Source of the DNA: Nitrospira sp. ND1
GTDB lineage: Bacteria > Nitrospirota > Nitrospiria > Nitrospirales > Nitrospiraceae
Reading direction: 5' to 3'
Assembly (NCBI RefSeq): GCF_900170025.1
Contig: NZ_FWEX01000006.1
Span: 3,091,839-3,155,838 of the forward strand
Length of the DNA: 64,000 nt
The notes below the pieces were generated by a model that saw only the letters and a list, made by a program, of their open reading frames with translations, was not told the origin of the DNA and ran no database searches. A program made the translations under genes and the position numbers. Below, in pieces: positions 1-64,000 of the stretch (positions within the stretch are counted from its first letter, which is position 1; every line of letters starts with the position of its first letter).

Positions 1-1347
1 GATCCTGGTCTCCGCACCGGCTGTAAAGTGGCGGTTGTGGATGCGACCGGGAAATTGCTGGACACGGCGACGATCTACCCGCATCAACCGCGTAACGATT
101 GGCAGGGGGCCTTGGCGACGATCACCCAGTTGGTGCTTCGGCACGGTGTCGAATTGATTTCCATCGGCAATGGTACCGCAAGCCGGGAGACCGACAAATT
201 TGCCGCCGAAGTCGTCAAGCTGGTGGCGGAGCAGAAACCGGAACAGAAACTGGCGAAGATTGTGGTAAGTGAAGCCGGCGCCTCCGTCTATTCGGCCTCG
301 GCCTTTGCCGCCGCGGAGTTTCCAGCGCTGGATGTGAGTCTACGCGGCGCCGTGTCGATTGCCAGACGGTTGCAGGATCCGTTGGCCGAACTGGTCAAGA
401 TCGATCCCAAATCAATCGGCGTGGGCCAGTACCAACACGATGTCAATCAGCGTGCCCTGGCGCGATCGCTCGATGCGACGGTCGAAGACTGCGTGAATGC
501 GGTGGGTGTGGACGTGAATACCGCGTCGGCTCCGTTGCTGGCGAGGGTATCCGGCTTGAATCGCGTGCTGGCGCAAAACCTCGTGGAGTACCGTGACACC
601 CACGGTCGGTTCCAGAACCGGCACATGATCCTCAAGGTACCGCGCCTCGGCGAAAAAACATTCGAGCAGGCGGCCGGCTTCTTGCGCATCAACGACGGCG
701 ACAACCCGTTGGATCGTTCCGCCGTCCACCCGGAAGCCTACCCGGTGGTCGAGCGCATGCTGGCGCGGTTGAATAAAGGCATTGCCGAGGTCATGGGCAA
801 ACCGGCCGCGTTGAAGGAACTCTCGCCGGCGGAATTCACCGACGAGACCTTCGGTCTGCCGACGGTGCGCGATATCCTCACGGAGCTGGAAAAACCAGGC
901 CGTGATCCGCGTCCGGAGTTCAAGACGGCCACTTTCCGGGACGGCGTCGAGTCGCTTGCCGATCTGCAAGCCGGGATGGTGCTCGAAGGAGTCGTGACCA
1001 ACGTCGCGGCCTTCGGCGCATTCGTCGATATCGGCGTGCATCAGGACGGCCTCGTGCATGTGTCTGCGCTGGCGAACAAGTTCGTCAAAGATCCGCATGA
1101 AGTCGTGAAACCGGGCCAGATCGTGAAGGTGAAGGTGCTGGCCGTCGATGTACCGCGACAGCGGATTTCGCTGACCATGCGCATGGAGGATGCCGCGACG
1201 CCGGCCTCACAGCCTGATCCCCGTGCCGGAGGGCCGCGTGACACGCGCGACCGACGCCCCGCCGATCAGCAGCGGGGTGGATCCCGTGAGCCTCAGCCCA
1301 TCGGGGCATTTGCACTGGCCCTGGCCCGCGCCAAGGAGAAAAAGTAG
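1..1347 (+). CDS. tex: Tex-family transcription accessory protein, 5' end outside window
   Basis: The reading frame is open from base 1, so only the C-terminal 448 residues are seen. It begins in the YqgF/RNase H-like domain with [14 protein letters not shown], the hallmark of Tex/Spt6-like proteins. A helix-hairpin-helix segment follows at about residues 165-205 ([16 protein letters not shown]), and an S1 RNA-binding domain lies at about 325-395 ([21 protein letters not shown]). The last 50 residues are a low-complexity R/D/P/Q tail. Tex is a cytoplasmic nucleic-acid-binding protein implicated in transcription and tolerance of stalled complexes. The gene ends at a TAG and the next gene is convergent. 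The family call is secure; nothing can be said about the start or promoter. Confidence 0.95.
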
Positions 1348-1385
1348 CGAGCGGCCTGCTCGCCTCCGGCGCGCTGGTGAGTGGC

Positions 1386-1988
1386 TCAGGGAGTGACCTT
1401 GAAGAAATTCCCGCCTTTGGCCTGCTCGTCGTCGCTGCCCCAAGCAATCTGCTTATCCAGTCGCTTGAGGAGCGGCACATGCTTGGAACAGTGGATGTAG
1501 GCTTCTTCCACGCCGATGAGGACCCACGCCTTGGGGTGGCGCCCGCCCTTGATGTGAGCGGCTTCGGCGATGCGCGCCGGAAGCTGGGAGAGGCTCTCCG
1601 TTTCGCTCGGGTTGAGTACACGCGCGGTTCCATTGACGTGGAGCCCGACCGTGCTCTGATAGAAGTCGGGAAACATCAACCCGATGTGCGGATTCTCCAG
1701 AATGTTCCCCAGACTCGCCAGCACCCCGTTACCCCGGTATTCCGGGTAGACCAGCGTCTTCTCGTCGAGCACCTGCACGAATCCCGGTTCGCCGGCTCGA
1801 AAGGAACAATCACACGCACCCTTCCCGTCGGCGGTGGCAATGAAGACCATGTCCATCCGTGCGATGAACTGTTGCATCTGTGGATTCAGGTGGGGCAGGG
1901 TTTGGTGGGCATAAAATGCTGCCGCGCGAGCCGAGGTGCCGAATCGCTCTTGTGCGCGCTGTTCGCCTGATGATCCCGGCCTGGTCAT
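1386..1988 (-). CDS. Pyridoxamine 5'-phosphate oxidase-like flavin-binding protein
   Basis: The product is about 200 residues and matches the PNPOx-like split-barrel superfamily. MVFIATADGKGACDCSFRAG resembles the first strands of the flavin-binding barrel, followed by LVYPEYRGNG and NPHIGLMFPDF, typical of the pyridoxamine-phosphate-oxidase-like proteins that reduce or bind FMN or F420. I chose the ATG at 1988 because AAGGAG lies 8 bases upstream; a longer reading frame to 2051 has no ribosome binding site. It is last in the minus-strand series after the response regulator, 112 bp downstream of it. Substrate is unknown; the family includes stress-related oxidoreductases and heme-utilisation-like proteins, so no specific role is claimed. 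Confidence 0.8.
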   Translation of the reverse strand: MTRPGSSGEQRAQERFGTSARAAAFYAHQTLPHLNPQMQQFIARMDMVFIATADGKGACDCSFRAGEPGFVQVLDEKTLVYPEYRGNGVLASLGNILENPHIGLMFPDFYQSTVGLHVNGTARVLNPSETESLSQLPARIAEAAHIKGGRHPKAWVLIGVEEAYIHCSKHVPLLKRLDKQIAWGSDDEQAKGGNFFKVTP

Positions 1989-2100
1989 ATCGAACGCTCC
2001 TTGTGGAAGATGTCTAAGACGGTGCTGCAGAGGTGATTGTCCCTCATGCACGCTGGCGCTGTCGATGAGTGTTGTCGTGGAGAAGTGTACAAAGACCCGC

Positions 2101-3459
2101 TTAGCCCCCGCCTGCGTACTTCTTCAGTTTTGCCAACAGCGTTTTGTAGTCGACCCGGAGGGTTTGGGCGGCTTTGGTTTTGTTGCCGCCGCTGGATTCC
2201 AGCACCAGTTGAATATGCAGGCGTTCGATCTCGTCGAGGGGCAGGTGCGACCGGTCGTCGGGTGATGATGCCGATGCCGCCCGAGGGAGCACCTGCAGGA
2301 CTTCTTCGCTGGTGATCGGTCCGGAGTTCGGACTCATCAGGACAATGCGTTCGATCACATTGCGAAGTTCGCGCACGTTTCCAGGCCAGCGGTAGGTCGC
2401 CAGGTGTGCGAGGGCTTCCGGGCTGAGCGTTCTCGTTGCGGTGCCCGGGATGCGAAGGTGGTGCAGAATATGATCGGCCAGCACGGCAAGATCCTCCGGT
2501 CGTTCGCGCAACGGCGACACATGCAGCGTCACCGTGTTGATACGATACAGGAGATCGTCTCGAAACCGGCCTTGCAGCACGAGTTCCTGGATGTCCCGAT
2601 TCGTGGCGCAGATGATCCGGACATCGGCCCGGAGTGTGCGCGTACTGCCGACAGGACGGTATTCCTTCCGGTCGAGAAAGCGCAGCAGGCTGACCTGCAT
2701 CGGTCCCGGCATTTCGCCGATCTCGTCGAGAAACAACGAGCCGCCTTCGGCGGCGGCGATCAGTCCGGGTTTCGCCTGGGCGGCGCCGGTAAACGCCCCT
2801 TTCTCGTAACCGAATAACTCGCTCTCCAGCAACTCTCGACTCACCGCTCCGCAATTGACGGCGATGAAGGGTCCGCCGGCCCGACGGCTGTGCGCGTGCA
2901 GCAGCCGCGCGACCACGTCTTTCCCGGAACCGGTTTCCCCCTGAATCAGCACCGGGGCCTGCGACGGCGCCACTTGCGCGATCTGTGTCTTCACCGTCCG
3001 CCAGGCCTGGCTGGTCCCCTCGACGATCGCGTCCTGGCGATACCCGCCGTGCCGCGCCGCCAGATTCTCGCGGCGAAGTTCCCGCACCGTGCGAAGTCTT
3101 GCGAGAGCGGCCTTCACGGCCGCGCCGTCGAACGGGGTGTCCTTGATGAGGAAATCCCACGCGCCGTCTTTCATCGCAGCCACGGCGTCTTTGACGTCGC
3201 CATGGCCGGTCAGGACGATCACATCGACGTCCGGTTGATGCTCCTTCACCCAGCGCAAGATCGCCCGGCCGTCGAGACCGGGCATGCGGAGATCGGTGAT
3301 GACGCAGTCGAAGGAGGCCGTACGGAGTCGATCGAGGCCTTCCTGCCCGCCACCCGCCGTCTGCGTGTCGCAGCCTTCCTCGCGGAGCGCCTGTTCCACG
3401 ACGAGACGGACAAATTCTTCGTCGTCGACAATGAGGGCGCGCATGTGTTCCATGGTCAT
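2101..3459 (-). CDS. NtrC-type sigma-54-dependent response regulator
   Basis: The 452-residue protein has a receiver domain (acidic pair D12/D13, phosphoacceptor D56 in ITDLRMPG, T84, K106), a sigma-54 AAA+ domain with Walker A GETGSGK at 174-180, the sigma-54 contact loop GAFTGA at 221-226 and Walker B LFLDEIG at 242-248, and a Fis-type helix-turn-helix at the C-terminus (GGNKTKAAQTLRVDYKTLL). It should activate sigma-54 promoters after phosphorylation. The ATG at 3459 is 4 bases after the stop of the kinase gene, so the pair is translationally coupled; the longer frame to 3588 would lie inside the kinase gene and has no family match. No target promoter is obvious, but the position downstream of the oxyanion cluster suggests that it could control it. 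Confidence 0.93.
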   Translation of the reverse strand: MTMEHMRALIVDDEEFVRLVVEQALREEGCDTQTAGGGQEGLDRLRTASFDCVITDLRMPGLDGRAILRWVKEHQPDVDVIVLTGHGDVKDAVAAMKDGAWDFLIKDTPFDGAAVKAALARLRTVRELRRENLAARHGGYRQDAIVEGTSQAWRTVKTQIAQVAPSQAPVLIQGETGSGKDVVARLLHAHSRRAGGPFIAVNCGAVSRELLESELFGYEKGAFTGAAQAKPGLIAAAEGGSLFLDEIGEMPGPMQVSLLRFLDRKEYRPVGSTRTLRADVRIICATNRDIQELVLQGRFRDDLLYRINTVTLHVSPLRERPEDLAVLADHILHHLRIPGTATRTLSPEALAHLATYRWPGNVRELRNVIERIVLMSPNSGPITSEEVLQVLPRAASASSPDDRSHLPLDEIERLHIQLVLESSGGNKTKAAQTLRVDYKTLLAKLKKYAGGG

Positions 3460-3463
3460 GAGG

Positions 3464-5050
3464 TCACGCTGAAGCAGGATGAGGTGAAGAGGATGGCCGG
3501 TCGACGACGGATTCGGCGCGCTCCGGAAAGGCCAGATAGAATTTACTGCCCGCTCCGGGAGCGGATTCCACCCAGACCCGGCCGTCATGTTTGTCCATGA
3601 CGAGTTTCACGATCGCGAGGCCCACGCCCGTGCCCTCGTATTCCTGTGGGCTGTGGAGCCGCTCGAAGAGCCCGAAGATCTTGTCGTAGTGAGACGGGTC
3701 GAAGCCGATCCCGTTATCCTGAACCCACAGGATGCGTTCGTGTTCCATCCGGGTGCCGCCGATGGTGATGGTCGGCGGTGAGGCGTGGCGGGAGAACTTC
3801 GCTGCATTGTCGAGGAGGTTCGCGATCGCTTGACGGATGCTCACCGGTTCACCGTAGAGATCGGCAAACGGCAAGGCGACCTGGATTTTCGGCTTCGGGC
3901 CCTGGAGTCCGTTGAAGCGGTCGGTGAGGAGGGTGGTGATCATTTCCAACACATTGAAGCGCTGACGAGGCAGGTCCTGTTGCTCCAGGCGGGAATATTT
4001 GAGCAGCGCGTCGATCATATGGGTGAGGCGCAGCGCGGAGCGGCGAATCACATCGATCTGGTGCCGGGTCTGCGCGTCGCCGCCGTCGGCGAATTGTTTT
4101 TCCAGCAGGGAGGAGAACCCTTCGATCTCCCTCAACGGACCTTTGAGGTCATGCGCGACGGAATAGGTAAACGCTTCAAGTTCTTTGGTCTTCCGGGCGG
4201 TCGCGGCGGTCTGTTCGCGCAGGCTGGTGACCATGGATGAGAGAGAGGCGGCCAAGGTGCCGACTTCGTCACGGCCGGGCCAGGATTCGAATTGCGCGGT
4301 CAGGTCGTGGTGAGCGACACGGTCGGCCGTGACGGAGAGACGTTGGAGCGGCTTGGCGATCTGCCGATTGACGGAGACATAGATGACGGTGATCACCAGA
4401 CCGAGCACGGCGACCAGGCTTAACGCAATCAGCCGCGCCTGTTGGAGCAACAGATCGCCTTCCACTTTCATTTCCACATCGATATCCCGATGGGCGGCGA
4501 CCAGTTGGTCGAGATTGTTCATCAGTTCCACGATGAGGCCGTCGGTCTTCGCGACCGGTGAGGGTGCCACGCCGGCGCGCTGAGGTCCGGTGAGCGCGGT
4601 CTGCCACAAGGCGGACAGCTCCTGGAGGATCAGATCGATCCGGGCGATGGCGCGATCTTCCTGGTCGGCGAGATCCATGCGTTGATGCTGGGTCAGCATG
4701 CCCAGGAGAATCGGGTGGGTGCGGGCCGCATGGGTGGAACGATACAGGTCGAGGGAACTGCGGATCTGTTCGGCGTGGCGGCTGAGCCGGGCAAGGGTGT
4801 CGGCCGCATCGGCCTTCGTGATCTGCTCCAGAAACAGATGCAGCGTGAGGTTCATTTCATAGGCTGAACGTTGCATGGTGGCCGCGGTCACGATGGCGGG
4901 GACCGTAATGCGTTTGTGGCGGTCCACATAGCTGTTGATGCGACTGAGGTACACGAGCAGCGCTGTGAGGCTCAAGGCCAGCAGGCTGAGGATGACTCCG
5001 AAGGAGATGAAGAATTTTTGTCCGATCGAGCGGTCGTGGAGCCAGCGCAT
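3464..5050 (-). CDS. Membrane sensor histidine kinase with HAMP domain
   Basis: The 528-residue protein starts at the ATG at 5050, preceded by GAGG; the longer frame upstream has no kinase homology. TM1 is about residues 13-35, then a roughly 170-residue mostly helical periplasmic sensor region, TM2 about 207-227, and HAMP about 228-280. The dimerisation/phosphoacceptor motif YSVAHDLKGPLRE places the phosphorylated His at 300. The ATPase part has an N box (NLLDNAAKFS), G1 (VQDNGIGFD) and G2 (GTGVGLAIVK). It is the cognate kinase of the adjacent sigma-54 regulator, whose start lies 4 bases beyond its stop. The ligand is unknown. The gene follows the interrupted sulfate-binding-protein gene on the same strand. 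Confidence 0.93.
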   Translation of the reverse strand: MRWLHDRSIGQKFFISFGVILSLLALSLTALLVYLSRINSYVDRHKRITVPAIVTAATMQRSAYEMNLTLHLFLEQITKADAADTLARLSRHAEQIRSSLDLYRSTHAARTHPILLGMLTQHQRMDLADQEDRAIARIDLILQELSALWQTALTGPQRAGVAPSPVAKTDGLIVELMNNLDQLVAAHRDIDVEMKVEGDLLLQQARLIALSLVAVLGLVITVIYVSVNRQIAKPLQRLSVTADRVAHHDLTAQFESWPGRDEVGTLAASLSSMVTSLREQTAATARKTKELEAFTYSVAHDLKGPLREIEGFSSLLEKQFADGGDAQTRHQIDVIRRSALRLTHMIDALLKYSRLEQQDLPRQRFNVLEMITTLLTDRFNGLQGPKPKIQVALPFADLYGEPVSIRQAIANLLDNAAKFSRHASPPTITIGGTRMEHERILWVQDNGIGFDPSHYDKIFGLFERLHSPQEYEGTGVGLAIVKLVMDKHDGRVWVESAPGAGSKFYLAFPERAESVVDRPSSSPHPASA

Positions 5051-5273
5051 GCAGGCCTCGTGGTGAGGGCCTACGGTATCACAGTGACTGGTGTGGTGCC
5101 AGTAAGGTTCATGCCGAATAGGCGGCCACGGACGGCATCGCCTTCCGTGTATGTCCGCCAATGAACCGCTGTTCGAAAGACTTGCCTCCGAGACGGGCGG
5201 GAAGATGGCGTGGCCCGCTTCTACACAGGTGCATGCGCGCGCCACGCGTTTCGAATAGTTGGACAATCCGCGG

Positions 5274-6299
5274 CTATCGTGTTTCCTCCACCGCTTTCGT
5301 CCAGGCTCCTTGCGGACTGAACTGTGCGGCGAAGACCCGATCCCATCCTCCGAGATCTTCGATCGTAAATACATGCGGTGGATGGAGAAAGGCAGATGCA
5401 GAGGCCCTGGCGACGGCCTCGTTCGCCGGCCGGAAACCGAATTCCACAAAGGCCTGTTGGGCTTCTTCCCCGTTGAGGAACGAGACGAAGGCATCGGCCA
5501 GATCCCGCACATGGTGCTGGTCGGCGTTTCGATCGATCACCGCGATAGGGTTTTCGACCACGACTGTTTCGGCCGGAAAGATCAACTCGTAAGGACGGCC
5601 TTGTTTGATCCGCGGCAGTAATTCGTTTTCATAGGTCACAATGACATCGCCCACGCCGCGCTCAAACGTCGTCACCGATTCGCGCCCGCTCTTGTCCATG
5701 ACCTTGACGTGTCGTTGCACGCACCTGACAAGATCGACGGCATGCTGATCCAGCGCGGGGCCGGCGAGACCCTGTTGTTTCCCGTGATTGAGGCCGGCTC
5801 CGTAGATCGCGATGACATCTCACATCGCACCGCCGGATGTTTTCGGGCTCGGATAGAGGACTTCGACGCCTGACTGGGTGAGGTCTTCCCAGCCTTGGAT
5901 GGCCTTGGGGTTTCCTTTGCGGACACCCAGTGCGACGATTGATGTCGTCACGATGCCTTTCTGGGCACCTTGCTTCCAGTCATGCATCACAAGGCCGGCC
6001 TTCACCAACTGCTGCAGGTCACTCTCCAACGACAGGGCGGCGATGTCCGCATCGAGCCCTCCGACGACGGCTCGTGCCTGCGCACCGGACGCGGCAAATG
6101 AACTCCGGACCTGAATGGTCTCTCCTGTCTTCTGCTTCCACTGCCGGACAAAGGCGGAAATGATTCGCTTTTCGTAGGCCTCCTTCGGCACGCTGTAGGC
6201 TGCGAGCAGGAGCTCTCGGGTCTCGGCGCCGGCGATCGCCGGTAGGATTGCGAACAATGATACAAGTGCCGTGAGGCCGGTGAGGGGCTTGATGTTCAT
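5274..6299 (-). pseudogene. Sulfate/thiosulfate ABC-type binding protein, interrupted by one in-frame TGA
   Basis: Conceptual translation from the ATG at 6299 (GGAG 11 bases upstream) gives a signal peptide ending near AIAGA, then ELLLAAYSVPKEAYEKR and GGLDADIAALSLESDL, typical of the Sbp/CysP family, and PSPKTSGGAM. Codon 160 (5820-5822) is TGA, and the same frame continues without any shift as DVIAIYGAGL, then TTFERGVGDVIVTYENE and the family C-terminus to 5274. Family members usually have Trp right after this KTSGGA(R/M), so one TGG-to-TGA change explains it. The total length of about 340 codons is normal. Either the gene is recently dead, the base is a sequencing error, or the stop is read through. 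It lies between the DUF2325 gene and the kinase on the same strand. Confidence 0.85.
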
Positions 6300-6341
6300 G
6301 TTGATAATCACTCCAGTGATCCGTACAAAATCAGTTGCTGA

Positions 6342-6644
6342 CTACTTCCTGTCGAGCCAGTGCATCAGGTCGAGCGGCCGGTCACCGGCCGCCCGGACTT
6401 GGCGCCCCCGTTTCTGGAAAAAGACGGGAAGGCCGCGGCGTGACGCTTCGGTCCGGACCTTCCTCGCCAACGTATGGTTCACGCGATCCAGCACCAGCAC
6501 CACGGCTTCCGTATCCTTGGGAATCGACCTCATTAAATCCCTGGTTTTGCGTCCACTCCAATGTTCGACACATCCGTGGCCGCCGGCGTAAGCCCGTTCT
6601 GTGATGGCACTGACCGAATCGCCGCCGACGACCAGGATTGCCAT
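6342..6644 (-). CDS. DUF2325 domain protein
   Basis: This 100-residue cytoplasmic protein begins MAILVVGGDSVSAITERAY, followed by GHGCVEHWSGRK, EAVVLVLDRVNHTLARKV and a short C-terminus. These match the DUF2325 pattern: a beta strand ending in GG, a conserved His-containing turn, and a D.V.H motif. The ATG at 6644 is preceded by AAAGGA. It lies between the ModA-like/lipoprotein pair and the interrupted sulfate-binding-protein gene, all on one strand with short gaps. DUF2325 proteins have no established biochemical function. Small forms are found next to anion and metal transport genes, which fits here, but that is context only. Confidence 0.8.
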   Translation of the reverse strand: MAILVVGGDSVSAITERAYAGGHGCVEHWSGRKTRDLMRSIPKDTEAVVLVLDRVNHTLARKVRTEASRRGLPVFFQKRGRQVRAAGDRPLDLMHWLDRK

Positions 6645-6674
6645 GGGGTGTCCTTTCTCTCATGCCGGATGGCA

Positions 6675-7406
6675 CTAGGGTTGTGAATGCTTCTCGCTTC
6701 CGCGTTCCAGCCCTGGCTGTACAGGCATGGACGACAGCGCCTCTCGATAGCGGATCTGGAGCTCTTCCCGTTGATCGGGGGCGAAGAGGCGGCTGCCTGA
6801 ACTGACCTTGACCAGAAATTCCTCCGGCTCGAATGTCACATCGTGCGCGGCAGATGCTTCCGGAATATTCGGCAGTTGCCGATCGTATTTGCTGATATCG
6901 GGACCGGGGCTGTGCCGGTCATGTACCCCGCTGATGGTGAGGTGCAGGATGGGACCTCTGATGGAGATCCAGCCGGTCGTCGTTTCTTCATCCCCCTGGT
7001 CCGTGGCCTGGCTCAGGTGGAAGTACACCCTCTCCGTCGGGCCGGCCTGTGCGAGGCCCTTCGCGAGAGGCGGCGCCAAGACGGTAATTTCTTCGTTCCG
7101 GAAGGCCCTCGTGCGATCCGCTTCCCCGACAAACAACCGATGAATGACGTTTCGCCGCTCCCATGCGCGGACCCCACGGAGCAGGGTTCCGACCTCGGTT
7201 GCCGTCACTGCGGCGGGATGCGCATTGGCCGTCGAGTCCGGATCCTGTTCCACTCGCACCTCGCTCAGACCCGACTGATAGATGGTCTTCGGCGGCGTGA
7301 CCGGTCTGCCGGCGCAACCGGTGACCAAGGTCAGTCCGATGAGGGCGAGCATCACCCGTTTCGACAAAGGATGTGCCTGCTGTGCTGTGTTCCGGATGCC
7401 GTTCAT
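6675..7406 (-). CDS. Lipoprotein of an unnamed family, paired with a ModA-like binding protein
   Basis: The 243-residue product has a signal peptide ending in a lipobox, LTLVTG before Cys31, so it should be membrane-anchored. The body contains FRNEEITVLAPPLAKGLAQ and GPTERVYFHLS. The lipoprotein at 12,167-12,817 has the equivalent motifs FREDEVEVLAPHLATALQK and GPEERVQFEV, so the two are paralogues. The ATG at 7406 overlaps the stop of the ModA-like gene (ATGA) and is preceded by a perfect AGGAGG. I do not recognise a named domain. Its constant pairing with a binding protein and a porin suggests a periplasmic or outer-membrane accessory part of an anion uptake route, which is inference. Confidence 0.75.
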   Translation of the reverse strand: MNGIRNTAQQAHPLSKRVMLALIGLTLVTGCAGRPVTPPKTIYQSGLSEVRVEQDPDSTANAHPAAVTATEVGTLLRGVRAWERRNVIHRLFVGEADRTRAFRNEEITVLAPPLAKGLAQAGPTERVYFHLSQATDQGDEETTTGWISIRGPILHLTISGVHDRHSPGPDISKYDRQLPNIPEASAAHDVTFEPEEFLVKVSSGSRLFAPDQREELQIRYREALSSMPVQPGLERGSEKHSQP

Positions 7407-8227
7407 GGTTTCACCTCCTGCCGCTGAACGAGACCGACGTCTCCCGTGACACGATCGAATCCGTATTCCTGAAAAAGGGCTTGGGTCTGGGGCGCGAGCA
7501 AGAACTCGATGAAGTCGCCTGCGCCGGAAACGTTCTTCGCCGTCCATACGGCTGCGACGCCGTAGCGGACCGGCGTGTGGGATTCGACTGGGGCCGTATC
7601 AAGGATACGAACCTTGTCGTTAGAGGCGGCATCGGTGCGATACACCACGCCGACTTCGGCTTCGCCTTTGGCCACGAGATCGAGCACCGCGCGCGAGTGC
7701 TCGCCGAAGACGTATTGGGACTTCAGTTTGGGTTCGAGTTTGCTGTACTTCAAAAACTGAGCGGCGACTTTTCCCACCGATGACGTCTTGGGATCGCCGA
7801 TCGCAATTCGCCGGACGGGCACGGTTTCGAGGTCATGGATCGTCCGCACCGGAGCCGGAAGCGCGGCCCCGGTGATCAGGACCAGCGAGGTGCCGGCGAA
7901 GGCGCGTTTGGTGCCTTGAATGATCAGCCCCTTCGTTTCGAGCTGATCGATTTCGTCAAAGAGCGACGGTAGGAAAATGTCGACCGGCGCGCCCTCTTCG
8001 ATCTGCTTGCGGAGGCTTTGTGAGGGGCCGTAGATGACCCGCACGTTGATGGCAGGGTGCTCGGCCTCAAATCGTGGCAGCACTTTTCTGAGCGCGTCTT
8101 TTAAGCTGTTGGCGGCGGCAATGGTCAATGTCTCCGGCTGGGCCTGCGCCGACGGCACCACTCCGGTGATGCCGATCAGCATACTGAAGAAGAGCCAGAT
8201 GCCGAAGAATGTGTTTCGTCGTGTCAT
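7403..8227 (-). CDS. ModA-family molybdate/oxyanion periplasmic binding protein
   Basis: The 274-residue protein has a signal peptide (cleavage near PSAQA) followed by ETLTIAAANSLKDALRKVLP, the ModA N-terminal signature. YGPSQSLRKQIEEGAPVDIF corresponds to the second anion-binding loop, and GEAEVGVVYRTDA to the C-lobe motif of ModA. In ModA the Ser of AAxS and the Ser of the S-S/Q-S loop contact the oxyanion, and both positions are present. It is coupled to the downstream lipoprotein by a 4-base overlap and lies 36 bp after the porin. No permease or ATPase gene is on this strand; the ModBC pair at 16.1-17.9 kb may serve it. Molybdate, tungstate or another tetrahedral anion are possible ligands. 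Confidence 0.87.
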   Translation of the reverse strand: MTRRNTFFGIWLFFSMLIGITGVVPSAQAQPETLTIAAANSLKDALRKVLPRFEAEHPAINVRVIYGPSQSLRKQIEEGAPVDIFLPSLFDEIDQLETKGLIIQGTKRAFAGTSLVLITGAALPAPVRTIHDLETVPVRRIAIGDPKTSSVGKVAAQFLKYSKLEPKLKSQYVFGEHSRAVLDLVAKGEAEVGVVYRTDAASNDKVRILDTAPVESHTPVRYGVAAVWTAKNVSGAGDFIEFLLAPQTQALFQEYGFDRVTGDVGLVQRQEVKP

Positions 8228-8263
8228 GATCGTCCTCCCGTGACTGTCGCGTGTTCAGGTTGT

Positions 8264-9883
8264 CTAGAAAAAGAACTGATATTGGACATTGATTCGATTC
8301 TCGATGAGGTCTCGTCCGAATCCCGGCTGGCTCTCGAACGGGAACCGGTCCGGGGCGCGGCCGCCACTCCCCAGGGTGATGTTGGAGTAATCGACGACGA
8401 GCCGGTTGTTATAGGTACCGTCGAAACTGTAGTTAATCGCAGCGCCGAACTCCTTCACCAGATCATCGACCTGCTGAGTCGAGGGATCCATAAATCCATA
8501 TCGTACGGCCACCTCGAGCTTTCGTGGAATGATGTATTTGCCCACCTGGGCGTACCAACCGTAGGCCTGGCCGAGATTGACGGCCGGGCCTAACACGGTT
8601 GTGGTGACCGGATCGAACGGGATTGTTCCGGAATCGGCGTTCCGGACCCGTTGGTGGCGATAGTATCCTTCGGCCTGGAAGGACCAGCCCTGATACTTCG
8701 CGATAAAATCGGCTTCATAGGTTTGAAAATCCCAGATGCCACCGCCGAGCAGACGTCCGTTGTACGCTTTCGTGACACGTTGACGGTAGGCGCGATCGGT
8801 AATATCCGAGCGGATCGAACTCAGGTAGTTTTGGGCAGGGTTGTAAGCATAGCCGAAGGCGATGGCCATCTGCGGCGTGCGTGAATTCAGAATATCTCCC
8901 TGGCCATACCCGGGATTGCCGGAAATTTTGTACAGCAGACGGACCGTATACATCATCTCGCCCGTCAGAATGCGGGTGTCGTAATTGAATGTACGGCGCT
9001 GGGCGGTCGGAAGGCTTGAATTGTTGGGAAGCGCTTGGCTGACGGCCGTGCCTTCTCGTGCCAGGTTGGCACCGACTCCCCCCCAGATTCCGAAGGTATA
9101 GTTGAATTTATACTGGTCTTCATCGCTGGAAATGCTGACGCCGATATCGCGGCTTCCCTGTTGATTGGCTGCAAACGCGTTCTGGACAATCAGATTGTCC
9201 GCGAATGTTGAGGTTGCCATGGAACTGATCGTGGCGCGATTGAACCAGACGCGCTGCTGACCTGCCTGGATGGTTAACCAGGGGATGTGCCAGGACGAGA
9301 TGTAGGCGTCGAGGAGGCCCGCACGTCCGCTGCCTCCCTCTTGATCCCATGTCGTCTGATCGAAGGCCCAGGAAATGTTGTAGCGAAAGTCAGGATCGAA
9401 GGCGTAGCCCAGGAACTGAAGGCGGGCGCGCGGCACGCTGAACTGGTTGGAGTCGCTTTGCTTACTGACGGCTCGGTATTCCACCTGACCGCCGAGGATC
9501 TCGGGATTTCTCGAATCGCCGACGGTGCCCCATCCCCCATTGTAGGCGCTGTGGCTGTACCGAACCTGGGTGAGCAAGCGCAGTTTCAAAAAGAATTTCG
9601 ACCCCACGCGGAAGTTCAGCCCGTTGTTGACGTCGATGCTGTAGTTGGGTTTGGCAATCTGTTCCCGGGTCTCCAGGACTCTCAGGCCCTTATCGTATTC
9701 TTCCTGGGTGATGATGCCTTTTAAGAAAAGGTATTTGAGCCCCGGGTCTTCGCCTGAATAGTACTTCCACTTCCCATCCTTCTTAACCAGCTGGCCTTCC
9801 TCGACCGCTTGAACGGAGGTGATGGTTCCAGCGATCAAGCTGCCGGCCACCACGGCAATTCCAAAAAAAGTGTAGGCTCTCAT
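8264..9883 (-). CDS. Outer-membrane beta-barrel porin, OprO/OprP-like
   Basis: The 539-residue protein has a signal peptide (cleavage near TSVQA), a short N-terminal region containing GIITQEEYDKGL, and then a long series of alternating amphipathic strands ending in the aromatic NVQYQFFF, the usual outer-membrane insertion signal. The N-terminal segment and the strand NGLNFRVGSKFFLKLRLLTQ resemble the phosphate-selective porin O/P family. The ATG at 9883 has GGAGG 7 bases upstream. It is the first gene of the minus-strand arm and has a paralogue at 12,902-14,668 that shares GTITQEEYDGV and a similar C-terminus. Placement with molybdate binding proteins suggests an oxyanion channel; the specific ion cannot be read from the sequence. 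Confidence 0.85.
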   Translation of the reverse strand: MRAYTFFGIAVVAGSLIAGTITSVQAVEEGQLVKKDGKWKYYSGEDPGLKYLFLKGIITQEEYDKGLRVLETREQIAKPNYSIDVNNGLNFRVGSKFFLKLRLLTQVRYSHSAYNGGWGTVGDSRNPEILGGQVEYRAVSKQSDSNQFSVPRARLQFLGYAFDPDFRYNISWAFDQTTWDQEGGSGRAGLLDAYISSWHIPWLTIQAGQQRVWFNRATISSMATSTFADNLIVQNAFAANQQGSRDIGVSISSDEDQYKFNYTFGIWGGVGANLAREGTAVSQALPNNSSLPTAQRRTFNYDTRILTGEMMYTVRLLYKISGNPGYGQGDILNSRTPQMAIAFGYAYNPAQNYLSSIRSDITDRAYRQRVTKAYNGRLLGGGIWDFQTYEADFIAKYQGWSFQAEGYYRHQRVRNADSGTIPFDPVTTTVLGPAVNLGQAYGWYAQVGKYIIPRKLEVAVRYGFMDPSTQQVDDLVKEFGAAINYSFDGTYNNRLVVDYSNITLGSGGRAPDRFPFESQPGFGRDLIENRINVQYQFFF

Positions 9884-10109
9884 CTGATCTAACCTCCGAG
9901 TTGGTGATATTCAGAACCGTTGATATCTTGTAAAATGTTAATTCATATAGAATTTATTAAATATCTATATTCCGGTGAGAAATTAAATACATCAAGTTAT
10001 GTAAGATTATCAACAATTATGATTATAATTTATGTGCCCATGAAATACTTCTCCTTGCTGAAATCAATACTTGACTCAGGTAAAGCATTATGTCATTTTT
10101 CGTCCCGTC
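9884..10109 (+). promoter_or_regulatory. AT-rich divergent control region between the two arms of the oxyanion island
   Basis: This 226-bp gap is far more AT-rich than its surroundings. For the minus arm, a possible -35 TTGATG (9990-9995, complement) and -10 AATATA (9966-9971, complement) have an 18-bp spacer. For the plus arm, TTGATA (9920-9925) and TCATAT (9943-9948) have a 17-bp spacer, and a perfect TATAAT lies at 10,024-10,029 without a good -35. TACTTGACTCAGG at 10,068-10,080 is identical to part of the IS1595 terminal repeat found at 22.5 kb. No clear ribosome binding site precedes the regulator ATG at 10,110. The element assignments are by eye only. Confidence 0.45.
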
Positions 10110-11300
10110 ATGAAGAAGGCGCCCGCTGCTGAACAGTCCATTCAGGTAGAGAATCTCTTGGCCCCGACACGCCAAGCCAAGGGTTTGTCACGCGTCGAGC
10201 TTGCCTCGCAAGCCGGAATTACGCGCCAAGCCGTCCATGCCATCGAAACGAATCAATACCTTCCCACTACAGCCGTAGCGCTCCGCCTTGCGGATGCTCT
10301 GGGCTGCCGCGTGGAAGATCTCTTCCGGCTGCTTCCTCAAGAAGACATCGTTGAGGGTCAATGGTCGGACTCCGCAACGGTTCAGAAGACGCCGCAGGAA
10401 GCCGTTCGCGTCAAGGTCGCGCGGGTGGGCGCGCGATACATTGTCCGACCCGTCGTCGATCTGGGAGAGGTGCTCAATTATGCGGTCCCCGCAGACGGCC
10501 TTCTGGTTCCCTCCCGTGGGGTCCGGACAGGAGCCGCCGCTTCACCGCGTCGCGTGCAGGTCCGCCTGCTTCGGGACCGCCGTGTCATTGAGCAGGAGAT
10601 AGCCGTGGCTGGTTGTGACCCCTCGGTCTTTCTGGCCGGTGATTATCTCCGGCGGCATCAGGACAGTTGCACTGTGGTGGGATGGAATCTCGGCAGTACC
10701 GCGGCAATTGAAGCGCTCAAGCGGGGAGAGGTGCACATTGCGGGCGTGCACGTTGTGGATGCGCAGTCCGGAGAGTCTAACTTGCCCTATCTGCGCCGCC
10801 ACCTGAAAGGGAACGACTATCTCGTGGTCACCTTTGCGGTGTGGGAAGAGGGGCTCCTGGCAGCTGCCGGGAATCCCAAATCGGTGCGTGGCGTTGAGGA
10901 TCTGGTACGACCGGAGATTCGATTCATCAATCGTGAAGCCGGCGCCGGTGCCCGGCTTCTCCTCGATCAGAAGCTCATTGCGGCCGGTATGACTCCCGAG
11001 AGTGTCGCCGGGTACGCAACCATCGCCCGCTCCCATTTTCAGGTGGCACGATCGATTGCCGAGGGACATGCCGATGTGGGGCTCGGCGTTCGCGCGGCGG
11101 CGCAACTGTTCGGCCTGGAATTCCTTCCGTTGCAACAGGCCCGGTACGATCTCGTGATTCCTCGCGTGCACATCAACGACCATCCGAGTATCGAGAGCTT
11201 TCTCAACATTCTCGTCAGTCGCCCGTTTCGAACGGAGATCGATGCGCTCGGCGGGTATGACATGAGTCAAACCGGGACGGTCCACGCATTACGGTCATGA
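10110..11300 (+). CDS. Transcriptional regulator: XRE-type HTH fused to a molybdate-binding-protein-like domain
   Basis: From the ATG at 10,110 the protein has 396 residues. Residues about 12-70 form a helix-turn-helix (TRQAKGLSRVELASQAGITR, then AVHAIETNQYLPTTAVALRL) of the Cro/XRE type. Residues about 95-385 resemble the PBP-like domain seen in molybdate-responsive and excisionase-type regulators: VVGWNLGSTAAIEALKRGEV, HIAGVHVVDAQSGESNLPYL, GHADVGLGVRAAAQLFGLEF. This architecture senses a small ligand, commonly molybdate, and controls transport genes. The frame could begin at a TTG at 10,071, but that TTG lies in a promoter-like sequence. The stop overlaps the next gene by 4 bases (ATGA). 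It is probably the local oxyanion-responsive switch for both arms. Confidence 0.85.
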   Translation: MKKAPAAEQSIQVENLLAPTRQAKGLSRVELASQAGITRQAVHAIETNQYLPTTAVALRLADALGCRVEDLFRLLPQEDIVEGQWSDSATVQKTPQEAVRVKVARVGARYIVRPVVDLGEVLNYAVPADGLLVPSRGVRTGAAASPRRVQVRLLRDRRVIEQEIAVAGCDPSVFLAGDYLRRHQDSCTVVGWNLGSTAAIEALKRGEVHIAGVHVVDAQSGESNLPYLRRHLKGNDYLVVTFAVWEEGLLAAAGNPKSVRGVEDLVRPEIRFINREAGAGARLLLDQKLIAAGMTPESVAGYATIARSHFQVARSIAEGHADVGLGVRAAAQLFGLEFLPLQQARYDLVIPRVHINDHPSIESFLNILVSRPFRTEIDALGGYDMSQTGTVHALRS

Positions 11301-12127
11301 AACGTCAGTACCGCTCACAACCACTGTTGTTATGTGCTGCCTTCCTTATGGGTCTGCTGAGTCTTACCCCCGCACCCTGTGTGTCTGCCGAGCCTCTGGT
11401 CATCGCCGCTTCACCGAGTCTTGCCACACCGCTTGAGGCGCTGACGCGGGCTTATGAAGCCGCCCATCCAGATGTACAGGTGAAGCTGTATTTTGATTCC
11501 GGGTTGGATCTTCGCCGGATGATCGCCGGTATGGAGAATAGCCCGACGGGGCAGTATTTCATCGGCACGGGGCCGATCCACCTCATTGCACCGGGCGGCG
11601 ACGAACTCATTACCCGCCTCCAGCAAAAATATTATGTCTTGCCCGGTTCCAAACGACCCTATGCCACCGTCTCTCTGGTGATGATTGTCCCTGAATCGCT
11701 GGTCGAGGCGCCTCTGTCTTTCGTGGCCATGGCCCGCGACACGCGTATGCGCGTGGCCGTGGCGGATCCGGATATGACGCTGTTGGGCCAAAAGACCCGT
11801 GATCTGTTCAAGGCATTGGGGATTGCCGACGTCTTGAACGACCGGATGGATGTGGCGACGGATGCCCGCGGGGTGGTGGACCATGTGCTGAACGGGCAGG
11901 CCGACGTGGGGATTATTTTCGGCCCGGACGCAGTGGAAAAGGCCGATCGAGTTCGAGTGGTCGCGGTGGCATCGGAGAAGGAGGGGCGTCCGATTCTTCA
12001 TTCGATGGCGATGGAGCGATATTGTCCGAACCGTACGCTGTGCGACGATTTTCTTGCCTATGTGCAGTCGGCTGAGGCCGGCACTATTTTGAAGCGGCTC
12101 GGGTATGGCGTGCCGACGAAGCCGTAG
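11297..12127 (+). CDS. ModA-like periplasmic binding protein, diverged
   Basis: The 276-residue protein has a signal peptide (cleavage near PCVSA) then EPLVIAASPSLATPLEALTR, the start of a type II binding-protein lobe. It keeps the ModA order (NGQADVGIIFGPDA near residue 200) but lacks the usual GAP-D-LF motif after the second anion loop, which here reads YFDSGLDLRRMIAGME. Ligand specificity may therefore differ from that of the canonical ModA at 14,681. The ATG overlaps the regulator stop, so it is translated with it. It is followed by the paralogous lipoprotein and porin, mirroring the minus arm. Confidence 0.8.
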   Translation: MKRQYRSQPLLLCAAFLMGLLSLTPAPCVSAEPLVIAASPSLATPLEALTRAYEAAHPDVQVKLYFDSGLDLRRMIAGMENSPTGQYFIGTGPIHLIAPGGDELITRLQQKYYVLPGSKRPYATVSLVMIVPESLVEAPLSFVAMARDTRMRVAVADPDMTLLGQKTRDLFKALGIADVLNDRMDVATDARGVVDHVLNGQADVGIIFGPDAVEKADRVRVVAVASEKEGRPILHSMAMERYCPNRTLCDDFLAYVQSAEAGTILKRLGYGVPTKP

Positions 12128-12166
12128 CGCGTGCTCAATGTGAGAGTCAGTAGTTGGAGGATGGTC

Positions 12167-12817
12167 ATGCGGGTATCAAGTGAACATACAGGGTTGCTGA
12201 ATCTGTGCATGGTGGTGTTCGGCATTCTGGTCCTGGGAGGATGTGCCAGGCTGCCTTATACCAAAACGGTTGTGCATGAAGATCAACGGGTGGCCGTGAG
12301 GCTTCAGGCCGAAGTCTCGCCGGCCGGATACTCGCATCCGGTCGAGATCCCTCCGCCATATATCGCGGCCATTCTTCGCGGATTGTCTTTGCGGGAGCAG
12401 CAGAGTCTGCCGCTTCGCTGGTTTGCCGAGGAGGTGCCTCCACGCCAGGTCTTTCGTGAGGATGAGGTAGAAGTCTTGGCGCCTCACCTTGCCACGGCGC
12501 TGCAAAAAGTGGGACCGGAAGAGCGTGTCCAGTTTGAGGTGTTCGCGCCAGGCATGAATCCCCGGTACCGCCGAGACGTGACCGGAGGCTGGCTGGCCGT
12601 TCGTGAGCACTATCTACATATCACGATGGACTACTTCCATACGCAACAACCGGTCGAAAAGTCAGACGCCTACGACTACAACTATCCCACTCCCTGGACT
12701 CCGCCCAATACCTACCTCCTCTACTTCGAACCGGGCCGTTTTTATCTCACCGACTCCAAGACCCATTCGCGCGCGGTGGACTATCGGGAGTTTCTCAAAA
12801 CGCTCCCGCCGCCGTAG
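12167..12817 (+). CDS. Lipoprotein, paralogue of the 6,675-7,406 lipoprotein
   Basis: The 216-residue protein has a signal peptide and lipobox (LVLGG before Cys26). It shares with the minus-arm lipoprotein the motifs FREDEVEVLAPHLATALQK, GPEERVQFEV, a GW..VR..YLHIT block and a tyrosine-rich C-terminal part. The ATG at 12,167 was chosen because GGAGG lies 6 bases upstream; a GTG at 12,131 is also in frame. It lies 39 bp after the binding protein and 84 bp before the porin. The function is unknown. The duplicated gene set argues that it works with the binding protein and porin. Confidence 0.75.
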   Translation: MRVSSEHTGLLNLCMVVFGILVLGGCARLPYTKTVVHEDQRVAVRLQAEVSPAGYSHPVEIPPPYIAAILRGLSLREQQSLPLRWFAEEVPPRQVFREDEVEVLAPHLATALQKVGPEERVQFEVFAPGMNPRYRRDVTGGWLAVREHYLHITMDYFHTQQPVEKSDAYDYNYPTPWTPPNTYLLYFEPGRFYLTDSKTHSRAVDYREFLKTLPPP

Positions 12818-12901
12818 ACCGCCGGGGCCGATTCAATTCAGCGGAACCCTGTTCCATCATCACATCATTGTGTGGGCGAGAGCCTGTGCGGAGGACCTGA
12901 G

Positions 12902-14668
12902 ATGCAAAGGATGGCGTCACCCGTGTCACTACTCATTCGATCGTATTCCAGCTTCGGCCTATCCGGTGTGGGCCTGGGGCTCTTGCTGTGTTGCCTGAGT
13001 CTGTTCCATTCGACCGACGCGATCTCGGCCGAGGCCGGTCGGTTGGTGGAGAAAGACGGGCGATATGTGTTCGTGGAGAGTATGGATCCGGCGATGAAGC
13101 TGCTGTTGGAGCGGGCTGTGAAGCAGGGCACGATCACCCAGGAGGAATATGACGGGGTGGTGCGGGCTTCACAGGAGCGTGCCTATCTCCTTCAGCCGAG
13201 TTTTCGGGCCTGGTACGATCGCGGATTCAATTTATCGATGAACGACAACGCGTTTTTTCTCAAGATCCGTGCGAGGTTTGCGACTCGCTACACGCAACGA
13301 TACCGGAATGACGCCTACCGCGAATCCGGGGACTCCAAGAATTTTCCCGAATTGCTGGGCGTCTTCGGAGATTACCGGGCCAACCGGTCCATCGACCAGT
13401 CCTCCACGTTCAATTTGCGGATTGCGCGTCTCTATTTTATGGGGCACCTGTTTAGCCCGGATTTCAGATACTACATTCAATTGGCGGGGGAAACGGCGGA
13501 GAATGCCCAGTCACCGGGTGCCTTGTCCGTGCTGGATATGAATGTGACGAGCACTCATCTCCCGTGGATGAATGTCCAAGTTGGTCAGTATAAAGTCTAT
13601 TTTAACCGGTCGCAGATCAACTCGACCGCTTCCATGCAGTTCGCGAGTCGTGCCCTGGTCATGGATGCCTTTACCGCGAGCGGCATCAATCGCCGGGATG
13701 TGGGACTCACGATCATGAACGATGAAGAGGTCTACCCGATCAACTACTACCTGGGAGTCTTTAATGGTGTGGGCCCCCTGGTCAACCGGTTCGCTCAATT
13801 TAACAGCGAAGAGGCGACGGTGGGGTGTCCGGGCGGCGCCACCGGAGGCAATCCCTTTCCGTCACCGGCAGGGTGTCCGACGAATACGCGTAACTTGAAC
13901 GCCAATCTCCGGACCAATGTGAATGAGTTGATGTACGTGGCGCGACTCCAGGCGAATCTCATGGGCCGGCCGGGATACGGTGAGGGCGATCTCGCCTATT
14001 CGGAGAGTCCGCAAATGGCGGTGGGCGGCGGGTATGCCTATAATCCCTCGATCGATACGAGCAGCAACAACGCCTTCGTGGGAATCGATCTGGCGAATTT
14101 GCACGTGCGGCGGTCCTTGGCGGCGCTGGGCAATGGACGAATGCTCGGCCAGGGGGTGGTGGATTTTTCGACCTGGACCCTGGACTATGTGTTCAAATAT
14201 CGCGGCTTTTCTCTGCAAGGGGAGTATTGGTATAGAAATGTGACTCGCCACAACAAGGGGCTGCCCTGCATGCAAACCGCCGTGGTGGGAGGGCCCTGTA
14301 CCGTATTCTCGCCGCAGGAGTTCGGCAATTCGACCGGCTGGACCGTGCAGTCCGGCTACTACCTCATTCCGAGAAAAGTGGAAGTCGCCGCGCGGTACGC
14401 CTGGTGGGATCCTGATACTCGCTCCGGCGGCGATCTGATCAAGCAAGTGGATGTCTCCCTGAACTGGTTTCTCAGCGGGACCTATGACCACCAAATCATG
14501 TTGACCTATTCCAACATCGCGATGGGCCAGGACGGGTTCGCCATCGGGCGGAGCGCTCCTTTGCCGGCGGTGGGCGCGACCTTCCCTTCCGGGACGGTGC
14601 CGCTCGATTCACGAGCCGGAACGTTGATTGAAAATGCCGTCCGCATCCAGTATCAAATCTTTTTCTAA
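12902..14668 (+). CDS. Outer-membrane porin, OprO/OprP-like, paralogue of the 8,264-9,883 porin
   Basis: The 588-residue protein has a hydrophobic signal segment (GVGLGLLLCCLSLF) and a mature N-terminus EAGRLVEKDGRYVFVESMDP followed by QGTITQEEYDGVVRASQE. The body is strand-rich, with SPQMAVGGGYAYNPS matching the paralogue's TPQMAIAFGYAYNPA, and ends VRIQYQIFF, an outer-membrane insertion signature. The ATG at 12,902 has GGAGG 7 bases upstream. Two cysteines in a GC-rich loop (CPGGATGGNPFPSPAGC) are absent from the other copy. It lies 12 bp before modA, so a shared transcript with the molybdate transporter is likely. Confidence 0.85.
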   Translation: MQRMASPVSLLIRSYSSFGLSGVGLGLLLCCLSLFHSTDAISAEAGRLVEKDGRYVFVESMDPAMKLLLERAVKQGTITQEEYDGVVRASQERAYLLQPSFRAWYDRGFNLSMNDNAFFLKIRARFATRYTQRYRNDAYRESGDSKNFPELLGVFGDYRANRSIDQSSTFNLRIARLYFMGHLFSPDFRYYIQLAGETAENAQSPGALSVLDMNVTSTHLPWMNVQVGQYKVYFNRSQINSTASMQFASRALVMDAFTASGINRRDVGLTIMNDEEVYPINYYLGVFNGVGPLVNRFAQFNSEEATVGCPGGATGGNPFPSPAGCPTNTRNLNANLRTNVNELMYVARLQANLMGRPGYGEGDLAYSESPQMAVGGGYAYNPSIDTSSNNAFVGIDLANLHVRRSLAALGNGRMLGQGVVDFSTWTLDYVFKYRGFSLQGEYWYRNVTRHNKGLPCMQTAVVGGPCTVFSPQEFGNSTGWTVQSGYYLIPRKVEVAARYAWWDPDTRSGGDLIKQVDVSLNWFLSGTYDHQIMLTYSNIAMGQDGFAIGRSAPLPAVGATFPSGTVPLDSRAGTLIENAVRIQYQIFF

Positions 14669-14680
14669 GGAGCCTCGTCT

Positions 14681-15442
14681 ATGGCACGTCTGCTGCTGTG
14701 TGTGATGTTCGTGCTGTTGTGTCGGCCCGCCATAGCATTGGTCGATGACATTGCGGTGGCCGCCGCGTCCGACTTACAGTTCGCCATCAAGGAATTGATC
14801 GTGGAGTATGAGAAACAAACCGGTCATCATGTAAAACTGTCGCTGGGGTCGTCCGGGAATTTTTACGCGCAGCTTCAGCAGGGTGCGCCGTTCGACCTCT
14901 ATTTTTCAGCGGACATCGGGTATCCGAAGAAACTCGAGGAGGCCGGTCTGACGGTGCCGGGGTCGCTCTACCGGTATGCCGTGGGCCGAGTCGTGCTGTG
15001 GGCGCCGAAGCAGTCGCCGGTTGAGGTGTCGAAGGGGTTGACGGTGCTTCGAGACGCGGCGGTGAGAAAGATTGCGATTGCCAATCCCAAGCATGCGCCC
15101 TATGGTCGTGCGGCGGTAGCGGCCATGGAGCAGAGCCAGGTGTATGCAGAGGTGAAGGATCGCCTGGTGCTGGGAGAAAACATTTCCCAGGCGGCGCAGT
15201 TCATCGAGTCCGGGGCCTGCGATGTCGGCATCATTGCCCTGTCCCTGGCGATGGCGCCGGTCATGAAGAGCGCCGGCTCGTACTGGCTGATTCCGGCTGA
15301 GGCCCATCCGCCGTTGGAACAGGGCGCGGTCATCATGAAACAGTCGAAACAGCAGGACGCGGCCAGGCACTTTCTTCAGTTTATGCAAAGCCCTCAAGGG
15401 CAGGAGGTCATGACTCGTTATGGATTCACGCTGCCGAATTAG
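14681..15442 (+). CDS. modA: Molybdate ABC transporter, periplasmic binding protein
   Basis: The 253-residue protein has a signal peptide (cleavage near RPAIA), then VAAASDLQFAIKEL, LSLGSSGNFYAQLQQGAPFD and LYFSAD, all canonical ModA elements; the AAAS and GSS loops supply the Ser residues that bind molybdate. The C-lobe has GACDVGIIALSLAMAP and a typical PEGQ-like ending (QSPQGQEVMTRYGF). It is preceded by AAGGAG, follows the porin by 12 bp and leads into Mop, ModB and ModC. It captures molybdate (or tungstate) in the periplasm for ModBC. This is the most typical of the three ModA-type proteins here. Confidence 0.93.
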   Translation: MARLLLCVMFVLLCRPAIALVDDIAVAAASDLQFAIKELIVEYEKQTGHHVKLSLGSSGNFYAQLQQGAPFDLYFSADIGYPKKLEEAGLTVPGSLYRYAVGRVVLWAPKQSPVEVSKGLTVLRDAAVRKIAIANPKHAPYGRAAVAAMEQSQVYAEVKDRLVLGENISQAAQFIESGACDVGIIALSLAMAPVMKSAGSYWLIPAEAHPPLEQGAVIMKQSKQQDAARHFLQFMQSPQGQEVMTRYGFTLPN

Positions 15443-15782
15443 TTGCTGGATGCCTGCGCTTGCATTGGGCGCAGCCGTGCTGATCGCCGGTTGTTCGGAG
15501 GCCGTGTTATTGACCCATGAAACCGGCCAGGGCGGTGTAGTGACCTATCTTTATAAAGATGAGCGAGGTGGTCCGATGGGATCGCCGTACCGGCGAGAAG
15601 CCCTGAAGGTCATGGCGGAGAAATGCCCTGCCGGGTACCACGTGGTGAAAGACGGGCAGGTGCAAAGTTACAGCAGCGGGTCGAGTGTGGAGGGGGCTGA
15701 GGGCGAGGAGGGGACACGACGGTGGGGGATTCAGTTCGAATGTAAGTCAGGCGGGGACGATAGGACTACGGACAGGAAATAG
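15420..15782 (+). CDS. Small lipoprotein in the molybdate operon
   Basis: The 120-residue product begins at an ATG overlapping the end of modA by 23 bases, with AGGAGG 12 bases upstream inside modA. The signal peptide ends AVLIAG before Cys25, a lipobox. The mature part (VTYLYKDERGGPMGSPYRR, KCPAGYHVVKDGQ, then a Cys near the end) has two further cysteines that could form a disulfide. The RREALK..A..CP pattern resembles small secreted lipoproteins of unknown function. An alternative start at 15,450 would leave a very short signal. Co-translation with modA suggests a role near the inner-membrane transporter or the outer-membrane channel, but this is unproven. Confidence 0.7.
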   Translation: MDSRCRISCWMPALALGAAVLIAGCSEAVLLTHETGQGGVVTYLYKDERGGPMGSPYRREALKVMAEKCPAGYHVVKDGQVQSYSSGSSVEGAEGEEGTRRWGIQFECKSGGDDRTTDRK

Positions 15783-15866
15783 AGTGTCGCGATGGACCAT
15801 CCTGCGGTGACTGAGTGTACCCAGAACGGCTGAAATGCCTCAACCGAAACGGACTAGGGGGACGCT

Positions 15867-16070
15867 ATGAAACTCAGCGCGAGAAATCAATTCCAAGGCC
15901 AGGTCGTTCGAATCACCGATGGCCAGGCAATGGCAGAAGTCGTGGTGAAGGTCGGCAACTTGGAATTCGTGTCGGCGATTACCGAAGGCTCTGTCAAAAG
16001 TATGGGGATCAAAGTCGGCGATGCCGTCACGGTTGCGGTGAAGGCGACCGACGTCATCGTCGGAAAATAA
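15867..16070 (+). CDS. mop: Molbindin (Mop), single TOBE-domain molybdate-binding protein
   Basis: The 67-residue cytoplasmic protein MKLSARNQFQGQVVRITDGQ, then AMAEVVVKVGNLEFVSAITEG and GIKVGDAVTVAVKATDVIVGK, is a complete TOBE/Mop domain. The SARNQ start and the KATDV(I/M) end are diagnostic. Mop proteins form oligomers that store or buffer molybdate. A GGGGGAC ribosome binding site lies 6-7 bases upstream of the ATG. It sits between the small lipoprotein and modB. Confidence in the family is high; storage versus delivery cannot be resolved. Confidence 0.93.
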   Translation: MKLSARNQFQGQVVRITDGQAMAEVVVKVGNLEFVSAITEGSVKSMGIKVGDAVTVAVKATDVIVGK

Positions 16071-16136
16071 TCTTCTGTCGCCTGTCCGTCTGCGGTAGCA
16101 TCCGGTAGGAGTAGAGCCGGTACAACAGTATCGGTC

Positions 16137-16823
16137 GTGAACGAGATCATGAACTGGATTGCGATTTGGGTGACGTTCAAGCTGGCTGCTTCCACGGCGC
16201 TTGTCCTCATGATCGTCGGCCTCCCGATCGCCTATTGGGTGAGCTTTTCGCGCCGGCGCTGGAAGTTTCTCGTCGAGTCGGTGGTGGCACTCCCATTGGT
16301 GCTGCCGCCGACGGTGCTGGGATTTTATATTCTTGTCGCCATCGGGCCGCACAGCCCGCTCGGACGGTTTTACAACGAGCTCATCGGGCATCCGCTGCCC
16401 TTTACCTTCGAAGGCCTTCTGCTCGCCTCCATTCTCTATAGCCTCCCGTTTGCCGTGCAGCCGTTCGCTGCGGCGTTCGAGCAGGTGGATCGGCGGTTGA
16501 TCGAAGCCTCCTGGACGCTGGGCGTGTCGAAGCTCGGCACGTTCTTCAAACTGATCGTGCCGCTGTCTAAAGCCGGATTGCTGACCGGTGCCGTGCTGAG
16601 CTTCGCCCATACGATGGGAGAGTTCGGAGTCGTCTTGATGGTCGGAGGAAACCTGGAGGGTGAGACACGCACTGTGTCCATCGATATCTACGATGAGGTG
16701 CAGGCCTTAAATTATGCCGGGGCTGCCAAGACCGCGCTCTTTCTCTTAGTCGTCTCATATGCCATCTTGCTCCTCGTGTATGCGGTCAATCGTAATGTGT
16801 GGGCAGCATGGCCGCGGAAATAG
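16137..16823 (+). CDS. modB: Molybdate ABC transporter permease
   Basis: The 228-residue integral membrane protein has five to six predicted helices and is the normal ModB length. ASTALVLMIVGLPIAYWVSF is the first membrane segment. VVALPLVLPPTVLGFYILVA and EASWTLGVSKLGTFFKLIVP (the EAA-type cytoplasmic loop that docks on the ATPase) are ModB signatures, and HTMGEFGVVLMVGGN is near-invariant. The start is either the GTG at 16,137 or the ATG at 16,149; neither has a strong ribosome binding site. The end overlaps modC by 25 bases. Confidence 0.93.
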   Translation: MNEIMNWIAIWVTFKLAASTALVLMIVGLPIAYWVSFSRRRWKFLVESVVALPLVLPPTVLGFYILVAIGPHSPLGRFYNELIGHPLPFTFEGLLLASILYSLPFAVQPFAAAFEQVDRRLIEASWTLGVSKLGTFFKLIVPLSKAGLLTGAVLSFAHTMGEFGVVLMVGGNLEGETRTVSIDIYDEVQALNYAGAAKTALFLLVVSYAILLLVYAVNRNVWAAWPRK

Positions 16824-17902
16824 ATATTCAACTCGTGAAGACGTTTCCCGGACGTGCGCCGATCAAGGCGCGGATCCGATATCCGGTCGAGGCGTCGACT
16901 GTCTTAATCCTCTTCGGTCCGTCAGGCTCCGGAAAAACGACGATCCTTCGATCGGTGGCCGGGCTGGAATGGCCGGAAGAGGGCACCATTCAATTTGTGT
17001 CGCGCACGTGGCTGGATACCGCGTCAGGGGTCAGGGTGGCGCCGCAAGATCGTCACATCGGCTACATGGCGCAGGACTATGCGCTCTTCCCGACCTACAC
17101 GGTGGCGGGAAACATCGGGTATGGCCTCCACCATCTCTCCGCACAGGATCGCAAAAAGCGCGTCGATGAGATGGTGGAGCTGTTCCAGCTGCGTGGACTG
17201 GAGACGGCGAAGCCGCGGGAGCTGTCCGGCGGACAACAACAACGGGTAGCCCTTGCGCGCGCGGTGGCACCTCGTCCGTTGTTGCTCTTGTTGGACGAAC
17301 CGCTTTCCGCCTTGGATGCGCCGACCCGGGTGCACTTGCGTGATGAACTGCGGAGTCTGCTGAAACAGCTGGCGCTGCCGTCGATCATCGTTACGCATGA
17401 TTGGACTGAGGCCCTCACCCTCGGCGATGTGATGGCGGTCATCAGTGCAGGGAACGTGCTGCAGGTAGGCCCGCCGATCGAGGTGTTCAGCCGGCCTCAA
17501 AACGCGGATGTTGCGCGTGTCGTGGGGATTGAAACCGTTGTGAAGGGGCGGGTGGTCGGATCCTCGGACGGTATGGTGCAGGTGAGCGTGAACGGGACCA
17601 GGTTGACCGCCGTGGAAGGTGAATCGGCAGGCCCAGACGTGTTCGTGTGTATCCGATCGGAGGATGTGGTGCTGGAACGTGGGCAAGCCACCGCGAGCAG
17701 CGCGCGGAATCATCTGGCCGGGACCGTCGTCTCGGCCACGGTGCTCGGGGCATTGGCGCAAGTGACGATCGATTGTGGGTTTCCCCTTGTCGCCATGGTC
17801 ACTCGTTCGACGGTCGAAGAGTTCGGGTTGTCATCCGGCGTTCCAGTCGTGGCCGCGATCAAAGCAGGTTCGGTCCACCTGGTGTCAAGGCAGAGCGAGT
17901 AG
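16799..17902 (+). CDS. modC: Molybdate ABC transporter ATPase
   Basis: The 367-residue protein has Walker A GPSGSGKTT (40-48), the signature LSGGQQQRVALARA (141-154), Walker B LLLLDEPLSALD, and the H-loop THDWTEAL. The C-terminal 130 residues contain a TOBE-like regulatory domain (SARNHLAGTVVSATVLG), the usual molybdate-sensing extension of ModC. The start is the GTG at 16,799, or an ATG at 16,808 inside the modB tail. With ModB and ModA it forms the inner-membrane importer. The TAG stop abuts the left end of a MITE-like repeat; its last base is the first base of the repeat arm. Confidence 0.94.
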   Translation: MGSMAAEIDIQLVKTFPGRAPIKARIRYPVEASTVLILFGPSGSGKTTILRSVAGLEWPEEGTIQFVSRTWLDTASGVRVAPQDRHIGYMAQDYALFPTYTVAGNIGYGLHHLSAQDRKKRVDEMVELFQLRGLETAKPRELSGGQQQRVALARAVAPRPLLLLLDEPLSALDAPTRVHLRDELRSLLKQLALPSIIVTHDWTEALTLGDVMAVISAGNVLQVGPPIEVFSRPQNADVARVVGIETVVKGRVVGSSDGMVQVSVNGTRLTAVEGESAGPDVFVCIRSEDVVLERGQATASSARNHLAGTVVSATVLGALAQVTIDCGFPLVAMVTRSTVEEFGLSSGVPVVAAIKAGSVHLVSRQSE

Positions 17903-18142
17903 CAGGACGTTGAAAAAGTCCGCCAGCTTCGTTCTCGCAAGGCACTGCCGCCTCACCGGCTCGGCGGCGTTCACAAACGTGACGCGCGTTATTCCGCGCG
18001 TCGTGAACCTCAGCGGCTCAACGTACCGCTCACGGGAAAAGAGCTTGTCTCGGCAAGCTCGGGGTAGGGCGGGTAAGAACAATGTGGCCTCGCCGCTTCG
18101 CATTGCTGCGGCCTTGCTGGACGGCCTTTTTGAACATCCTGC
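17902..18142. repeat. MITE-like element with about 26-bp imperfect terminal inverted repeats
   Basis: The left arm (17,902-17,927) contains GGACGTTGAAAAAGTCC, and the right arm (18,116-18,142), read in reverse complement, contains GGATGTTCAAAAAGGCC. The arms match except at about four positions plus a one-base length difference. The interior has a short palindrome, GACGCGCG ... CGCGCGTC, and no convincing gene; the reading frame through it is an extension of no known protein. The 241-bp length and paired ends are typical of a non-autonomous transposable or REP-like repeat. The gap from 18,143 to 18,238 adds a short GGCTGTT ... AACAGCC stem. Confidence 0.75.
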
Positions 18143-18238
18143 ACGTGCGTTGGTCACTGCCTGTGAAAGAGGTCGGTTCGCTATTTCGAGGCTGTTAGTT
18201 GGTTTTTCAACAGCCGGCTAGCTCATAGGGTGTGTGGA

Positions 18239-18988
18239 CTAAAACGCACCGGTGATACTGGCACCGAATTTCTCTCGCACGATGGGCGTCGCTTCCTCGA
18301 TGTTCAATTTCTTTTGGAGCACGTGGGCGACTGACCGCATTTTGTAGCGTCGCGGTTGGTCGGTTTTCCCCTGTTCGGTGACCAACACGTCTGCCACGCA
18401 GAGGTACAGACTGTCGTGATCCTGTTCCGGTGGTGCCATTCCCGGATACCCGCCCCTGCCGCTCATGGCCATCCGCATCATGGCATTGAGGTCCGGTGCC
18501 GCACCGCCTCCCATTGCCATTCCGCGCATCGCTTGCAGATTCATCCCGCCACTCCCTGATCCGCCGAACATGCCGCCCAGGGCATCCATATCGAGCCCGC
18601 CAGCGCCGGCGAGCGGGGTGCCTCCACTCCCGATCCCCGCACCGAATCCGGCCTTGGCGACCATTTCCGGTCTGACCCCATCTCCCGCTTTGTGGCAGTA
18701 CACCACCTGGGTCTGCAGCCAGTAGGCAGCACCAAGGGGATCATTCACGACCTGGTATCCCTTGGCCATCAGCCTTGCGGGGATATCTGCAGGGGTCGCG
18801 TGTTGATTCTCAGACGTATTGCGGATTTGCACATAAACGGTACGCGCGTTGCTGGGTGGGAGGAGGATGGAGGTGTCGTTGACTAACCCGGAACGTAGGA
18901 TGTTGCTGCAGCCGGTGAGCAACAGCAGCGCAACAAGCCATCCGCTCGCGATACAAGGAGAGAGGTGTCTGGTTACTTGTCTGGTCAT
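18239..18988 (-). CDS. TraT-like outer-membrane lipoprotein, copy 1
   Basis: From the ATG at 18,988 the protein has 249 residues with a lipobox LLLTG before Cys27. It keeps the TraT core: ILLPPSNARTVYVQIRNTSE, then MAKGYQVVNDPLGAAYWLQT and the C-terminal EATPIVREKFGASIT. A Gly/Met-rich segment (GGMFGGSGSGGMNLQAMRGM) replaces the glycine-zipper part that sits in the outer membrane in TraT. TraT is known as a plasmid surface-exclusion and serum-resistance protein, but chromosomal homologues occur without conjugation genes. No ribosome binding site decides the start, and in-frame ATGs at 19,066 and 19,075 are alternatives. It follows copy 2 by 91 bp. Confidence 0.75.
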   Translation of the reverse strand: MTRQVTRHLSPCIASGWLVALLLLTGCSNILRSGLVNDTSILLPPSNARTVYVQIRNTSENQHATPADIPARLMAKGYQVVNDPLGAAYWLQTQVVYCHKAGDGVRPEMVAKAGFGAGIGSGGTPLAGAGGLDMDALGGMFGGSGSGGMNLQAMRGMAMGGGAAPDLNAMMRMAMSGRGGYPGMAPPEQDHDSLYLCVADVLVTEQGKTDQPRRYKMRSVAHVLQKKLNIEEATPIVREKFGASITGAF

Positions 18989-19079
18989 CGACGGTTGCTT
19001 AGCAGGCTGCGGAAAAACTCGATTGTTGCGGAGGCTACGATCAATACGCTGTGCAGGTATCACCATAACCCGCATCCTG

Positions 19080-19799
19080 TTAGAAGTGTCCAGCCACTGC
19101 CGCGCTCAATCGCTGCTGCACCAAGGGAGTCGCCTCCTGCTCATCAAGTTTCTTCTGGTACACGCTGGCCGCCAGCCTGGTTTGATAGACACCGGCAGGA
19201 GGTGTTGTCCCCGGTGGTGAAACCGGCAGCGTTCCGCCCGTTTTTGCCAGCTCCGTAATCTGGAGATCGGCCACACAGGCGTAATTGATGTTTTCATTGG
19301 CATCGGGCCGTGACGGTCCGCCGAACATATTGCCCACGGCGTTTCCGATTCCCTCGGCAGCATTGAGGCCCATTCCTGCCGCGCCTCCTATGAGTGCGCC
19401 CTGCGGGCCTGCCATGCCGGCCATCCCCGTCAAGCCATGGAGCCCCGACATGATCGAGCCGCCGATTCCTGAGCCATAGCCGCCTGCGACCAGGTCTTCA
19501 ACCGGCAGTTCGACCTTAGTTTGATTGCAATAGACGATATTGGTCAGCACGACATAGGCCGCCGCCTGGGGATCTTGAACAACCTCATACCCTTTGAGAT
19601 TCAGCCGTGCTCTCAGATCGTGGAGCGACACCGCTTGATTGTCTGACGCGTTCCGATTTTGAAGAAAGACGGTTCGCGCCGTCGATGGCGGCAGCATGAG
19701 GCTGTTACTGGCCAGTAAGTCGGTATCCCGGACGTTGGCTGCACATCCGGTGGAGAGGAGGATTCCTGCCAACAAGCTGCGGAAGAAGCCTGCGGTCAT
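19080..19799 (-). CDS. TraT-like outer-membrane lipoprotein, copy 2
   Basis: The 239-residue protein has a lipobox (LLSTG before Cys19) and the TraT signatures LPPSTARTVFLQNRNASDNQ and LKGYEVVQDPQAAAYVVLTN. A glycine-rich, Ala-rich central part (GGYGSGIGGSIMSGLHGLTG) fits the TraT membrane segment. The end, EQEATPLVQQRLSAAVAGHF, matches the TraT C-terminus. The ATG at 19,799 is preceded only by a weak GAGAAAG. It is upstream of copy 1 on the same strand, and the two are clearly paralogues. No conjugation gene is seen nearby, so surface exclusion is not implied. Confidence 0.8.
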   Translation of the reverse strand: MTAGFFRSLLAGILLSTGCAANVRDTDLLASNSLMLPPSTARTVFLQNRNASDNQAVSLHDLRARLNLKGYEVVQDPQAAAYVVLTNIVYCNQTKVELPVEDLVAGGYGSGIGGSIMSGLHGLTGMAGMAGPQGALIGGAAGMGLNAAEGIGNAVGNMFGGPSRPDANENINYACVADLQITELAKTGGTLPVSPPGTTPPAGVYQTRLAASVYQKKLDEQEATPLVQQRLSAAVAGHF

Positions 19800-20258
19800 C
19801 TGAGCTTTCTCGGACGTGCCACCACACGTAGGAGTGAGGGGTAGTCGCGGCGCGATTCTAGGTGAACGGATCAGAGGTTTCAATCAAGAAAATGAAGATT
19901 CCGTCAAAAAAAATCTCTCCCCAAATTCTGTGGATATCTCTGTTGATAGTCACCCGGTTGACCGCGAATAGACCCGCTAATTCATGCCTCGCACCAGGTT
20001 GCCTATTTATTGAGCATAGAGAATGATGGCTGTCAGGACCACAATATCTAGTAGTGGGCCTCTTATGTGTATGTATTAGCATTCATATTTGTCCAGGACT
20101 CCAGGAGTTTTGAAAATGAGCTGTGGATAGTGGCTTTATTTTTTTAGACGATCCATATGGCTCTTGACTTATGCACAGAAGGTTTTCGTTTCTGATGAAA
20201 TTACAGGGGCTCGGATCGCAAAAACCGCACTGGAAGAGGCCGCCAGAATAGTCAAGAA
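19800..20258. other. AT-rich intergenic region with three DnaA-box-like sites
   Basis: I find no supported gene in these 459 bp. The composition is noticeably AT-rich. TGTGGATAT at 19,929-19,937, TGTGGATAG at 20,122-20,130 and TTATGCACA at 20,169-20,177 match the DnaA-box consensus TTATNCACA at 8, 8 and 9 of 9 positions (the first two on the complement). Short minus-strand frames here lack ribosome binding sites and family resemblance. The IS1595 target duplication begins at 20,259. Confidence 0.4.
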
Positions 20259-20279
20259 AGATGATGGGCATTAATATAC

Positions 20280-20308
20280 TTGACTCAGTAGAAAGTTTTG
20301 GCTAGAAT
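20280..20308 (+). promoter_or_regulatory. Transposase promoter using the terminal repeat as -35
   Basis: TTGACT (20,280-20,285) lies in the left terminal repeat and TAGAAT (20,303-20,308) follows after exactly 17 bp. The transposase ATG is 25 bp further on, with AAGGGGGA upstream. This is a near-consensus sigma-70 promoter, and the element places its -35 box inside its own end. Confidence 0.65.
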
Positions 20309-20332
20309 CGCATCATCAACAAGGGGGATGCG

Positions 20333-21274
20333 ATGAAAGACCAAGTCAAGCTGCCGACCACTCTTCAGGAAGCCATCAAGTACTTTGCCGATCCGCAGGC
20401 GTGTTTGGATTTCACGGTTGCCCTTCGTTGGCCGCAAGGTCCGGTCTGTCCTCGCTGCAATTCCTTGGAGCATCGGTTTCTAAAGACCCGCTCCGTATGG
20501 GAGTGCAAACGCTGCAAGAAGCAGTACAGCGTGAAGGTCGGCACCATTTTCGAGGATAGCGCGGTGAAGCTGGATAAGTGGCTCTGCGCAATCTGGATGA
20601 TCGTGAACGCCAAGAATGGCGTGTCTTCGTATGAAATCGCCCGTAGCCTTGGTGTCACTCAAAAAACTGCATGGTTCATGATGCATCGTATCCGGTTGGC
20701 TCTGCAGCATGGTTCGATTGATCGGAAGTTGATGGGAGAGGTTGAAGTGGATGAGACTTACATCGGCGGGAAAGCGCGCAACATGCACCACGATAAGCGG
20801 GCCAAGCTCATGCAAAATGAAGGCGCCTTCCGCAAGGCGGTGGTGGTCGGCATGTTAGAGCGGAAGGGCGAAGTGCGCACCGCTGTTTTGCGAACTGCTT
20901 CTGAAAAGTTATTGGGGAAATCTGTGCGTGAACACGTTGTCCCTGGCTCGCACCTCATTACTGATGAAGCGGCGGGGTACACCAAGGTTGGCCGAGAGTA
21001 TGCCCACAAGGTTATCAATCACGCCGAAACCTATGTGAAGGGCACCGTTCATACCAACAGCATTGAGAACTATTGGAGCTTGTTGAAGCGGGGAATCAAA
21101 GGCACCTATATCAGCGTTGAACCGTTCCACTTGTTCCGCTACCTGGATGAGCAATCGTTCCGATTCAATACTCGGAAGGATAACGACCAGGGGAGGTTTA
21201 TGTTGGCCTTGTCTTCCATCACTGGGAGGCGTGTACAGTATCGCGAACTGATTGGTCGAACGACGTGGCACTAA
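20333..21274 (+). CDS. IS1595-family transposase
   Basis: The 313-residue protein has the two-part IS1595 architecture. An N-terminal zinc ribbon has Cys39, Cys42, Cys58 and Cys61 (CPRC and CKRC), then comes a helix-turn-helix-like part (SSYEIARSLGVTQKTAWFMM). The DDE-type catalytic core has D140 in EVEVDETYIGGK, D211 in SHLITDEAAGY and E245 in HTNSIENYWSLLKRG. The VDETYIGG and NSIENYWSLLKRGIKG blocks are diagnostic of the family. AAGGGGGATGCG precedes the ATG. The frame is intact, so the element may be active. Confidence 0.95.
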   Translation: MKDQVKLPTTLQEAIKYFADPQACLDFTVALRWPQGPVCPRCNSLEHRFLKTRSVWECKRCKKQYSVKVGTIFEDSAVKLDKWLCAIWMIVNAKNGVSSYEIARSLGVTQKTAWFMMHRIRLALQHGSIDRKLMGEVEVDETYIGGKARNMHHDKRAKLMQNEGAFRKAVVVGMLERKGEVRTAVLRTASEKLLGKSVREHVVPGSHLITDEAAGYTKVGREYAHKVINHAETYVKGTVHTNSIENYWSLLKRGIKGTYISVEPFHLFRYLDEQSFRFNTRKDNDQGRFMLALSSITGRRVQYRELIGRTTWH

Positions 21275-21333
21275 GCTTGATGGATACAGAAGGCAGGGAA
21301 GAGGGAAGAGAAAAGCATGAAAGGGGGTCGCCA

Positions 21334-21525
21334 ATGAGCGTATTTGTTAAGATCAGCAGGTTTTACGTGAATCTTGATTATATTGCGGTTGTTGAAGAAA
21401 CTGAGGACTTGCTTATTGTGCGCTTTGGCACGACAGCCTCGAATATCCCCCAGGTCAGCATTAAGAAGTCTAGCGCAGAAGGCGTGGATTTATTGAGCGC
21501 ACTGCATGAACGATTGAAAAAATGA
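21334..21525 (+). CDS. Small hypothetical protein carried by the IS1595 element
   Basis: The 63-residue product (MSVFVKISRFYVNLDYIAVV ... SALHERLKK) starts at an ATG with AAGGGGG 6-7 bases upstream. The order of short beta strands with FVKISRFYVNLDYIAVVEE resembles small proteins whose genes sit directly behind transposases or toxin-antitoxin genes, but I recognise no named family. Its stop codon overlaps the start of the next small gene (ATGA), so the two are translationally coupled. It lies 59 bp after the transposase and inside the inverted repeats, so it travels with the element. Confidence 0.6.
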   Translation: MSVFVKISRFYVNLDYIAVVEETEDLLIVRFGTTASNIPQVSIKKSSAEGVDLLSALHERLKK

Positions 21526-21686
21526 TCCGATCATGGATGATGGAACAAATGCAAAAACTAAAAATAGATAAGCCACCAACTGACGACAGATTAACACCTT
21601 TTGAACGGTTCAAGCATGCTACGGAGAAAATACTGGCCTTTCCAAGGCCTTCGCCTAAGCAATCAAAGAAGAAAGAGCATTCCTAG
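21522..21686 (+). CDS. 54-residue protein with FERF motif, IS1595 passenger
   Basis: This ORF overlaps the previous stop (ATGA) and encodes 54 residues, MIRSWMMEQMQKLKIDKPPT ... LTPFERFKHATEKILAFPRP ... KKEHS. The FERFK.ATEKILAFP pattern is common to short proteins found beside toxins or phage and transposon genes, where it probably forms a helix; the function is not established. Its TAG overlaps the convergent DUF3800 stop by 4 bases. It lies within the IS ends. Confidence rests on the coupling and the motif, since its length alone would be weak. Confidence 0.6.
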   Translation: MIRSWMMEQMQKLKIDKPPTDDRLTPFERFKHATEKILAFPRPSPKQSKKKEHS

Positions 21687-22522
21687 TCTGTCCACCCAGT
21701 TGGATTAGCCGCTTCGAAACGTTTAGCCCAGTCGGTCAATTCATCTTTGTTGAGTATTTGAAATGTAGATGGCACACCACGGAATTGGCTTAACACGCCG
21801 GAATCCTGAAGTGTCCCAGCGGTCACGCTTTTGTCGCACACACTTCGGAGATGCCATGCGTATAAATCAGCGGCCTGAATTGGCAAGAACTCTTTGTCTG
21901 AGCGGTGAATAGGGTAGCCTGCTATAACATCAGCCGCTTCGCTAGGCAATAGATGCTGCCTTGCAATGTCGAAGGCGTAAGCGGCATTGTTCCCAAGTAG
22001 CCCCTGGTCGTCAAAAATGAATTCAATTCGCTCTCTCGCTGTATGCGCCCTGTAAGCAGCACCAATCATTAAAGACGCAAACATAATTTCGTACGGCTCA
22101 AGAGAGAAGCGCGGATATTGAGCCCGTACCTCACGATAATCATCCCACCAAAGCAGGCTATGGATGCCAAAGGATACATGCTCTTTGATTACCGCGATCA
22201 GCCTGGAAACGCATTGATCGCGTTCTTCCTCGCTCCACCCCCAGAACTGCTCGCGGCGACTATTCGCCTCAGCCATCTTGAAATAGGAGAGGCGTCTCGG
22301 TTCTTCGAGATCTAAAACGGCTTGCCAGGCGTTGGAAAACGAACGCCATTTCTCGGCACTCGCCGCCCATCCAGCCAACACAAAAACAGGGCCATTCCCG
22401 TCACTTCCGCTGTCGTCGAAGTAGGCTGCTAGCATCAGTAAGAGCCGGTTTATCCGTGCCTTAGAAGGCAGACCACAAATCAGTACATCGAGAAAGTCTT
22501 GAGTCCGTTCAAGATTGCGCAT
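21683..22522 (-). CDS. DUF3800 protein, IS1595 passenger
   Basis: The DUF3800 signature is AYFDDSGSDG near the N-terminus, FIFDDQG in the middle and FLPIQAADLYAWHLR in the C-terminal third. The conserved Asp residues resemble the metal-binding acidic residues of an RNase H-like nuclease fold, a proposal not tested here. Frame and ribosome binding (AAGGGAAG) favour the ATG at 22,522 (279 residues), but a start at 22,435, just before AYFDDSG, fits the domain boundary and a promoter in the right terminal repeat. It lies inside the IS1595 ends, convergent with the small passenger genes. DUF3800 genes are often on mobile elements; a defence or anti-competitor role is possible but unproven. Confidence 0.85.
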   Translation of the reverse strand: MRNLERTQDFLDVLICGLPSKARINRLLLMLAAYFDDSGSDGNGPVFVLAGWAASAEKWRSFSNAWQAVLDLEEPRRLSYFKMAEANSRREQFWGWSEEERDQCVSRLIAVIKEHVSFGIHSLLWWDDYREVRAQYPRFSLEPYEIMFASLMIGAAYRAHTARERIEFIFDDQGLLGNNAAYAFDIARQHLLPSEAADVIAGYPIHRSDKEFLPIQAADLYAWHLRSVCDKSVTAGTLQDSGVLSQFRGVPSTFQILNKDELTDWAKRFEAANPTGWTD

Positions 22523-22581
22523 ATTAACAGCTTCCCTTTGGCCTGAGTCAAGTACGTTAGTGCCAGATGATGGGCAGATGC

Positions 22582-22619
22582 TTGACAGAGACTCAATTTA
22601 TGTGTAACCATCGGTTACA
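22582..22619 (+). promoter_or_regulatory. Promoter and palindromic operator of the LexA-like repressor gene
   Basis: A perfect TTGACA (22,582-22,587) is followed at 17 bp by TAACCA (22,605-22,610) as a weak -10. The palindrome TGTAACC-ATC-GGTTACA (22,603-22,619) covers the -10 and the first base of the ATG. Its two 7-base arms are perfectly symmetric, as expected for a dimeric repressor. Transcription would begin within a few bases of the ATG, so the mRNA may be leaderless. The sequence begins only 10 bp beyond the IS1595 target duplication, so the insertion may have removed upstream control. Confidence 0.6.
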
Positions 22620-23170
22620 TGATGACATCAAGCGAGTTTCGACAGATCCGTGAGCAGTTGGGGCTTACGCAGGAGCAGCTTGCCGCAGCGCTGCGCACCA
22701 CGCGGGTGTCGGTCGCTCGTTATGAATCCGGCATGCGCCGGATCAGCGGCGCCGTTCAGGTGGCGATCACGCAGCTGGCCAACAGGACTCAGATTCCCAT
22801 GGCGGGGGTTGTTGCCGCGGGTCTTCCGATCGAGCCGGTAACCCAGTCGGAATGGGTCGAGGTACCTCCCGGCATGGTGCGAAGGGGGGAGACTTTTGCG
22901 CTCCGTGTGAAAGGGGAGTCGATGATCGAGGACGGGATTCTCCCGGGCGACTTGGTCGTCGTTCGCAAGCAGGCGACGGCTCACAACGGCCAGACGGTCG
23001 TGGCGCTTGTGAACCGGGAAGCGACCATCAAGACCTATTTCAAGCACGCCCGGCACATTGAACTTCATCCGGCCAACGCTGCCATGAAACCGTTTGTTGT
23101 CACACCTGAGGATCAATTTTCCATCGAAGGGGTGCTCGTCGGTGTGATTCGTCATTGCGAGAACGCGTAA
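22619..23170 (+). CDS. LexA-like (XRE plus S24 peptidase) self-cleaving repressor
   Basis: The 183-residue protein has a helix-turn-helix at about residues 8-55 (REQLGLTQEQLAAALRTTRV), then a linker with an AAG cleavage site at 66-68, and an S24 peptidase domain. The catalytic pair is Ser101 in VKGESMIEDGILPGD and Lys138 in VNREATIKTYFK, in the spacing of LexA/CI/UmuD proteins. It should dimerise, bind an inverted repeat and cleave itself on RecA activation. The palindrome at its own start supports autoregulation. Unlike classical LexA, its N-terminal domain is XRE-type, so it is closer to phage repressors. It leads a three-gene operon with a coiled-coil and a zinc-ribbon protein. Confidence 0.9.
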   Translation: MMTSSEFRQIREQLGLTQEQLAAALRTTRVSVARYESGMRRISGAVQVAITQLANRTQIPMAGVVAAGLPIEPVTQSEWVEVPPGMVRRGETFALRVKGESMIEDGILPGDLVVVRKQATAHNGQTVVALVNREATIKTYFKHARHIELHPANAAMKPFVVTPEDQFSIEGVLVGVIRHCENA

Positions 23171-23184
23171 TTCAAGGAGGAATA

Positions 23185-23436
23185 ATGATGATGAGCCATC
23201 AGCAACAAGCCATGGTGGAGCGTGTGGACGAACTGGAGCGCATGATCGTTCGTCTCAATGGACGCATCGGGGAACTACAGCGCGAGCTGAAGCATACCAA
23301 GGGGATGACGTTCCAGGGGTGGTCCGGCGGCTCGCGCTTGCGAACTCTTCTCGGCGGAATGAAGCCGGTCCTGTCCGCCTCGCATCCCATTCGAGAGAAT
23401 AGGAGGATTGAACGCCATGATCTCTGTCTCTTCTGA
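23185..23436 (+). CDS. Small coiled-coil protein in the repressor operon
   Basis: The 83-residue protein has heptad-like residues throughout its N-terminal half (MVERVDELERMIVRLNGRIG and ELQRELKHTK), so it should be a coiled coil. AAGGAGG lies 4 bases upstream of the ATG at 23,185, an unusually strong ribosome binding site. The C-terminal half is basic and shows no motif. It begins 15 bp after the repressor stop and overlaps the next gene by 20 bases. No named family is recognised. It may act as a partner or regulator of the LexA-like protein, but that is only inferred from gene order. Confidence 0.65.
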   Translation: MMMSHQQQAMVERVDELERMIVRLNGRIGELQRELKHTKGMTFQGWSGGSRLRTLLGGMKPVLSASHPIRENRRIERHDLCLF

Positions 23437-23599
23437 CCTTGATGCGGTGACGGCTGGATGTTGCGCTGATTGCGGTCAACTGGTGTTACGACGAACGCCG
23501 CTGTTCGATGAGAAGGCGAAGGCAGTGCGGGAGCTGTGCATCCGTTGTCTGGTGCTGACCTACCAGCGCCGGCAATTCGAAGCTGGTTGTTGCGGGTAA
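23417..23599 (+). CDS. Small zinc-ribbon-like protein
   Basis: The 60-residue product has a CCADC motif near the start, CIRC in the centre and CC near the C-terminus (TAGCCADCGQLVL ... ELCIRCLVLTYQRRQF ... GCCG). The two CxxC pairs fit a compact zinc ribbon. AGGAGG lies about 10 bases upstream of the ATG at 23,417, inside the preceding coiled-coil gene, so the two are coupled. It ends the LexA-like operon. The function is unknown; zinc ribbons of this size usually bind nucleic acid or another protein. Confidence 0.6.
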   Translation: MISVSSDLDAVTAGCCADCGQLVLRRTPLFDEKAKAVRELCIRCLVLTYQRRQFEAGCCG

Positions 23600-24700
23600 A
23601 TCGCAAAGGCCACGCACGAGGGTCCCGGGTGATCGTAGGCTGAATGGCCGGCCCGTCACAGCTTTCGGCAATATCCTGTTCCCTTCCGAACGCGTCGCGA
23701 GTATCTGCTGTGAATTGCTTGCGCGCTGCCTCTGTGCCCTGGCTCGGCCGCTGTTGTTGGCGAGTCGACTCCTGGCTTGGAGTCGAGCCAATCAGACCGT
23801 TCGGGGTCTCTGGCTGTCGTGCTCGCTGTCTGGACGATTGAATGGGGAACATGATCGCATGGTTCTCTCCGGTCTATTAATCGCGAGGCAACATTCCAGA
23901 ATCGTTGGTTGGCGGCGTCAGGCTGTTGGTGTAGGCGGCCTGATGTTCCCTTACCGCTTCAAGCCTGTAGAGTGCTCCGTCAGCAACGCCATCTTTGGCC
24001 GGCACTGATCCCTCTCCTAGCGGGTTATTCTAAGAGTTGCCCCAGCATGTGCCCCGCTTGTCTGATTCAATAGGTAGGCCATTCCCCTGCGTCGGGAGAC
24101 GTGGTCGCGATCGTCACTTCTGTTCTCAGAGGGCACCTTCGTCAGTGTGCCTTCACCCGGTAGCCGTTCTCGTTGCGGGCGTAGATTAAGTCTGGCCTCG
24201 GTGAGGCTTGCCACTTCTGAGGCTACTGACTGGGATTGCGGCTGAAGCGCGGAGGCTCAGGAAAAGGTTGAAATACGGAACGACCGGGATTGCAACTTGC
24301 TCCTGTCGATATCCTGCGCTGAGGCACCGAACTTCGAAGTTCGCGATGTCGGTTTTCTATTGCCTGTGCGCTTCATGATCACACTGTGCGCCTTCCCAGG
24401 ATCGATGCCCTCCGGGCTGCGATGCGCAGGCGACGAACGGTGAGGTCTTGCCAGGGCGTGGCTCCGCTCGATTCGCTCTCCACCCGCAGCCGTTCCATAG
24501 ATTTGTTGAGGCGGTGTCGTCTGGCTCGCCTTAGTACGGACGACTTGCAGTGCGCCATCTAGCGGTCGCCATCGGCATCCCGCTTCAGCCTCTTTCGTCA
24601 AGTTCTTGTCGAATTCTACCGATATTCCTGCAGTAAGGGTGTGTCGTGCCCTGAGATGGATCCGTGCGCGCACGAAAGGGATGACGGTGTTTGCGGCATC
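23600..24700. other. Long intergenic region without a supported gene
   Basis: I see no gene with a convincing start and family in these 1,101 bp; open frames here are short or are complements of neighbours. Two strong stem-loops lie at 23,757-23,791 (13 paired bases with a 3-base bulge) and 23,793-23,808 (AGACC ... GGTCT). The region ends just before the TolC-like gene, so part of it must contain the promoter of the export operon. A structured RNA is possible but no known family is recognised. Confidence 0.4.
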
Positions 24701-26245
24701 ATGAAGACGATGGCACAAGAACCCCTGCAAGTATTGGCGTTGGTGGGGGCAATAGTGATGACCTCCGGGTGCATGATCAAGCCCTATGTGTTGACCGACG
24801 AGGATGTCCGGACCCGCGCCACCAATGATCTTCAGATAGTGTCGACTCTCCGGGAGCCGCTGTCCGGTCCGATCGATCTCTATGAAGCCATAGCGCGTGC
24901 ATTGAAATTCAATCTGGACGCCAAGGTGAAGGCCATGCAGGCACAGTTGGCGCATCAGCAGCTGAATGTGGCGCATTACACCTTGTTGCCGCAGCTGTCG
25001 GCGAATGCGGGATTTGACGGACGCAATTCCTACAGCGGAGGCGGGGCGCAATCGCTCGTTGATGGTCGGCCTGTCCTCGAGCCCTTTACGTCGTCCGATA
25101 AGAACGTGGTGTCGGGCAATCTCGCGCTGAGTTGGGACGTGCTGGATTTCGGTCTCTCCTACGTTCGCGCGCAGCAGGCGGCCGATAACGTCATGATTGC
25201 CGAAGAGGAGCGGCGGCGGATTGCAGTACGCCTCGTCCAGGATGTCCGGAGCGCGTACTGGCGGGCGGTCAGTGCGGAACGGGTGCTCTATCGGGTGAAA
25301 TTTCTGGATGAGTCCGTCAACAAGGCGTTGGAGCGCGCGCAGCAAATTGTCGATAAGAAATTGCAGACGCCCTTGACCCCGCTCAACTATCGCCGGGACT
25401 TGCTGAACATTCAGCGTGAGGTGCAGCGCCTGTACCGTGAGCTGAGCACGGCACGGGTTCAGCTGGCTTCAATGATGGGGCTGCCTCCGGGAACCGAGTA
25501 TGACCTGGCCGTGCCTCAGCGGACGGGCACCGTTCCGGTGGTTGACCTGGATACGGGGCGGATGGAGGAGCAGGCCTTGTTGCTTCGTGCCGAGCTTCGC
25601 TCTCTCGACTATCAAAAGCGGATCAATGCGAAGGAGGCGCGCACCGTATTCCTGGAAATGTTTCCCAACTTGAAGCTGAGTCTCGGCGGATATTACAGCA
25701 GCAACAGCTTCTTCCTCTATCAAAACTGGCTGGGGTATGCCTCTCAGCTCAGTTGGAACCTTCTGTCGGCGTTTCGCGTACCGGCCAAACTCAAAGCGGT
25801 GGAGGCGCATCGACAGGTGTTGGATGCCCAAAGTCTCGCGCTGACCATGACGATCTTGACCGAGGTGCATGTCGGCGCGCTGCAGTTCGCCCAGGCGAGC
25901 CAGGAATATCTCAATGCTAGGAGCTACCACGAGACGCAATTGGCCATTACCGATCATACCAAGAACCTGTGGCTCACGAAGAGTACCAACGATCTGACCT
26001 TCATTCGGGAGCGAGTGAATGACGTGCTGGCTGAAGTCCGCATGGACAGCGCGCAGTCCGGCGTCGAGTCGGCCTATGCCACGTTGATGGCATCGATGGG
26101 CGAAGATGCCGCGCCGACCGGCACCGACGCGCAGAGTGTGGCCGCCCTTGCCGATGAACTGAGGAAACAGCGGGTGCCTGCCGTCGACACGGTGTCGGAG
26201 TCAGGAAGGAGGCTGGAGTCCCATGCGATCCCATTGGCTAATTAA
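24701..26245 (+). CDS. TolC-family outer-membrane efflux lipoprotein
   Basis: From the ATG at 24,701 the protein has 514 residues. MAQEPLQVLALVGAIVMTSG precedes Cys24, a lipobox, so it should be lipid-anchored. The body repeats the TolC pattern in two halves: SGNLALSWDVLDFGLSYVRA at about residue 145 and ASQLSWNLLSAFRVPAKLKA near 365, each followed by long helices (RLVQDVRSAYWRAVSAERVL, LTEVHVGALQFAQASQEYL). It forms the outer-membrane channel for the exported protein encoded at the end of the cluster. The end overlaps the adaptor gene by 23 bp. An ATG at 24,710 is an alternative start. Confidence 0.9.
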   Translation: MKTMAQEPLQVLALVGAIVMTSGCMIKPYVLTDEDVRTRATNDLQIVSTLREPLSGPIDLYEAIARALKFNLDAKVKAMQAQLAHQQLNVAHYTLLPQLSANAGFDGRNSYSGGGAQSLVDGRPVLEPFTSSDKNVVSGNLALSWDVLDFGLSYVRAQQAADNVMIAEEERRRIAVRLVQDVRSAYWRAVSAERVLYRVKFLDESVNKALERAQQIVDKKLQTPLTPLNYRRDLLNIQREVQRLYRELSTARVQLASMMGLPPGTEYDLAVPQRTGTVPVVDLDTGRMEEQALLLRAELRSLDYQKRINAKEARTVFLEMFPNLKLSLGGYYSSNSFFLYQNWLGYASQLSWNLLSAFRVPAKLKAVEAHRQVLDAQSLALTMTILTEVHVGALQFAQASQEYLNARSYHETQLAITDHTKNLWLTKSTNDLTFIRERVNDVLAEVRMDSAQSGVESAYATLMASMGEDAAPTGTDAQSVAALADELRKQRVPAVDTVSESGRRLESHAIPLAN

Positions 26246-27008
26246 TTCGATGGTCGCACTGACGATCTTCTGCGCGGCGGTGGCCTTTCCGCAGGTCGGC
26301 TGGCCGAAAGACGACCGGCCCGTCCAGCTGATGCGGAGTGTCAACGGCGCGTTGCGTGGCATTGTGAAGGCCAGCACGCAGGCCGTGCTCTATTCCCAGA
26401 TTCAGGGGCGGATCAGCCAGATCCCGGTGAAGGAGGGGCAGCGGTTCGAGAAGGGCGCAACGCTGGTCGCAATCGACTGCGACAAGTATCGGGCGGAATT
26501 AGCGGGGGCCCTGGCCGAGCATGAGGCCAAAGACAAAACCTTCCAGAACAACAAAGAACTCACCAAACTCAATGCCGTCAGCACGCTTGAATTGGAAATT
26601 TCCGAAGCCGAGGCGAAGAAGGCCATCGCGGCCATTCGCCTGGCCGAGATCAACGTGCGAAGCTGCCATATCGCGGCGCCGTTTTCCGGCCGCGTCGTGG
26701 CGGTCATGGTCAATGAGCATGAAAACGTCTTCCCCAACGACAAGCTGCTCAGTCTTCTCGATGACACCAGTCTGGAGATCGAGTTGGTGCTGCCCTCCTC
26801 GACCTTAGCCTGGCTCAAGCGAAAGTCACCGTTCACATTCACCATCGACGAGACGCATCGGGAGTATCCGGCGAAGGTGAAGGAAATCGGGGCGAATGTC
26901 GATCCCGCCAGTCAGACGGTCAAGGTGGTGGGCAGCTTCGGGGCCCTCCCGGCCGATGTGCTCGCCGGGATGAGCGGCACGGCGCAATTTGCATCGGGAC
27001 AACCGTAA
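26223..27008 (+). CDS. HlyD/RND-type periplasmic adaptor protein, first copy
   Basis: The 261-residue protein has an N-terminal signal segment (SMVALTIFCAAVAFPQV) and the biotinyl-lipoyl-like halves of membrane fusion proteins, VLYSQIQGRISQIPVKEGQR and SCHIAAPFSGRVVAVMVNEH, separated by a helical hairpin (EHEAKDKTFQNNKELTKLNA). A beta-barrel part follows (LEIELVLPSSTLAWLKRKSP, ASQTVKVVGSFGALPADVLA). It would bridge the inner-membrane component to the TolC-like channel. It overlaps the channel gene and is followed by a second adaptor 4 bp downstream. Confidence 0.85.
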   Translation: MRSHWLINSMVALTIFCAAVAFPQVGWPKDDRPVQLMRSVNGALRGIVKASTQAVLYSQIQGRISQIPVKEGQRFEKGATLVAIDCDKYRAELAGALAEHEAKDKTFQNNKELTKLNAVSTLELEISEAEAKKAIAAIRLAEINVRSCHIAAPFSGRVVAVMVNEHENVFPNDKLLSLLDDTSLEIELVLPSSTLAWLKRKSPFTFTIDETHREYPAKVKEIGANVDPASQTVKVVGSFGALPADVLAGMSGTAQFASGQP

Positions 27009-27012
27009 CCCT

Positions 27013-28377
27013 ATGGCGACATCCACCCAACCGAGCGCACAGGAACTCGCGACGCTGGTCCATCTGGCGACCCTCACCCATTTGGAGGCGCAGATCCGTG
27101 TCGCGAAGACCGTCCAGGAACTGCAGTTTATCTCCGTCAATGAGACCCGCCGGCTGGTTCCCTATGAACAGGCCTATCTGCTGAGTCATGCCGGTGAAGC
27201 GGCCGGCGTCTCCCGAGTGATCTGTGCGTCCAGCGTGGCCGTGGTGGAACGCGATGCGCCGATGATGCGCTGGTTGGAAGAGATGGCTCAGGCTCTGAGG
27301 CACGCACTCCCGGGGGATGAACCCGTTACCGTCACGGAGGAAATGTGCCCCGACTCCTGCCGCGAGGGATGGCGGGAGCATGTCAGGGGCCATGTCCTCT
27401 GGTGTCCGCTGAAACACCCGGATGAAACGGTGTTGGGGTTCTGGTGGCTCGAGCGGGACTATCCCTGGGAGGAGAATGATCGGGCGATTATGCACCGGCT
27501 TGCGGGGAGCTTCGCCTATGCCTGGAAAGCCGTGGCGATGCGCCATCGAACCTGGTCCACGAGGATCAAAACGCCCTCGGTGTGGTTGATGGCTGCAGCG
27601 GTTGTCGGGGCGCTGTGTCTGCCGGTTCGCGTGTCGACCGTTGCGCCGGTGAAAGTGATGGCGAAGGAGCCGACGATTGTGAGCGCGCCGATGGACGGCG
27701 TGATTGCCGAGGTCCTGGTGCCGCCGAATACGGTGGTCACGCAATATCGGCTGCTGTTCCGCTACGAAGACACGAACCTCCGCAATCAGTTTCGGGTCGC
27801 GGAGAAGCAATTGGCGGTGGCGCAGGCCGAACATGTCCAGGCGATTCAGGGCGGCTTTGCCGATCCGCAACGAAAGGCCGAGGTTCCGCTCAAAGCCGCC
27901 GAAGCGGCGTTAAAGGAGACGGAGCTGACCTATGCCCAGGAGATGCTGGCGCAGGTGGAAGTCCGTGCCCCGCAGGAAGGATTGCTGCTGTATAGCGACA
28001 AAGCCGACTGGGTCGGGAAGCCGGTCTCCGTCGGCGAGCGGATCATGGATATTGCCGATCCGCGTCGCATTGAGTTGCGAATCGATCTCCCCGTGAGCGA
28101 CGCCCTCCTGTTACGGGACGGCGCCGATGTCGTAGCGTTCTTCGATGCACTCCCGCTGGAATCGTTTGGGGCGACCGTGAGTCGCGCGAGTTACCATGCG
28201 GAGGTGTTGCCCGGAGATATGTTGGCGTATCGGATCACGGCTGAATTGGCGACTGCCGATCCCCGTATCCGCATTGGCTGGCAAGGGTCGGCGAAGGTGT
28301 ATGGAGAACAGGGCCCGTTGGCATTCTTGTTGTTCCGCCGTCCGCTCATGGCCTTGCGCCAACTGGTCGGAGTGTAG
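27013..28377 (+). CDS. GAF-like plus HlyD-type adaptor protein
   Basis: From the ATG at 27,013 the protein has 454 residues. The first about 170 look like a GAF-type cytoplasmic domain (VPYEQAYLLSHAGEAAGVSR, LWCPLKHPDETVLGFWWLER). A single transmembrane helix lies near 190-205 (SVWLMAAAVVGALCLPVRVS). The C-terminal half is a membrane fusion protein: APMDGVIAEVLVPPNTVVTQ, a helical part (RVAEKQLAVAQAEHVQAIQG), and QVEVRAPQEGLLLYSDKADW. A cytoplasmic GAF domain on an adaptor is unusual and could sense a ligand or contact the export partner. It lies 4 bp after the first adaptor and 3 bp before the M50 gene. Confidence 0.82.
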   Translation: MATSTQPSAQELATLVHLATLTHLEAQIRVAKTVQELQFISVNETRRLVPYEQAYLLSHAGEAAGVSRVICASSVAVVERDAPMMRWLEEMAQALRHALPGDEPVTVTEEMCPDSCREGWREHVRGHVLWCPLKHPDETVLGFWWLERDYPWEENDRAIMHRLAGSFAYAWKAVAMRHRTWSTRIKTPSVWLMAAAVVGALCLPVRVSTVAPVKVMAKEPTIVSAPMDGVIAEVLVPPNTVVTQYRLLFRYEDTNLRNQFRVAEKQLAVAQAEHVQAIQGGFADPQRKAEVPLKAAEAALKETELTYAQEMLAQVEVRAPQEGLLLYSDKADWVGKPVSVGERIMDIADPRRIELRIDLPVSDALLLRDGADVVAFFDALPLESFGATVSRASYHAEVLPGDMLAYRITAELATADPRIRIGWQGSAKVYGEQGPLAFLLFRRPLMALRQLVGV

Positions 28378-28380
28378 CCG

Positions 28381-30519
28381 ATGGCCGGCCTGTCCTCAGT
28401 GTCCCCGCCCCAAGAACGCACCTTGCCTCCGCTGAGAAAGAACCTGCAGTTCCTCCGCGGCGCGCCCACACCGGAAGGGGTGCCGACCTGGACGATCGTC
28501 GATCCCGTTCGCAACAAATATTTCCAGATCGAGTGGCAGGTCTATCAGCTTCTCCAGCGCTGGTCCTGTGGCACGGTGGAAAAACTCGTCGCGGTGGTCC
28601 GGCGCGACACCACCTCCCGGATCCGGGCGGAAGACGTCGAAGACTTAGTGCGGTTCTTGTACGCCAACAGTCTGACGGAGCAATCGGCCAGCGGGCGGGT
28701 CAAGGACTACGTCGAGCAGGAAGTGGCACGCCATCAGGCCTGGTGGCAGTGGCTGTTGCATCACTATCTCTTCATCAAAATTCCGCTGATACATCCGCAT
28801 CGTTTTCTGCACGCCACACTGCCCTTGGTGGCGCCGCTCTACACACCCATGGCGGCGTGGCTGTTCGGAATGATCGGTGCGACCGGGTTGTTCCTGGTGG
28901 GACAGCAATGGGACACCTTTTTGTCGACCTTCCTGCATTTTTTCACGTGGCAGGGGGCGCTGATGTACGGCGTGGTGTTGTGTGTCGTCAAGGTCGTGCA
29001 TGAATTGGGGCATGCCTATACCGCAACGCGATTCGGATGCCGGGTACCCACGATCGGTGTAGCCTTGATGGTGATGATGCCGGTGCTCTATTCGGACATC
29101 AGCGACGCCTATCGGCTGAGTTCGAGGCGGAAACGTCTGTGGATCGCCGGAGCCGGGGTCGTGGCCGAACTGGGACTTGCTGCGGTCGCGACCTTGGTGT
29201 GGGGCTTCCTGCCGGATGGGGCCATCCGGAGCGTCGTCTTCGTGGCGGCGACGACCAGCTGGGTGATGAGCCTGGCGGTCAACCTCAACCCATTTATGAG
29301 GTTTGACGGCTACTATCTTCTGGCCGATGGACTGGGAATTCCGAATCTCCAGGACCGGGCCTTCGCCTTCGGGCAATGGCGGATTCGTGAACTGTTGTTT
29401 GCGCCAGGCGCGCCTCCGCCCGAAGCGGTCGGGCTGTCCAACAGGCGGATCCTGATCGCTTATGCCTGGGGTATCTGGCTGTATCGGCTTGTCCTGTTCA
29501 CCGGGATTGCGCTGGCCGTCTATCACTATTTTTTTAAAGTGCTCGGCCTCCTGCTGTTTCTGGTCGAAATCGTCTTCTTTATCGGTCTGCCGATCTGGCG
29601 GGAACTGACGAGCTGGTGGAGTCGCCGTGCTGCCTATGCATCGACGGGCCGGTTTGCCGTCACGATGACGGTCGTCGCCGCGATGCTGTTGCTTGCCTGT
29701 CTTCCATGGTCCAGCCGTGTCGCGATCCCAGGGGTGCTGCAGGCAGGGTCCTATGCAACCATCTATCCTCCGGCGCCGGGGCGGATTGCATCGGTGTCGG
29801 TGCATGCAGGGCAGTCCGTACGAGCGGGTGACACCGTGCTCGTACTCGAAAACCCGCTATTAGCCAAGGAGGCCCGGTTGGCCCGGACCCAGGTCGAGCT
29901 CTTGGATTTCAGGCTGCAACGTCAGGCCGGATACGCAGAGGATCGTCTCCAAGGTCAGGTTCTTGCCGAGTCGTTACGATCGAAACTCGTCGAGCTGGAC
30001 GGAGTTGCCGAGAAGCAGCAGCGCCTCGTCCTGCAGGCGCCCATCGATGGCGTGGTGGTTGATCAGGCCGATTCGCTCTATCCCGGCCGATGGATCAATG
30101 AGAAGCTGGCGGTCGCGTACGTAGTGAACTCTCGAACGGCCATAGTTACGGCCCTTGCGCCGGTTGAGGATCTAGGTGTGCTGGCAGTCGGACAGGAAGC
30201 GCTCTTCATCCCAAACGATGTGACGCGTCAGACCACTCGCGCCCGGGTCACCGAAATTCGGGACGTGGACGAACAGGATCTTTCCGTTCCCTACCTGGCA
30301 TCAATCTATGGGGGTGCCGTGCCCGTACGAAAAGATTCGCATGGTCGATTGCAGGCGGAGCAATCGGTCTATCGCGTAGAACTTGAAGTGCTGGACGAGG
30401 TTGTGCGGGCGGATCAGGTCGTGACCGGGCTCATCCACGTCGCCGGGACGCCTCAGAGCCTGGTTGCACGGATGTGGGACCGAGTCGTGGCGGTCATGAT
30501 CCGGGAGAGCGGGCTCTGA
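28381..30519 (+). CDS. M50-type membrane metallopeptidase fused to HlyD-like adaptor domain
   Basis: The 712-residue protein has an N-terminal PqqD-like segment (about 40-110), a polytopic membrane part with the zinc motif HELGH at 207-211, and NPFMRFDGYYLL at 303-314, where D309 is the second metal ligand of M50/site-2-type peptidases. After about residue 455 follows a periplasmic adaptor domain (YPPAPGRIASVSVHAGQSVR, VLQAPIDGVVVDQADSLYPG). Proteins of this layout (COG1994/YydH-like) are found with TolC/HlyD genes and large repeat proteins. It might process or help move the exported protein. The start has GGAG about 10 bases upstream. No ABC ATPase gene accompanies it. Confidence 0.88.
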   Translation: MAGLSSVSPPQERTLPPLRKNLQFLRGAPTPEGVPTWTIVDPVRNKYFQIEWQVYQLLQRWSCGTVEKLVAVVRRDTTSRIRAEDVEDLVRFLYANSLTEQSASGRVKDYVEQEVARHQAWWQWLLHHYLFIKIPLIHPHRFLHATLPLVAPLYTPMAAWLFGMIGATGLFLVGQQWDTFLSTFLHFFTWQGALMYGVVLCVVKVVHELGHAYTATRFGCRVPTIGVALMVMMPVLYSDISDAYRLSSRRKRLWIAGAGVVAELGLAAVATLVWGFLPDGAIRSVVFVAATTSWVMSLAVNLNPFMRFDGYYLLADGLGIPNLQDRAFAFGQWRIRELLFAPGAPPPEAVGLSNRRILIAYAWGIWLYRLVLFTGIALAVYHYFFKVLGLLLFLVEIVFFIGLPIWRELTSWWSRRAAYASTGRFAVTMTVVAAMLLLACLPWSSRVAIPGVLQAGSYATIYPPAPGRIASVSVHAGQSVRAGDTVLVLENPLLAKEARLARTQVELLDFRLQRQAGYAEDRLQGQVLAESLRSKLVELDGVAEKQQRLVLQAPIDGVVVDQADSLYPGRWINEKLAVAYVVNSRTAIVTALAPVEDLGVLAVGQEALFIPNDVTRQTTRARVTEIRDVDEQDLSVPYLASIYGGAVPVRKDSHGRLQAEQSVYRVELEVLDEVVRADQVVTGLIHVAGTPQSLVARMWDRVVAVMIRESGL

Positions 30520-30597
30520 GCAGGAGCGCTGGAATAACTCACCGATAGAGGATCAAGTTCGCCGCGACGATCACTCATTTGGGCTGAGGCAACGAGT

Positions 30598-33500
30598 ATG
30601 TTCGATTTTATCAAAAAGTATCTGCGCAGGAATGGTGAGCCATCAGAGCGGCCATCGTCCCTCGCGACTCCGTCTGCCTTCAAGCAATCTCTCCTATCCC
30701 TCGAGCAACGATTGATGTTTGACGCGGCGGCCGCGGCGACCGCGGCCGAGGTGCAATCCGAACAGGTGGCTCAAGATCAGGCCGAGGCGGCGGTCTCCTC
30801 GGAGGGGACTGCCGAGAGTACGACTCCTGAGCAGCAGGAATCTCAGGAGCTACTCCACGCGATTGGTTCCTACAGTCCCGGCGAATCCTCGACAGAAGTG
30901 GTCTTCGTCGACCCCACGGTTCCGGATTATGAATCTCTGCTCGCGGGCATGGGGCCCAATGTAGAGGTCGTTGTCCTGGATGCCTCCCGAGACGGGGTCG
31001 AGCAGATCGCCGAGTCGTTAACCGGGCGATCAGGCATCGACGCCATTCATCTGATTTCGCACGGCGACGCTGGAACATTGCAGTTGGGCACCGGCACGTT
31101 GAATGCCGAATCGATGTCGACTCATTACGCGGACGAGTTCACAACGATTCAGCAGACCCTGTCGGAGCAGGCTGACATTCTGGTGTACGGCTGTAATTTT
31201 GCCGAGGGTGAGGTGGGCCAGGCGGCTGTGGCCCGGCTGGCTGAACTGACCGGAGCCGACGTGGCCGCGAGCAGCGACAGAACCGGCCACATCGATTTGG
31301 GCGGCGATTGGAAATTCGAAACCCAGGTTGGATCGATCGAAACCGACCTCGCGATCACCGATGCCGCGCAGATGGACTGGAAGGGGATCCTGACGACCGA
31401 GACTGTCGGCGACCAATTCTCCTCAAGTTCCTACGACAATCACGATGGGACTCAGAAGTGGGCCTCAGATTGGACCGAAACCGATGCCGGCGGCGGTGGG
31501 GCAAGCGGCGGGGATGTGCATGTCGCTTCATCACAACTGAGGATCGACGCCGGTTCCGTGGGAGACCAAGCTTCGCGGCAGGTTGATCTGTCAGGAACGA
31601 GCGGCGCAATCCTCACATTCGATTACACCAACTCGTTGTCCGGCTCCGATCAAATCGAGATTCGCGTGTCAGCCGACGGAAAGACGTATACCACGCTCAC
31701 CGACGGCGTCTTCTCCCCTAAGTCGAATGCCGGAAGCGGCACCGTCAAGCTCGACATTTCCGGTTATGCCTCCGCGAGTACGACGATCCAATTCATTGTC
31801 ACTGGGGTGGGCGGGGGCGATCGCCTGTATGTCGATAACGTGCAGGTCGGCTATGACACCGGCGCCGCGAACAGTGCGCCGGCGATCAGCAGCAACGGCG
31901 GCGGAACGACGGCGTCGGTCACGGTCGGGGAGAACAGCACGGTCGTCACGACCGTCACGGCTACTGACGTTGATGCAGGGCACACCCTAGGCTATTCGAT
32001 CGCCGGTGGAGCGGACGCAGCTCGATTCACTATCCACAACAGCACGGGTCAGCTGAGTTTTGTCTCGGCGCCCAGCTATGAAGCCCCGGCGGACAGCGGC
32101 GGGAATAACGTGTACGACGTCACGGTGCAGGTGTCTGACGGCCAGGGCGGCACGGATACCCAAGCCCTCGCCGTGACAGTGGCAAACGTCAATGAGGCAC
32201 CGACAGACCTGGCCTTGTCGGCGAACACGGTGGCGGAGCACGCGGCCAACGGGACCGTCGTCGGCACCGTGAGCGGCAGCGATGTGGATATGGGCGATAC
32301 GAAGACGTACTCACTGACCGACAACGCCGGCGGACGCTTTGCCATCAACAGCAGCGCGGGCCAGATCACCGTCGCCAACCGATCGCTCATCAATTACGAG
32401 AGAGCCACCAGCCACAATCTGACGGTGCGGGTGACGGACAGCGGCGGGCTGACCTATGACGAGACCTTCACCATCAACGTGACGGATGTGAATGAAGCGG
32501 CTCCCAGGATCACCAGCAATGGCGGGGGGGCCACAGCCCTCATCAATATTGCGGAGAATGCCACGGCGGTCACCAGGGTCACTGCCTCCGACGCCGATAC
32601 CAGGCAAACCCTGGCCTACTCGATTGTCGGTGGGGCCGATGCCGCCAAGTTTACGATCAACAGTAGCACCGGTGCCTTGTCGTTTGTGTCCGCCCCGAAC
32701 TACGAGGCGCCGACCGATAGCGGCGGTAACAACGTCTACGATGTGACGGTCCAAGTGTCAGACGGAAGCGGCGGCGTGGACTCTCAGGCCATCAGCGTGA
32801 CCGTAACTGCTGTGAACGAGAGGCCGACGGACCTGAGTCTGTCGGCGAACACGGTGGCGGAGCACGCGGCCAATGGGACCGTGGTGGGGACGGTGAGCGG
32901 GAGCGACCCCGACGCCGGCGACACGAAGAGCTACAGCTTGACCAATACGGCGGGGGGGCGGTTTGCGATCAACCGGACGACCGGCGCCCTCACGGTCGCC
33001 AACAGTACCTTGCTGAACTACGAAGCGGCGACGAGCCATGCCGTGACCGTCCGGGTGACCGATCGGGGCGGGCTGACCTACGACGAGACGTTCACGATCA
33101 ACCTGACGAACGTGAACGAGGCCCCCAGCGGGACCAATGCGACCGTCACGATCACCGAAGATACGGCGCACATCCTCACGGCGGCCAATTTCGGGTTCAG
33201 CGATGTGGACGCCGGCGATGCGCTGAGTGCGGTGCGGATCGACACGTTGCCGACGGCCGGGACTCTGACCCTGTCGGGCACGGCGGTGACGGCGGGCCAG
33301 GTGATCACGCCGGCGGACCTCGCGGCGGGCCAGCTGGTCTTTACCCCGGCGGCCAACGCCAACGGGACCGGCTATGCCCGCGTGACCTTCTCGGTCCGCG
33401 ACAGCACCAATCTGTACGACCCGACGCCCAATACGCTCACGGTCAATGTCACCGCCGTCAATGACCGGCCGACGGACCTGAGCCTGTCGGCCAACACGGT

Positions 33501-35415
33501 AGCAGAGCATGCCGCCAATGGGACCGTGGTGGGCACGGTGACCGGGAGCGACCCCGACGCCGGTGACACGAAGAGCTACAGCTTGACCAATACGGCAGGG
33601 GGGCGGTTTGCGATCAACCGGACGACCGGCGCCCTCACGGTCGCCAACAATACCTTGCTGAACTACGAAGCGGCGACGAGCCATGCCGTGACCGTCCGGG
33701 TGACCGATCGGGGCGGCCTGACCTACGACGAGACGTTCACGATCAACCTGACGAACGTGAACGAGGCCCCCACCGGGACCAATGCGACCGTCACGATCAC
33801 CGAAGATACGTCGCACGTCCTCACGGCGGCGAATTTCGGGTTCAGCGATGTGGATGCCGGGGATGCGCTGAGTGCGGTGCGGATCGACACGCTGCCGACG
33901 GCCGGGACTCTGACACTCTCGGGCACGGCGGTGACGGCGGGCCAGGTGATCATGACGGCGGACCTCGCGGCGGGCCAGCTGGTCTTTACCCCGGCGGCCG
34001 ACGCCAACGGGACCGGCTATGCCCGCATGACCTTCTCGGTGCGCGACAGCACCAATCTGTACGACCCGACGCCCAATACGCTCACGGTCAATGTCACCGC
34101 CGTCAATGACCGGCCCGTGATCACCGCCAACAGTGGGAGCAGCGTGGCCGAAGGGGGCACCGACACGATTACGAGCGCAGAGCTTGCGGCGGTGGACGTG
34201 GACAACTCTGCCGCCCAGCTCAGATTCTCTGTCGGGACCGGTCCTGCCCATGGTCGTCTGGAGTTGACGACCAGGCCGGGGGCGGCGCTGGCGACTTTTA
34301 CGCAGGCCGATCTCGCGGCCAACCGCCTGGTCTATCGTCACGATGGATCGGAAACGTTGAGCGATCGCTTTACGTTTACGGTGAGCGACGGGGCGGGAGG
34401 TTCGGTGGGCACGACCACAATGACGCTCACGATCACTCCGGTGAACGATGCGCCGACCATCATCAGCAATGGAGGAACGGCGGCCGCCTCGATCCATGTT
34501 GCGGAACATGTGACCGGCATTACGGTCGTAACCGGCGCCGATGTGGATCTCCCTGTGCAGGCCTTGATCTACTCAATCAGCGGCGGAGCGGATCAGGCGC
34601 AGTTTACGATCGACGCCTCGACCGGTGCGCTGAGTTTCGTGGCTCCTCCTGATTTTGAAGCGGCCGCCGACGCCAATGGCGACAATGTGTATATCGTGCA
34701 GGTCCGTGTCACCGACAGCCAGGGCGGCACGGCGATGCAAACCATTCAGGTGAGGGTGACGGATGGGGCGGAGGTACGCCCCTCCGGCCCGGCGCTTCCT
34801 CCCTCCCTCATTCCGATGCCTTCGGCACAGGCGGGCACATCCGTTCAGGCTCATGACGAACCACTGTCGTTTACAACGCGACAGGAGTCGGTGAATGCGG
34901 TGTCCATGAATGGGACTGATCTCGCCGGGACGATGAGCCGCTATACCGGCAGCATGCCGCCGCGCGTCGCGCCCCATTCAGGTGATGTTCATCATGAGGA
35001 AGAGCCACCTGTCGCGTCACGACCCGTTCAGTCGGATGACAGGGAGCCTTGGAACTCATCCCCGATCTCATCTACGGATGCGATCGAGGCGGGCAGGGAT
35101 GGCGATTCGGGGCCGCAGCCCTCGGCGAATGAACTGGTACTGAATAAATTGGATGAAGTGATCCTGTCGTTGCGGGAGGCGGTCGCGGTGGACCGTGAGC
35201 CGCAGTCGTTGATGGCTCAGGTGACTGCGTTGGCGGGGACGACTCTCTCTGTGGGATTTGTGCTGTGGGCCGTTCGCAAAGGAAGGCTCTTGGCCGGTTG
35301 CTGCGCGACCATTCCTACATTGTCGGCAGAAGGGCCTGGTCGGGGTCAACACCTTCGCCCACAGCTCTTGACGCCAACGTCTTCTCCGTCGCACGGCCCC
35401 GTGAACATTCCCTAG
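30598..35415 (+). CDS. Large surface protein: LEPR-XLL, DUF4347 and cadherin-like repeats
   Basis: The 1,605-residue protein has no ordinary signal peptide. Residues 34-49 read SLEQRLMFDAAAAATA, matching the LEPR-XLL N-terminal motif (Gln replaces Pro). Residues about 101-263 are a DUF4347 domain (DAIHLISHGDAGTLQLGTG, ILVYGCNFAEGEVGQAAVAR). About 270-420 is a jelly-roll-like module, and 425-1395 are cadherin-like/calcium-binding repeats (TVAEHAANGTVVGTVSGSD, SPDAGDTK-like acidic loops). The C-terminus is Pro/Ser-rich with a single hydrophobic helix near 1545-1562 (TTLSVGFVLWAVRKGRLLAG). It is the likely cargo of the upstream export genes and probably an adhesin. The start has weak ribosome binding (GAGGCAACGAGT). 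Confidence 0.88.
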   Translation: MFDFIKKYLRRNGEPSERPSSLATPSAFKQSLLSLEQRLMFDAAAAATAAEVQSEQVAQDQAEAAVSSEGTAESTTPEQQESQELLHAIGSYSPGESSTEVVFVDPTVPDYESLLAGMGPNVEVVVLDASRDGVEQIAESLTGRSGIDAIHLISHGDAGTLQLGTGTLNAESMSTHYADEFTTIQQTLSEQADILVYGCNFAEGEVGQAAVARLAELTGADVAASSDRTGHIDLGGDWKFETQVGSIETDLAITDAAQMDWKGILTTETVGDQFSSSSYDNHDGTQKWASDWTETDAGGGGASGGDVHVASSQLRIDAGSVGDQASRQVDLSGTSGAILTFDYTNSLSGSDQIEIRVSADGKTYTTLTDGVFSPKSNAGSGTVKLDISGYASASTTIQFIVTGVGGGDRLYVDNVQVGYDTGAANSAPAISSNGGGTTASVTVGENSTVVTTVTATDVDAGHTLGYSIAGGADAARFTIHNSTGQLSFVSAPSYEAPADSGGNNVYDVTVQVSDGQGGTDTQALAVTVANVNEAPTDLALSANTVAEHAANGTVVGTVSGSDVDMGDTKTYSLTDNAGGRFAINSSAGQITVANRSLINYERATSHNLTVRVTDSGGLTYDETFTINVTDVNEAAPRITSNGGGATALINIAENATAVTRVTASDADTRQTLAYSIVGGADAAKFTINSSTGALSFVSAPNYEAPTDSGGNNVYDVTVQVSDGSGGVDSQAISVTVTAVNERPTDLSLSANTVAEHAANGTVVGTVSGSDPDAGDTKSYSLTNTAGGRFAINRTTGALTVANSTLLNYEAATSHAVTVRVTDRGGLTYDETFTINLTNVNEAPSGTNATVTITEDTAHILTAANFGFSDVDAGDALSAVRIDTLPTAGTLTLSGTAVTAGQVITPADLAAGQLVFTPAANANGTGYARVTFSVRDSTNLYDPTPNTLTVNVTAVNDRPTDLSLSANTVAEHAANGTVVGTVTGSDPDAGDTKSYSLTNTAGGRFAINRTTGALTVANNTLLNYEAATSHAVTVRVTDRGGLTYDETFTINLTNVNEAPTGTNATVTITEDTSHVLTAANFGFSDVDAGDALSAVRIDTLPTAGTLTLSGTAVTAGQVIMTADLAAGQLVFTPAADANGTGYARMTFSVRDSTNLYDPTPNTLTVNVTAVNDRPVITANSGSSVAEGGTDTITSAELAAVDVDNSAAQLRFSVGTGPAHGRLELTTRPGAALATFTQADLAANRLVYRHDGSETLSDRFTFTVSDGAGGSVGTTTMTLTITPVNDAPTIISNGGTAAASIHVAEHVTGITVVTGADVDLPVQALIYSISGGADQAQFTIDASTGALSFVAPPDFEAAADANGDNVYIVQVRVTDSQGGTAMQTIQVRVTDGAEVRPSGPALPPSLIPMPSAQAGTSVQAHDEPLSFTTRQESVNAVSMNGTDLAGTMSRYTGSMPPRVAPHSGDVHHEEEPPVASRPVQSDDREPWNSSPISSTDAIEAGRDGDSGPQPSANELVLNKLDEVILSLREAVAVDREPQSLMAQVTALAGTTLSVGFVLWAVRKGRLLAGCCATIPTLSAEGPGRGQHLRPQLLTPTSSPSHGPVNIP
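32826..34115 (+). repeat. Near-identical 645-bp tandem duplication in the adhesin gene
   Basis: Segment A (32,826-33,470) and segment B (33,471-34,115) are aligned without gaps at an offset of exactly 645 bp (215 codons). They differ by scattered single bases only. Each encodes a cadherin-like repeat followed by a DUF-type beta module (TITEDTAHILTAANFGFSDV). A third, more diverged copy of the first part begins near 32,200. The degree of identity points to recent duplication or ongoing gene conversion and makes copy number a likely variable trait. Confidence 0.9.
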
Positions 35416-35570
35416 CCGACTTCTCCAACCTGACGTCCCACACAACGGATACAACGCTATACTGCAACTTGGGCCTTGACCATAGGATCCGTGGTTTGAT
35501 GAAAAAACCGCTGAGTGTAGAAATAGACGCGAACTTGTCTTAGAAGTTTCTTTGGCTGACCCACTGGCAG

Positions 35571-36293
35571 TTAGGATTCTTGCCGATCTCCTCTTATTTC
35601 CGCTGCCATTCCTAGACTCTCACAGAATTCGTCGAGGGCCTTAAGGAACTCGCTCGATAATGCGTCACGAAGTACTATGTCCCTTTCATTAACAGCCCAG
35701 CCGATGCATGGTCCTTTTGTGATGGGGTAGGGGAAATTAAAGTCCTTTTCGCTGTATTTTTCGCTAGCTTTCAGTTTTGCTAGAGGCATTCTTATTCTTG
35801 CAAACATCCTCTTCGCTTGTATGAGCCGAGGATGTCCTGTTGCTGCTGCAAGCGTTCTGAGTATTTCATAGGCTCCCAATACCCATAAATACGAATGGGT
35901 GAGAATATCGTCTAGCTCAAGGGGTTGTTCAGGAATCTGGCGGAGTCGATTTATCCAAAAGGCCGTATCCTTCTTAACAATTTCCAACTCAAACCGAGCG
36001 AGTTTTTGAATCGTCATCACACAGCCCATCTGTTCGGGAGCGTTACGAGGAAAAAGATTCGCCAATTTATGGCTGATACGGACCCATTTCGATTGTTGCT
36101 CGAAGAGCTGTGAGTGAACCACGGATAGCAGGAAATTCAATACTTCTTTTTCTGCTTGTAACCAATGCTCTAGGCTGTTGCCGTGGTGACGACCACTTTT
36201 CTCAAAAATATTGTGGGCACGTTCGGCGATTAGCCGCTCAATTTGAGATGCCCGACCCTGCAACGTTTCCCATTCAGCCTTCCAATCATTCAT
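35571..36293 (-). CDS. DUF2934-containing protein of unknown function
   Basis: The 240-residue protein begins with a DUF2934-like segment (IERLIAERAHNIFEKSGRHH, then GNSLEHWLQAEKEV) at about residues 18-53. The remainder is helical and shows no named domain; AFWINRLRQIPEQPLELDDI and the MPLAKLKASEKYSEKDFNFP part are not recognised. DUF2934 is usually a short stand-alone domain, so a 190-residue extension is uncommon. No good ribosome binding site is visible at the ATG at 36,293. It is flanked by the adhesin gene (convergent) and the tRNA-Met repeat. Base use is more AT-rich than in most neighbours, which hints at transfer. Confidence 0.6.
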   Translation of the reverse strand: MNDWKAEWETLQGRASQIERLIAERAHNIFEKSGRHHGNSLEHWLQAEKEVLNFLLSVVHSQLFEQQSKWVRISHKLANLFPRNAPEQMGCVMTIQKLARFELEIVKKDTAFWINRLRQIPEQPLELDDILTHSYLWVLGAYEILRTLAAATGHPRLIQAKRMFARIRMPLAKLKASEKYSEKDFNFPYPITKGPCIGWAVNERDIVLRDALSSEFLKALDEFCESLGMAAEIRGDRQES

Positions 36294-36657
36294 GAGCAGC
36301 AGTTTATACGATCTGTGCTAGACGATACTTCAGAGGAGAGCGCCACGGCACCCCTGGTGTACCCTGCCAATGTTTGGATCAGAGCAGCTGAGTCCTAACC
36401 ACTGGAAAGTTTGGTGGCGGCGACCCGGATTGAACGGGTGACCCGCGGCTTATGAGTTGATTAAGTAGATGTGCTACAGCTGTGGTTTCGGCATGAATGC
36501 CCTCCTATCCGCGCCCTTCGTACCCGCTTCGTAACCAGAAATACGGCTCGGCAGCCCCCCTTCGGGGGCTACCCCTGGGACGATGGTTGGGACGGTCGCC
36601 CATTCGGGTACCGGTACTGTGTCATCCGGTCTTATCGCAAGCTCGAGGGTGCAGCCT
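36294..36657. other. Intergenic region containing a partial tRNA-Met copy
   Basis: This 364-bp gap contains the left copy of the direct repeat (36,381-36,457) and no supported gene. Downstream of the repeat, AGCCCCC-CTTC-GGGGGCT forms a compact hairpin near 36,556-36,573, but it has no T-tract on either side. Short plus-strand frames here are complements of the secreted-protein gene. Confidence 0.5.
36381..36457 (-). repeat. Direct repeat, left copy: 3' part of tRNA-Met plus its flank
   Basis: This 77-bp segment matches 38,214-38,291, which covers the 3' half of the tRNA-Met gene and 32 bp of its 3' flank, with about three substitutions and one single-base gap. It stops at the anticodon arm, so it is not a functional tRNA. 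It has a C for T change in the acceptor stem. Such a split tRNA 3' end is typical of an attachment site left by integration at a tRNA gene. Confidence 0.85.
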
Positions 36658-37827
36658 TCATTGCAATGGGCACGTGCCGACGCACGGAAGGCTCCAGCCG
36701 TTCCTACTCAGGAATACGTCTGCGGGATTTATCTTGAGGGGTCCATTCGCAGGGTCGGGGCACTCGGCCTGCCCCGTCGGGCAATCTTTGAATAGGAAGT
36801 CAAACGCCTCCGTCGATGGACTGTTGCATTGGGTATCATAGCATTTGTCCCCGATCCAGGCGGGGCCACAGTCGAAATTATTACTCACGGGATAGTTGAT
36901 GGCACGGTTCGGATAACCCCCACCCATTTGAAAATAGCAGCCCCTAAGATCATTCCTTATCAGCGGAACGACGATATGCCATCGCGTCGGAGATAGGGTC
37001 TGCCACAACCACACTGCATAGCTCATTTCCCCGGCGGTACGCATCGCCTTTTGCTGCTCATCGGTTGGCGCAGTGCCTACGATGGGCGCGGCAAACGCTT
37101 TCAATTGTGACCAATCGGTGACGAGCCGGTCGTGAGTATCATTGTTGCCGTTCAGCGCCGTGTTGTACATGATCGCGAGCTTGCCTTTCACTTCTCCGAC
37201 CGCCAGGTTCGGGTCCGAAGGAAAGCCACCGTGCTTACCAATATAGTTAGAGACTTGATTAAAGACATTTGAAAACACTGGCGGGAGACCAACCACCGAC
37301 CCACCGATGGCCAATCCGACCCCGAGGAACAACTGCGTCAGATTTGCGGCTATTTGGTCGGCAGGGTCCACGTTCTGCAATTTTGCGGAGACTGAATCGA
37401 CATCGAAATCCGTCTCTGCAAAGATTTGCGTCAGCAGCGTCTGGCTGCCCGTGGGACCCAGTAACCAATCATTGGCGGTTTGGACGTAGCTCAGCTCGGT
37501 CTTGATTTGTCCCACGACCGGGGTCCAGTTGGCAGCGGTGCATGTCGATGGAGGCGACAACGCGCGCAAGTTCCCTTGCAGGGTCGCAATAATACTGGAA
37601 TCCGTCAGTTCGTCGTAGTGGCTGCGGAGGTCTGTGCCATATGTGCCCGGCGACGTGCTGATATTCGTGCTGAGGTACTGATAGCAGGCATTCTGATCTC
37701 CGGGAAACGGCGGGAAACTGGACTGTGCGGCGCGAGCGTGCCCGCCAAGCACGGTCGCAAGCATCATCATCCCTGGGAGCAGCAGCTTACGTGTCCAGGC
37801 GTTGCCTTGACGTGCGCGCATCAGCAT
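36658..37827 (-). CDS. Secreted protein of unknown function in the tRNA-Met island
   Basis: The 389-residue protein has a signal peptide (KLLLPGMMMLATVLGGHARA) and no further clear membrane segment, apart from a hydrophobic glycine stretch near residue 170 (LFLGVGLAIGGSVVGLPPVF). Cysteines cluster at the C-terminus (CGPAWIGDKCYDTQC, CPTGQAEC, CVGTC), which suggests disulfides in an extracytoplasmic domain. AAGGGGGC precedes the ATG at 37,827. I recognise no family. It is the only sizeable gene between the two tRNA-Met repeats, so it is the probable cargo of that island. Confidence 0.6.
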   Translation of the reverse strand: MLMRARQGNAWTRKLLLPGMMMLATVLGGHARAAQSSFPPFPGDQNACYQYLSTNISTSPGTYGTDLRSHYDELTDSSIIATLQGNLRALSPPSTCTAANWTPVVGQIKTELSYVQTANDWLLGPTGSQTLLTQIFAETDFDVDSVSAKLQNVDPADQIAANLTQLFLGVGLAIGGSVVGLPPVFSNVFNQVSNYIGKHGGFPSDPNLAVGEVKGKLAIMYNTALNGNNDTHDRLVTDWSQLKAFAAPIVGTAPTDEQQKAMRTAGEMSYAVWLWQTLSPTRWHIVVPLIRNDLRGCYFQMGGGYPNRAINYPVSNNFDCGPAWIGDKCYDTQCNSPSTEAFDFLFKDCPTGQAECPDPANGPLKINPADVFLSRNGWSLPCVGTCPLQ

Positions 37828-38213
37828 GTTTTAAAGCCCCCTTTTTAGAGCGGGAAGATACAACGATCCCGGTTAGCTGCTAGCGCAACGTATAAGAACG
37901 AAAGATCCTTTTTGCGAGAGCAAGTATGGGAGATGGACCCGAGGTAGTCAAATACGCGAGACGTCGGTCTAGGATCGGATCTTGGAGCGATTCATCGGTC
38001 CGACACGCCCGCGTGTGGGGCGGTTTACCGGGCTACTGTCAGGTGGCCGCCTGACTGACATATTACGGCGGCATGCCAATGGGCAATGCAATCTCTCTTA
38101 AATTGGAAACAGTCATTCTCAGTGAGGGAAAGCTGACATTGCGTTGCATTGCATCGCAAATGATGGTTCCGAGATGACGCGGGACACACTGCGCACTCTG
38201 CAAATCAGATGGA
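37828..38213. other. Intergenic region upstream of the secreted-protein gene
   Basis: These 386 bp have no supported gene. They must contain the minus-strand promoter of the secreted-protein gene, but no near-consensus -35/-10 pair stands out. The right copy of the tRNA-Met direct repeat starts at 38,214. Confidence 0.4.
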
Positions 38214-38291
38214 AGAGCAGCTGAGTCCTAAACCGCTGGAAAATTTGGTGGCGGTGACCCGGATTGAACGGGTGACCCGCGGCTTATGAGT
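38214..38291 (-). repeat. Direct repeat, right copy, overlapping the intact tRNA-Met
   Basis: This 78-bp copy includes 32 bp of 3' flank and the tRNA 3' half from the CCA end to the anticodon region. The left copy is at 36,381-36,457. The tRNA-proximal part is the more conserved, as expected if the intact gene is under selection. The interval between the copies (about 1.76 kb) would be the inserted or duplicated segment. Confidence 0.85.
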
Positions 38292-38321
38292 CCGCTGCTC
38301 TACCAACTGAGCTACACCGCC
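38246..38321 (-). tRNA. tRNA-Met (CAT anticodon)
   Basis: Read on the complement, the 76-nt sequence begins GGCGGTGTAGCTCAGTTGGT (acceptor and D arm), has the anticodon loop CTCATAA with anticodon CAT, a five-base variable region, the T arm CGGGT-TTCAATC-like loop written as CCCGTTCAATCCGGG, and an acceptor strand CACCGCC followed by A and an encoded CCA. The acceptor stem pairs fully (GGCGGTG with CACCGCC). The D arm and anticodon neighbours match elongator tRNA-Met; tRNA-Ile2 with a modified C34 also has CAT and cannot be excluded without scoring. Confidence 0.93.
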
Positions 38322-38514
38322 ACTGGAGGATGCGTGACCGGTCGAAGTGAACCGCAATAATAGCCGAAGAGGAGTTGAGGTGTCTACCGACTTGCTGATG
38401 AAAACTCAGGGCCGAGTTGGAGTGCTCGCGGTATAGCGGGACCTTCCAGGACTTGATTTGCTTTCAAGCGATCTGCAATATACGATCTCTTTCCAACTTT
38501 GCAGGTAGGGGACA

Positions 38515-39951
38515 ATGCAAGCACGAGCTGCGGACTCCGGGCAGGGTGATCAAGGTAGTCCTGCAGTCCGGGGGGCGCGTGTGCGTGCTTGTGGGGGGTG
38601 GCTTCCTGTCGCCGGGTTGTTCGTGCTCAGCGGTTTTTTCAGTTCGGCCCTGTTTCAGGATGGGCTTGCCGCTCATAAGAAAACCCCGTCCCACCGCCAT
38701 CGATCCTCTTCCATTCCCCAGATCATTCCGCAGAAGACAGGCCCGGGCTCGCAGGCCGGCGAGGCTGAAGGGCTGTATTATGCCGGGGTCGCGCTGCATG
38801 CGAAGGGAAATTACGAGCAGGCGGTGGAGAAGTTCAGATCCGCGCTTCAGAAGCGAAACGATTTCCCCGAGGCTCGGCACGCCATGGGGCTCGCGCTCGC
38901 GGCACAGGGTGCGCTGGACGAGGCCATCAACGAATATCGGGCCGCCTTGGACGCCCAACCGGAATTTGCCGCGATTCATAACAATCTGGGCGTGGCGCTG
39001 AGCGAGAAGGGGCAGCTCGATGAGGCGATTGCAGCCTATCGGCATGCCATTCGTTTGCAGCCGGGCAACGCCGCCCCTCATCACAATCTCGCGCTCGCCC
39101 TGGAGGCCAAGAACGATCTGGATGGCGCGGTCGGCGGATATCGGGAGAGTCTTCGATTGCAGCCGGACAATGCCACCGCTCACAACAACCTGGGCCTCGT
39201 GCTGCAGAAAAAAGGTCTGCTCGATGAGGCGATCGGGGAGTATCGAGCCGCATTGCGGCTTCAAGCCGGTGCGTCGGCCGCATTGTACAGTGTGAACCTC
39301 AGCGCCGCCTTGCTGGCAAAGGGAGAGGTCGACGGCGCGATCGGCGCCGGCCGCACGGCCATTCGTCTGCAACCGGAGAATGGCGACGCCCACTACAACC
39401 TGGGTTTGGCGCTGAAGGCGAAGGGGGAAGTCGAAGGGGCGTTGGCGGCCTTTCGCGAGGTGTTGAAGCTCGATCCCGGGCAAGGCGCGGTGCATTACGA
39501 CGTGGGGCAGCTCCTCGAACGAGCCGGCGAGAGTGGCGCGGCGATTGCGGAGTATCGCGCCATGTTAACCTACCGGCCGACGCACGGCCCCGCGCAAGAG
39601 GCCTTAGCCGTCCTGTTGCAGAAAAACGGCGATCTCGATGGGGCAATTGCGGCCTACCGTGCGGCGTTGCAGACGGCGCCGAAGAGTATTGCCGCCCACA
39701 ACAACCTCGGCGTCGCGCTCTTAACCAAAGGCCGGGTTGACGAGGCCTTGGCGGCCTTCCGCACGGCAACGGACTTGCAACCCGCCGATCCGATCGCCTA
39801 CTACAACCTGGGCGAGGCATTCAGTGCCCAACAGCAGCGCGGCGCGGCGATTCAGTCCTACCGCAGTTACGTCAAGCTGGCCGAGGCGCAGCCGGATCAC
39901 CGAGAGAAGGTCGAAGCGGTGCGAAAGCAGCTCGCGGAATTGGAGCGATAG
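38515..39951 (+). CDS. TPR-repeat protein with N-terminal membrane anchor
   Basis: The 478-residue protein has an N-terminal hydrophobic segment near 29-46 (WLPVAGLFVLSGFFSSALF), then about eleven 34-residue tetratricopeptide repeats from about residue 83 to the end (YYAGVALHAKGNYEQAVEKF, IHNNLGVALSEKGQLDEAIA). The repeats are close to consensus, with N-LG-AL---G--DEAI-AYR in most. It is likely anchored in the inner membrane with the TPRs in the periplasm, acting as a scaffold. GGGGACA precedes the ATG. Its stop lies just upstream of the large lipoprotein gene, so the two are probably co-transcribed. Confidence 0.85.
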   Translation: MQARAADSGQGDQGSPAVRGARVRACGGWLPVAGLFVLSGFFSSALFQDGLAAHKKTPSHRHRSSSIPQIIPQKTGPGSQAGEAEGLYYAGVALHAKGNYEQAVEKFRSALQKRNDFPEARHAMGLALAAQGALDEAINEYRAALDAQPEFAAIHNNLGVALSEKGQLDEAIAAYRHAIRLQPGNAAPHHNLALALEAKNDLDGAVGGYRESLRLQPDNATAHNNLGLVLQKKGLLDEAIGEYRAALRLQAGASAALYSVNLSAALLAKGEVDGAIGAGRTAIRLQPENGDAHYNLGLALKAKGEVEGALAAFREVLKLDPGQGAVHYDVGQLLERAGESGAAIAEYRAMLTYRPTHGPAQEALAVLLQKNGDLDGAIAAYRAALQTAPKSIAAHNNLGVALLTKGRVDEALAAFRTATDLQPADPIAYYNLGEAFSAQQQRGAAIQSYRSYVKLAEAQPDHREKVEAVRKQLAELER

Positions 39952-39958
39952 AACCCCG

Positions 39959-41272
39959 GTGGTCTTTCGTCAGGTCTCCTCGCCGTCCAGCAGCGCGCCC
40001 TCCGTTGTTCCTCCTCGTGCCGATGTCTCCTACAATGGCCTCCGCTCCTTCCGGCGATACGGCAGTGCTGCGGCGCTTTTTCTCCTCTGTGTCATGTCGG
40101 TCGGGTGTTTGTCTCCCATCGCGCTCCATCAAGCCGTACTGGAATATGATCGTGCCGTGGGGAGGGTCGAAGCTGAAATGCTCCTGCTCAATATCGCCCG
40201 CTCCCGTCATTTTCTCCCGCAGCATTTTACCGGCGTCTCCAGCGTGGCGGCGACGTTCGAATTCCAGGCCAATGCCGGATTGACGAAGACCTTCGCGTTG
40301 CCCGGTCCGGATTCACTCGGACTTACACTCGGCGGCAGCATTGCCGAACGTCCGACGATGACGATCGTGCCGATTCAAGGCGAGGAGTTTACGAGCCGCA
40401 TCCTGACCCCGTTCGACGAAAGCCGCGTGACCTTCATGTTTCAGCAGGGTGTCGAGCCGGCGATCATTCTTCGTCTCATGGCGAGCGGGATCCAGGCCAG
40501 CGGGTATGGCGAGTCGGCGTTTTACCGCAATATGCCCTATTTCGAAGACGAGTACCGGGAGTTTCGGCGGCGTGTCATGCATTTGTCTGCATTGAATCTT
40601 GAACGAGAGCTGCAAGTGACGCCGCTGATTTTCGAGCAAACCGTCTCGCTACCTTTGTCGGCGCGTTCGGGGTCCGGGGATCTGGTCAGAGGCCTGGATA
40701 AAATTCTCGATGCGATGGAACGGGGGTATGCGATCGGCGGTGTCACTGACGAACCCTCCATCACCGTTCGACGGCGTGTCACGGGGCGGACGGTGATTAC
40801 GAACTACGATCCCATGCAACTGCCGAACGAGGAGCGCCGTCTTCTCCACGAGGAGGCGCAGCGGTATCCGCGCAACTACATTCTGATCGATATCCGGCCC
40901 GACGGTCCCGGCGGGGAGTATCCATTGCACGGGTTTCTGGTCATCAGAAGTTTCAACAAGATCATGCGGTTCCTTGCCAACGGCATCGCGGCGGACCGGG
41001 AATTCCCTGTCAACCCGGACGATCGCACGGGTGAAGTGGCGCTGAACCCTGTGCAGACGATGAATATCGTGGAATCGGAATCACGCCCGGATGCCGCCGC
41101 CTTCGCCGTCAAGTTTGAGAACCGCTGGTATTCGATCGCCAAGGCGTCCCATGAGGACGGCACGTTGGACCCCTGGAATTTGGGTACGTTTCGGGTGTTG
41201 GCCCAGCTGTATCAAATGACCGTGACCGACATCTCTAAAACCCCCACACCGGCCATCACCATCGCTAAATAG
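39959..41272 (+). CDS. Large lipoprotein of unknown function
   Basis: The 437-residue product has a hydrophobic segment and lipobox (LFLLCVMSVG before Cys50). The start is most likely the GTG at 39,959, with GGAG about 13 bases upstream; there is no ATG before the lipobox except one too close to the Cys. The mature protein has YDRAVGRVEAEMLLLNIARS, VTFMFQQGVEPAIILRLMAS and AAAFAVKFENRWYSIAKASH, conserved-looking but not assigned to a named family. Its unusually long N-terminus is Ser/Arg-rich. It lies 7 bp after the TPR gene, suggesting a shared cell-envelope role. Confidence 0.75.
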   Translation: MVFRQVSSPSSSAPSVVPPRADVSYNGLRSFRRYGSAAALFLLCVMSVGCLSPIALHQAVLEYDRAVGRVEAEMLLLNIARSRHFLPQHFTGVSSVAATFEFQANAGLTKTFALPGPDSLGLTLGGSIAERPTMTIVPIQGEEFTSRILTPFDESRVTFMFQQGVEPAIILRLMASGIQASGYGESAFYRNMPYFEDEYREFRRRVMHLSALNLERELQVTPLIFEQTVSLPLSARSGSGDLVRGLDKILDAMERGYAIGGVTDEPSITVRRRVTGRTVITNYDPMQLPNEERRLLHEEAQRYPRNYILIDIRPDGPGGEYPLHGFLVIRSFNKIMRFLANGIAADREFPVNPDDRTGEVALNPVQTMNIVESESRPDAAAFAVKFENRWYSIAKASHEDGTLDPWNLGTFRVLAQLYQMTVTDISKTPTPAITIAK

Positions 41273-41475
41273 ACATCCCTGCGGGCGGCGTGAAAGGGAT
41301 TGTGGTCTCCGCCGGAAGTGTCAGCCCGGCAGCTCGTCCCCGGGGCGTCCCTGCCACCCGGGCCCGTGTGCTTGTTACCAAGCCGATCCCGGCACCGACG
41401 CAATTCAGCGGCCTGGAATGAAGTGCGGCCCCTCTTGTCAGGGGCTGCATCCGATAATTCGAAAGGAGATCCTCA

Positions 41476-42408
41476 ATGACGATAAGCGGCGTATCCCTGC
41501 AGACTGCCCTTCCCTGGCTCCTGAGTATTTCCGCAACCGTGGGAATCGCCCTGTTGCGGGTCGGATTGGTGTTCGTGATCGGGTATATCGCGATTCGATT
41601 CGCCCGTTTGGGGTTGCAACAACTTGAACGGGTGATGCTCCTCACCAGTGACGCCAAGGATCAACAGTCCGGAACGGCTCACAAACGCGCCGCGACGCTG
41701 ACTGGAATTCTCAGGACCATCGCACTCACGGCGATTTGGGCGATTGTCATCATCGAATCACTGCAGGTGGTGGGGTTGGACATTGCGCCGATTCTGGCCG
41801 GTGCCGGTATCCTCGGTCTGGCCGTGGGCTTCGGTGCACAGAATCTGGTGCGCGATCTGATCAGCGGATTCTTCATCATCCTTGAAGATCAGATCCGGTT
41901 GGGAGATGTGGCCGTGATCAATGGAACCGGCGGACAGGTTGAGACCATCACGTTCAGAACGATTTCCTTGAGGGACTTTTCCGGCGTGGTCCACGTGTTT
42001 CCCAACGGCGGCATCAACACCCTGTCCAATATGAGCAAGGACTGGTCGGCCTTCGTGCTGGACATGGGAGTGGCCTATAAAGAGGATACGGATCGGGTGG
42101 TGGCGGTGATGCAGGCGGTCGGTGAAGAATTGCGCCACGACGAGGAACTTGGCTCGCTGATGATCGAGCCGATTGAAGTGGTGGGTGTTGAAAATTTTGC
42201 CGATAGTGCCGTAACGATTCGCGCGCGCATCAAGACACAGCCGCTCGAACAGTGGAAGGTCGGACGTGAATACCGGCGACGGCTCAAGAAGGCCTTCGAC
42301 GCGCAGGGTATCGAGATTCCGTTCCCGCATCAGACTTTGTGTATGGGAGAGGCCAGTCCGCCGTTCAAAGTAGAGGTGGTTGCAGGTCTGGGGCTTCAGA
42401 AGGTCTAG
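41476..42408 (+). CDS. MscS-family mechanosensitive channel
   Basis: The 310-residue protein has three transmembrane helices in the N-terminal half (about 18-42, 75-98, 102-130). The third, pore-lining segment PILAGAGILGLAVGFGAQNL is followed by VRDLISGFFIILED, the MscS hallmark. The beta domain has GQVETITFRTISLRD and VHVFPNGGINTLSNMSKDWS, and the C-terminal alpha/beta domain ends GIEIPFPHQTL. Such channels release solutes on osmotic downshock. AAAGGAG lies 9 bases upstream of the ATG. It is separate from the neighbours by a 203-bp upstream gap. Confidence 0.93.
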   Translation: MTISGVSLQTALPWLLSISATVGIALLRVGLVFVIGYIAIRFARLGLQQLERVMLLTSDAKDQQSGTAHKRAATLTGILRTIALTAIWAIVIIESLQVVGLDIAPILAGAGILGLAVGFGAQNLVRDLISGFFIILEDQIRLGDVAVINGTGGQVETITFRTISLRDFSGVVHVFPNGGINTLSNMSKDWSAFVLDMGVAYKEDTDRVVAVMQAVGEELRHDEELGSLMIEPIEVVGVENFADSAVTIRARIKTQPLEQWKVGREYRRRLKKAFDAQGIEIPFPHQTLCMGEASPPFKVEVVAGLGLQKV

Positions 42409-42509
42409 CAGAATGCGGAAACAGTCCGGTTGAGTCCGATGGCCCTGCTTACCAGGAGCATGAACCAGGCGTCTCCGTGGTTGTCCGGGCAACCGGTGGC
42501 CGGCCGCTG

Positions 42510-42680
42510 TTAGGCCGCCCGGCGAGTCTGCCGCTCAGGCACGATGTCGCTGTGAGTGGGGGAAGCGGCAGACGAGGCGGAGATCAGTTTTCTCCGTTCC
42601 GAGTCACTCTCTAATCCCATGGCCCAGGCCAATAACCAAATAAGTGTCACAATTGTGACGAGACCAATGATCGTAACCAT
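42510..42680 (-). CDS. Small single-pass membrane protein
   Basis: The ATG at 42,680 follows GAGGTG 5-6 bases upstream, a good ribosome binding site. The 56-residue product has one hydrophobic helix at the N-terminus (MVTIIGLVTIVTLIWLLAWA) and a charged Ser/Arg tail (GLESDSERRKLISASSA). No family is recognised. It lies between the MscS gene and the ACAD operon, downstream of the latter on the same strand. A GGCCGTAT ... ATACGGCC hairpin at 42,718-42,742 lies between the two and may end the operon transcript. Confidence 0.5.
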   Translation of the reverse strand: MVTIIGLVTIVTLIWLLAWAMGLESDSERRKLISASSAASPTHSDIVPERQTRRAA

Positions 42681-42796
42681 GTGGCACCTCACGGCTGAAT
42701 ACTACAGAAGCCGCACCGGCCGTATTCTGTCTCGATACGGCCAGCCGGCTGCTGAGTGACGTCTCTCGAACTCACCGGGCGATGCGTGCTCTTCGC

Positions 42797-44707
42797 TCAC
42801 GTCATGTGCTGGTTGCGACGATAGTCTTCTAAGCGCCGGCGAATGATCCCCTCCGACAGCGTGGGATAGTACCCTTTGAGGGCTTGCCGCCCGGTGGTCG
42901 CGGCAGTGGTGTCCCGGTGATGCCGGAACTCTCTCAACCGTTGTTCAATTCGCTGTTTCGCCGCAGCAGAGAACGCCTCGGCCAATTCCCACACGCTGGT
43001 ATGTCCGTCGAGCCTGGTCTGTCGTTCGGCATAGAGCACCGTGGCGAGCATGGCAAGGAGATCTTCACCGACGGATTCGATTTTGTTCTGCAGACGCTGC
43101 TCGTCCTTAAATGAGGCCTGGAATCGCAGCAAGGCGTAGAAAATTGCTCGCGCCAGCCGCCGGCTGGTTCGTTCCACATAGAGGGCCGCCGGCCGTACCT
43201 GGGGGTGGGTGATTTCTCGACGGTCCGGCAGAGGCCGTTTTCGCCATTGCCGGAGGTACCAGGGCAGGTAGAAGCGCATGAGCGTCATCGCCTGCCGGGC
43301 TTGTTCGAGTATGGAAAGACCATCTGCATAGAAGCGCTTGGCACGATCCAGATGAGGGCTCAAGCCTTCGCGGACCACGAAGGGGCGCAAGATATCGGTG
43401 GCGCCTTCGCCGATTCGATACATCTCCGCATCGCGAACGAGTTGTTCGATGCCGAAGGCGGCTTCCCCGCGCGCGTGCTTGGAGTCGGCGGTTTCGTACC
43501 CCATCCCTCCGAAAATCGTTTGCGCGTCACGGATGAACCGGATCGTGTGTTCCGAACAGAAAATCTTGGCGACCGCGGCTTCGATGCGAATGTCGTAGCG
43601 GTGCTGATCGGCCAGGCGCCAGACGAGCAGCGCCAGTGCCTCCATGGCGAACAGGTGGCCGGCCATGTCTCCGATCCGGATCTGCTGCGTCTGCCGCTCT
43701 GCCAACGGCTTCTGAAACGTGACCCTGCTATTGGCTCGATCCAAGGTCGGTTGCCAGGCCTGTTTGGCCATGCCCAGGCAGATGGCGGGAATGCTGATGC
43801 CGCGTCCCACGTTCAGAATCGTCAAAGCATACTTGAGCCCCTTTCCGATGTCGCCGATCACATGTTCGATCGGTACCTGCACATTCTTCAAGGCGATATG
43901 GGCGTTCTCAATCCCGCGACAGCCTTCAAACTGACAGCGTTGACGCACCAGCACGCCTGGTGTCGCCATGTCCAAAATAAAGGCCGTGTGAACGTGATCG
44001 TCCGCCCGCTGCCCCTGCGGTGCCGGAATCCATTCGACCTTTCCCTCACACTCCACCCGAAGAGCCGGCACGCGGGCGACGAGCGTGAGGTACCGGGCAA
44101 TCGGCCCGTTCGTACACCAGAGTTTTTCGCCGTTCACCAGAAAATGGGTGCCGGAGGAATCGAGGACCGCCTCGGTTCGCACGTTGGCCGCATCCGAACC
44201 GGTCATCGGTTCGGTGAGGGCAAAGGCCGAAAGGGCCTCCTTCGCGACCAGCGGGAGATATTTTTTCTTCTGGTCTGCGTTTCCGAAGAGGAGGATCGGC
44301 ATGGCGATGCCGATGGACTGCGGCACTGCCACCGTGAGCGCCAGAATGTTGCTCCAGCTGGCGATCAACGTCAGGACCCGGCCGTAGTTCGTATAGGACA
44401 AGCCGAGCCCGCCATATTCTTTGGGAATTTTCATGCCGAAGGCCCCGAGCTTGAACAGCCCCTGGATGACGCGTTCGGGAATTTTTGCCTCGCGTTCGAT
44501 TTCTTGCGGGTCCACCTCGTGGATTAGAAAGTGTTCGACCTGTTTGCAGAAGGCCTCGCCGGCGGTTTTCTCTTCCGGCGGTTCGGGAGGTGTCAGCAAG
44601 AGGTTGAAGTCCGGCCGGCCGTCATAGAGACCGGCCAGGAAACTCTTTCCGGTGAAGCGCTCGCGGGCTTCTTCGATCCGTTCAAAACCTGTAAAGAGGG
44701 TGCTCAT
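42797..44707 (-). CDS. Acyl-CoA dehydrogenase
   Basis: The 636-residue flavoprotein has the N-terminal all-alpha part (LGAFGMKIPKEYGGLGLSYT), a central beta domain (FALTEPMTGSDAANVRTEAV, LWCTNGPIARYLTLVAR) and a C-terminal helical domain with QTIFGGMGYETADSKHARGE and RIGEGATDILRPFVV. The C-terminal extension past about 470 is longer than in short-chain enzymes and resembles very-long-chain-type proteins. It would oxidise an acyl-CoA in the last gene of the operon. The ATG at 44,707 follows GAGGTACCAC. Substrate cannot be assigned; isovaleryl-CoA or longer chains are possible given the neighbours. Confidence 0.88.
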   Translation of the reverse strand: MSTLFTGFERIEEARERFTGKSFLAGLYDGRPDFNLLLTPPEPPEEKTAGEAFCKQVEHFLIHEVDPQEIEREAKIPERVIQGLFKLGAFGMKIPKEYGGLGLSYTNYGRVLTLIASWSNILALTVAVPQSIGIAMPILLFGNADQKKKYLPLVAKEALSAFALTEPMTGSDAANVRTEAVLDSSGTHFLVNGEKLWCTNGPIARYLTLVARVPALRVECEGKVEWIPAPQGQRADDHVHTAFILDMATPGVLVRQRCQFEGCRGIENAHIALKNVQVPIEHVIGDIGKGLKYALTILNVGRGISIPAICLGMAKQAWQPTLDRANSRVTFQKPLAERQTQQIRIGDMAGHLFAMEALALLVWRLADQHRYDIRIEAAVAKIFCSEHTIRFIRDAQTIFGGMGYETADSKHARGEAAFGIEQLVRDAEMYRIGEGATDILRPFVVREGLSPHLDRAKRFYADGLSILEQARQAMTLMRFYLPWYLRQWRKRPLPDRREITHPQVRPAALYVERTSRRLARAIFYALLRFQASFKDEQRLQNKIESVGEDLLAMLATVLYAERQTRLDGHTSVWELAEAFSAAAKQRIEQRLREFRHHRDTTAATTGRQALKGYYPTLSEGIIRRRLEDYRRNQHMT

Positions 44708-44728
44708 GTGGTACCTCACCCGATCTGC

Positions 44729-46450
44729 TCAAGCAGGATCTTTGAATTGTCTGTCACGATATTGGGCCAGGGTGCCCGCCAACCTGGATTTCAGTTCCAG
44801 GCGCTTGGGTTTCCCGGTGGAGGTGTAGGGCACCTCCGTACCCATCACCAGCACTTTCGGTTGTTTGGCAAACGGCAACCGTCCTCGGCAATGGTCGCGG
44901 ATGTCGACCTCTGTCGGGGGCGATGCCGGGTCTTTCGGCACGATATAGGCGGCGATTTCCTCGCCGTAGTAGCGATTCTCGAAGGGGAGGGCCATGGCGA
45001 ACTGCACGGCCGGGTGTCCCTTCAACACGTCGTCGATTTCCAACGGGGAAATATTGACACCGCCGCGGACGATGAGTTCTTTCAACCGGCCTGAAATGAA
45101 AAAAAACGGGCGTCCCCGGTCGTCGGCGATGCAAAAGCCTTCGTCGCCTGAACGGAACCAACCCCATTGAAAGGCGGCTTCGTTGGCGTCGTCCCGTTTG
45201 AAATAGCCGGCGCAGACTGTGCGCCCGCGGATGCAGATCTCCCCGCGTGCCTGCTCAGCAACCGCCTTCCCGGATTCGTCGAGAATGGCCATCTCGTTGT
45301 GACGCAGGGCCGTTCCGATCGAGGGGAAATCAAAATCTGTGAGCCAGTGACGATGTTCTTCCCCTGTGAGGTCGTTCGGGAGGAAACAGGAATAGCAGGT
45401 TGTTTCAGACAGACCGTATCCATGGCGGATGGGGAATCCAAAACGCTCTTCGAAGCGCAAGGCCGTGTCCTTCAGCAGCGGTCCGGCGCCGCAGATCACA
45501 CCACCAAAGCGATCCAGGCGATAGGCGGCGAGGTCTTCGTCGGCATCCAGAAGAAACTCAAGCAATGTGGGGACCACGCTGACACTGGTCGCCTGCTCAT
45601 CGTGGAGCCGCCGCCAGAAGCTGCCGGTCTTGAACTTCCGGTTCAAGACGACGCTCCCCTTACAATAAAACGGAGTCATCAGAGTGACGACGATGCCGTT
45701 GACATGGTGGACGGGCAGGACGCACATCAAACGATCGGTGAGACCGAATCCATGCCGGTCGGCGATGGCATCCGCATCGATCAGAAGATTGGCCACCGTC
45801 AAGATGACGCCTTTCGGCGGCCCGGTTGTCCCGGATGTGTAAATGATCAAGGCAGGATCGTCGAGTCGGGAGGTGCCCGGGGCAAAGCGGGCTCCAACGG
45901 CGTGGCTGTTTTTTCGGCTCTTTCCCCTGGTCTCCTTCCCGTCAAGGATGCCACCGTCCCCCAGGGCGACCACTTCGCGCAAGGCCGGCAGCATGGACTG
46001 AAGGGCGTTGAGTTCCTCGTAGACATCCTGCCAGCAGAGGGCGACCGAGGCCTCCGAATGTTCGAGGATATACCGCTTCTTCTCGGGTGTTTCTTCGACA
46101 TTGATCGGCACGACGGCGACTCCCAAGGTCCAGGCTGCGAAGTAGGTCAGCGCCGTCAGATCATGGTTGAACAGCACGGTGGCGATCCGGTCGCCGCGGG
46201 TCAGGCCGAACTTCGCATGAAACATCTCCGCCATCCGTTCGACGATCGTGCCGAATTCCGCATAGCTGTAGGTTCGGCGCAGGTTCCGGTCGTCGTCGCA
46301 ATAGGTCAGGAAATTCCTGGTGACGAGTCGCGGGTCGTACAGGCGCGATCGGAAGAACTCGACGAACGAGGTCCAGTGGAGTTCCGAGGCACATCCCGGC
46401 GCCTCGCGGGCCTGTTCGATCCGGTCATGGACGTCGGTCAAGAGGCTCAT
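44729..46450 (-). CDS. AMP-dependent acyl-CoA synthetase
   Basis: The 573-residue ANL-superfamily enzyme has the P-loop-like motif IIYTSGTTGPPKGV, HGYGLSETTCYSCFLP (second core motif), WFRSGDEGF in the hinge part and the C-terminal STGKPKRLELKSRL with the adenylation Lys. It ligates a carboxylic acid to CoA through an acyl-adenylate. The fatty-acid/benzoate-type pattern does not match PrpE closely, so propionate is only one option. It overlaps the citrate-synthase-type gene at its start and lies 22 bp upstream of the ACAD gene. Confidence 0.88.
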   Translation of the reverse strand: MSLLTDVHDRIEQAREAPGCASELHWTSFVEFFRSRLYDPRLVTRNFLTYCDDDRNLRRTYSYAEFGTIVERMAEMFHAKFGLTRGDRIATVLFNHDLTALTYFAAWTLGVAVVPINVEETPEKKRYILEHSEASVALCWQDVYEELNALQSMLPALREVVALGDGGILDGKETRGKSRKNSHAVGARFAPGTSRLDDPALIIYTSGTTGPPKGVILTVANLLIDADAIADRHGFGLTDRLMCVLPVHHVNGIVVTLMTPFYCKGSVVLNRKFKTGSFWRRLHDEQATSVSVVPTLLEFLLDADEDLAAYRLDRFGGVICGAGPLLKDTALRFEERFGFPIRHGYGLSETTCYSCFLPNDLTGEEHRHWLTDFDFPSIGTALRHNEMAILDESGKAVAEQARGEICIRGRTVCAGYFKRDDANEAAFQWGWFRSGDEGFCIADDRGRPFFFISGRLKELIVRGGVNISPLEIDDVLKGHPAVQFAMALPFENRYYGEEIAAYIVPKDPASPPTEVDIRDHCRGRLPFAKQPKVLVMGTEVPYTSTGKPKRLELKSRLAGTLAQYRDRQFKDPA

Positions 46451-47603
46451 AGGTCCTCGGTGCCGGCCCTGTGTAGAGGGCTCGTGGTCTGATCAGCCGG
46501 TTATGTTCCTGCTGCTCCATTACATGTGCGCACCAGCCGGTGATGCGGGAACAGACGAACAACGGTGTGGACAGTTCACGCGGGATGCCCATCAACAGGT
46601 AGGCCACGGCCGTATAGAAGTCGAGATTGGGGTGGAGTCCTTTTTCCTCCCGCATGATGCGGTGGAGGGTGGAGGCGATGTCGTACCAACTGTGGTCGCC
46701 GCAGAGGTGGCTGAGCCGTTCGGCGTGGCGCTGGATGATGGCTGATCGTGCGTCGCCTTGCCGAAGCACGCGATGCCCGAATCCCATCACTCGCCGTTTC
46801 TGCGCGAGCGCCTCTCGCACCCAGGTCTCGGCTCGCTCAGGGCTGCCGATTTCGATGAGCATCGACGCCACCGCTTCGTTGGCGCCTCCATGGAGCGGTC
46901 CTTTCAACGTCGCAACGGCCGCCGTGATCGCGCCATGCAGATCGGTGAGGGTTGAGGCGGTGACGCGAGCGGCAAACGTGGAGGCGTTAAATTCATGCTC
47001 CGCGTACAGGATGAGCGACACGTTCAGCGCCTGGGCCATGGCCGTGCCGGTTTCACCGTCCTTGTGGCCTGCCACCAGGTGCAGCAGGTGCTGCGCAAAA
47101 TCTCGACTCTCGTCCTGTCTCGGCGGGAGTATTCCGGACATGACTCGATAACTATGCGCGATCAGCAGCGGGATCTGGCTCAGCAGTCGCATGGATTTGC
47201 GGAGATTGGCCTCATGCGATCCATCCTGCGCGTCAGGATCGCTGAGCCCCAGCAGGGAAATGCCGGTTCGTAACACGTCCATCGGGTGCAGGCCCGGCTG
47301 CAGGCTGTCTATAAAACGTTGCACCGGGTCAGGGAGGACTCGATGGCCTCTCAGCAGTGTGGAAAAACTATCCAGTTCGCTCCGGGTGGGGAGATGACCG
47401 ATCAGCAGCAAATAGGCGACTTCCTCAAAGCGGCTCCATTTTGCTAGATCGCCGATGGCATACCCCCGATAACGAAGTCCTGCCTCTCCTTCATCCACCT
47501 GACAGAGGGCCGATTCTCCCGCGATCACCCCTTCAAGTCCGGGGCTATAGAGGGGGCGCTCCGTGGTTTTCGTTCCGGGCTGTTCTTGTATCGCCTGGTT
47601 CAT
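46425..47603 (-). CDS. prpC: Citrate synthase family, probably 2-methylcitrate synthase
   Basis: From the ATG at 47,603 (GGGAGG 5 bases upstream) the protein has 392 residues. Citrate-synthase motifs are GVIAGESALCQVDEGEAGLR, GPLHGGANEAVASML and VMGFGHRVLRQGDARS, with the active-site His and the Asp of the C-terminal domain. The length and neighbours (prpB and prpD on the same strand) favour 2-methylcitrate synthase, condensing propionyl-CoA and oxaloacetate, over the TCA citrate synthase. The frame upstream to 47,630 has no ribosome binding site. The gene overlaps prpB by 59 bases. Confidence 0.85.
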   Translation of the reverse strand: MNQAIQEQPGTKTTERPLYSPGLEGVIAGESALCQVDEGEAGLRYRGYAIGDLAKWSRFEEVAYLLLIGHLPTRSELDSFSTLLRGHRVLPDPVQRFIDSLQPGLHPMDVLRTGISLLGLSDPDAQDGSHEANLRKSMRLLSQIPLLIAHSYRVMSGILPPRQDESRDFAQHLLHLVAGHKDGETGTAMAQALNVSLILYAEHEFNASTFAARVTASTLTDLHGAITAAVATLKGPLHGGANEAVASMLIEIGSPERAETWVREALAQKRRVMGFGHRVLRQGDARSAIIQRHAERLSHLCGDHSWYDIASTLHRIMREEKGLHPNLDFYTAVAYLLMGIPRELSTPLFVCSRITGWCAHVMEQQEHNRLIRPRALYTGPAPRTYEPLDRRP

Positions 47604-48489
47604 AGGGCCTCCCTGTCTGGTTCTGCCCATGCTCGTATCGAAGCAGACTATAGAGCTCCTGTCGCGTCATCATGTGATCGAGCCAAGCCCGTTGAGAGCC
47701 GAAGAATCTGAGTTCTCGCAGCAGCTTCTCAACAGCAAGGGCTGCGACCCGGAGCGTGCTGACGGGAAATAACACGCCGCGATATCCCAACGTCTCGAAT
47801 TCGTCCACGCTCAAGTAAGGTGTCTTGCCGAACTCCGTCATGTTGGCGATCAAGGGCAGGTGGACGCCTGCCCGGTTCATTTCCAACGCAAAGGTGTGGA
47901 ATTCGTTCGCGGAGAGCAGGGCCTCGGGGAAGAGCGCGTCGGCGCCTGCGTTGGCATAGGCAACGCCTCGCTGAATGGCAGCCTGCAGCCCATCGACCGC
48001 CCGTGCGTCCGTGCGCGCCACAAGGACGAAATCCCGATCGCATTTCGCCTCCACGGCTGCGGTGATTTTGGCAACCATGTCAGCCGTTGGAATCAGTCGC
48101 TTCCCTGACAGATGGCCGCATTTTTTCGCCTCTTCCTGATCTTCGATCTGCATGCCTGCCAATCCGGCCCGCTCAAATTCCTGAACGGCCTCCCGCACAA
48201 CCGAAGGCGGCCCATAGCCGGTGTCCGCATCGACGATGGTGGGAAGCGCCACCGACCGGGCAATCGCCGAGGCTTCCCTCGTCATGTCCGTCAAGCTGAT
48301 CAATCCGATATCGGGCATGCCATGGGCCGCCGAGATGGCGGCTCCCGACACATACACGATCTCGAATCCGGCGCGCTCGATCTGCATGGCCGTCAGGGCA
48401 TTACAGGCGCCGGGGATGGCCACTGTCCTGCCGGCCAGCAGCTCACGCAGGCGTTGTGCTTTTGACGGCGTGGAGTGGTTACGCATCAC
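47545..48489 (-). CDS. prpB: 2-methylisocitrate lyase
   Basis: The 314-residue protein belongs to the isocitrate-lyase/PEP-mutase family. It has the PrpB signatures SGAAISAAHGMPDIGLISLT, PTIVDADTGYG (Mg-binding Asp) and AKKCGHLSGK, where Cys124 is the catalytic residue of methylisocitrate lyase. It splits 2-methylisocitrate to pyruvate and succinate. It overlaps both the prpC start (59 bases) and the prpD end (11 bases), consistent with one operon. Confidence 0.93.
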   Translation of the reverse strand: MMRNHSTPSKAQRLRELLAGRTVAIPGACNALTAMQIERAGFEIVYVSGAAISAAHGMPDIGLISLTDMTREASAIARSVALPTIVDADTGYGPPSVVREAVQEFERAGLAGMQIEDQEEAKKCGHLSGKRLIPTADMVAKITAAVEAKCDRDFVLVARTDARAVDGLQAAIQRGVAYANAGADALFPEALLSANEFHTFALEMNRAGVHLPLIANMTEFGKTPYLSVDEFETLGYRGVLFPVSTLRVAALAVEKLLRELRFFGSQRAWLDHMMTRQELYSLLRYEHGQNQTGRPYEPGDTRTARNENHGAPPL

Positions 48490-49882
48490 GATGGGGCACC
48501 CTCAACAGAGGCATCAGTGTGGCGATGTCTTTTTCTCGTTCCAATGTCCACACGAAACCGATGAGCTTCTCGACCTGCGCGAGACCGATTCGTCTCGATG
48601 CGAGCCGGCGCAGTTTGTCCTCCACATCCTGGTCCGACATGGGATTGCCGGGATGGCCCAGGGGGACGTCCACATGCCTCATGTACACCGTTCCCGTCGT
48701 CGTCCTCAGCGTGAGGCGGGTCGGCATCGCTCCCGGGTAACGGCCCGCGAATTCCGGCTGCGGGACGACACGCACCTTCTTCATGAGCTCGTGCAGCGCA
48801 GCATCTCGTAGCCGGTGAGGGTCGAATGAATGCAACGTGACGCGACCATCCAGCAACGCCACCGCGACACAATAGGGGAAGCTGTGATCGGCCGTTTCGC
48901 GCGTCGTCGGGTGCCACTTCTCCGGATCGCGCCCGATAATTTCGATCGCGACATCGTAACTGCCGATTTCAATCTCGCTCAGACGCTGGATTGCATCGGC
49001 CCCCTCCGCCTTGATCACCTCCGCTCGCAGGGCCAGCGCCGCTTCGACCGCAGTCTGGGCATGGTATTCCACCGGGAAATGTTTGATGTAGGAATCGAGA
49101 ATCTTGAACGAAGCCAGGGTGTCGTCGGGAGCCCGCTCTCCACCCAGTCTCGACAGCTCGAATGGTCCGGACACCAGCTTCATGAAGCCCTTTTCGCCTT
49201 CAAAGATGGGGGCGGGGCCTGTCATGCCTCGTTGGGCCAGGATGGCCGCGAATAGGCCGTTGCGTGCGGCATTCGAGAACGCACAGGCTTTCCACATGGA
49301 CATTTCACCGACTCTGGTTTGCCGGAGTGCCACGTTCGCCACGGCGGCCAGGTTGATGGCCTGCGTGGTCTGCGCCTCCGTGAGTTTCAGCGTTTTGGCG
49401 GCGCCGAGCGCGGAGGAGATCGATCCATAGGTCACATGGTCCCATCCACGGGAGCGTAACGCGGCGGCGTCGCAGAGACGGCATTGGATTTCATAGGCCA
49501 AGGCGATGGCCTGGATGACCCGCTTGCCCGAAGCATGGGCTATTTCGCCGGCGGCGAGGATTGCGGCAAGGTTGTCCGAAGGATGGGCCGGCTCTTTTGA
49601 GAGATAGGTATCGTTGAAGTCGAGGTAGCGAACCAACGCGCCGTTGGCGAAGGCGGCCAGGTCCGGCAGGGTCTTGTGGGACGTCCCCCAGATTGTCGCA
49701 CCACCGGGAACTTTGGCGGATTGTGCCACGTGACGCGCGATCCGGCAGGGGGTTGCCTTCCAGGCGCCGAAGGCACAGGCGGCGCTGTCGAGAATCCGTC
49801 GCTTGACCTCATGGACCACGTCGCCGGGCAGGTCGTCGTAACAAAGGGCCTGGGTATAACTCGCAAGACGATCCGCCAGCAT
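48479..49882 (-). CDS. prpD: MmgE/PrpD-family 2-methylcitrate dehydratase
   Basis: From the ATG at 49,882 (GAGAGG upstream) the protein has 467 residues. It has the MmgE/PrpD pattern: ILDSAACAFGAWKATPCRIA, LVRYLDFNDTYLSKEPAHPS (conserved D-ND-Y near the substrate site), GWDHVTYGSISSALGAAKTL and DHSFPYCVAVALLDGRV. In the methylcitrate cycle it dehydrates 2-methylcitrate. Next to prpB and prpC the role is well supported. The longer frame to 50,026 lies in the next gene and has no homology. Confidence 0.92.
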   Translation of the reverse strand: MLADRLASYTQALCYDDLPGDVVHEVKRRILDSAACAFGAWKATPCRIARHVAQSAKVPGGATIWGTSHKTLPDLAAFANGALVRYLDFNDTYLSKEPAHPSDNLAAILAAGEIAHASGKRVIQAIALAYEIQCRLCDAAALRSRGWDHVTYGSISSALGAAKTLKLTEAQTTQAINLAAVANVALRQTRVGEMSMWKACAFSNAARNGLFAAILAQRGMTGPAPIFEGEKGFMKLVSGPFELSRLGGERAPDDTLASFKILDSYIKHFPVEYHAQTAVEAALALRAEVIKAEGADAIQRLSEIEIGSYDVAIEIIGRDPEKWHPTTRETADHSFPYCVAVALLDGRVTLHSFDPHRLRDAALHELMKKVRVVPQPEFAGRYPGAMPTRLTLRTTTGTVYMRHVDVPLGHPGNPMSDQDVEDKLRRLASRRIGLAQVEKLIGFVWTLEREKDIATLMPLLRVPHRDA

Positions 49883-49911
49883 GATGATCCTCTCGACAAC
49901 AAGCCGTTCTG

Positions 49912-50685
49912 TCAGCCCGGTGTGTGTGCGAGATCCTGGAGCCGTTGCTGTTCGGCGATCATGGCGATCAGCTCCGGAATGCCCTCCCCCTTGACGGCCA
50001 CGGTGCGCAGCACGTGCGGACACCACTCGCGTAGATCGCGTACTGCAGTATCGGCGCCTTCACGATCCCCTTTGTTGACGACCACGATATCCGCGACCTC
50101 CAGTAACCCTGCCTTCATGGCTTGCACGTCGTCGCCCAATCCCGGCGCGACCAGGGCAATGACGGTTCCCGCCACAGAGACGACCTCGATGTCGCTCTGG
50201 CCGACGCCGACCGTTTCGATCAGGATCACGTCATACGCGGCCGCTTCCAGGACTTGCAGCGCATCGCGAGTCGCCCGCGCGAGCCCACCGGACTGACCGC
50301 GGGTTGCCATGCTGCGTATGTAGACCCCCGCATCGTCCGCGTGCCGCTGCATCCTGATCCGGTCACCCAGCACCGCCCCGCCGGTAAGAGGGCTGCTGAT
50401 ATCCACGGCCAGGACGCCGACCGTTTTGCCGAGGCGGCGGTAGGCGGCGATGAGTTGATCGATCAACGTGCTCTTCCCCGTGCCGGGATAACCCGTGATG
50501 CCGATTACCATGGCGCGCTTCTCCGGTGGCGTCAGGCGTTTCAACACGACGGCTCCAACCGGCTCCTGGTTCTCAATCCAGGTGATCACGCGTGCCACAG
50601 CCCGGACCCCACCGGCCAGCACTTGCCTGGCCATGGTCTCGACATCCTCCCGTTTCGATAATCGACCGACGCACGCGTGATTCAT
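49912..50685 (-). CDS. meaB: MeaB/ArgK-type methylmalonyl-CoA mutase chaperone GTPase
   Basis: The 257-residue protein has Walker A GITGYPGTGKS at 62-72, switch-type VDISSPLTGGAVLGDRIRMQ, the ETVGVGQSD motif and the NKGD guanine-specificity motif. These are characteristic of MeaB/ArgK GTPases that guard and reactivate B12-dependent mutases. It is short for the family (usually about 310-330 residues) because the C-terminal dimerisation part is missing; the stop is followed by an intergenic 29 bp, so it is not a frameshift remnant that continues visibly. The ATG at 50,685 follows GGGAA. The nearby split methylmalonyl-CoA mutase is the probable partner. Confidence 0.9.
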   Translation of the reverse strand: MNHACVGRLSKREDVETMARQVLAGGVRAVARVITWIENQEPVGAVVLKRLTPPEKRAMVIGITGYPGTGKSTLIDQLIAAYRRLGKTVGVLAVDISSPLTGGAVLGDRIRMQRHADDAGVYIRSMATRGQSGGLARATRDALQVLEAAAYDVILIETVGVGQSDIEVVSVAGTVIALVAPGLGDDVQAMKAGLLEVADIVVVNKGDREGADTAVRDLREWCPHVLRTVAVKGEGIPELIAMIAEQQRLQDLAHTPG

Positions 50686-50686
50686 G

Positions 50687-51634
50687 TCATTCCCGCCACG
50701 CAGGCTGTGGCTTTTCACGATGATGGAGTTGCGAAAGCCGTGAGTTCAGCGGATGCCGCACGGCGTCACCGAGTTGTTGCGCACAGGCGGCAACCAGCAG
50801 TTCATCCACCGGCACGTTGGCGCCGGAGGCCTTCAGCGCGAAGACCAGATCTTCCGTCGCGACATTTCCGGATGCGCCTGGGGCGTAGGGACAGCCGCCG
50901 AGGCCTCCGGCCGAAGCATCGAACGCCGTGATTCCATAATCCCACCAGGCCGTGAGAGCGTTGGCGACGGCCATGCCATAGGTGTCATGGAAATGAAGCG
51001 AGAGGCGAGCCGGCTCGACATGCGGCAGCACCGTATCGAGCAATCTCCGTATGTCCGTGGGCGAAGCCTTGCCGATCGTTTCGCCCAACGAGATGTCGTC
51101 GACCGCGAGGTCGAGCAGCCGTTCCATCACGTCCCGCACCTGCGCGGGTGCAATACGGCCTTCATAGGGACAGAACACGACCGTGGACAGGTAGGCTCTC
51201 ACCGCCAAGCCGTCTCGTTTCGCTGCCGCCACAATCGGTCTGAAGCGCACGAGTGACTCCTGCACGGTCGCTTTGATGTTATGGCGGGTAAAGCTGTTCG
51301 AGGCAGCCGTGAAGACGGCGATCTTGTCGACGCCTGCCGCCCGCGCCCGTTCGAGGCCGCGTTCGTTCGGAACGAGGGCCGAATAGGTGACACCCGGGAT
51401 GCGGTCGATGGCGCGGAGGACCTCATCGGAATCCGCAAGCTGCGGGATGGCCGCGGGTGACACGAAGGAGCTCGCTTCAATCTCAGCCACGCCGGTTCGT
51501 GACAGGGCATTGATCAACGAGATTTTGCGCAGGGTCGGCACGAATTCCGATTCGTGTTGCAGACCGTCGCGCGGAGACACCTCGGTAATCCGGACGGAGG
51601 CTTGCCGCAAGTTATGTAGGCCGGCTTGCAACAT
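50687..51634 (-). CDS. Hydroxymethylglutaryl-CoA lyase
   Basis: The 315-residue TIM-barrel protein has the HMGL signatures ITEVSPRDGLQHESEFVPTL, EIEASSFVSPAAIPQLADSD and GLGGCPYAPGASGNVATED, where the GGCP Cys is the catalytic residue of HMG-CoA lyases. It cleaves 3-hydroxy-3-methylglutaryl-CoA to acetoacetate and acetyl-CoA in leucine degradation. It overlaps the enoyl-CoA hydratase gene by 23 bases and lies 1 bp from meaB. The first Met lies in the preceding gene, so the exact start is uncertain. Confidence 0.92.
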   Translation of the reverse strand: MLQAGLHNLRQASVRITEVSPRDGLQHESEFVPTLRKISLINALSRTGVAEIEASSFVSPAAIPQLADSDEVLRAIDRIPGVTYSALVPNERGLERARAAGVDKIAVFTAASNSFTRHNIKATVQESLVRFRPIVAAAKRDGLAVRAYLSTVVFCPYEGRIAPAQVRDVMERLLDLAVDDISLGETIGKASPTDIRRLLDTVLPHVEPARLSLHFHDTYGMAVANALTAWWDYGITAFDASAGGLGGCPYAPGASGNVATEDLVFALKASGANVPVDELLVAACAQQLGDAVRHPLNSRLSQLHHREKPQPAWRE

Positions 51635-52454
51635 GGTGTTCCTTCGCTATCTCCCGTGCTGGCTGCTGTTCCTTGGCCCACTGTGGTGGCCGCTTCTCCG
51701 TAAAGGCGCGGAGCCCTTCAATCGCTTCGGAAGCAGCACGAGCGTTTGCGTTGGCCTCTGCGCAGGTCACCCCGCGCTCTTGATCGGGCAACGGGCGTAT
51801 CCTCAGGATCAACCCTTTTGTTGCCCTGGTTGCGCGGGGAGCCAGCTGCCTGATGGCGTCAATGACTTCCGTGATGCGATCGTCTAGATCGTGTTGAGAT
51901 ACGACGTCATGCACGAGGCCGAATCGATGAGCCACCGATGTGGTGAATGTTTCGCCGGTCAGCGCATACCGTCGAAGAAACGATTCGCCTGCCTTGCGCA
52001 GGAGAAAGGGTGCGATGACCGCCGGAATCAAACCGAGCCTGGCCTCGCTGAGCGAAAACATCGCATCTTCCGCCGCGACGACGATATCGCAGACCGCCAT
52101 TAATCCGAGCCCGCCTCCGAAGGCAGGCCCTTGCACCCGGGCGATGACCGGACAGGGAGATTCGTCGATGGCGCGATACATGCGGGTAAGGCGGTGGGCG
52201 TCATCTGTTGCCTGGGCATCCGAGACCGGAGACGTGGATTGCATCCATTGTATATCGGCCCCGGCGCAAAAAACCGGTCCGGCGCTGGATAGCAGTATTC
52301 CTCTCAGGGACGGCTCCTGAGCCGATTCGTCGAATGCCTGAGTCAGTTCACTTATCATCCGGCTGTCGAAGGCGTTGCGCCGTTCAGGCCTATCGAGCGT
52401 GATGCAGCGGATGTCGCCGCGTGATTCCATCGCCAAGGTCGTATATCGACGCAT
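51612..52454 (-). CDS. Enoyl-CoA hydratase family, probably methylglutaconyl-CoA hydratase
   Basis: From the ATG at 52,454 (GAGGAGG 6 bases upstream) the protein has 280 residues of the crotonase fold. CITLDRPERRNAFDSRMISE, SAGPVFCAGADIQWMQ and VQGPAFGGGLGLMAVCDIVV (oxyanion hole) are present, followed by SEARLGLIPAVIAPFLLRK with the catalytic Glu region. In this cluster hydration of 3-methylglutaconyl-CoA to HMG-CoA is the likely step. It overlaps HMGL downstream and ends the codons of the carboxyltransferase gene upstream. Confidence 0.9.
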   Translation of the reverse strand: MRRYTTLAMESRGDIRCITLDRPERRNAFDSRMISELTQAFDESAQEPSLRGILLSSAGPVFCAGADIQWMQSTSPVSDAQATDDAHRLTRMYRAIDESPCPVIARVQGPAFGGGLGLMAVCDIVVAAEDAMFSLSEARLGLIPAVIAPFLLRKAGESFLRRYALTGETFTTSVAHRFGLVHDVVSQHDLDDRITEVIDAIRQLAPRATRATKGLILRIRPLPDQERGVTCAEANANARAASEAIEGLRAFTEKRPPQWAKEQQPAREIAKEHHVASRPT

Positions 52455-52480
52455 TCGTGCCTCCTCAGCCGCCGCGAACC

Positions 52481-54085
52481 TCACATACGAAACACCGGCA
52501 CATGGGTTTCTCTGGCCGGAACGGACGCGGCCAGATCCAGACAGAGGCCCAGGACTTTTCGCGTCTCCACGGGATCCAGAATGCCGTCGTCCCAGAGTCG
52601 CGCGCTGCTGAAATAGGGACTGCCTTCCTGCTCATATTGCTGCCGGGTGGTCTCCGTGATTCGCCGCTGTTCTTCATCCGACAGCCGTCCCTGTTCACGC
52701 GCGCGCTGCTGTTGCTTGACGGTGACAAGAACCTGCGCGGCCTGTTGCGCGCCCATCACCGAGGTTCGTGCGTTGGGCCAGGTGAAGAGGAATCGAGGGC
52801 CATAGCCACGCCCGCACATGGCATAGTTGCCGGCTCCGTGTGAGGCGCCGATCAGGATCGTGAACTTAGGGACCTCGGCGGTCGCGACGGCCTGCACCAT
52901 CTTGGCGCCGTCCTTAATGATGCCTCTCGTCTCATAATCTTTTCCGACCATAAACCCGGTGATGTTTTGCAGAAACACCAGTGGAATACGCCGTTGCGCG
53001 CAGAGCTGGACAAAGTGCGCGCCTTTCAGCGCGGACTCCGAGAGCAGCACCCCGTTGTTGGCGACGATCCCCACGAGGTGACCCATCCAGTGGGCGAAAC
53101 CACAGACCAGCGTGGCACCGTACCCTGCTTTGAATTCATGGAAGCGACTGCCGTCCACGAGCCGCGCAATCACCTCCCGGACCTCCCATTTCTGACGCGG
53201 ATTCGCAGGAATGATTCCGTAGAGTTCTTCGGCCGGGTACAAGGGCTCATCGATTTTTTCTCGACGAAGTCTCGGAGGCCGTCGCCCGAGTGTGGCAATG
53301 ATCGATCGGCAGATGTCCAACGCATCATGGTCATCCTGCGCCAGATGATCGCTGACACCGGATAGGCGGGTGTGGAGATCGGCCCCCCCGAGCTCTTCAC
53401 TGGTGACGTCTTCGCCGGTTGCGGCTTTGACCAGCGGCGGTCCTGCCAGGTAAATCGTGCCGGTTCCCTGGACGATCACGTTTTCGTCGCACATGGCCGG
53501 CACGTAGGCCCCGCCGGCCGTGCACATGCCCATGACCACGGCAATCTGGGCGATACCGGCTGCGGACATCCGCGCCTGATTGAAGAAGATCCGTCCGAAA
53601 TGGTCTTTGTCGGCAAAGACCTCAGCCTGCATGGGCAGAAAGATGCCGCCGGAATCGACGAGATAAATCGCCGGCAGCCGGTTCTCCAAGGCGATCTCTT
53701 GCGCCCGCAAATGTTTCTTGATGGTCATGGGGAAGTAGGTTCCCCCTTTGACCGTCGCATCGTTGGCCGCAATGACACAGAATCGTCCCGACACGGAGCC
53801 GATGCCGGTGATCAGCCCTGCGGCCGGGACCTGATTGTCATACAAGCCGAAGGCGGCGAGGGGGCTGAGTTCGATCCAGGGAGAGCCTCGATCGAGCAGG
53901 GCGGCAATGCGCTCGCGGGCCGTCATCTTTCCGCGTTTCTTGTGGAGCGCCACTGCATCGGCCGGTCCGCCCGCTTGCACGATGGCCAGGTGCTTCTTCA
54001 AATCGGCTATCAGGCTTTCGTACTGTGCCTGGGCACGACGAAAGTCTTCCGATGTCTTATTCACAGTGGTCTTCAGGACGCGCAT
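52481..54085 (-). CDS. Acyl-CoA carboxylase carboxyltransferase, methylcrotonyl-CoA carboxylase beta type
   Basis: From the ATG at 54,085 (GAGAGG upstream) the protein has 534 residues with the two halves of the carboxyltransferase. [40 protein letters not shown] and [20 protein letters not shown] match methylcrotonyl-CoA carboxylase beta more than propionyl-CoA carboxylase. The second half has [20 protein letters not shown] and [20 protein letters not shown], and the C-terminus [15 protein letters not shown] is typical of MCC beta. The biotinylated alpha subunit is not in the window and must be encoded elsewhere. Confidence 0.9.
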
Positions 54086-54098
54086 CTCGGACATCCTC

Positions 54099-54506
54099 TC
54101 AACGCTCGACTCGAAGTCCCTTCACGAAATCGACGATGTCATGCATCGGCGTGGCCGGGCGAAATAACATCTGCACACCGGCGGCCTTCAGTCGCGGTAC
54201 GTCGTCATCGGGGATAATGCCTCCGCCGAACAGCGTGACGTCTCCCGCGCCCTGCTCTTTCAGCAACTGCAGCACGCGGGGAAAAAGCGAGTTGTGGGCG
54301 CCGGAATGGATACTGAGACCGATGGCCTGCACGTCCTCCTGAATGGCGGTGGTCACGATCTGCTCCGGCGTCTGGTGGAGCCCGGTGTAAATGATCTCCA
54401 CTCCGGCATCGCGCAACGCCCGGACGACGAGTTTGACCCCCCGGTCATGTCCGTCCAATCCCACTTTGCCAATCAACACTCGAATGGGTGTCGTCGCTAT
54501 TGCCAT
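54099..54506 (-). CDS. Methylmalonyl-CoA mutase, cobalamin-binding small subunit
   Basis: The 135-residue protein has the B12-binding motif GLDGHDRG with the His20 that replaces the dimethylbenzimidazole ligand of cobalamin, followed by [40 protein letters not shown] and [12 protein letters not shown]. It is the C-terminal domain of the mutase encoded separately, as in archaea and some other split forms. AGAGGTGA precedes the ATG at 54,506. It is separated from its large subunit by the MBL hydrolase gene. Confidence 0.92.
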
Positions 54507-55345
54507 ACGTTCACCTCTTCCAGCACATATCGTCCTTCCGTATCCCTCCTGAGATGACCGGCCTGGATCAGGGGATCGTGTTCAAATATCAGCAACCAGT
54601 CCTCCGCGAACGCTCGATCCAGCACCCAGCGCTTGGTGTCGAGCGTCTGCATGGGGTCGAGGTCGTACCCCATGATGTAGGGGAGGGGCAGATGCGAGAC
54701 CGTCGGAATAAGATCGCCCAGAAAGAAGGCAATCCGGCCTTCCGACTCGACTTTGACACTCTGATGAAAGGGCGTATGACCGGCCGTCACCATCGTGGTG
54801 ATGCCCGGCAGCAGTTCCGTATCGCCGCGGAGGAACTCCCACTGATTGAGTTGCGCGACCGGTGAGAAATTGTTCCGCCGGTAACTGGCCCTGGTCCGTT
54901 CATTCGCCGCAACGGCATCGTCGTACTCGCCCTGTTGCACATAGTAGGTGGCCTTGGGAAAGGCTGACTGCAGCAGGCCGTTCCCGTTCGCGACCGTATT
55001 GCCCCCGGCATGGTCGAAGTGCAGATGGGTGTTGATGACCAGATGAATGTCGTCGTGGGTGAGGCCATGGCGCTGCAGCGAGTCGCGCAGGGACGGCATC
55101 CGCTCCACTGCAAACATGGAGTGGAACTTGGCATCCTCCTTATCGCCGAGACCAGTATCCACCAGGACGTTCTTGCCGTGAGCCTGGATCAACAGACAGT
55201 TCAAGTGGAGCGGAATACGATTCAGCTCATCCGCCGGGCAGCATTTCTGCCAGAGCGCCTTCGGCACCACCCCGAACATGGCGCCACCATCCAGCCGGAA
55301 CCGGCCGTCGGTCACTGCATAGATGTCAAAGGCTCCGAGTTTCAT
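54497..55345 (-). CDS. Metallo-beta-lactamase-fold hydrolase
   Basis: The 282-residue protein has the MBL zinc motif HLHFDHAGG (His107, His109, Asp111, His112), a [10 protein letters not shown] region and [20 protein letters not shown] with the Asp and His of the second site. It resembles the lactonase/quorum-quenching-like or hydroxyacyl-thioesterase branch. The ATG overlaps the mutase large-subunit stop by 4 bases and its 3' end overlaps the small subunit by 10. It is therefore translationally linked to the mutase. A thioester hydrolase of a CoA intermediate is plausible but not proven. Confidence 0.85.
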
Positions 55346-56937
55346 AACACCACCGGCTCTCGATAGGTTCCATAGACTTCCTTCAATGCGGCACAGATCT
55401 CTCCCAATGTCGCTTTCGCCTTCACGGCATCAATCAGAGCGGGCAGGAGGTTCTGGTGGCAGGCGGCCGTTTCCTGTAACTCCTCTAATGAGCCGGTCAT
55501 CTTGAAGGGATCACGCGATTTTCTGAGATCGGACAAGCGCGCGACGTGTTCCTGTTCCACTTCCGGTCCGATCTTCAAAATAGGGATGGAGCGTGCTTCC
55601 TGTTCCACATAATCGGTGACGCCGACGATGGGCCGCTCCTTGTGTTCAATTTCTTTCTGATACCGTTGCGAGGCATCGAGGATTTCCCGCTGCGGAAATC
55701 CGCTTTCGATCGCGGCCACCATTCCACCCATCCGATCTAATGTTCGGAAATAGTCCCGCGCTCCTTCTTCCAATCGGTTCGTCAGCGATTCGACAAAGTA
55801 GGAGCCGCCCAACGGATCGACGCAGTTGACGGTTTCACTCTCGGAGGCGATGACCTGTTGTGTCCGCAAGGCCAGCGTCACCGCTTCTTCTGTGGGCAGA
55901 GCCAGGGTTTCATCCATCGAGTTGGTGTGCAGCGATTGGGTTCCGCCGAGCACCGCAGCCAGGGCCTGTAGGGTGGTGCGCACCGCGTTGTTCATCGGTT
56001 GTTGGGCGGTCAGGGAGCAGCCGGCCGTCTGGGCGTGACAGCGGAGTTGGAGGGAGCGGGGATTCTTCGGGTGGTAACGGTGCTCCATTTCACGCGCCCA
56101 CAAGCGCCGGGCGGCCCGGAACTTGGCAATCTCTTCGAAGAAGTCATTGTGCACGTTGAAGAAGAAAGAGAGTTGCGGCGCGAAGGCATCCACGTCGAGG
56201 CCGGACTTCACGGCCGCATCCACATAGGTAAGTCCGTCGTACAGTGTGAACGCGAGTTCTTGAACGGCTGTCGAGCCTGCCTCCCGGATGTGGTACCCGC
56301 TGATGCTGATCGGATGCCACTTGGGGACATGAGCGGCACAGTAGGCGATTGTATCGACGATGATCGCGATGTGCGGTTCGGGCGGGAAGAGCCACTCCTT
56401 TTGCGCGATATATTCTTTCAGAATATCGTTTTGAATCGTGCCGCCGAGTCGGTCGAACGGGATGCCGCGTTTTTCTGCCACGGCCAGATACATGGCAAAG
56501 AGTACTGCGGCCGGTCCGTTGATCGTCATCGAGGTGGTGACCTGGTCGAGCGGGATGCCGTCGAACAGCCGTTCCATGTCGGCGAGTGAGGAGATGGCCA
56601 CACCGCAGTGACCCACTTCGCCCCGTGCCATCGGATCATCGGCATCAAGGCCCATGAGCGTCGGCAGGTCGAAGGCGACACTGAGGCCGGTCTGGCCCTG
56701 TGCCAGGAGATACTTGAAGCGCCGATTCGTATCGTCCGCGGAGCCGAAACCGGCGAATTGCCGCATGGTCCAGAGGCGGCTGCGGTACATGCTCGGGTAG
56801 ATGCCGCGGGTGTAGGGGAATGAGCCCGGTTGGCCGAGATCCCGCTCGACGTTCCAACCCTTCAGATGGTCAGAGCTGTAGACCCGTTCGATGTCTAATC
56901 CAGAGAGGGAGGAGAAGCGAGATTTCCGCTCGTTCAT
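55342..56937 (-). CDS. Methylmalonyl-CoA mutase, catalytic large subunit
   Basis: The 531-residue protein has the mutase N-terminus [40 protein letters not shown] and the substrate-cavity segment [40 protein letters not shown] and [11 protein letters not shown] are typical of methylmalonyl-CoA mutase barrels. The IYPSMY segment fits methylmalonyl-CoA mutase rather than isobutyryl-CoA mutase. The cobalamin domain is encoded separately at 54,099. It isomerises methylmalonyl-CoA to succinyl-CoA. It lies 30 bp downstream of the hydroxyacyl-CoA dehydrogenase gene. Confidence 0.92.
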
Positions 56938-56967
56938 GATGCGGCCCTCCGGGAAGGAACGAGAACG

Positions 56968-57849
56968 TCAGCTCACAGTCACCGGCTGGTCTCCATACAC
57001 ATAGAATCCATGTCCGCTCTTTCTCCCCAGCCGACCGGCTTTGACATACTTGCGTAGCAGGGGACAGGGGCGAAACTTCGGGTCTCCCAGGTCCTGATGC
57101 AGCACCTCGCAAATTGCGAGCACCGTATCCAGGCCGATGCGGTCGGCCAAGGCCAGAGGACCCACGGGATGGTTGGTCCCTTCCACCATCGCCAGATCAA
57201 TCGCTTCGGCCGTTGCCACTCCCTCCTCCAGCGCAAAAATGGCCTCGTTAATCATGGGAATGAGAACCCGGTTGACGATGAAGCCGGGGAAATCCTTGCA
57301 GACCACCGCGGTTTTCCCTGCGCGGCGAACAAGTTCCAGGGCCAGTTGCACCGTATGCTCGGAGGTCTCGATGGCGCGTACTACTTCGACCAGCCGCATG
57401 ACCGGCACGGGATTCATAAAATGGATCCCGACGACGCGATCGGGACGACCCGAGGCCATGCCCAGGCTCGCGATCGAAATCGAGGACGTATTGCTGGCCA
57501 GCAGGGTCGATGGTTCGCAGACCTGCCCTAATTGCGCGAACAGCGCTCGTTTCATGACGGGATCTTCGGGTATCGCTTCGATCACCACTTGCGCCTCTCG
57601 TAATCGTTGCATGTGCCTCATCGGATGAATGATCGCCATGGCCGATCCGGCCTGATCTCCCCGCAGGGCACCTTTCTCGACCGCTTTCGTGACCCCCTGC
57701 CAGATTTTCTTGATGGCGTCTTCCAGCGCCTCTTCCGTTGCATCTATGAGGAGGACATTCCATCCCGCCGTGGCCAGCACCTGCGTGATGCCGCGCCCCA
57801 TCTGTCCCGCGCCTACGACCCCGATGGTTTTGATGTCGTCGATGGTCAT
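56968..57849 (-). CDS. 3-hydroxybutyryl-CoA dehydrogenase-type enzyme
   Basis: From the ATG at 57,849 the protein has 293 residues. The Rossmann motif is GVVGAGQMGRGITQVLATAG (13-18 the Gly core). ASNTSSISIASL, IHFMNPVPVMRLVEVVRAIE (catalytic His) and DFPGFIVNRVLIPMINEAIF complete the 3-hydroxyacyl-CoA dehydrogenase pattern. It reduces or oxidises acetoacetyl-CoA/3-hydroxybutyryl-CoA with NAD(P)H. The short gap to the thiolase gene (13 bp) indicates coexpression. The longer frame to 57,951 lies in the thiolase and is not supported. Confidence 0.92.
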   Translation of the reverse strand: MTIDDIKTIGVVGAGQMGRGITQVLATAGWNVLLIDATEEALEDAIKKIWQGVTKAVEKGALRGDQAGSAMAIIHPMRHMQRLREAQVVIEAIPEDPVMKRALFAQLGQVCEPSTLLASNTSSISIASLGMASGRPDRVVGIHFMNPVPVMRLVEVVRAIETSEHTVQLALELVRRAGKTAVVCKDFPGFIVNRVLIPMINEAIFALEEGVATAEAIDLAMVEGTNHPVGPLALADRIGLDTVLAICEVLHQDLGDPKFRPCPLLRKYVKAGRLGRKSGHGFYVYGDQPVTVS

Positions 57850-57862
57850 AACGATCTCTGGT

Positions 57863-59047
57863 TCACCGCTCCACGATGAGGGCGAGCGCTTCTCCGCCTC
57901 CGATGCAGAGGGCGGCCAGCCCTCGATGGGCATCGCGCGCCTCCATGGCATACAGCAGCGTCGTTACGATCCTGGCTCCGGTGACGCCGATGGGATGACC
58001 CAGGGCGACCGCGCCGCCGTTGACGTTGACCTTCTTGGGATCGAGGCCGAGTTCACGATTGATTGCCAGGGAGACGGCCGAAAACGCTTCATTGATCTCG
58101 AACAGATCGATGTCACCGATGGAAAGTCCGGTCTGTTTCAACAGCCGCTGGATCGCTTCGACCGGCGCAATGGTGAACCATTCCGGCGCCAGCGCGGCAC
58201 CGGCATACCCGACGATGCGAGCCATCGGCGTGAGACCAAGCCGAACGGCCTCCTCTTCACCCATGATGACCAATGCTGCCGCTCCATCGTTGCAGGAGGG
58301 GGAGTTGCCCACGGTGAGGACTCCGTCGTCCTGAAACACCGGTTTGAGCCGGCGCAACTTGGTCAGATCCACCCGATTCGGTTCCTCGTCGTCCGAGACG
58401 AGGACCGAAGCTCCCTTTTTCTGCGGTACTTCGACCGGAACGATCTCTTTTTTGAAGGCACCGCGGGCGATCGCGTCACGGGCCCGGCTGTAACTTTCCA
58501 GGGCGAAGTCGTCGACGTCTTGTCTCGACAATCGATACTTGGCCGCGCACAACTCCCCCGCATTCCCCATGTGAAACTGGTTGTAGACATCCCAGAGCCC
58601 GTCTTTGATTAAACTGTCGGTCAGCTCACCGTGCCCCAGTCGGTAGCCTTGTCTGGCTTTCTCCAGCAGGAACGGGGCTCGTGTCATGTTTTCCATTCCG
58701 CCGGCCACCATGACGTTCGCTTCGCCTAGCGCGATGGCCCTTGTGGCCATCATGACGGCCTGGAGACTGGATCCGCAGACCTTATTGACCGTCACCGCAC
58801 CGACGGAATGGGGCAGCCCCGCGCCGATGGCCGCTTGTCTGGCCGGTGCCTGACCCAATCCTGCGCTGAGCACGCATCCCATCAGGACTTCGTCGATCCG
58901 ATCGCCCGGCAGTTGGAGACGTTTCACGGCTTCGGCGATGGCGAGGCTTCCGAGCTTGGTTGCCGGGACTGAGCTGTAGCTTCCGTTGAAGCTGCCCATT
59001 GGAGTTCGGACTGCGCTCACGATGACGGCATGGTGTCTGGCGTTCAC
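57863..59047 (-). CDS. Acetyl-CoA acetyltransferase (thiolase)
   Basis: A GTG start at 59,047 preceded by GGGAGAAA gives 394 residues, the normal thiolase length. Catalytic Cys91 lies in VNKVCGSSLQAVMM, the catalytic His in NGGAVALGHPIGVTGARI, and the second Cys in ALCIGGGEALALI. It interconverts acetoacetyl-CoA plus CoA with two acetyl-CoA, and fits the acetoacetate produced by HMG-CoA lyase. The start overlaps the E2 stop (GTGA). Together with the dehydrogenase it forms the acetoacetyl-CoA end of the pathway. Confidence 0.93.
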   Translation of the reverse strand: MNARHHAVIVSAVRTPMGSFNGSYSSVPATKLGSLAIAEAVKRLQLPGDRIDEVLMGCVLSAGLGQAPARQAAIGAGLPHSVGAVTVNKVCGSSLQAVMMATRAIALGEANVMVAGGMENMTRAPFLLEKARQGYRLGHGELTDSLIKDGLWDVYNQFHMGNAGELCAAKYRLSRQDVDDFALESYSRARDAIARGAFKKEIVPVEVPQKKGASVLVSDDEEPNRVDLTKLRRLKPVFQDDGVLTVGNSPSCNDGAAALVIMGEEEAVRLGLTPMARIVGYAGAALAPEWFTIAPVEAIQRLLKQTGLSIGDIDLFEINEAFSAVSLAINRELGLDPKKVNVNGGAVALGHPIGVTGARIVTTLLYAMEARDAHRGLAALCIGGGEALALIVER

Positions 59048-60201
59048 AACAGTTTCTCCCAGCCGCTCTCTTCTAGATGCTGTTTCACCCTGGCCATGAA
59101 GCGGTCGGCGGTGGCGCCATCGATCACCCGATGGTCGAACGAGAGGCTCAGGTAACACATGGGGCGAATCGCGATGGCATCGTTGATGACGACAGCACGC
59201 TTCTGCACCGACCCTACTCCGAGGATGGCAGTCTGCGGTTGATTGATGATGGGGGTGCTGAAGAGGCTGCCGAAGCCGCCGTGGTTGGTGATGGTGAAGG
59301 TGCCGTCCTGGACTTCTTCGGGTCTTAACCGCTTGCTCCTGGCTCGTTCGGCAAGGTCTGTTATCTCATGGGCAATCTGGTTCAGTCCTTTGCGATCGGC
59401 ATGCCGAATGACGGGAACCAGCAGGCCGTCGTCGAGTGCCACTGCGATGCCGATATGCATGTCGTTCTTCATCACGAGTCCCTGCTCCCGCCAGGAGGAA
59501 TTCAGAAGTGGTTGCTCTCTGATAGCGCGCGTGACGGCGCTGATCACGAACGGCAGATACGTGAGGGCGCGGCCCTCGCGGAATCCGGCAATGCCGGTGA
59601 AGTCCGCTTCGAAAAAGGTCGCCACATGGGCCGCCGTGTGCCGGCTCTGGACCATGCGCTCGGCGATGGTCTTTCGCATTTGAGACAGGGGCACGATCTC
59701 TTCAAGCGTGGAGGCGGGAGGCGGGGATGGCGTTGCGGCGAATGCCCCCTGCACGCTGCCGGTCGACTCACGCTTGCTGATCACGTTCAACAGGTCATGC
59801 TTCGTGACTCTCCCGCCCTCTCCGCTTCCTGTGATTGCGGAGAGATCCAGGCCATGTTCTTTCGCCAGTTGTCGAACGGCGGGTGAGTAGTGAGGTTCGC
59901 CCTGCGCTGCCTTCATCGGCCGGACCGTCACACCCCCGACACGATTGACGATGCCGGATGCCGGTTGAGTATCGAGCCTGGCCAGCATTGTCCCTACCGG
60001 AACGGTTGTTCCTTCAGGCACGAGTACCTCGGTGAGGAACCCTGTCGCGGGTGAGGGAATGTCCAGAGCGACCTTCTCGGTTTCCACTTCCAGGAGCGGC
60101 TGATCTTTTTCGACGGCTCCGCCTTGAGGGATCAGCCATTTGACGACGGTCCCTTCCGCGATGCTTTCACCGAGTTGGGGCATCACAATGTCGGTCGCCA
60201 C
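59044..60201 (-). CDS. 2-oxoacid dehydrogenase E2 component (dihydrolipoamide acyltransferase)
   Basis: The 385-residue protein has one N-terminal lipoyl domain with the lipoylated Lys43 in VETEKVALDIPS, a peripheral subunit-binding domain (SPAVRQLAKEHGLDLSAITG) and the catalytic domain ending SLSFDHRVIDGATADRFM, with the active-site His/Asp. The start is a GTG with GGAGG 7 bases upstream. It transfers the acyl group from E1 to CoA; with E1 alpha/beta upstream a branched-chain 2-oxoacid complex is most likely. E3 is not in the window. Confidence 0.92.
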   Translation of the reverse strand: MATDIVMPQLGESIAEGTVVKWLIPQGGAVEKDQPLLEVETEKVALDIPSPATGFLTEVLVPEGTTVPVGTMLARLDTQPASGIVNRVGGVTVRPMKAAQGEPHYSPAVRQLAKEHGLDLSAITGSGEGGRVTKHDLLNVISKRESTGSVQGAFAATPSPPPASTLEEIVPLSQMRKTIAERMVQSRHTAAHVATFFEADFTGIAGFREGRALTYLPFVISAVTRAIREQPLLNSSWREQGLVMKNDMHIGIAVALDDGLLVPVIRHADRKGLNQIAHEITDLAERARSKRLRPEEVQDGTFTITNHGGFGSLFSTPIINQPQTAILGVGSVQKRAVVINDAIAIRPMCYLSLSFDHRVIDGATADRFMARVKQHLEESGWEKLL

Positions 60202-60305
60202 TTCAACCTCCGGCGATCACCTCTCAGCGGTTAACCGCCAGCTTCAGAGACCTTAGAAATCACCTTGCTGAAGGCCGATTGTTGACGGCTCCTTTCCCTC
60301 TCAAC

Positions 60306-61298
60306 TCAATAGGCCGCCAACTTCTTCGCTCCCGCGACGATGTCGCTCACTTTAGGCAGAAAGAATTCTTCCAGCGGCGTGCTGAACGGTACCGGCGTGT
60401 CCGGCGGGGCGATGCGGAGAATCGGCCCATCCAGTGAGTCGAAGCAGTCTTCCGCCAGCAATGCGGAAATTTCGGCCCCGATCCCGCCGGTTTTGTTGTC
60501 CTCGTGCAGAAGGATGACCTTGCTGGTCTTGCGCACCGATGCGTACATCGTCTCCTTGTCGAGGGGGATCAAGGTGCGAAGGTCCACTACCTCAAGATCG
60601 ATTCCTTCTTTGACTAACAGTTCCGCCGCTTCCAGGGCCAGATGGACCATCGCTCCGTATGTGATGAGCGAGGCGTCGCGGCCTGTACGTTTCACCTCGG
60701 CTTTTCCGAGGGGAACGATGTAATCCTCCTGAGGCAAGGCAGCTTTGATCCGGCGATAGAGGAACTTGTGTTCAAAGTAGAGAACCGGGTTGGGATCGCG
60801 AATTGCCGCCTTCAGCAGTCCCTTTGCGTCATAGGGTGTTGAAGGAGCGACGATCTTGAGTCCGGGAGAATGGAAGAACCAGCCCTCGGGACATTCGGAG
60901 TGAAAGGGACCGCCGTGAACGCCTCCGCCGAACGGTGCCCGGATGACCAACGGAACCGCCGCGCCCCAGCGATAATGATTCTTGGCCGCCACTTCGGTGA
61001 TCTGGTCGAACGCGCAGGAAATGAAGTCCGCAAACTGCATCTCGACCACCGGTCGCAATCCCATCATGGCCGCACCGATGGCCGCGCCCACAATGCCGGA
61101 TTCGGAAATCGGCGTGTCCAGCACGCGCCATTCGCCATATTTTTTGAGGAACCCTTCCGTGACCTTAAACGCCCCGCCGTAGGCGCCGATGTCTTCGCCC
61201 ATCAGAAAGACGCGCTCGTCCCGGCTCATCTCTTCATCCAGGGCCTGCGAAATCGCGTCTACGTAGGTAACCTCCTGAGTGAGCGTCGCGGTCGTCAT
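60306..61298 (-). CDS. 2-oxoacid dehydrogenase E1 beta subunit, branched-chain type
   Basis: The 330-residue transketolase-fold protein has VFLMGEDIGAYGGAFKVTEG, DTPISESGIVGAAIGAAMMG and EMQFADFISCAFDQITEVAA, and a GGGVHGGPFHSECPEGWFFH loop near the thiamine site. The C-terminal domain (VILLHEDNKTGGIGAEISAL) is normal. The start (GAGGTGCACCC before ATG) overlaps the alpha stop by 4 bases, giving equal expression of both subunits. The gene content points to branched-chain acids, although the sequence alone does not exclude pyruvate or acetoin. Confidence 0.88.
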   Translation of the reverse strand: MTTATLTQEVTYVDAISQALDEEMSRDERVFLMGEDIGAYGGAFKVTEGFLKKYGEWRVLDTPISESGIVGAAIGAAMMGLRPVVEMQFADFISCAFDQITEVAAKNHYRWGAAVPLVIRAPFGGGVHGGPFHSECPEGWFFHSPGLKIVAPSTPYDAKGLLKAAIRDPNPVLYFEHKFLYRRIKAALPQEDYIVPLGKAEVKRTGRDASLITYGAMVHLALEAAELLVKEGIDLEVVDLRTLIPLDKETMYASVRKTSKVILLHEDNKTGGIGAEISALLAEDCFDSLDGPILRIAPPDTPVPFSTPLEEFFLPKVSDIVAGAKKLAAY

Positions 61299-62296
61299 GG
61301 GTGCACCTCGTCTTCTATGGCGAACACTCCCACCAGCGTCTCCCGCCCTTCCGGCAGGGGGCTCTGTTCGGCGAACTCCGTCCCTGCGTCGACTTCTTTC
61401 TTGGCCCGTTCTCCCACCTCATGAAAATACGATTCATCGCCATACCCTAACTGCGTCACCAGACGTTCGGCTCTCAAGATGGGATCTTTGGTTTTCCATT
61501 CCTCCAGCAATTCGCGCGGGACGTACTTGGCCGCGTCATGTTCGGAATGGCCATGCATCCGCATGGTTTTAAATTCGAGAAAGGTCGGGCCGTCGCCGGC
61601 CCGGGCCTTGGCGATGGCTCGCTGGGATGCGAGGTAGACGGCCGCCACATCATTGCCGTCCACGATCTCGCCGGGCATCCCGTAGGCTTTCGCCCGCTCG
61701 ACCACATCGGTAATCGCCATTTGATACCGCACCGGCGTGGAATAGGCATATTGATTGTTGGTGCAGAAGAACACGACCGGCAGCCGCCGTACCGCCGCAA
61801 AGTTCATGGCTTCATGAAAGTCGCCTCGACTCGTTCCTCCGTCGCCGGTTCCGGCAAAGGCCACGCGGGACTCTCCTCTGATCTTGAAGGCCAGCGCCGC
61901 GCCTGCGGCGACCGGCATGTTGTCGGCCAGATGGCTGACGAATCCGATCATCCCGCGTTTCAAATCGCCCATATGAACATTGCCGTCTTTTCCTTTGGTA
62001 GGGCCACCCTGCTTGCCGAGGTACTGGGCGATGATTTCTCCGGGGGAAAAGCCGCGAATGAGAAACGCGCCCATATCGCGGTGAAACGGCGCAATGACGT
62101 CATCCGGCCTCAGCGCCGAGGCATAACCGACGGCGATCGCCTCCATCCCATGACTCGTATAGACGCCGCCGACGATGCGGCCCTGCCGGTAGAGCGCGCT
62201 GATCCGGTCTTCCAGGCTTCTCGTCAACCGGAGGTAGTAGTACATATCGAGGAGGTCGCCGCGTTTGATTTCATTGGCGATGACCGCAACGTCCAT
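61295..62296 (-). CDS. 2-oxoacid dehydrogenase E1 alpha subunit, branched-chain type
   Basis: From the ATG at 62,296 (GGAGG upstream) the protein has 333 residues. The thiamine diphosphate motif GDGGTSRGDFHEAMNFAAVR, with N in FCTNNQYAYSTPV, is clear. HGHSEHDAAKYVPRELLEEW corresponds to the phosphorylation-loop region of E1 alpha. It decarboxylates the 2-oxoacid. It forms a heterotetramer with the beta subunit encoded immediately downstream. The frame upstream to 62,401 overlaps the next gene and is not supported. Confidence 0.88.
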   Translation of the reverse strand: MDVAVIANEIKRGDLLDMYYYLRLTRSLEDRISALYRQGRIVGGVYTSHGMEAIAVGYASALRPDDVIAPFHRDMGAFLIRGFSPGEIIAQYLGKQGGPTKGKDGNVHMGDLKRGMIGFVSHLADNMPVAAGAALAFKIRGESRVAFAGTGDGGTSRGDFHEAMNFAAVRRLPVVFFCTNNQYAYSTPVRYQMAITDVVERAKAYGMPGEIVDGNDVAAVYLASQRAIAKARAGDGPTFLEFKTMRMHGHSEHDAAKYVPRELLEEWKTKDPILRAERLVTQLGYGDESYFHEVGERAKKEVDAGTEFAEQSPLPEGRETLVGVFAIEDEVHP

Positions 62297-62325
62297 GATG
62301 ACCTCCGAGTGAGGTGGCCAGGTAC

Positions 62326-63087
62326 TCAGAGTGCCGGAAGATCCCGCCATGACAACAAGGGTTTGTGGTCCTTGCACGAGTGACAATCGGACGCGTCCCA
62401 CTGCGGCATGTCCAGGTCAACGCTGAAGTAAAAGGGAAAACGCGCCGTGAGTTCGTCCATCAAGGGGAATTGCCCGCTGTCTCGTCTGGCAAAAACCATC
62501 ATGCCTGCAAGTTGTCCTCCGCGATCCGTCACGACCTTTCCCAATTTGCTGACGCACAGTCCGCGAGTGGTCACGTCGTTCAAGGAGAGAAAGCGTTCTC
62601 CCGTTTCGACTGTGCCTTGGATGATGTCGGTGCCGATCTTGCCCGTCTCGTGATTGAACGGGGTCAGGACGACGCGGAGCGGCATCTGTGGAACCAGGAT
62701 GTCGCTGGTTCGCTCGGCCAGAAATCGCGCGTCGGATGAGGTGGTGAGAATTCCTGTCGGCGGATGGTGTCGAAACGTCTGCAGAATCCATTCCGCCATG
62801 TTGGATGCGATGATGGTCACGAGATCGGGGAATCGCGCGATGGATTCAAAGCGCAGATAGATATCCGTGTGGTGGCCGGAGACCACTTCCACATGGCTAT
62901 CGAAATACACCGCTCGCGAGTCATGCAGCAGGCGCTGAATATCCCATGACGACAGAGTGGGATGCGGGGTGTCGCGAATCAGGTGTTCCAGCCTCACGTC
63001 GATCTCAGAACCCTCATAGAGCTTCCTCTGTCGTTCCACCAACTCCAGGGTGGCGGTTTCCGGGGATTTGTCGATTGACGGCATCAT
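62326..63087 (-). CDS. Phosphoribosyltransferase-like protein with divergent PRPP loop
   Basis: From the ATG at 63,087 (GAGGAG 9 bases upstream) the protein has 253 residues. GERFLSLNDVTTRGLCVSKL resembles the PRPP-binding loop of orotate phosphoribosyltransferase, but the first acidic residue of the usual DD pair is Asn. The C-terminus has DCHSC, a possible metal site absent from PyrE. RFPDLVTIIASNMAEW and HHPPTGILTTSSDARFLAER have no clear family match. The overlap with the FAH-family gene upstream and position before E1 alpha suggest a linked catabolic or regulatory role. The fold call is moderate and the reaction unknown. Confidence 0.6.
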   Translation of the reverse strand: MMPSIDKSPETATLELVERQRKLYEGSEIDVRLEHLIRDTPHPTLSSWDIQRLLHDSRAVYFDSHVEVVSGHHTDIYLRFESIARFPDLVTIIASNMAEWILQTFRHHPPTGILTTSSDARFLAERTSDILVPQMPLRVVLTPFNHETGKIGTDIIQGTVETGERFLSLNDVTTRGLCVSKLGKVVTDRGGQLAGMMVFARRDSGQFPLMDELTARFPFYFSVDLDMPQWDASDCHSCKDHKPLLSWRDLPAL

Positions 63088-63100
63088 GACCCGTACTCCT

Positions 63101-64000
63101 CTAGTTCTGTGCGGCAATGGTCGTTCTCAGAATGCCGATCGGCAGAATCTCCAATTCGACGACATCGCCTGGTTTCAAATATCGATCAAGCTCCAGGCCG
63201 CACCCGCCGCCGACTGTTCCGGAGCCGAACAGATCGCCGGGATATAGGAACTCACCTCGCGACACGTGTTCGATCATTTGCGAAAACGACCAATGGATTG
63301 AACCGAAACGCCCCTCAGACCAGACCTCGCCGTTGATACGGGCGATCATCCGTAACGACGCGAGGTCCTGAATGTCATCGGGCGTGACGATGCAGGGACC
63401 GATGGCGGTGGCGAAATCTTTCCCTTTTGCCGGTCCTAGGCGGCAAGCCATTTCCTGAAATTGAATGTCTCGCGCGCTGAAGTCGTTCATGATCGTATAA
63501 CCGGCGATGTAGTTCACGGCATCCCGCTCGGCAATATCGATTCCCTTGCGTCCGATGACGCAGGCCAGCTCCAGTTCGTAATCCAGTTTCTGTGTGTTCA
63601 GCGGCCACCGAAGCTCATGATCAGGCCCGATGATCGTCCGGTGGTTGCCTTTGTAGTACACGGGGGCCTTGTACCATTCAGGCGGGATCGGTTGTCCCCG
63701 TCGCTTGGAGGTCGCCGCAATGTGCTCCTCGAAGGCAATAAAATCACGCAGGGATGAAGGATTGGGGAGGGGAGCCGTCAATCGGACGCTCGCCGGATCA
63801 TAAAAGATGGTCTCACCCGCCGGACCTGCGATGGAGGAACCATGGCCTACCGCATAGTCGAATGCGCGACGGGCCGCGTCTGTCGCAGCGGGGCCGCCTT
63901 CCAAAAACTCCAACATGGTGGCGGGGACCTGCGCGTCGGCGAGGCGGCGCGGTTGTGTTTCGCCCTGATCGGTGAGTCGTCGCGCCTGCGCCATGTTGAG
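63101..64000 (-). CDS. Fumarylacetoacetate hydrolase-family enzyme, 5' end outside window
   Basis: At least 299 residues are visible. FAH-family motifs are KLDYELELACVIGRKGIDIA (metal-binding E.E..VIG), GYTIMNDFSARDIQF, GPAKGKDFATAIGPCIV and FGSGTVGGGCGLELDRYLKP. The ATG at 63,994 is not preceded by a ribosome binding site, and the sequence just before it (with ADAQVPATMLEFLEGG typical of the mid N-terminus in this family) suggests that the gene starts upstream of the window. Substrates of this family are aryl or alkyl 1,3-dicarbonyls such as fumarylacetoacetate or oxaloacetate-type acids. It is the first visible gene of the catabolic operon. Confidence 0.88.
   Translation of the reverse strand, partial: LNMAQARRLTDQGETQPRRLADAQVPATMLEFLEGGPAATDAARRAFDYAVGHGSSIAGPAGETIFYDPASVRLTAPLPNPSSLRDFIAFEEHIAATSKRRGQPIPPEWYKAPVYYKGNHRTIIGPDHELRWPLNTQKLDYELELACVIGRKGIDIAERDAVNYIAGYTIMNDFSARDIQFQEMACRLGPAKGKDFATAIGPCIVTPDDIQDLASLRMIARINGEVWSEGRFGSIHWSFSQMIEHVSRGEFLYPGDLFGSGTVGGGCGLELDRYLKPGDVVELEILPIGILRTTIAAQN

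Follow-up and report, generated by a model that had tools for sequence, protein, structure and literature searches.

What does a lipoprotein contribute when its gene stands twice beside the genes of a porin and a ModA-like binding protein? The question arises in a stretch of 64,000 nucleotides from a Nitrospira genome (the window), where an earlier note had described a porin, a ModA-like substrate-binding protein (SBP) and a lipoprotein in each of two paralogous, mirror-image sets. All six open reading frames are present: on the minus strand, the outer-membrane porin PorA (8264 to 9883), the SBP SbpA (7403 to 8227) and the lipoprotein LipA (6675 to 7406) of module A, and on the plus strand, SbpB (11297 to 12127), LipB (12167 to 12817) and PorB (12902 to 14668) of module B, with alternative upstream GTG starts for LipB at 12131 and PorB at 12872. 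Read outward, module A has the order porin-SBP-lipoprotein and module B the order SBP-lipoprotein-porin, a cyclic permutation rather than a strict mirror image.

Module B also reaches beyond the boundary first drawn for it, into a molybdate operon whose genes follow one another on the plus strand: a transcriptional regulator with an HTH and a PBP-like sensor domain (HTH-PBP; 10071 to 11300; PF12727, 211.8 bits; HTH_3, 42.2 bits), SbpB, LipB, PorB, the true molybdate-binding protein ModA (14681 to 15442; TIGR01256, 214.2 bits, cut-off 62.5), the molbindin Mop (15867 to 16070; TIGR00638, 65.1 bits, cut-off 55; PF03459, 56 bits), the permease ModB (16137 to 16823; TIGR02141, 228.5 bits, cut-off 182.6) and a ModC-like ATPase (16799 to 17902; TIGR02142, 244.1 bits, under the cut-off of 285.05). 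For the ATPase, the remaining listed ABC models likewise scored under their own cut-offs, and the open reading frame at 15420 to 15782 on the plus strand, a small putative lipoprotein whose cysteine lies in a lipobox-like setting, matched no family above cut-off in Pfam or NCBIfam. The layout is kept throughout Nitrospira, with the order hth-sbpB-lipB in 44/44 named loci and porB following in 42 of them; in a sister family, the operon consists of modA-modB-modC alone in all six loci inspected. Compared to a known ModABC operon with molbindin, the locus shares ModA, ModB and Mop above cut-offs and a ModC-like ATPase, but it has four additions: its own porin, another ModA-like protein, a lipoprotein from a new family and the HTH-PBP regulator. 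A molybdenum or tungsten uptake locus with its own porin is the likely identity of this region. LipB itself is not required for import, since ModB occurs without it in many relatives.

The paralogy of the two sets was borne out gene by gene: identities were 35-36% for PorA and PorB across about 560 amino acids (E 1e-108 to 3e-111), 24% for SbpA and SbpB (E 3e-24) and 27% for LipA and LipB (E 2e-22). In the whole genome, PorB was the sole other match of PorA, and SbpB matched SbpA best (73 bits), with the true ModA scoring 20 bits. LipA and LipB formed sister clades in the family tree (support 95/92), a placement that carries a long-branch warning. In the window, the stop of sbpA and the start of lipA share 4 nt. 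Twelve of 18 named loci show an overlap of this length; one has 1 nt, and in the remaining five it measures 145 nt, the gene caller having chosen an earlier start. An apparent SbpA-LipA fusion at one locus (L156) was rejected: the end of SbpA is out of frame, LipA retains a start and a lipobox of its own, and porA, too, is split in that contig.

PorB passes the Pfam cut-off for PF07396 (Porin_O_P; 38.7 versus 20.9 bits), and its predicted model, with a pLDDT of only 65.6, matched OprP best among solved structures (2o4v; Z 27.6, 344 aligned residues, rmsd 3.7), followed by OprO (Z 27.4) and the next protein at 25.1. In both respects it resembles the phosphate and polyphosphate porins OprP and OprO, from which it differs by an identity of 17-18% across the aligned part and by long low-confidence inserts; a search for an alignment of the porins to OprP at the sequence level found none. 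PorA on its own gave no Pfam match above cut-off and no PF07396 match at E up to 1, and was classed solely as a PorB homolog (hhalign probability 100). The third Porin_O_P protein of the genome (C6:875307) has no adjoining member of the lipoprotein family among the matches listed, and at one inspected PorB relative of a sister family (L093), neither an SBP nor a lipoprotein adjoins.

The promoter region shared by porA and the regulator gene is marked by the palindrome ATTGTYRACAAT, present in the window as the copy ATTATCAACAAT with one mismatch (10006 to 10017, no strand assigned). Of 39 loci, 23 carry it with at most one mismatch no more than 350 bp from the start of the regulator gene, whereas other loci of the same genomes, 822,655 bp in total, contained a single such site; in the remaining 16 of the 39, it was absent or had two mismatches. 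Where the modules are apart, the palindrome stays by porA, 121-132 bp before the gene (L082; L084, one mismatch; L086, two mismatches). Exact second sites in two genomes lie inside long open reading frames and were taken as chance. The HTH-PBP regulator, whose role would be the one expected from known families, probably has ATTGTYRACAAT as its operator; the sequence includes TTGACA, a -35 box, and may be a promoter only.

Molybdenum as the cargo and the anion selectivity of the porins would likewise be those expected from known families. SbpA, with 4kd5 as its best PDB relative, lies above the TIGR01256 cut-off of 62.5 (163 bits), and SbpB exceeds it only marginally (70.3 bits). The positions compared were those of the ligand residues of Escherichia coli ModA. 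In an alignment of 40 SbpB sequences, a 12-residue insertion and altered ligand positions were observed, with Phe at the presumed ligand Tyr, so that SbpB may not bind molybdate. SbpA retains the two Ser and the Tyr of this set, and at two further presumed positions it carries V in place of A and S in place of V.

These two substitutions would fit a module A devoted to a different oxyanion, sulfate or the nitrite or nitrate of energy metabolism, with only module B for molybdate. Its position beside sulfate genes fits another oxyanion as well: a CysP-type sulfate-binding protein gene (5406 to 6311, minus strand; interrupted in frame here, intact in N. defluvii) lies behind lipA. Many loci have a sulfate-binding protein at this place, with CysT and CysW next in L082 and similar layouts in L069 and L080. 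However, the score of SbpA as a ModA, its retained Ser and Tyr residues, the same palindrome before porA in linked and unlinked genomes and the porin of the same type in module B all argue for molybdate, and a separate oxyanion for module A is considered rather unlikely.

The lipoproteins themselves have a signal peptide with a lipobox (LVTGC in LipA, VLGGC in LipB), whose Cys is invariant in a 25-row alignment (A3). LipA was also assigned by the family profile, and neither protein matched a curated family in Pfam (E up to 1) or NCBIfam (E up to 0.1). The AlphaFold2 model of LipB reached a pLDDT of 84.3, and its best matches to solved structures were E 0.077 in Foldseek and Z 4.2 in VIA; by sequence and by fold, nothing usable was found among solved structures. 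The weak matches to hot-dog folds and hydrolases (Z ≤4.2) were set aside as noise, and a new fold is not implied. The structure alignment excluded loci whose lipoproteins were split or short, and one further comparison excluded the LipA of L148, for which the wrong Cys had been picked. Of the motifs said earlier to be common to the lipoproteins, FREDEVEVLAPHLA turned out to be LipB's own version; invariant in 17 divergent family members are only the lipobox C, HP, L, F, L and G.

Co-occurrence of lipoprotein and porin, proposed in the earlier note as a check over genomes and as a constant rule, was complete for LipA and LipB. In 61 relatives, the 32 same-family genomes with a PorA/PorB-type porin and the 32 with LipA or LipB are one and the same set, counted from 66 porin rows of the source's own family, with divergent matches from seven sister-family genomes, two LipA rows from another subfamily (E about 2e-32) and 14 LipB rows at E 2e-32 to 9e-31 (LipA cross-hits) left out. 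A porin lies within 1.2 kb of 29/31 lipA and 33/33 lipB genes (62/64 together). For the whole family, the rule fails, because its members also occur in porin-less genomes and in other niches: the family is present in at least 59 of the 61 relatives versus 39 for the porin, and only two of the nine copies among the matches listed for this genome adjoin PorA or PorB. Among the matches listed, the family is confined to the class Nitrospiria.

Outside the two modules, the third copy in this genome has a PstS-type SBP and a further Porin_O_P as neighbors. The fourth lies by the urea ABC operon and a protein of no assigned class, possibly a porin, the fifth by another barrel-like protein, and others by cyclophilin, atp and miaB genes. 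Across the pst subfamily, a PstS-type SBP adjoins in 9/9 loci and a Porin_O_P in eight, the ninth being a 4.3-kb contig. Family loci with neither SBP nor porin were those at cyclophilin (33), miaB (18) and atp (10) among 87 loci inspected, a sample rather than every family copy. For urea uptake in Nitrospira, an outer-membrane fmdC porin has been described (PMC11064514); one lipoprotein subfamily stands here at the urt operon, the passage concerned is silent on a lipoprotein, and P506, the unclassified neighbor of that operon, is at most a candidate for the fmdC porin.

These neighborhoods can be read in two other ways, each of which appears unlikely. The lipoproteins could serve the barrels themselves, in assembly, trimer stability, gating or as a periplasmic plug, with the SBPs irrelevant. 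Barrel or barrel-like genes indeed adjoin LipA, LipB, the pst subfamily and the urt subfamily (11/11), the p546 subfamily follows a CxxCH-bearing barrel-like protein at a distance of 39-45 bp in 5/5 loci, OEP is next door to the cyclophilin subfamily, and SBPs adjoin only some of the barrel-linked subfamilies. The barrel status of P506 and P546 is, however, a sequence impression, as hhalign gave no link to the porins here and no family matched; the lipA gene overlaps that of SbpA, not porA; one genome (G015) keeps SbpA and LipA without PorA; and the atp and miaB subfamilies have no barrel neighbor.

Alternatively, LipA and LipB could be ordinary envelope lipoproteins with no functional tie to their neighbors, from a Nitrospiria family rich in paralogues, their neighborhoods kept by descent without joint function. 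Seven other subfamilies hold fixed niches, three of them without an evident uptake link, and each is one clade or nearly so, as vertical inheritance alone would yield. Against such an account stand the two separate porin-SBP settings, for molybdenum and of the PstS type, together with the urea one, the shared pattern of presence and absence of lipoprotein and porin across the 32 genomes, and the 4-nt overlap with sbpA. It is highly improbable that SbpA and SbpB are extracytoplasmic sensors rather than cargo carriers, for example for the histidine kinase (3464 to 5512) that adjoins module A on the minus strand with a sigma-54 response regulator (2101 to 3588), both Pfam-assigned conserved neighbors: in most loci, the SBPs lack a second permease pair, the ligand positions of SbpB are altered and, of the 20 named loci that carry LipA, 13 have the kinase behind module A, but neighborhood is the sole link between kinase and SbpA, and a porin next to a sensor is hard to explain.

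The preferred reading is an envelope-spanning molybdate locus in which LipA and LipB serve the porin-SBP pair, and for this model as a whole the chances are about even. An ancestral modABC operon would have gained PorB, the divergent SbpB, the outer-membrane LipB and an HTH-PBP regulator sensing oxyanions, and the porin-SBP-lipoprotein block would then have been duplicated into porA-sbpA-lipA, now permuted and inverted. The regulator probably binds ATTGTYRACAAT in the common promoter, placing both sets under the control of oxyanion supply. PorA and PorB would admit the oxyanion, molybdate and possibly tungstate too; LipA and LipB would be anchored to the outer membrane by its inner leaflet and would hold or load SbpA and SbpB at the periplasmic mouth of the porin, and the cargo would then pass to ModA-ModBC. 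Docking of the SBP as the task of the lipoprotein is a tentative assignment, rather less likely than not. A wider version, in which the Nitrospiria-only lipoprotein is a reusable adaptor between channels and SBPs for several nutrients (molybdate twice, the PstS-type phosphate set and urea) and molybdate is the best-developed case of a porin-lipoprotein-SBP relay, is doubtful.

The SusC/SusD system is alike in combining an outer-membrane channel and a lipoprotein for one nutrient class; here, a porin takes the place of the TonB-dependent receptor and a periplasmic SBP is added, so that the likeness is one of working only. No porin-SBP-lipoprotein tether, dedicated molybdate porin or description of this Nitrospira arrangement was found in the literature, consulted mostly as titles and summaries, which does not prove absence.

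Nitrospira oxidizes nitrite with a molybdenum enzyme, nitrite oxidoreductase, and molybdate supply can therefore limit nitrite oxidation. The passage of molybdate through the outer membrane is usually credited to general porins; an OprP-like porin dedicated to molybdate and linked to ModABC would render this step testable, and the candidate operator ATTGTYRACAAT with its HTH-PBP regulator would provide a direct handle on the locus. The place of the lipoprotein family beside molybdate, phosphate and urea uptake genes suggests, short of proof, that its members help nutrients on their way between outer membrane and periplasm. If a lipoprotein does link channels and binding proteins in several nutrient systems, periplasmic delivery in these globally important nitrifiers would follow a new principle.

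All six genes of the module proposed in the earlier note were present and formed three paralogous pairs of porin, binding protein (SBP) and lipoprotein. Set A comprises PorA (8264-9883), SbpA (7403-8227) and LipA (6675-7406), all on the minus strand, and set B comprises SbpB (11297-12127), LipB (12167-12817) and PorB (12902-14668), all on the plus strand. PorA and PorB, as well as SbpA and SbpB, were mutual closest relatives found in this genome, and LipA and LipB were sister clades among nine groups of a lipoprotein tree in which the program warns of long branches meeting at that point. The proposed mirror image held for the strands but not for gene order, which is permuted (por-sbp-lip versus sbp-lip-por); the permuted, inverted order could have arisen by inversion and by tandem duplication combined with loss. 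The module is real, duplicated and deeply conserved.

The 44 named loci were titled Nitrospira, Nitrospiraceae or Nitrospirae/Nitrospirota, except for L161 (uncultured Nitrosospira). The regulator gene hth (10071-11300, +), sbpB and lipB were retained together in all 44, and porB came next in 42; the other two were L167, where the contig ends, and L166, with a truncated LipB and porB not found. LipA occurred in 20 named loci, with porA within 3 kb in 17 and sbpA within 2.5 kb in 18, the exceptions being L155 and L166 near contig ends, L125 from a genome that lost porA, and the frameshifted L156. A 4-nt overlap of the sbpA stop with the lipA start was present in 12 of 18 named loci. Among 61 relatives, the 32 genomes of the window's family with a porin were the same 32 with LipA or LipB, and a porin lay within 1.2 kb for 29/31 LipA and 33/33 LipB; the two more distant LipA belonged to genomes G012 (contig end) and G015. 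A diverged third porA-sbpA-lipA set was observed in one genome of the family, G033 (L092, 7272-10376, +).

A family profile built from 17 members matched the lipoprotein family in at least 59 of the 61 relatives and, phylum-wide, in at least 84/245 genomes, all in the window's class among the matches listed, which also included nine copies in this genome. The 87 other family places fetched (7 from this genome, 80 from relatives) showed one niche per subfamily: cyclophilin (33), miaB (18), urea operon (11), atp operon (10), PstS (9), P546 (5) and Amt region (1). The PstS niche, with a PstS-type SBP in 9/9 and Porin_O_P in 8/9, is a repeat of the porin-SBP-lipoprotein theme. In the urea niche, UrtA was found in 9/11 places and P506, which is unclassified, about 500 aa long and ends in Phe, in 11/11, one truncated; at L023 (4605-6125, -) it lies by the urea ABC operon, divergent from the family lipoprotein. 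A urea porin of Nitrospira is mentioned in PMC11064514, and P506 could be this protein, but hhalign gave no link between P506 and the window's porins. The P546-type protein at L021 (4164-5804, +), directly upstream of a family lipoprotein, has one CxxCH heme motif and a C-terminal part that is barrel-like by eye, and is possibly a cytochrome-porin. At L020 (5412-6314, -), a family lipoprotein lies immediately behind the ATP synthase operon, a niche identical in 10/10 atp-type loci inspected. The claim that the lipoprotein always accompanies the porin was thus borne out for LipA/LipB across the same 32 genomes and failed for the whole family, which the profile found mostly away from the porin. 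The earlier note guessed the theme well, but treated LipA and LipB, which belong to a large family, as though they were all of it.

PorB passes PF07396. Its model has a modest pLDDT of 65.6 and matched OprP (Z 27.6) and OprO (27.4) better than any other porin. Besides PorB, two more PF07396 proteins bring the total in this genome to three: one belongs to the PstS niche, and the other, at C6:875307, has no called lipoprotein family member adjoining.

Set B forms the central part of an operon for molybdate, which encodes an HTH-PBP regulator (PF12727 and HTH_3), SbpB, LipB, PorB, ModA, a small putative lipoprotein (15420-15782, +, 120 aa), a Mop molbindin (15867-16070, +, 67 aa) between ModA and ModB, ModB and a ModC-like ATPase; the small lipoprotein and the molbindin had been overlooked earlier. 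In the six loci inspected from a sister family the operon is modA-modB-modC alone, so its other genes were probably gained in the Nitrospira family. ModB was above cut-off in 52/61 relatives, many more than the 31 genomes with LipB, so the lipoprotein is an addition and no requirement of molybdate import. G013 and G018, Nitrospira genomes without the porins and LipA/LipB, were also without ModB above cut-off; therefore the entire locus is absent there, through loss or assembly gaps (90% and 84% complete). A tandem pair of TraT-like lipoproteins (18239-19883, -) adjoins module B in many Nitrospira loci and is conserved.

In an alignment of 18 SbpA, 40 SbpB, 35 ModA and the window's three SBPs, SbpA retained the serine and tyrosine ligands of molybdate known from E. 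coli ModA. In SbpB the Tyr is replaced by Phe, 12 residues are inserted and two cysteines close to the C-terminus are conserved; with these differences it may bind another ligand or bind differently. Behind set A lie genes for a sulfate-binding protein, followed at L082 by CysT and CysW, and for a histidine kinase and its accompanying sigma-54 regulator. The window's CysP-type sulfate-binding gene (5406-6311, -) shares 89% identity over 302 residues with the intact N. defluvii gene and has an in-frame stop, the listed ORF covering 5820-6311 only.

A palindrome, ATTGTYRACAAT, was common to the intergenic regions. No more than 350 bp from the start of the regulator gene, it occurred with at most one mismatch in 23/39 loci and at most two in 28/39, counts that are not independent because the loci are related; across other loci of this genome set, 822,655 bp in total, one site had at most one mismatch. 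Where the modules lie apart, it was found 121-132 bp before porA (one mismatch in L082 and L084, two in L086) and was not found in 3/12 porA upstream windows examined. The window's copy has one mismatch, and no exact copy occurs in this genome; exact copies were present in 3/5 genomes, where the only further exact ones fall within long ORFs. Since the palindrome, read on the porA strand, includes TTGACA, a competing interpretation is that it is a plain promoter.

LipB was predicted as a small alpha/beta domain (pLDDT 84.3). In E. coli, the residue at +2 after the lipid cysteine directs the membrane destination of a lipoprotein; this residue was Ala in 17/18 LipA and 31/39 LipB rows (some other LipB rows are mis-cut), which by analogy suggests an outer-membrane destination. 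The reading with the most support is that of a molybdate locus spanning the outer membrane to the cytoplasm, in which docking of the binding protein at the porin by the lipoprotein is a plausible proposed step. In G015, porA is down to a possible 18-residue remnant (L054, between 12283 and 13712) and SbpA and LipA persist, making this genome a natural test case for LipA function without its porin.

Follow-up and report, generated by a model that had tools for sequence, protein, structure and literature searches.

A conserved TolC, HlyD and M50/HlyD cassette tied to LEPR-XLL/DUF4347 surface proteins in Nitrospira and proteobacteria, with the M50/HlyD fusion as a possible inner-membrane component of their export

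In this study, we analysed a stretch of 64,000 nucleotides (the window) from the 4.45 Mb genome of Nitrospira sp. ND1, in which five co-directional genes on the + strand, overlapping or almost touching, occupy positions 24641-35415. They encode a TolC-like lipoprotein, an HlyD adaptor, a GAF-like/HlyD adaptor, an M50/HlyD fusion and a LEPR-XLL/DUF4347/cadherin-repeat protein. This content, first proposed in a sequence-only reading of the window, was confirmed by domain scans (OEP, HlyD_3, Peptidase_M50 plus HlyD, and DUF4347 plus cadherin/Big repeats), and the HlyD family PF13437 was found in three of the cassette proteins by Pfam scan. The features discussed below are as follows.

16799-17902: ModC/WtpC-like ABC importer ATPase (P0006), unrelated to the cassette
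24701..26245, + strand: TolC/OEP-family outer-membrane lipoprotein (PF02321 OEP, 93.8 bits)
26223..27008, + strand: HlyD/RND_mfp-type periplasmic adaptor with signal peptide (TIGR01730, 122.6 bits; cut-off 94.9)
27013..28377, + strand: GAF-like/HlyD adaptor (HlyD family match; GAF in homologues)
28381..30519, + strand: M50/HlyD fusion, 712 aa (Peptidase_M50 and HlyD by domain scan)
28432..28680, + strand: possible PqqD-like N-terminal strand-strand-strand/helix-helix-helix domain of the fusion, residues ~18-100 (AF2 secondary structure)
28999..29013, + strand: HELGH zinc/catalytic motif, residues 207-211 (H207, E208 and H211 invariant in 62 sequences)
29281..29316, + strand: second S2P motif NLNPFMRFDGYY, residues 301-312 (N301, R307, D309, G310 and Y311 invariant)
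29650..30465, + strand: HlyD/MacA-like periplasmic part of the fusion, residues 424-695 (PF13437)
30598..35415, + strand: putative cargo, a LEPR-XLL/DUF4347/cadherin- and Big-repeat surface protein, 1605 aa (domain scans)
30700..30729, + strand: LEPR-XLL tag LEQRLMFDAA, cargo residues 35-44 (LExRxx[FL]D pattern)
30898..31392, + strand: DUF4347, residues 101-265, predicted clan CD (caspase-like) fold (PF14252, 201 bits; cut-off 24.6)
31060..31062, + strand: candidate catalytic His155 of DUF4347, in SHG (His in 39/48, Glu/Lys in 9/48)
31192..31194, + strand: candidate catalytic Cys199 of DUF4347, in YGC (Cys in 48/48)
35209..35265, + strand: C-terminal hydrophobic segment of the cargo, residues 1538-1556 (the sole 19-residue segment above KD 1.6)

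The TolC reading frame is open from a GTG at 24641, and a start at the ATG at 24701 gives a lipoprotein signal with the lipobox TSGC. For the GAF-like/HlyD adaptor, the ATG at 27013 is a more likely start than the TTG at 26989, where its frame opens; the protein consists of a cytosolic N-terminal domain, one transmembrane segment at about residues 193-221 and a periplasmic HlyD portion. Its earlier label as a GAF-HlyD protein holds for the HlyD part, while the GAF part rests on homologues: Pfam gave no GAF match in the window protein itself and matched GAF in 6 of its 19 homologues (best 8.9e-11). The same reading had described an ABC ATPase as absent from the surrounding 10 kb, which is literally wrong, given the ModC/WtpC-like gene 6.7 kb upstream, and right in substance, in that this ATPase is an importer subunit and is not kept beside the cassette in other loci. 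Its statement that an RND pump is missing held up, since positions 14-46 kb contain no RND-sized open reading frame, the longest besides the M50 gene and the cargo being 640 aa.

Two questions raised by the sequence-only reading were whether the gene order is conserved and whether an ABC ATPase is ever linked to it. Among 104 related loci, made up of 24 from the same order and 80 from a public genome collection (a few genomes being in both sets), the order TolC, HlyD, GAF/HlyD, M50/HlyD recurs in 83, and the arrangement is therefore not due to chance; many of the deviating loci lie at contig ends or are permuted. The hosts belong to Nitrospirota, among them Candidatus Nitrospira defluvii, whose M50 protein is 93% identical to that of the window, and to Alpha-, Beta- and Gammaproteobacteria, together with single MAGs labelled Desulfonema, Desulfatibacillum and Campylobacteraceae; culturable hosts include Methylomonas methanica R-45363 and Phyllobacterium sp. 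YR531. When all neighbours were clustered, only three families recurred: adaptor/M50 at 77 loci, TolC at 58 and a giant repeat protein at 49. Near 10 of the 80 cassettes there were ABC-like genes, which were of differing kinds (ModC-like, dipeptide-importer-like and others) and had no fixed place. A linked ABC protein was accordingly rejected as a partner of the cassette, these neighbours differing from locus to locus.

Individual loci carry further neighbours. In the MAG labelled Desulfonema limicola (L086:3275-4732), 125 bases separate the M50 gene from the gene for a 485-aa Walker-motif protein whose start is RecF/SMC-like. In two Nitrosomonas MAGs, a protein of 1006-1008 aa with an EAL-like C-terminal part is encoded directly upstream of the HlyD gene (L090:4625-7645 and L130:2346-5372), in the usual place of TolC, and sensor-like relatives of it are encoded close to the cassette in L072, L074, L097 and L137. 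The EAL-like and sensor-like proteins hint that the cargo may be controlled through c-di-GMP or a sensor.

The link between the cassette and DUF4347 is strict. Across 61 genomes of the order, DUF4347 occurs in 25/25 genomes with the cassette and in 0/36 of the others (Fisher p 1e-17), and within the genus Nitrospira in 21/21 and 0/8, respectively (p 2e-7), both p-values being inflated by kinship of the genomes. Three DUF4347 genes surround a single cassette in G057 (contig C6:1151299-1169426), and one cassette may thus serve several cargos. G019 has an additional M50 gene (contig C32:49458-51295) that is broken, being fragmented and interrupted by an in-frame TGA, and that lies directly upstream of a second DUF4347 gene.

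The 1605-aa protein was identified earlier as a LEPR-XLL protein, an assignment in keeping with the tag LEQRLMFDAA; the match to NF012209, whose cut-off is 17 bits, is borderline (16.4 bits with the N-terminal fragment, 17.5 when the genome was searched), while most of its orthologues pass this cut-off and many score higher than the window cargo. Its repeats are of the cadherin, Big_9 and tandem-95 families. In all 60 N-terminally complete DUF4347 proteins the pattern LExRxx[FL]D stands upstream of the DUF4347 domain, 3 to 115 residues from the called start, compared with a background of 8/1186 other open reading frames. Near the tag, no hydrophobic run above KD 1.8 that resembles a signal peptide was seen in any of the 60; the window cargo reaches a KD maximum of 0.94 there, versus 2.17 for the N-terminal hydrophobic segments of both the window TolC lipoprotein and the periplasmic HlyD adaptor. 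The C-terminal hydrophobic segment is kept in cargo of Nitrospirota and Nitrosomonas and missing from alphaproteobacterial cargo, and was rejected as a universal cargo signal on that ground. The family scan found no RTX match in the window cargo, a search that does not reach C-terminal signals of non-RTX type.

Directly behind the tag, DUF4347 is predicted to adopt a caspase-like fold with a candidate His-Cys dyad. Its AF2 model (pLDDT 91.6) matches Tce1, a DUF4347 protein whose structure comes from a type VI complex (9qpe_G; Z 12.9, 146 residues, 3.0 A), and next SAVED-CHAT (Z 9.3) and caspase-3 (Z 8.1); CHAT, caspase and legumain matches span Z 9 to 7, the lower of them at scores that common folds also reach. 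SHG and YGC occupy the dyad positions of clan CD, after neighbouring strands. Nine copies (loci L047, L048, L050, L053, L072, L073, L077 and L080) have kept the Cys and carry Glu or Lys at the position of the SHG His; such copies may be inactive or of other chemistry. Another DUF4347 protein, PA0256, has been listed among type VI effectors without an assigned activity (PMC8262886).

The M50/HlyD fusion, the sole polytopic inner-membrane protein of the conserved cassette, combines a cytosolic N-terminal PqqD-like domain, if the reading given below is right, with an S2P-type membrane core and a periplasmic MacA-like HlyD part (AF2 model, pLDDT 85.8). PF02163 matches it with 30.5 bits, above the cut-off of 27.2, with HExxH and NPxxDG-type motifs present, and both HELGH and NPFMRFDG are intact in the window protein. 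Since H207, E208, H211, N301 and D309 do not vary across 62 members, the protein is probably kept as an active enzyme. The HlyD part aligns with MacA (9qgy_G) at Z 17.1 by VIA-align (rmsd 3.7, 219 aligned), and a fold search with the entire model returned mostly adaptor and biotinyl-domain matches. The likeness of the N-terminus to PqqD is weak in the window type, though the predicted fold topology fits: Pfam matched PqqD in 3 of the 62 members (best E 0.14), and an hhalign alignment was weak but colinear (P 0.009). It is clearer in the paralogous M50 proteins encoded beside a secondary SecA (SecA type, see below), which reach the Pfam cut-off.

The gene content and its order, the linkage of cassette and cargo, the conserved tag, the intact M50 motifs and the absence of linked motors lead us to propose that the five genes form one unit, a dedicated type-I-like exporter together with its cargo, with the M50/HlyD fusion as inner-membrane entry and leader protease. 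We regard this proposal as evenly poised between right and wrong, its inferred elements being export itself, its direction, tag recognition, cleavage and the energy source. The TolC-like lipoprotein, the periplasmic HlyD adaptor, the GAF/HlyD adaptor and the M50/HlyD fusion would form a conduit spanning the envelope, in which the fusion would replace the ABC transporter at the inner membrane and might act as an entry gate. The cargo would be recognised through its N-terminal LExRxxFDAA tag rather than a Sec signal peptide, most likely by the PqqD-like domain on the cytosolic side of the fusion, and the M50 site would cut off this tag or leader while the cargo is engaging the membrane, comparable to the C39 domain in ABC peptide exporters. 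The repeats would then exit through HlyD and TolC. With no dedicated motor encoded, whether ABC exporter or secondary SecA, energy would have to be drawn from the proton-motive force, a general machine of the cell or folding outside, and DUF4347 may cleave or anchor the displayed protein.

The suggestion in the sequence-only reading that the M50 protein is the inner-membrane component has gained ground from its standing as the only polytopic protein, from the invariance of its residues in 62 members, from the lack of any fixed ABC or RND partner and from cassette genomes in which type I exporters were not found (see below). To our knowledge, no translocation activity has been described for S2P-type proteases. 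A wider claim, that this is a distinct and widespread route in which an adaptor-fused intramembrane metalloprotease replaces the ABC pump, reads LExRxxFD and threads giant proteins through HlyD and TolC without a dedicated ATPase, is put forward tentatively, as something that could be so rather than something we expect.

The main rival is a Sec-dependent first step, which we consider unlikely but worth taking seriously. Here the cargo would cross the inner membrane via SecYEG, with the LEPR region as a weak signal and canonical SecA as motor; the cassette would serve only outer-membrane passage, anchoring or release, and the M50 enzyme would trim membrane-inserted cargo, for example at the C-terminal hydrophobic segment of Nitrospira cargo. 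Such a route would be powered without the need for a new motor. Transmembrane segments are known substrates of S2P enzymes, and one is found at the C-terminal end of the cargo. This segment cannot be a general M50 substrate, however, since it is missing from alphaproteobacterial cargo, and the lack of a signal-peptide-like N-terminal segment in all 60 cargos likewise speaks against SecYEG.

An ordinary type I system with its ABC exporter encoded elsewhere, the M50/HlyD fusion being an extra processing subunit, is in our estimate improbable. TolC or ABC genes of type I systems can be unlinked, and the window genome encodes six ABC exporters of the PF00664 type, of which one is HlyB-like (the only HlyB; TIGR01846, 1023 bits) and the rest are MsbA-like or cyclic-peptide-like. 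Across the whole order, HlyB is positively associated with the cassette (20/25 cassette genomes versus 10/36 others), but there is no clear association within the genus (p 0.18), and ten genomes have HlyB without the cassette. The HlyB gene of the window genome lies about 350 kb from the cassette and adjoins an HlyD gene of its own and a gene for an RTX-like repeat protein (L184:9400-19901). Moreover, no HlyB, LssB or PrtD exporter was found in four genomes that carry the cassette (G009, G045, G050 and G057), the first of them being the complete, single-contig genome of Nitrospira UBC2, and a fifth (G060) has PrtD only; a type I ABC exporter is therefore not an obligatory partner. This argument does not cover MacB-type proteins, MacB-like proteins being present in all four genomes tested, and MsbA-like exporters are present in all genomes.

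It is very improbable, as we see it, that the cassette exports a small molecule or signals the state of the envelope, with the giant gene as a frequent neighbour or target of control. HlyD and TolC components are likewise used in efflux, regulatory roles are common among GAF domains, and the Nitrosomonas operon includes the EAL-like gene; yet the cassette contains no drug or ion pump, its co-occurrence with DUF4347 is exact, and the two are closely linked in the loci read.

A related module has been described by Kamneva et al. 2015 (PMC4452313), who reported loci with secondary SecA_DEAD, M50/HlyD, GAF/HlyD and HlyD proteins and no ABC protein, and who suggested SecA_DEAD as the ATPase and the M50 protein as the pore. 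The idea of M50 as a translocation pore is thus not new. It is the sole related module that we found, and our search of the open literature found nothing linking LEPR-XLL or DUF4347 to M50/HlyD. In this order, a secondary SecA occurs in eight genomes and adjoins a paralogous M50 gene in the seven loci read, two of which have a LEPR-like protein (MEQLEARVLLAGD) in the operon; SecA-type operons seen complete also contain TolC and a LEPR protein. A maximum-likelihood tree places window-type and SecA-type M50 proteins in separate groups with full support. LEPR is common to genomes of both types, and 27 of the 29 genomes that are LEPR-positive above the cut-off have an M50/HlyD protein of one type or the other, the remaining two being drafts of 66% and 80% completeness. 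Despite the pairing of SecA_DEAD with M50/HlyD, GAF/HlyD and HlyD in these sister operons, an unlinked secondary SecA as motor of the window-type cassette was rejected and is nearly excluded for the window genome, which has only canonical SecA (905 aa) and no secondary SecA_DEAD; a second SecA is missing from 21 of the 25 cassette genomes, including G009, G045, G050 and G057, and among 17 distant cassette genomes outside Nitrospira 16 have no clear one and a single genome has one.

If the proposal is true, surface proteins that range from a thousand residues to several thousand are exported by a route without a known motor, in Nitrospira, nitrite oxidisers that often dwell in flocs, and in many proteobacteria. 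What makes the question of the motor tractable is a cassette of four genes in fixed order, together with a defined tag, a protease site that is intact, and natural genomes without any of the classes of type I ABC exporter searched for. The LEPR-XLL tag becomes tied to one protein family, and DUF4347 gains a predicted fold and a candidate dyad. The tie of the LEPR-XLL and DUF4347 families to the cassette and the predicted caspase-like fold are new from this work; compared with the sequence-only reading, the secondary SecA, the cassette-DUF4347 linkage, this fold and the HlyB exporter elsewhere in the genome have been added.

Several known systems resemble the cassette in part. With classical type I secretion (HlyB-HlyD-TolC, and LapB-LapC-LapE for adhesins) it shares HlyD-type adaptors, a TolC-type channel and a large, repetitive, adhesin-like cargo without a Sec signal; it differs in having no ABC exporter, in the intramembrane protease that stands in the inner-membrane place, and in a cargo with a conserved N-terminal tag and no RTX family match. 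The LEPR-XLL (NF012209) and DUF4347 (PF14252) families, both carried by the window cargo, are defined by sequence only. Intramembrane metalloproteases of RiPP systems (daptide NF041824, YydH/LiaK) have the same M50 core, and NF041824 also aligns with most of the N-terminal region of the window protein (171.5 bits, residues 38-402); the latter, however, scores below the family cut-off of 300, is fused to HlyD and is linked to a giant cargo instead of a short peptide. PCAT/C39 peptidase-ABC exporters, likewise joining a leader protease to an exporter, offer an analogy only, as the window system has no ABC protein and has a metalloprotease in place of a cysteine protease. The module of Kamneva et al. 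shares with the window locus the association of M50/HlyD, GAF/HlyD and HlyD proteins, an OEP protein in some loci, the absence of an ABC protein and a LEPR-like gene in the operon, whereas the window type has no secondary SecA in locus or genome, an M50 protein of a separate clade, and a four-gene order with TolC first and a DUF4347 cargo.
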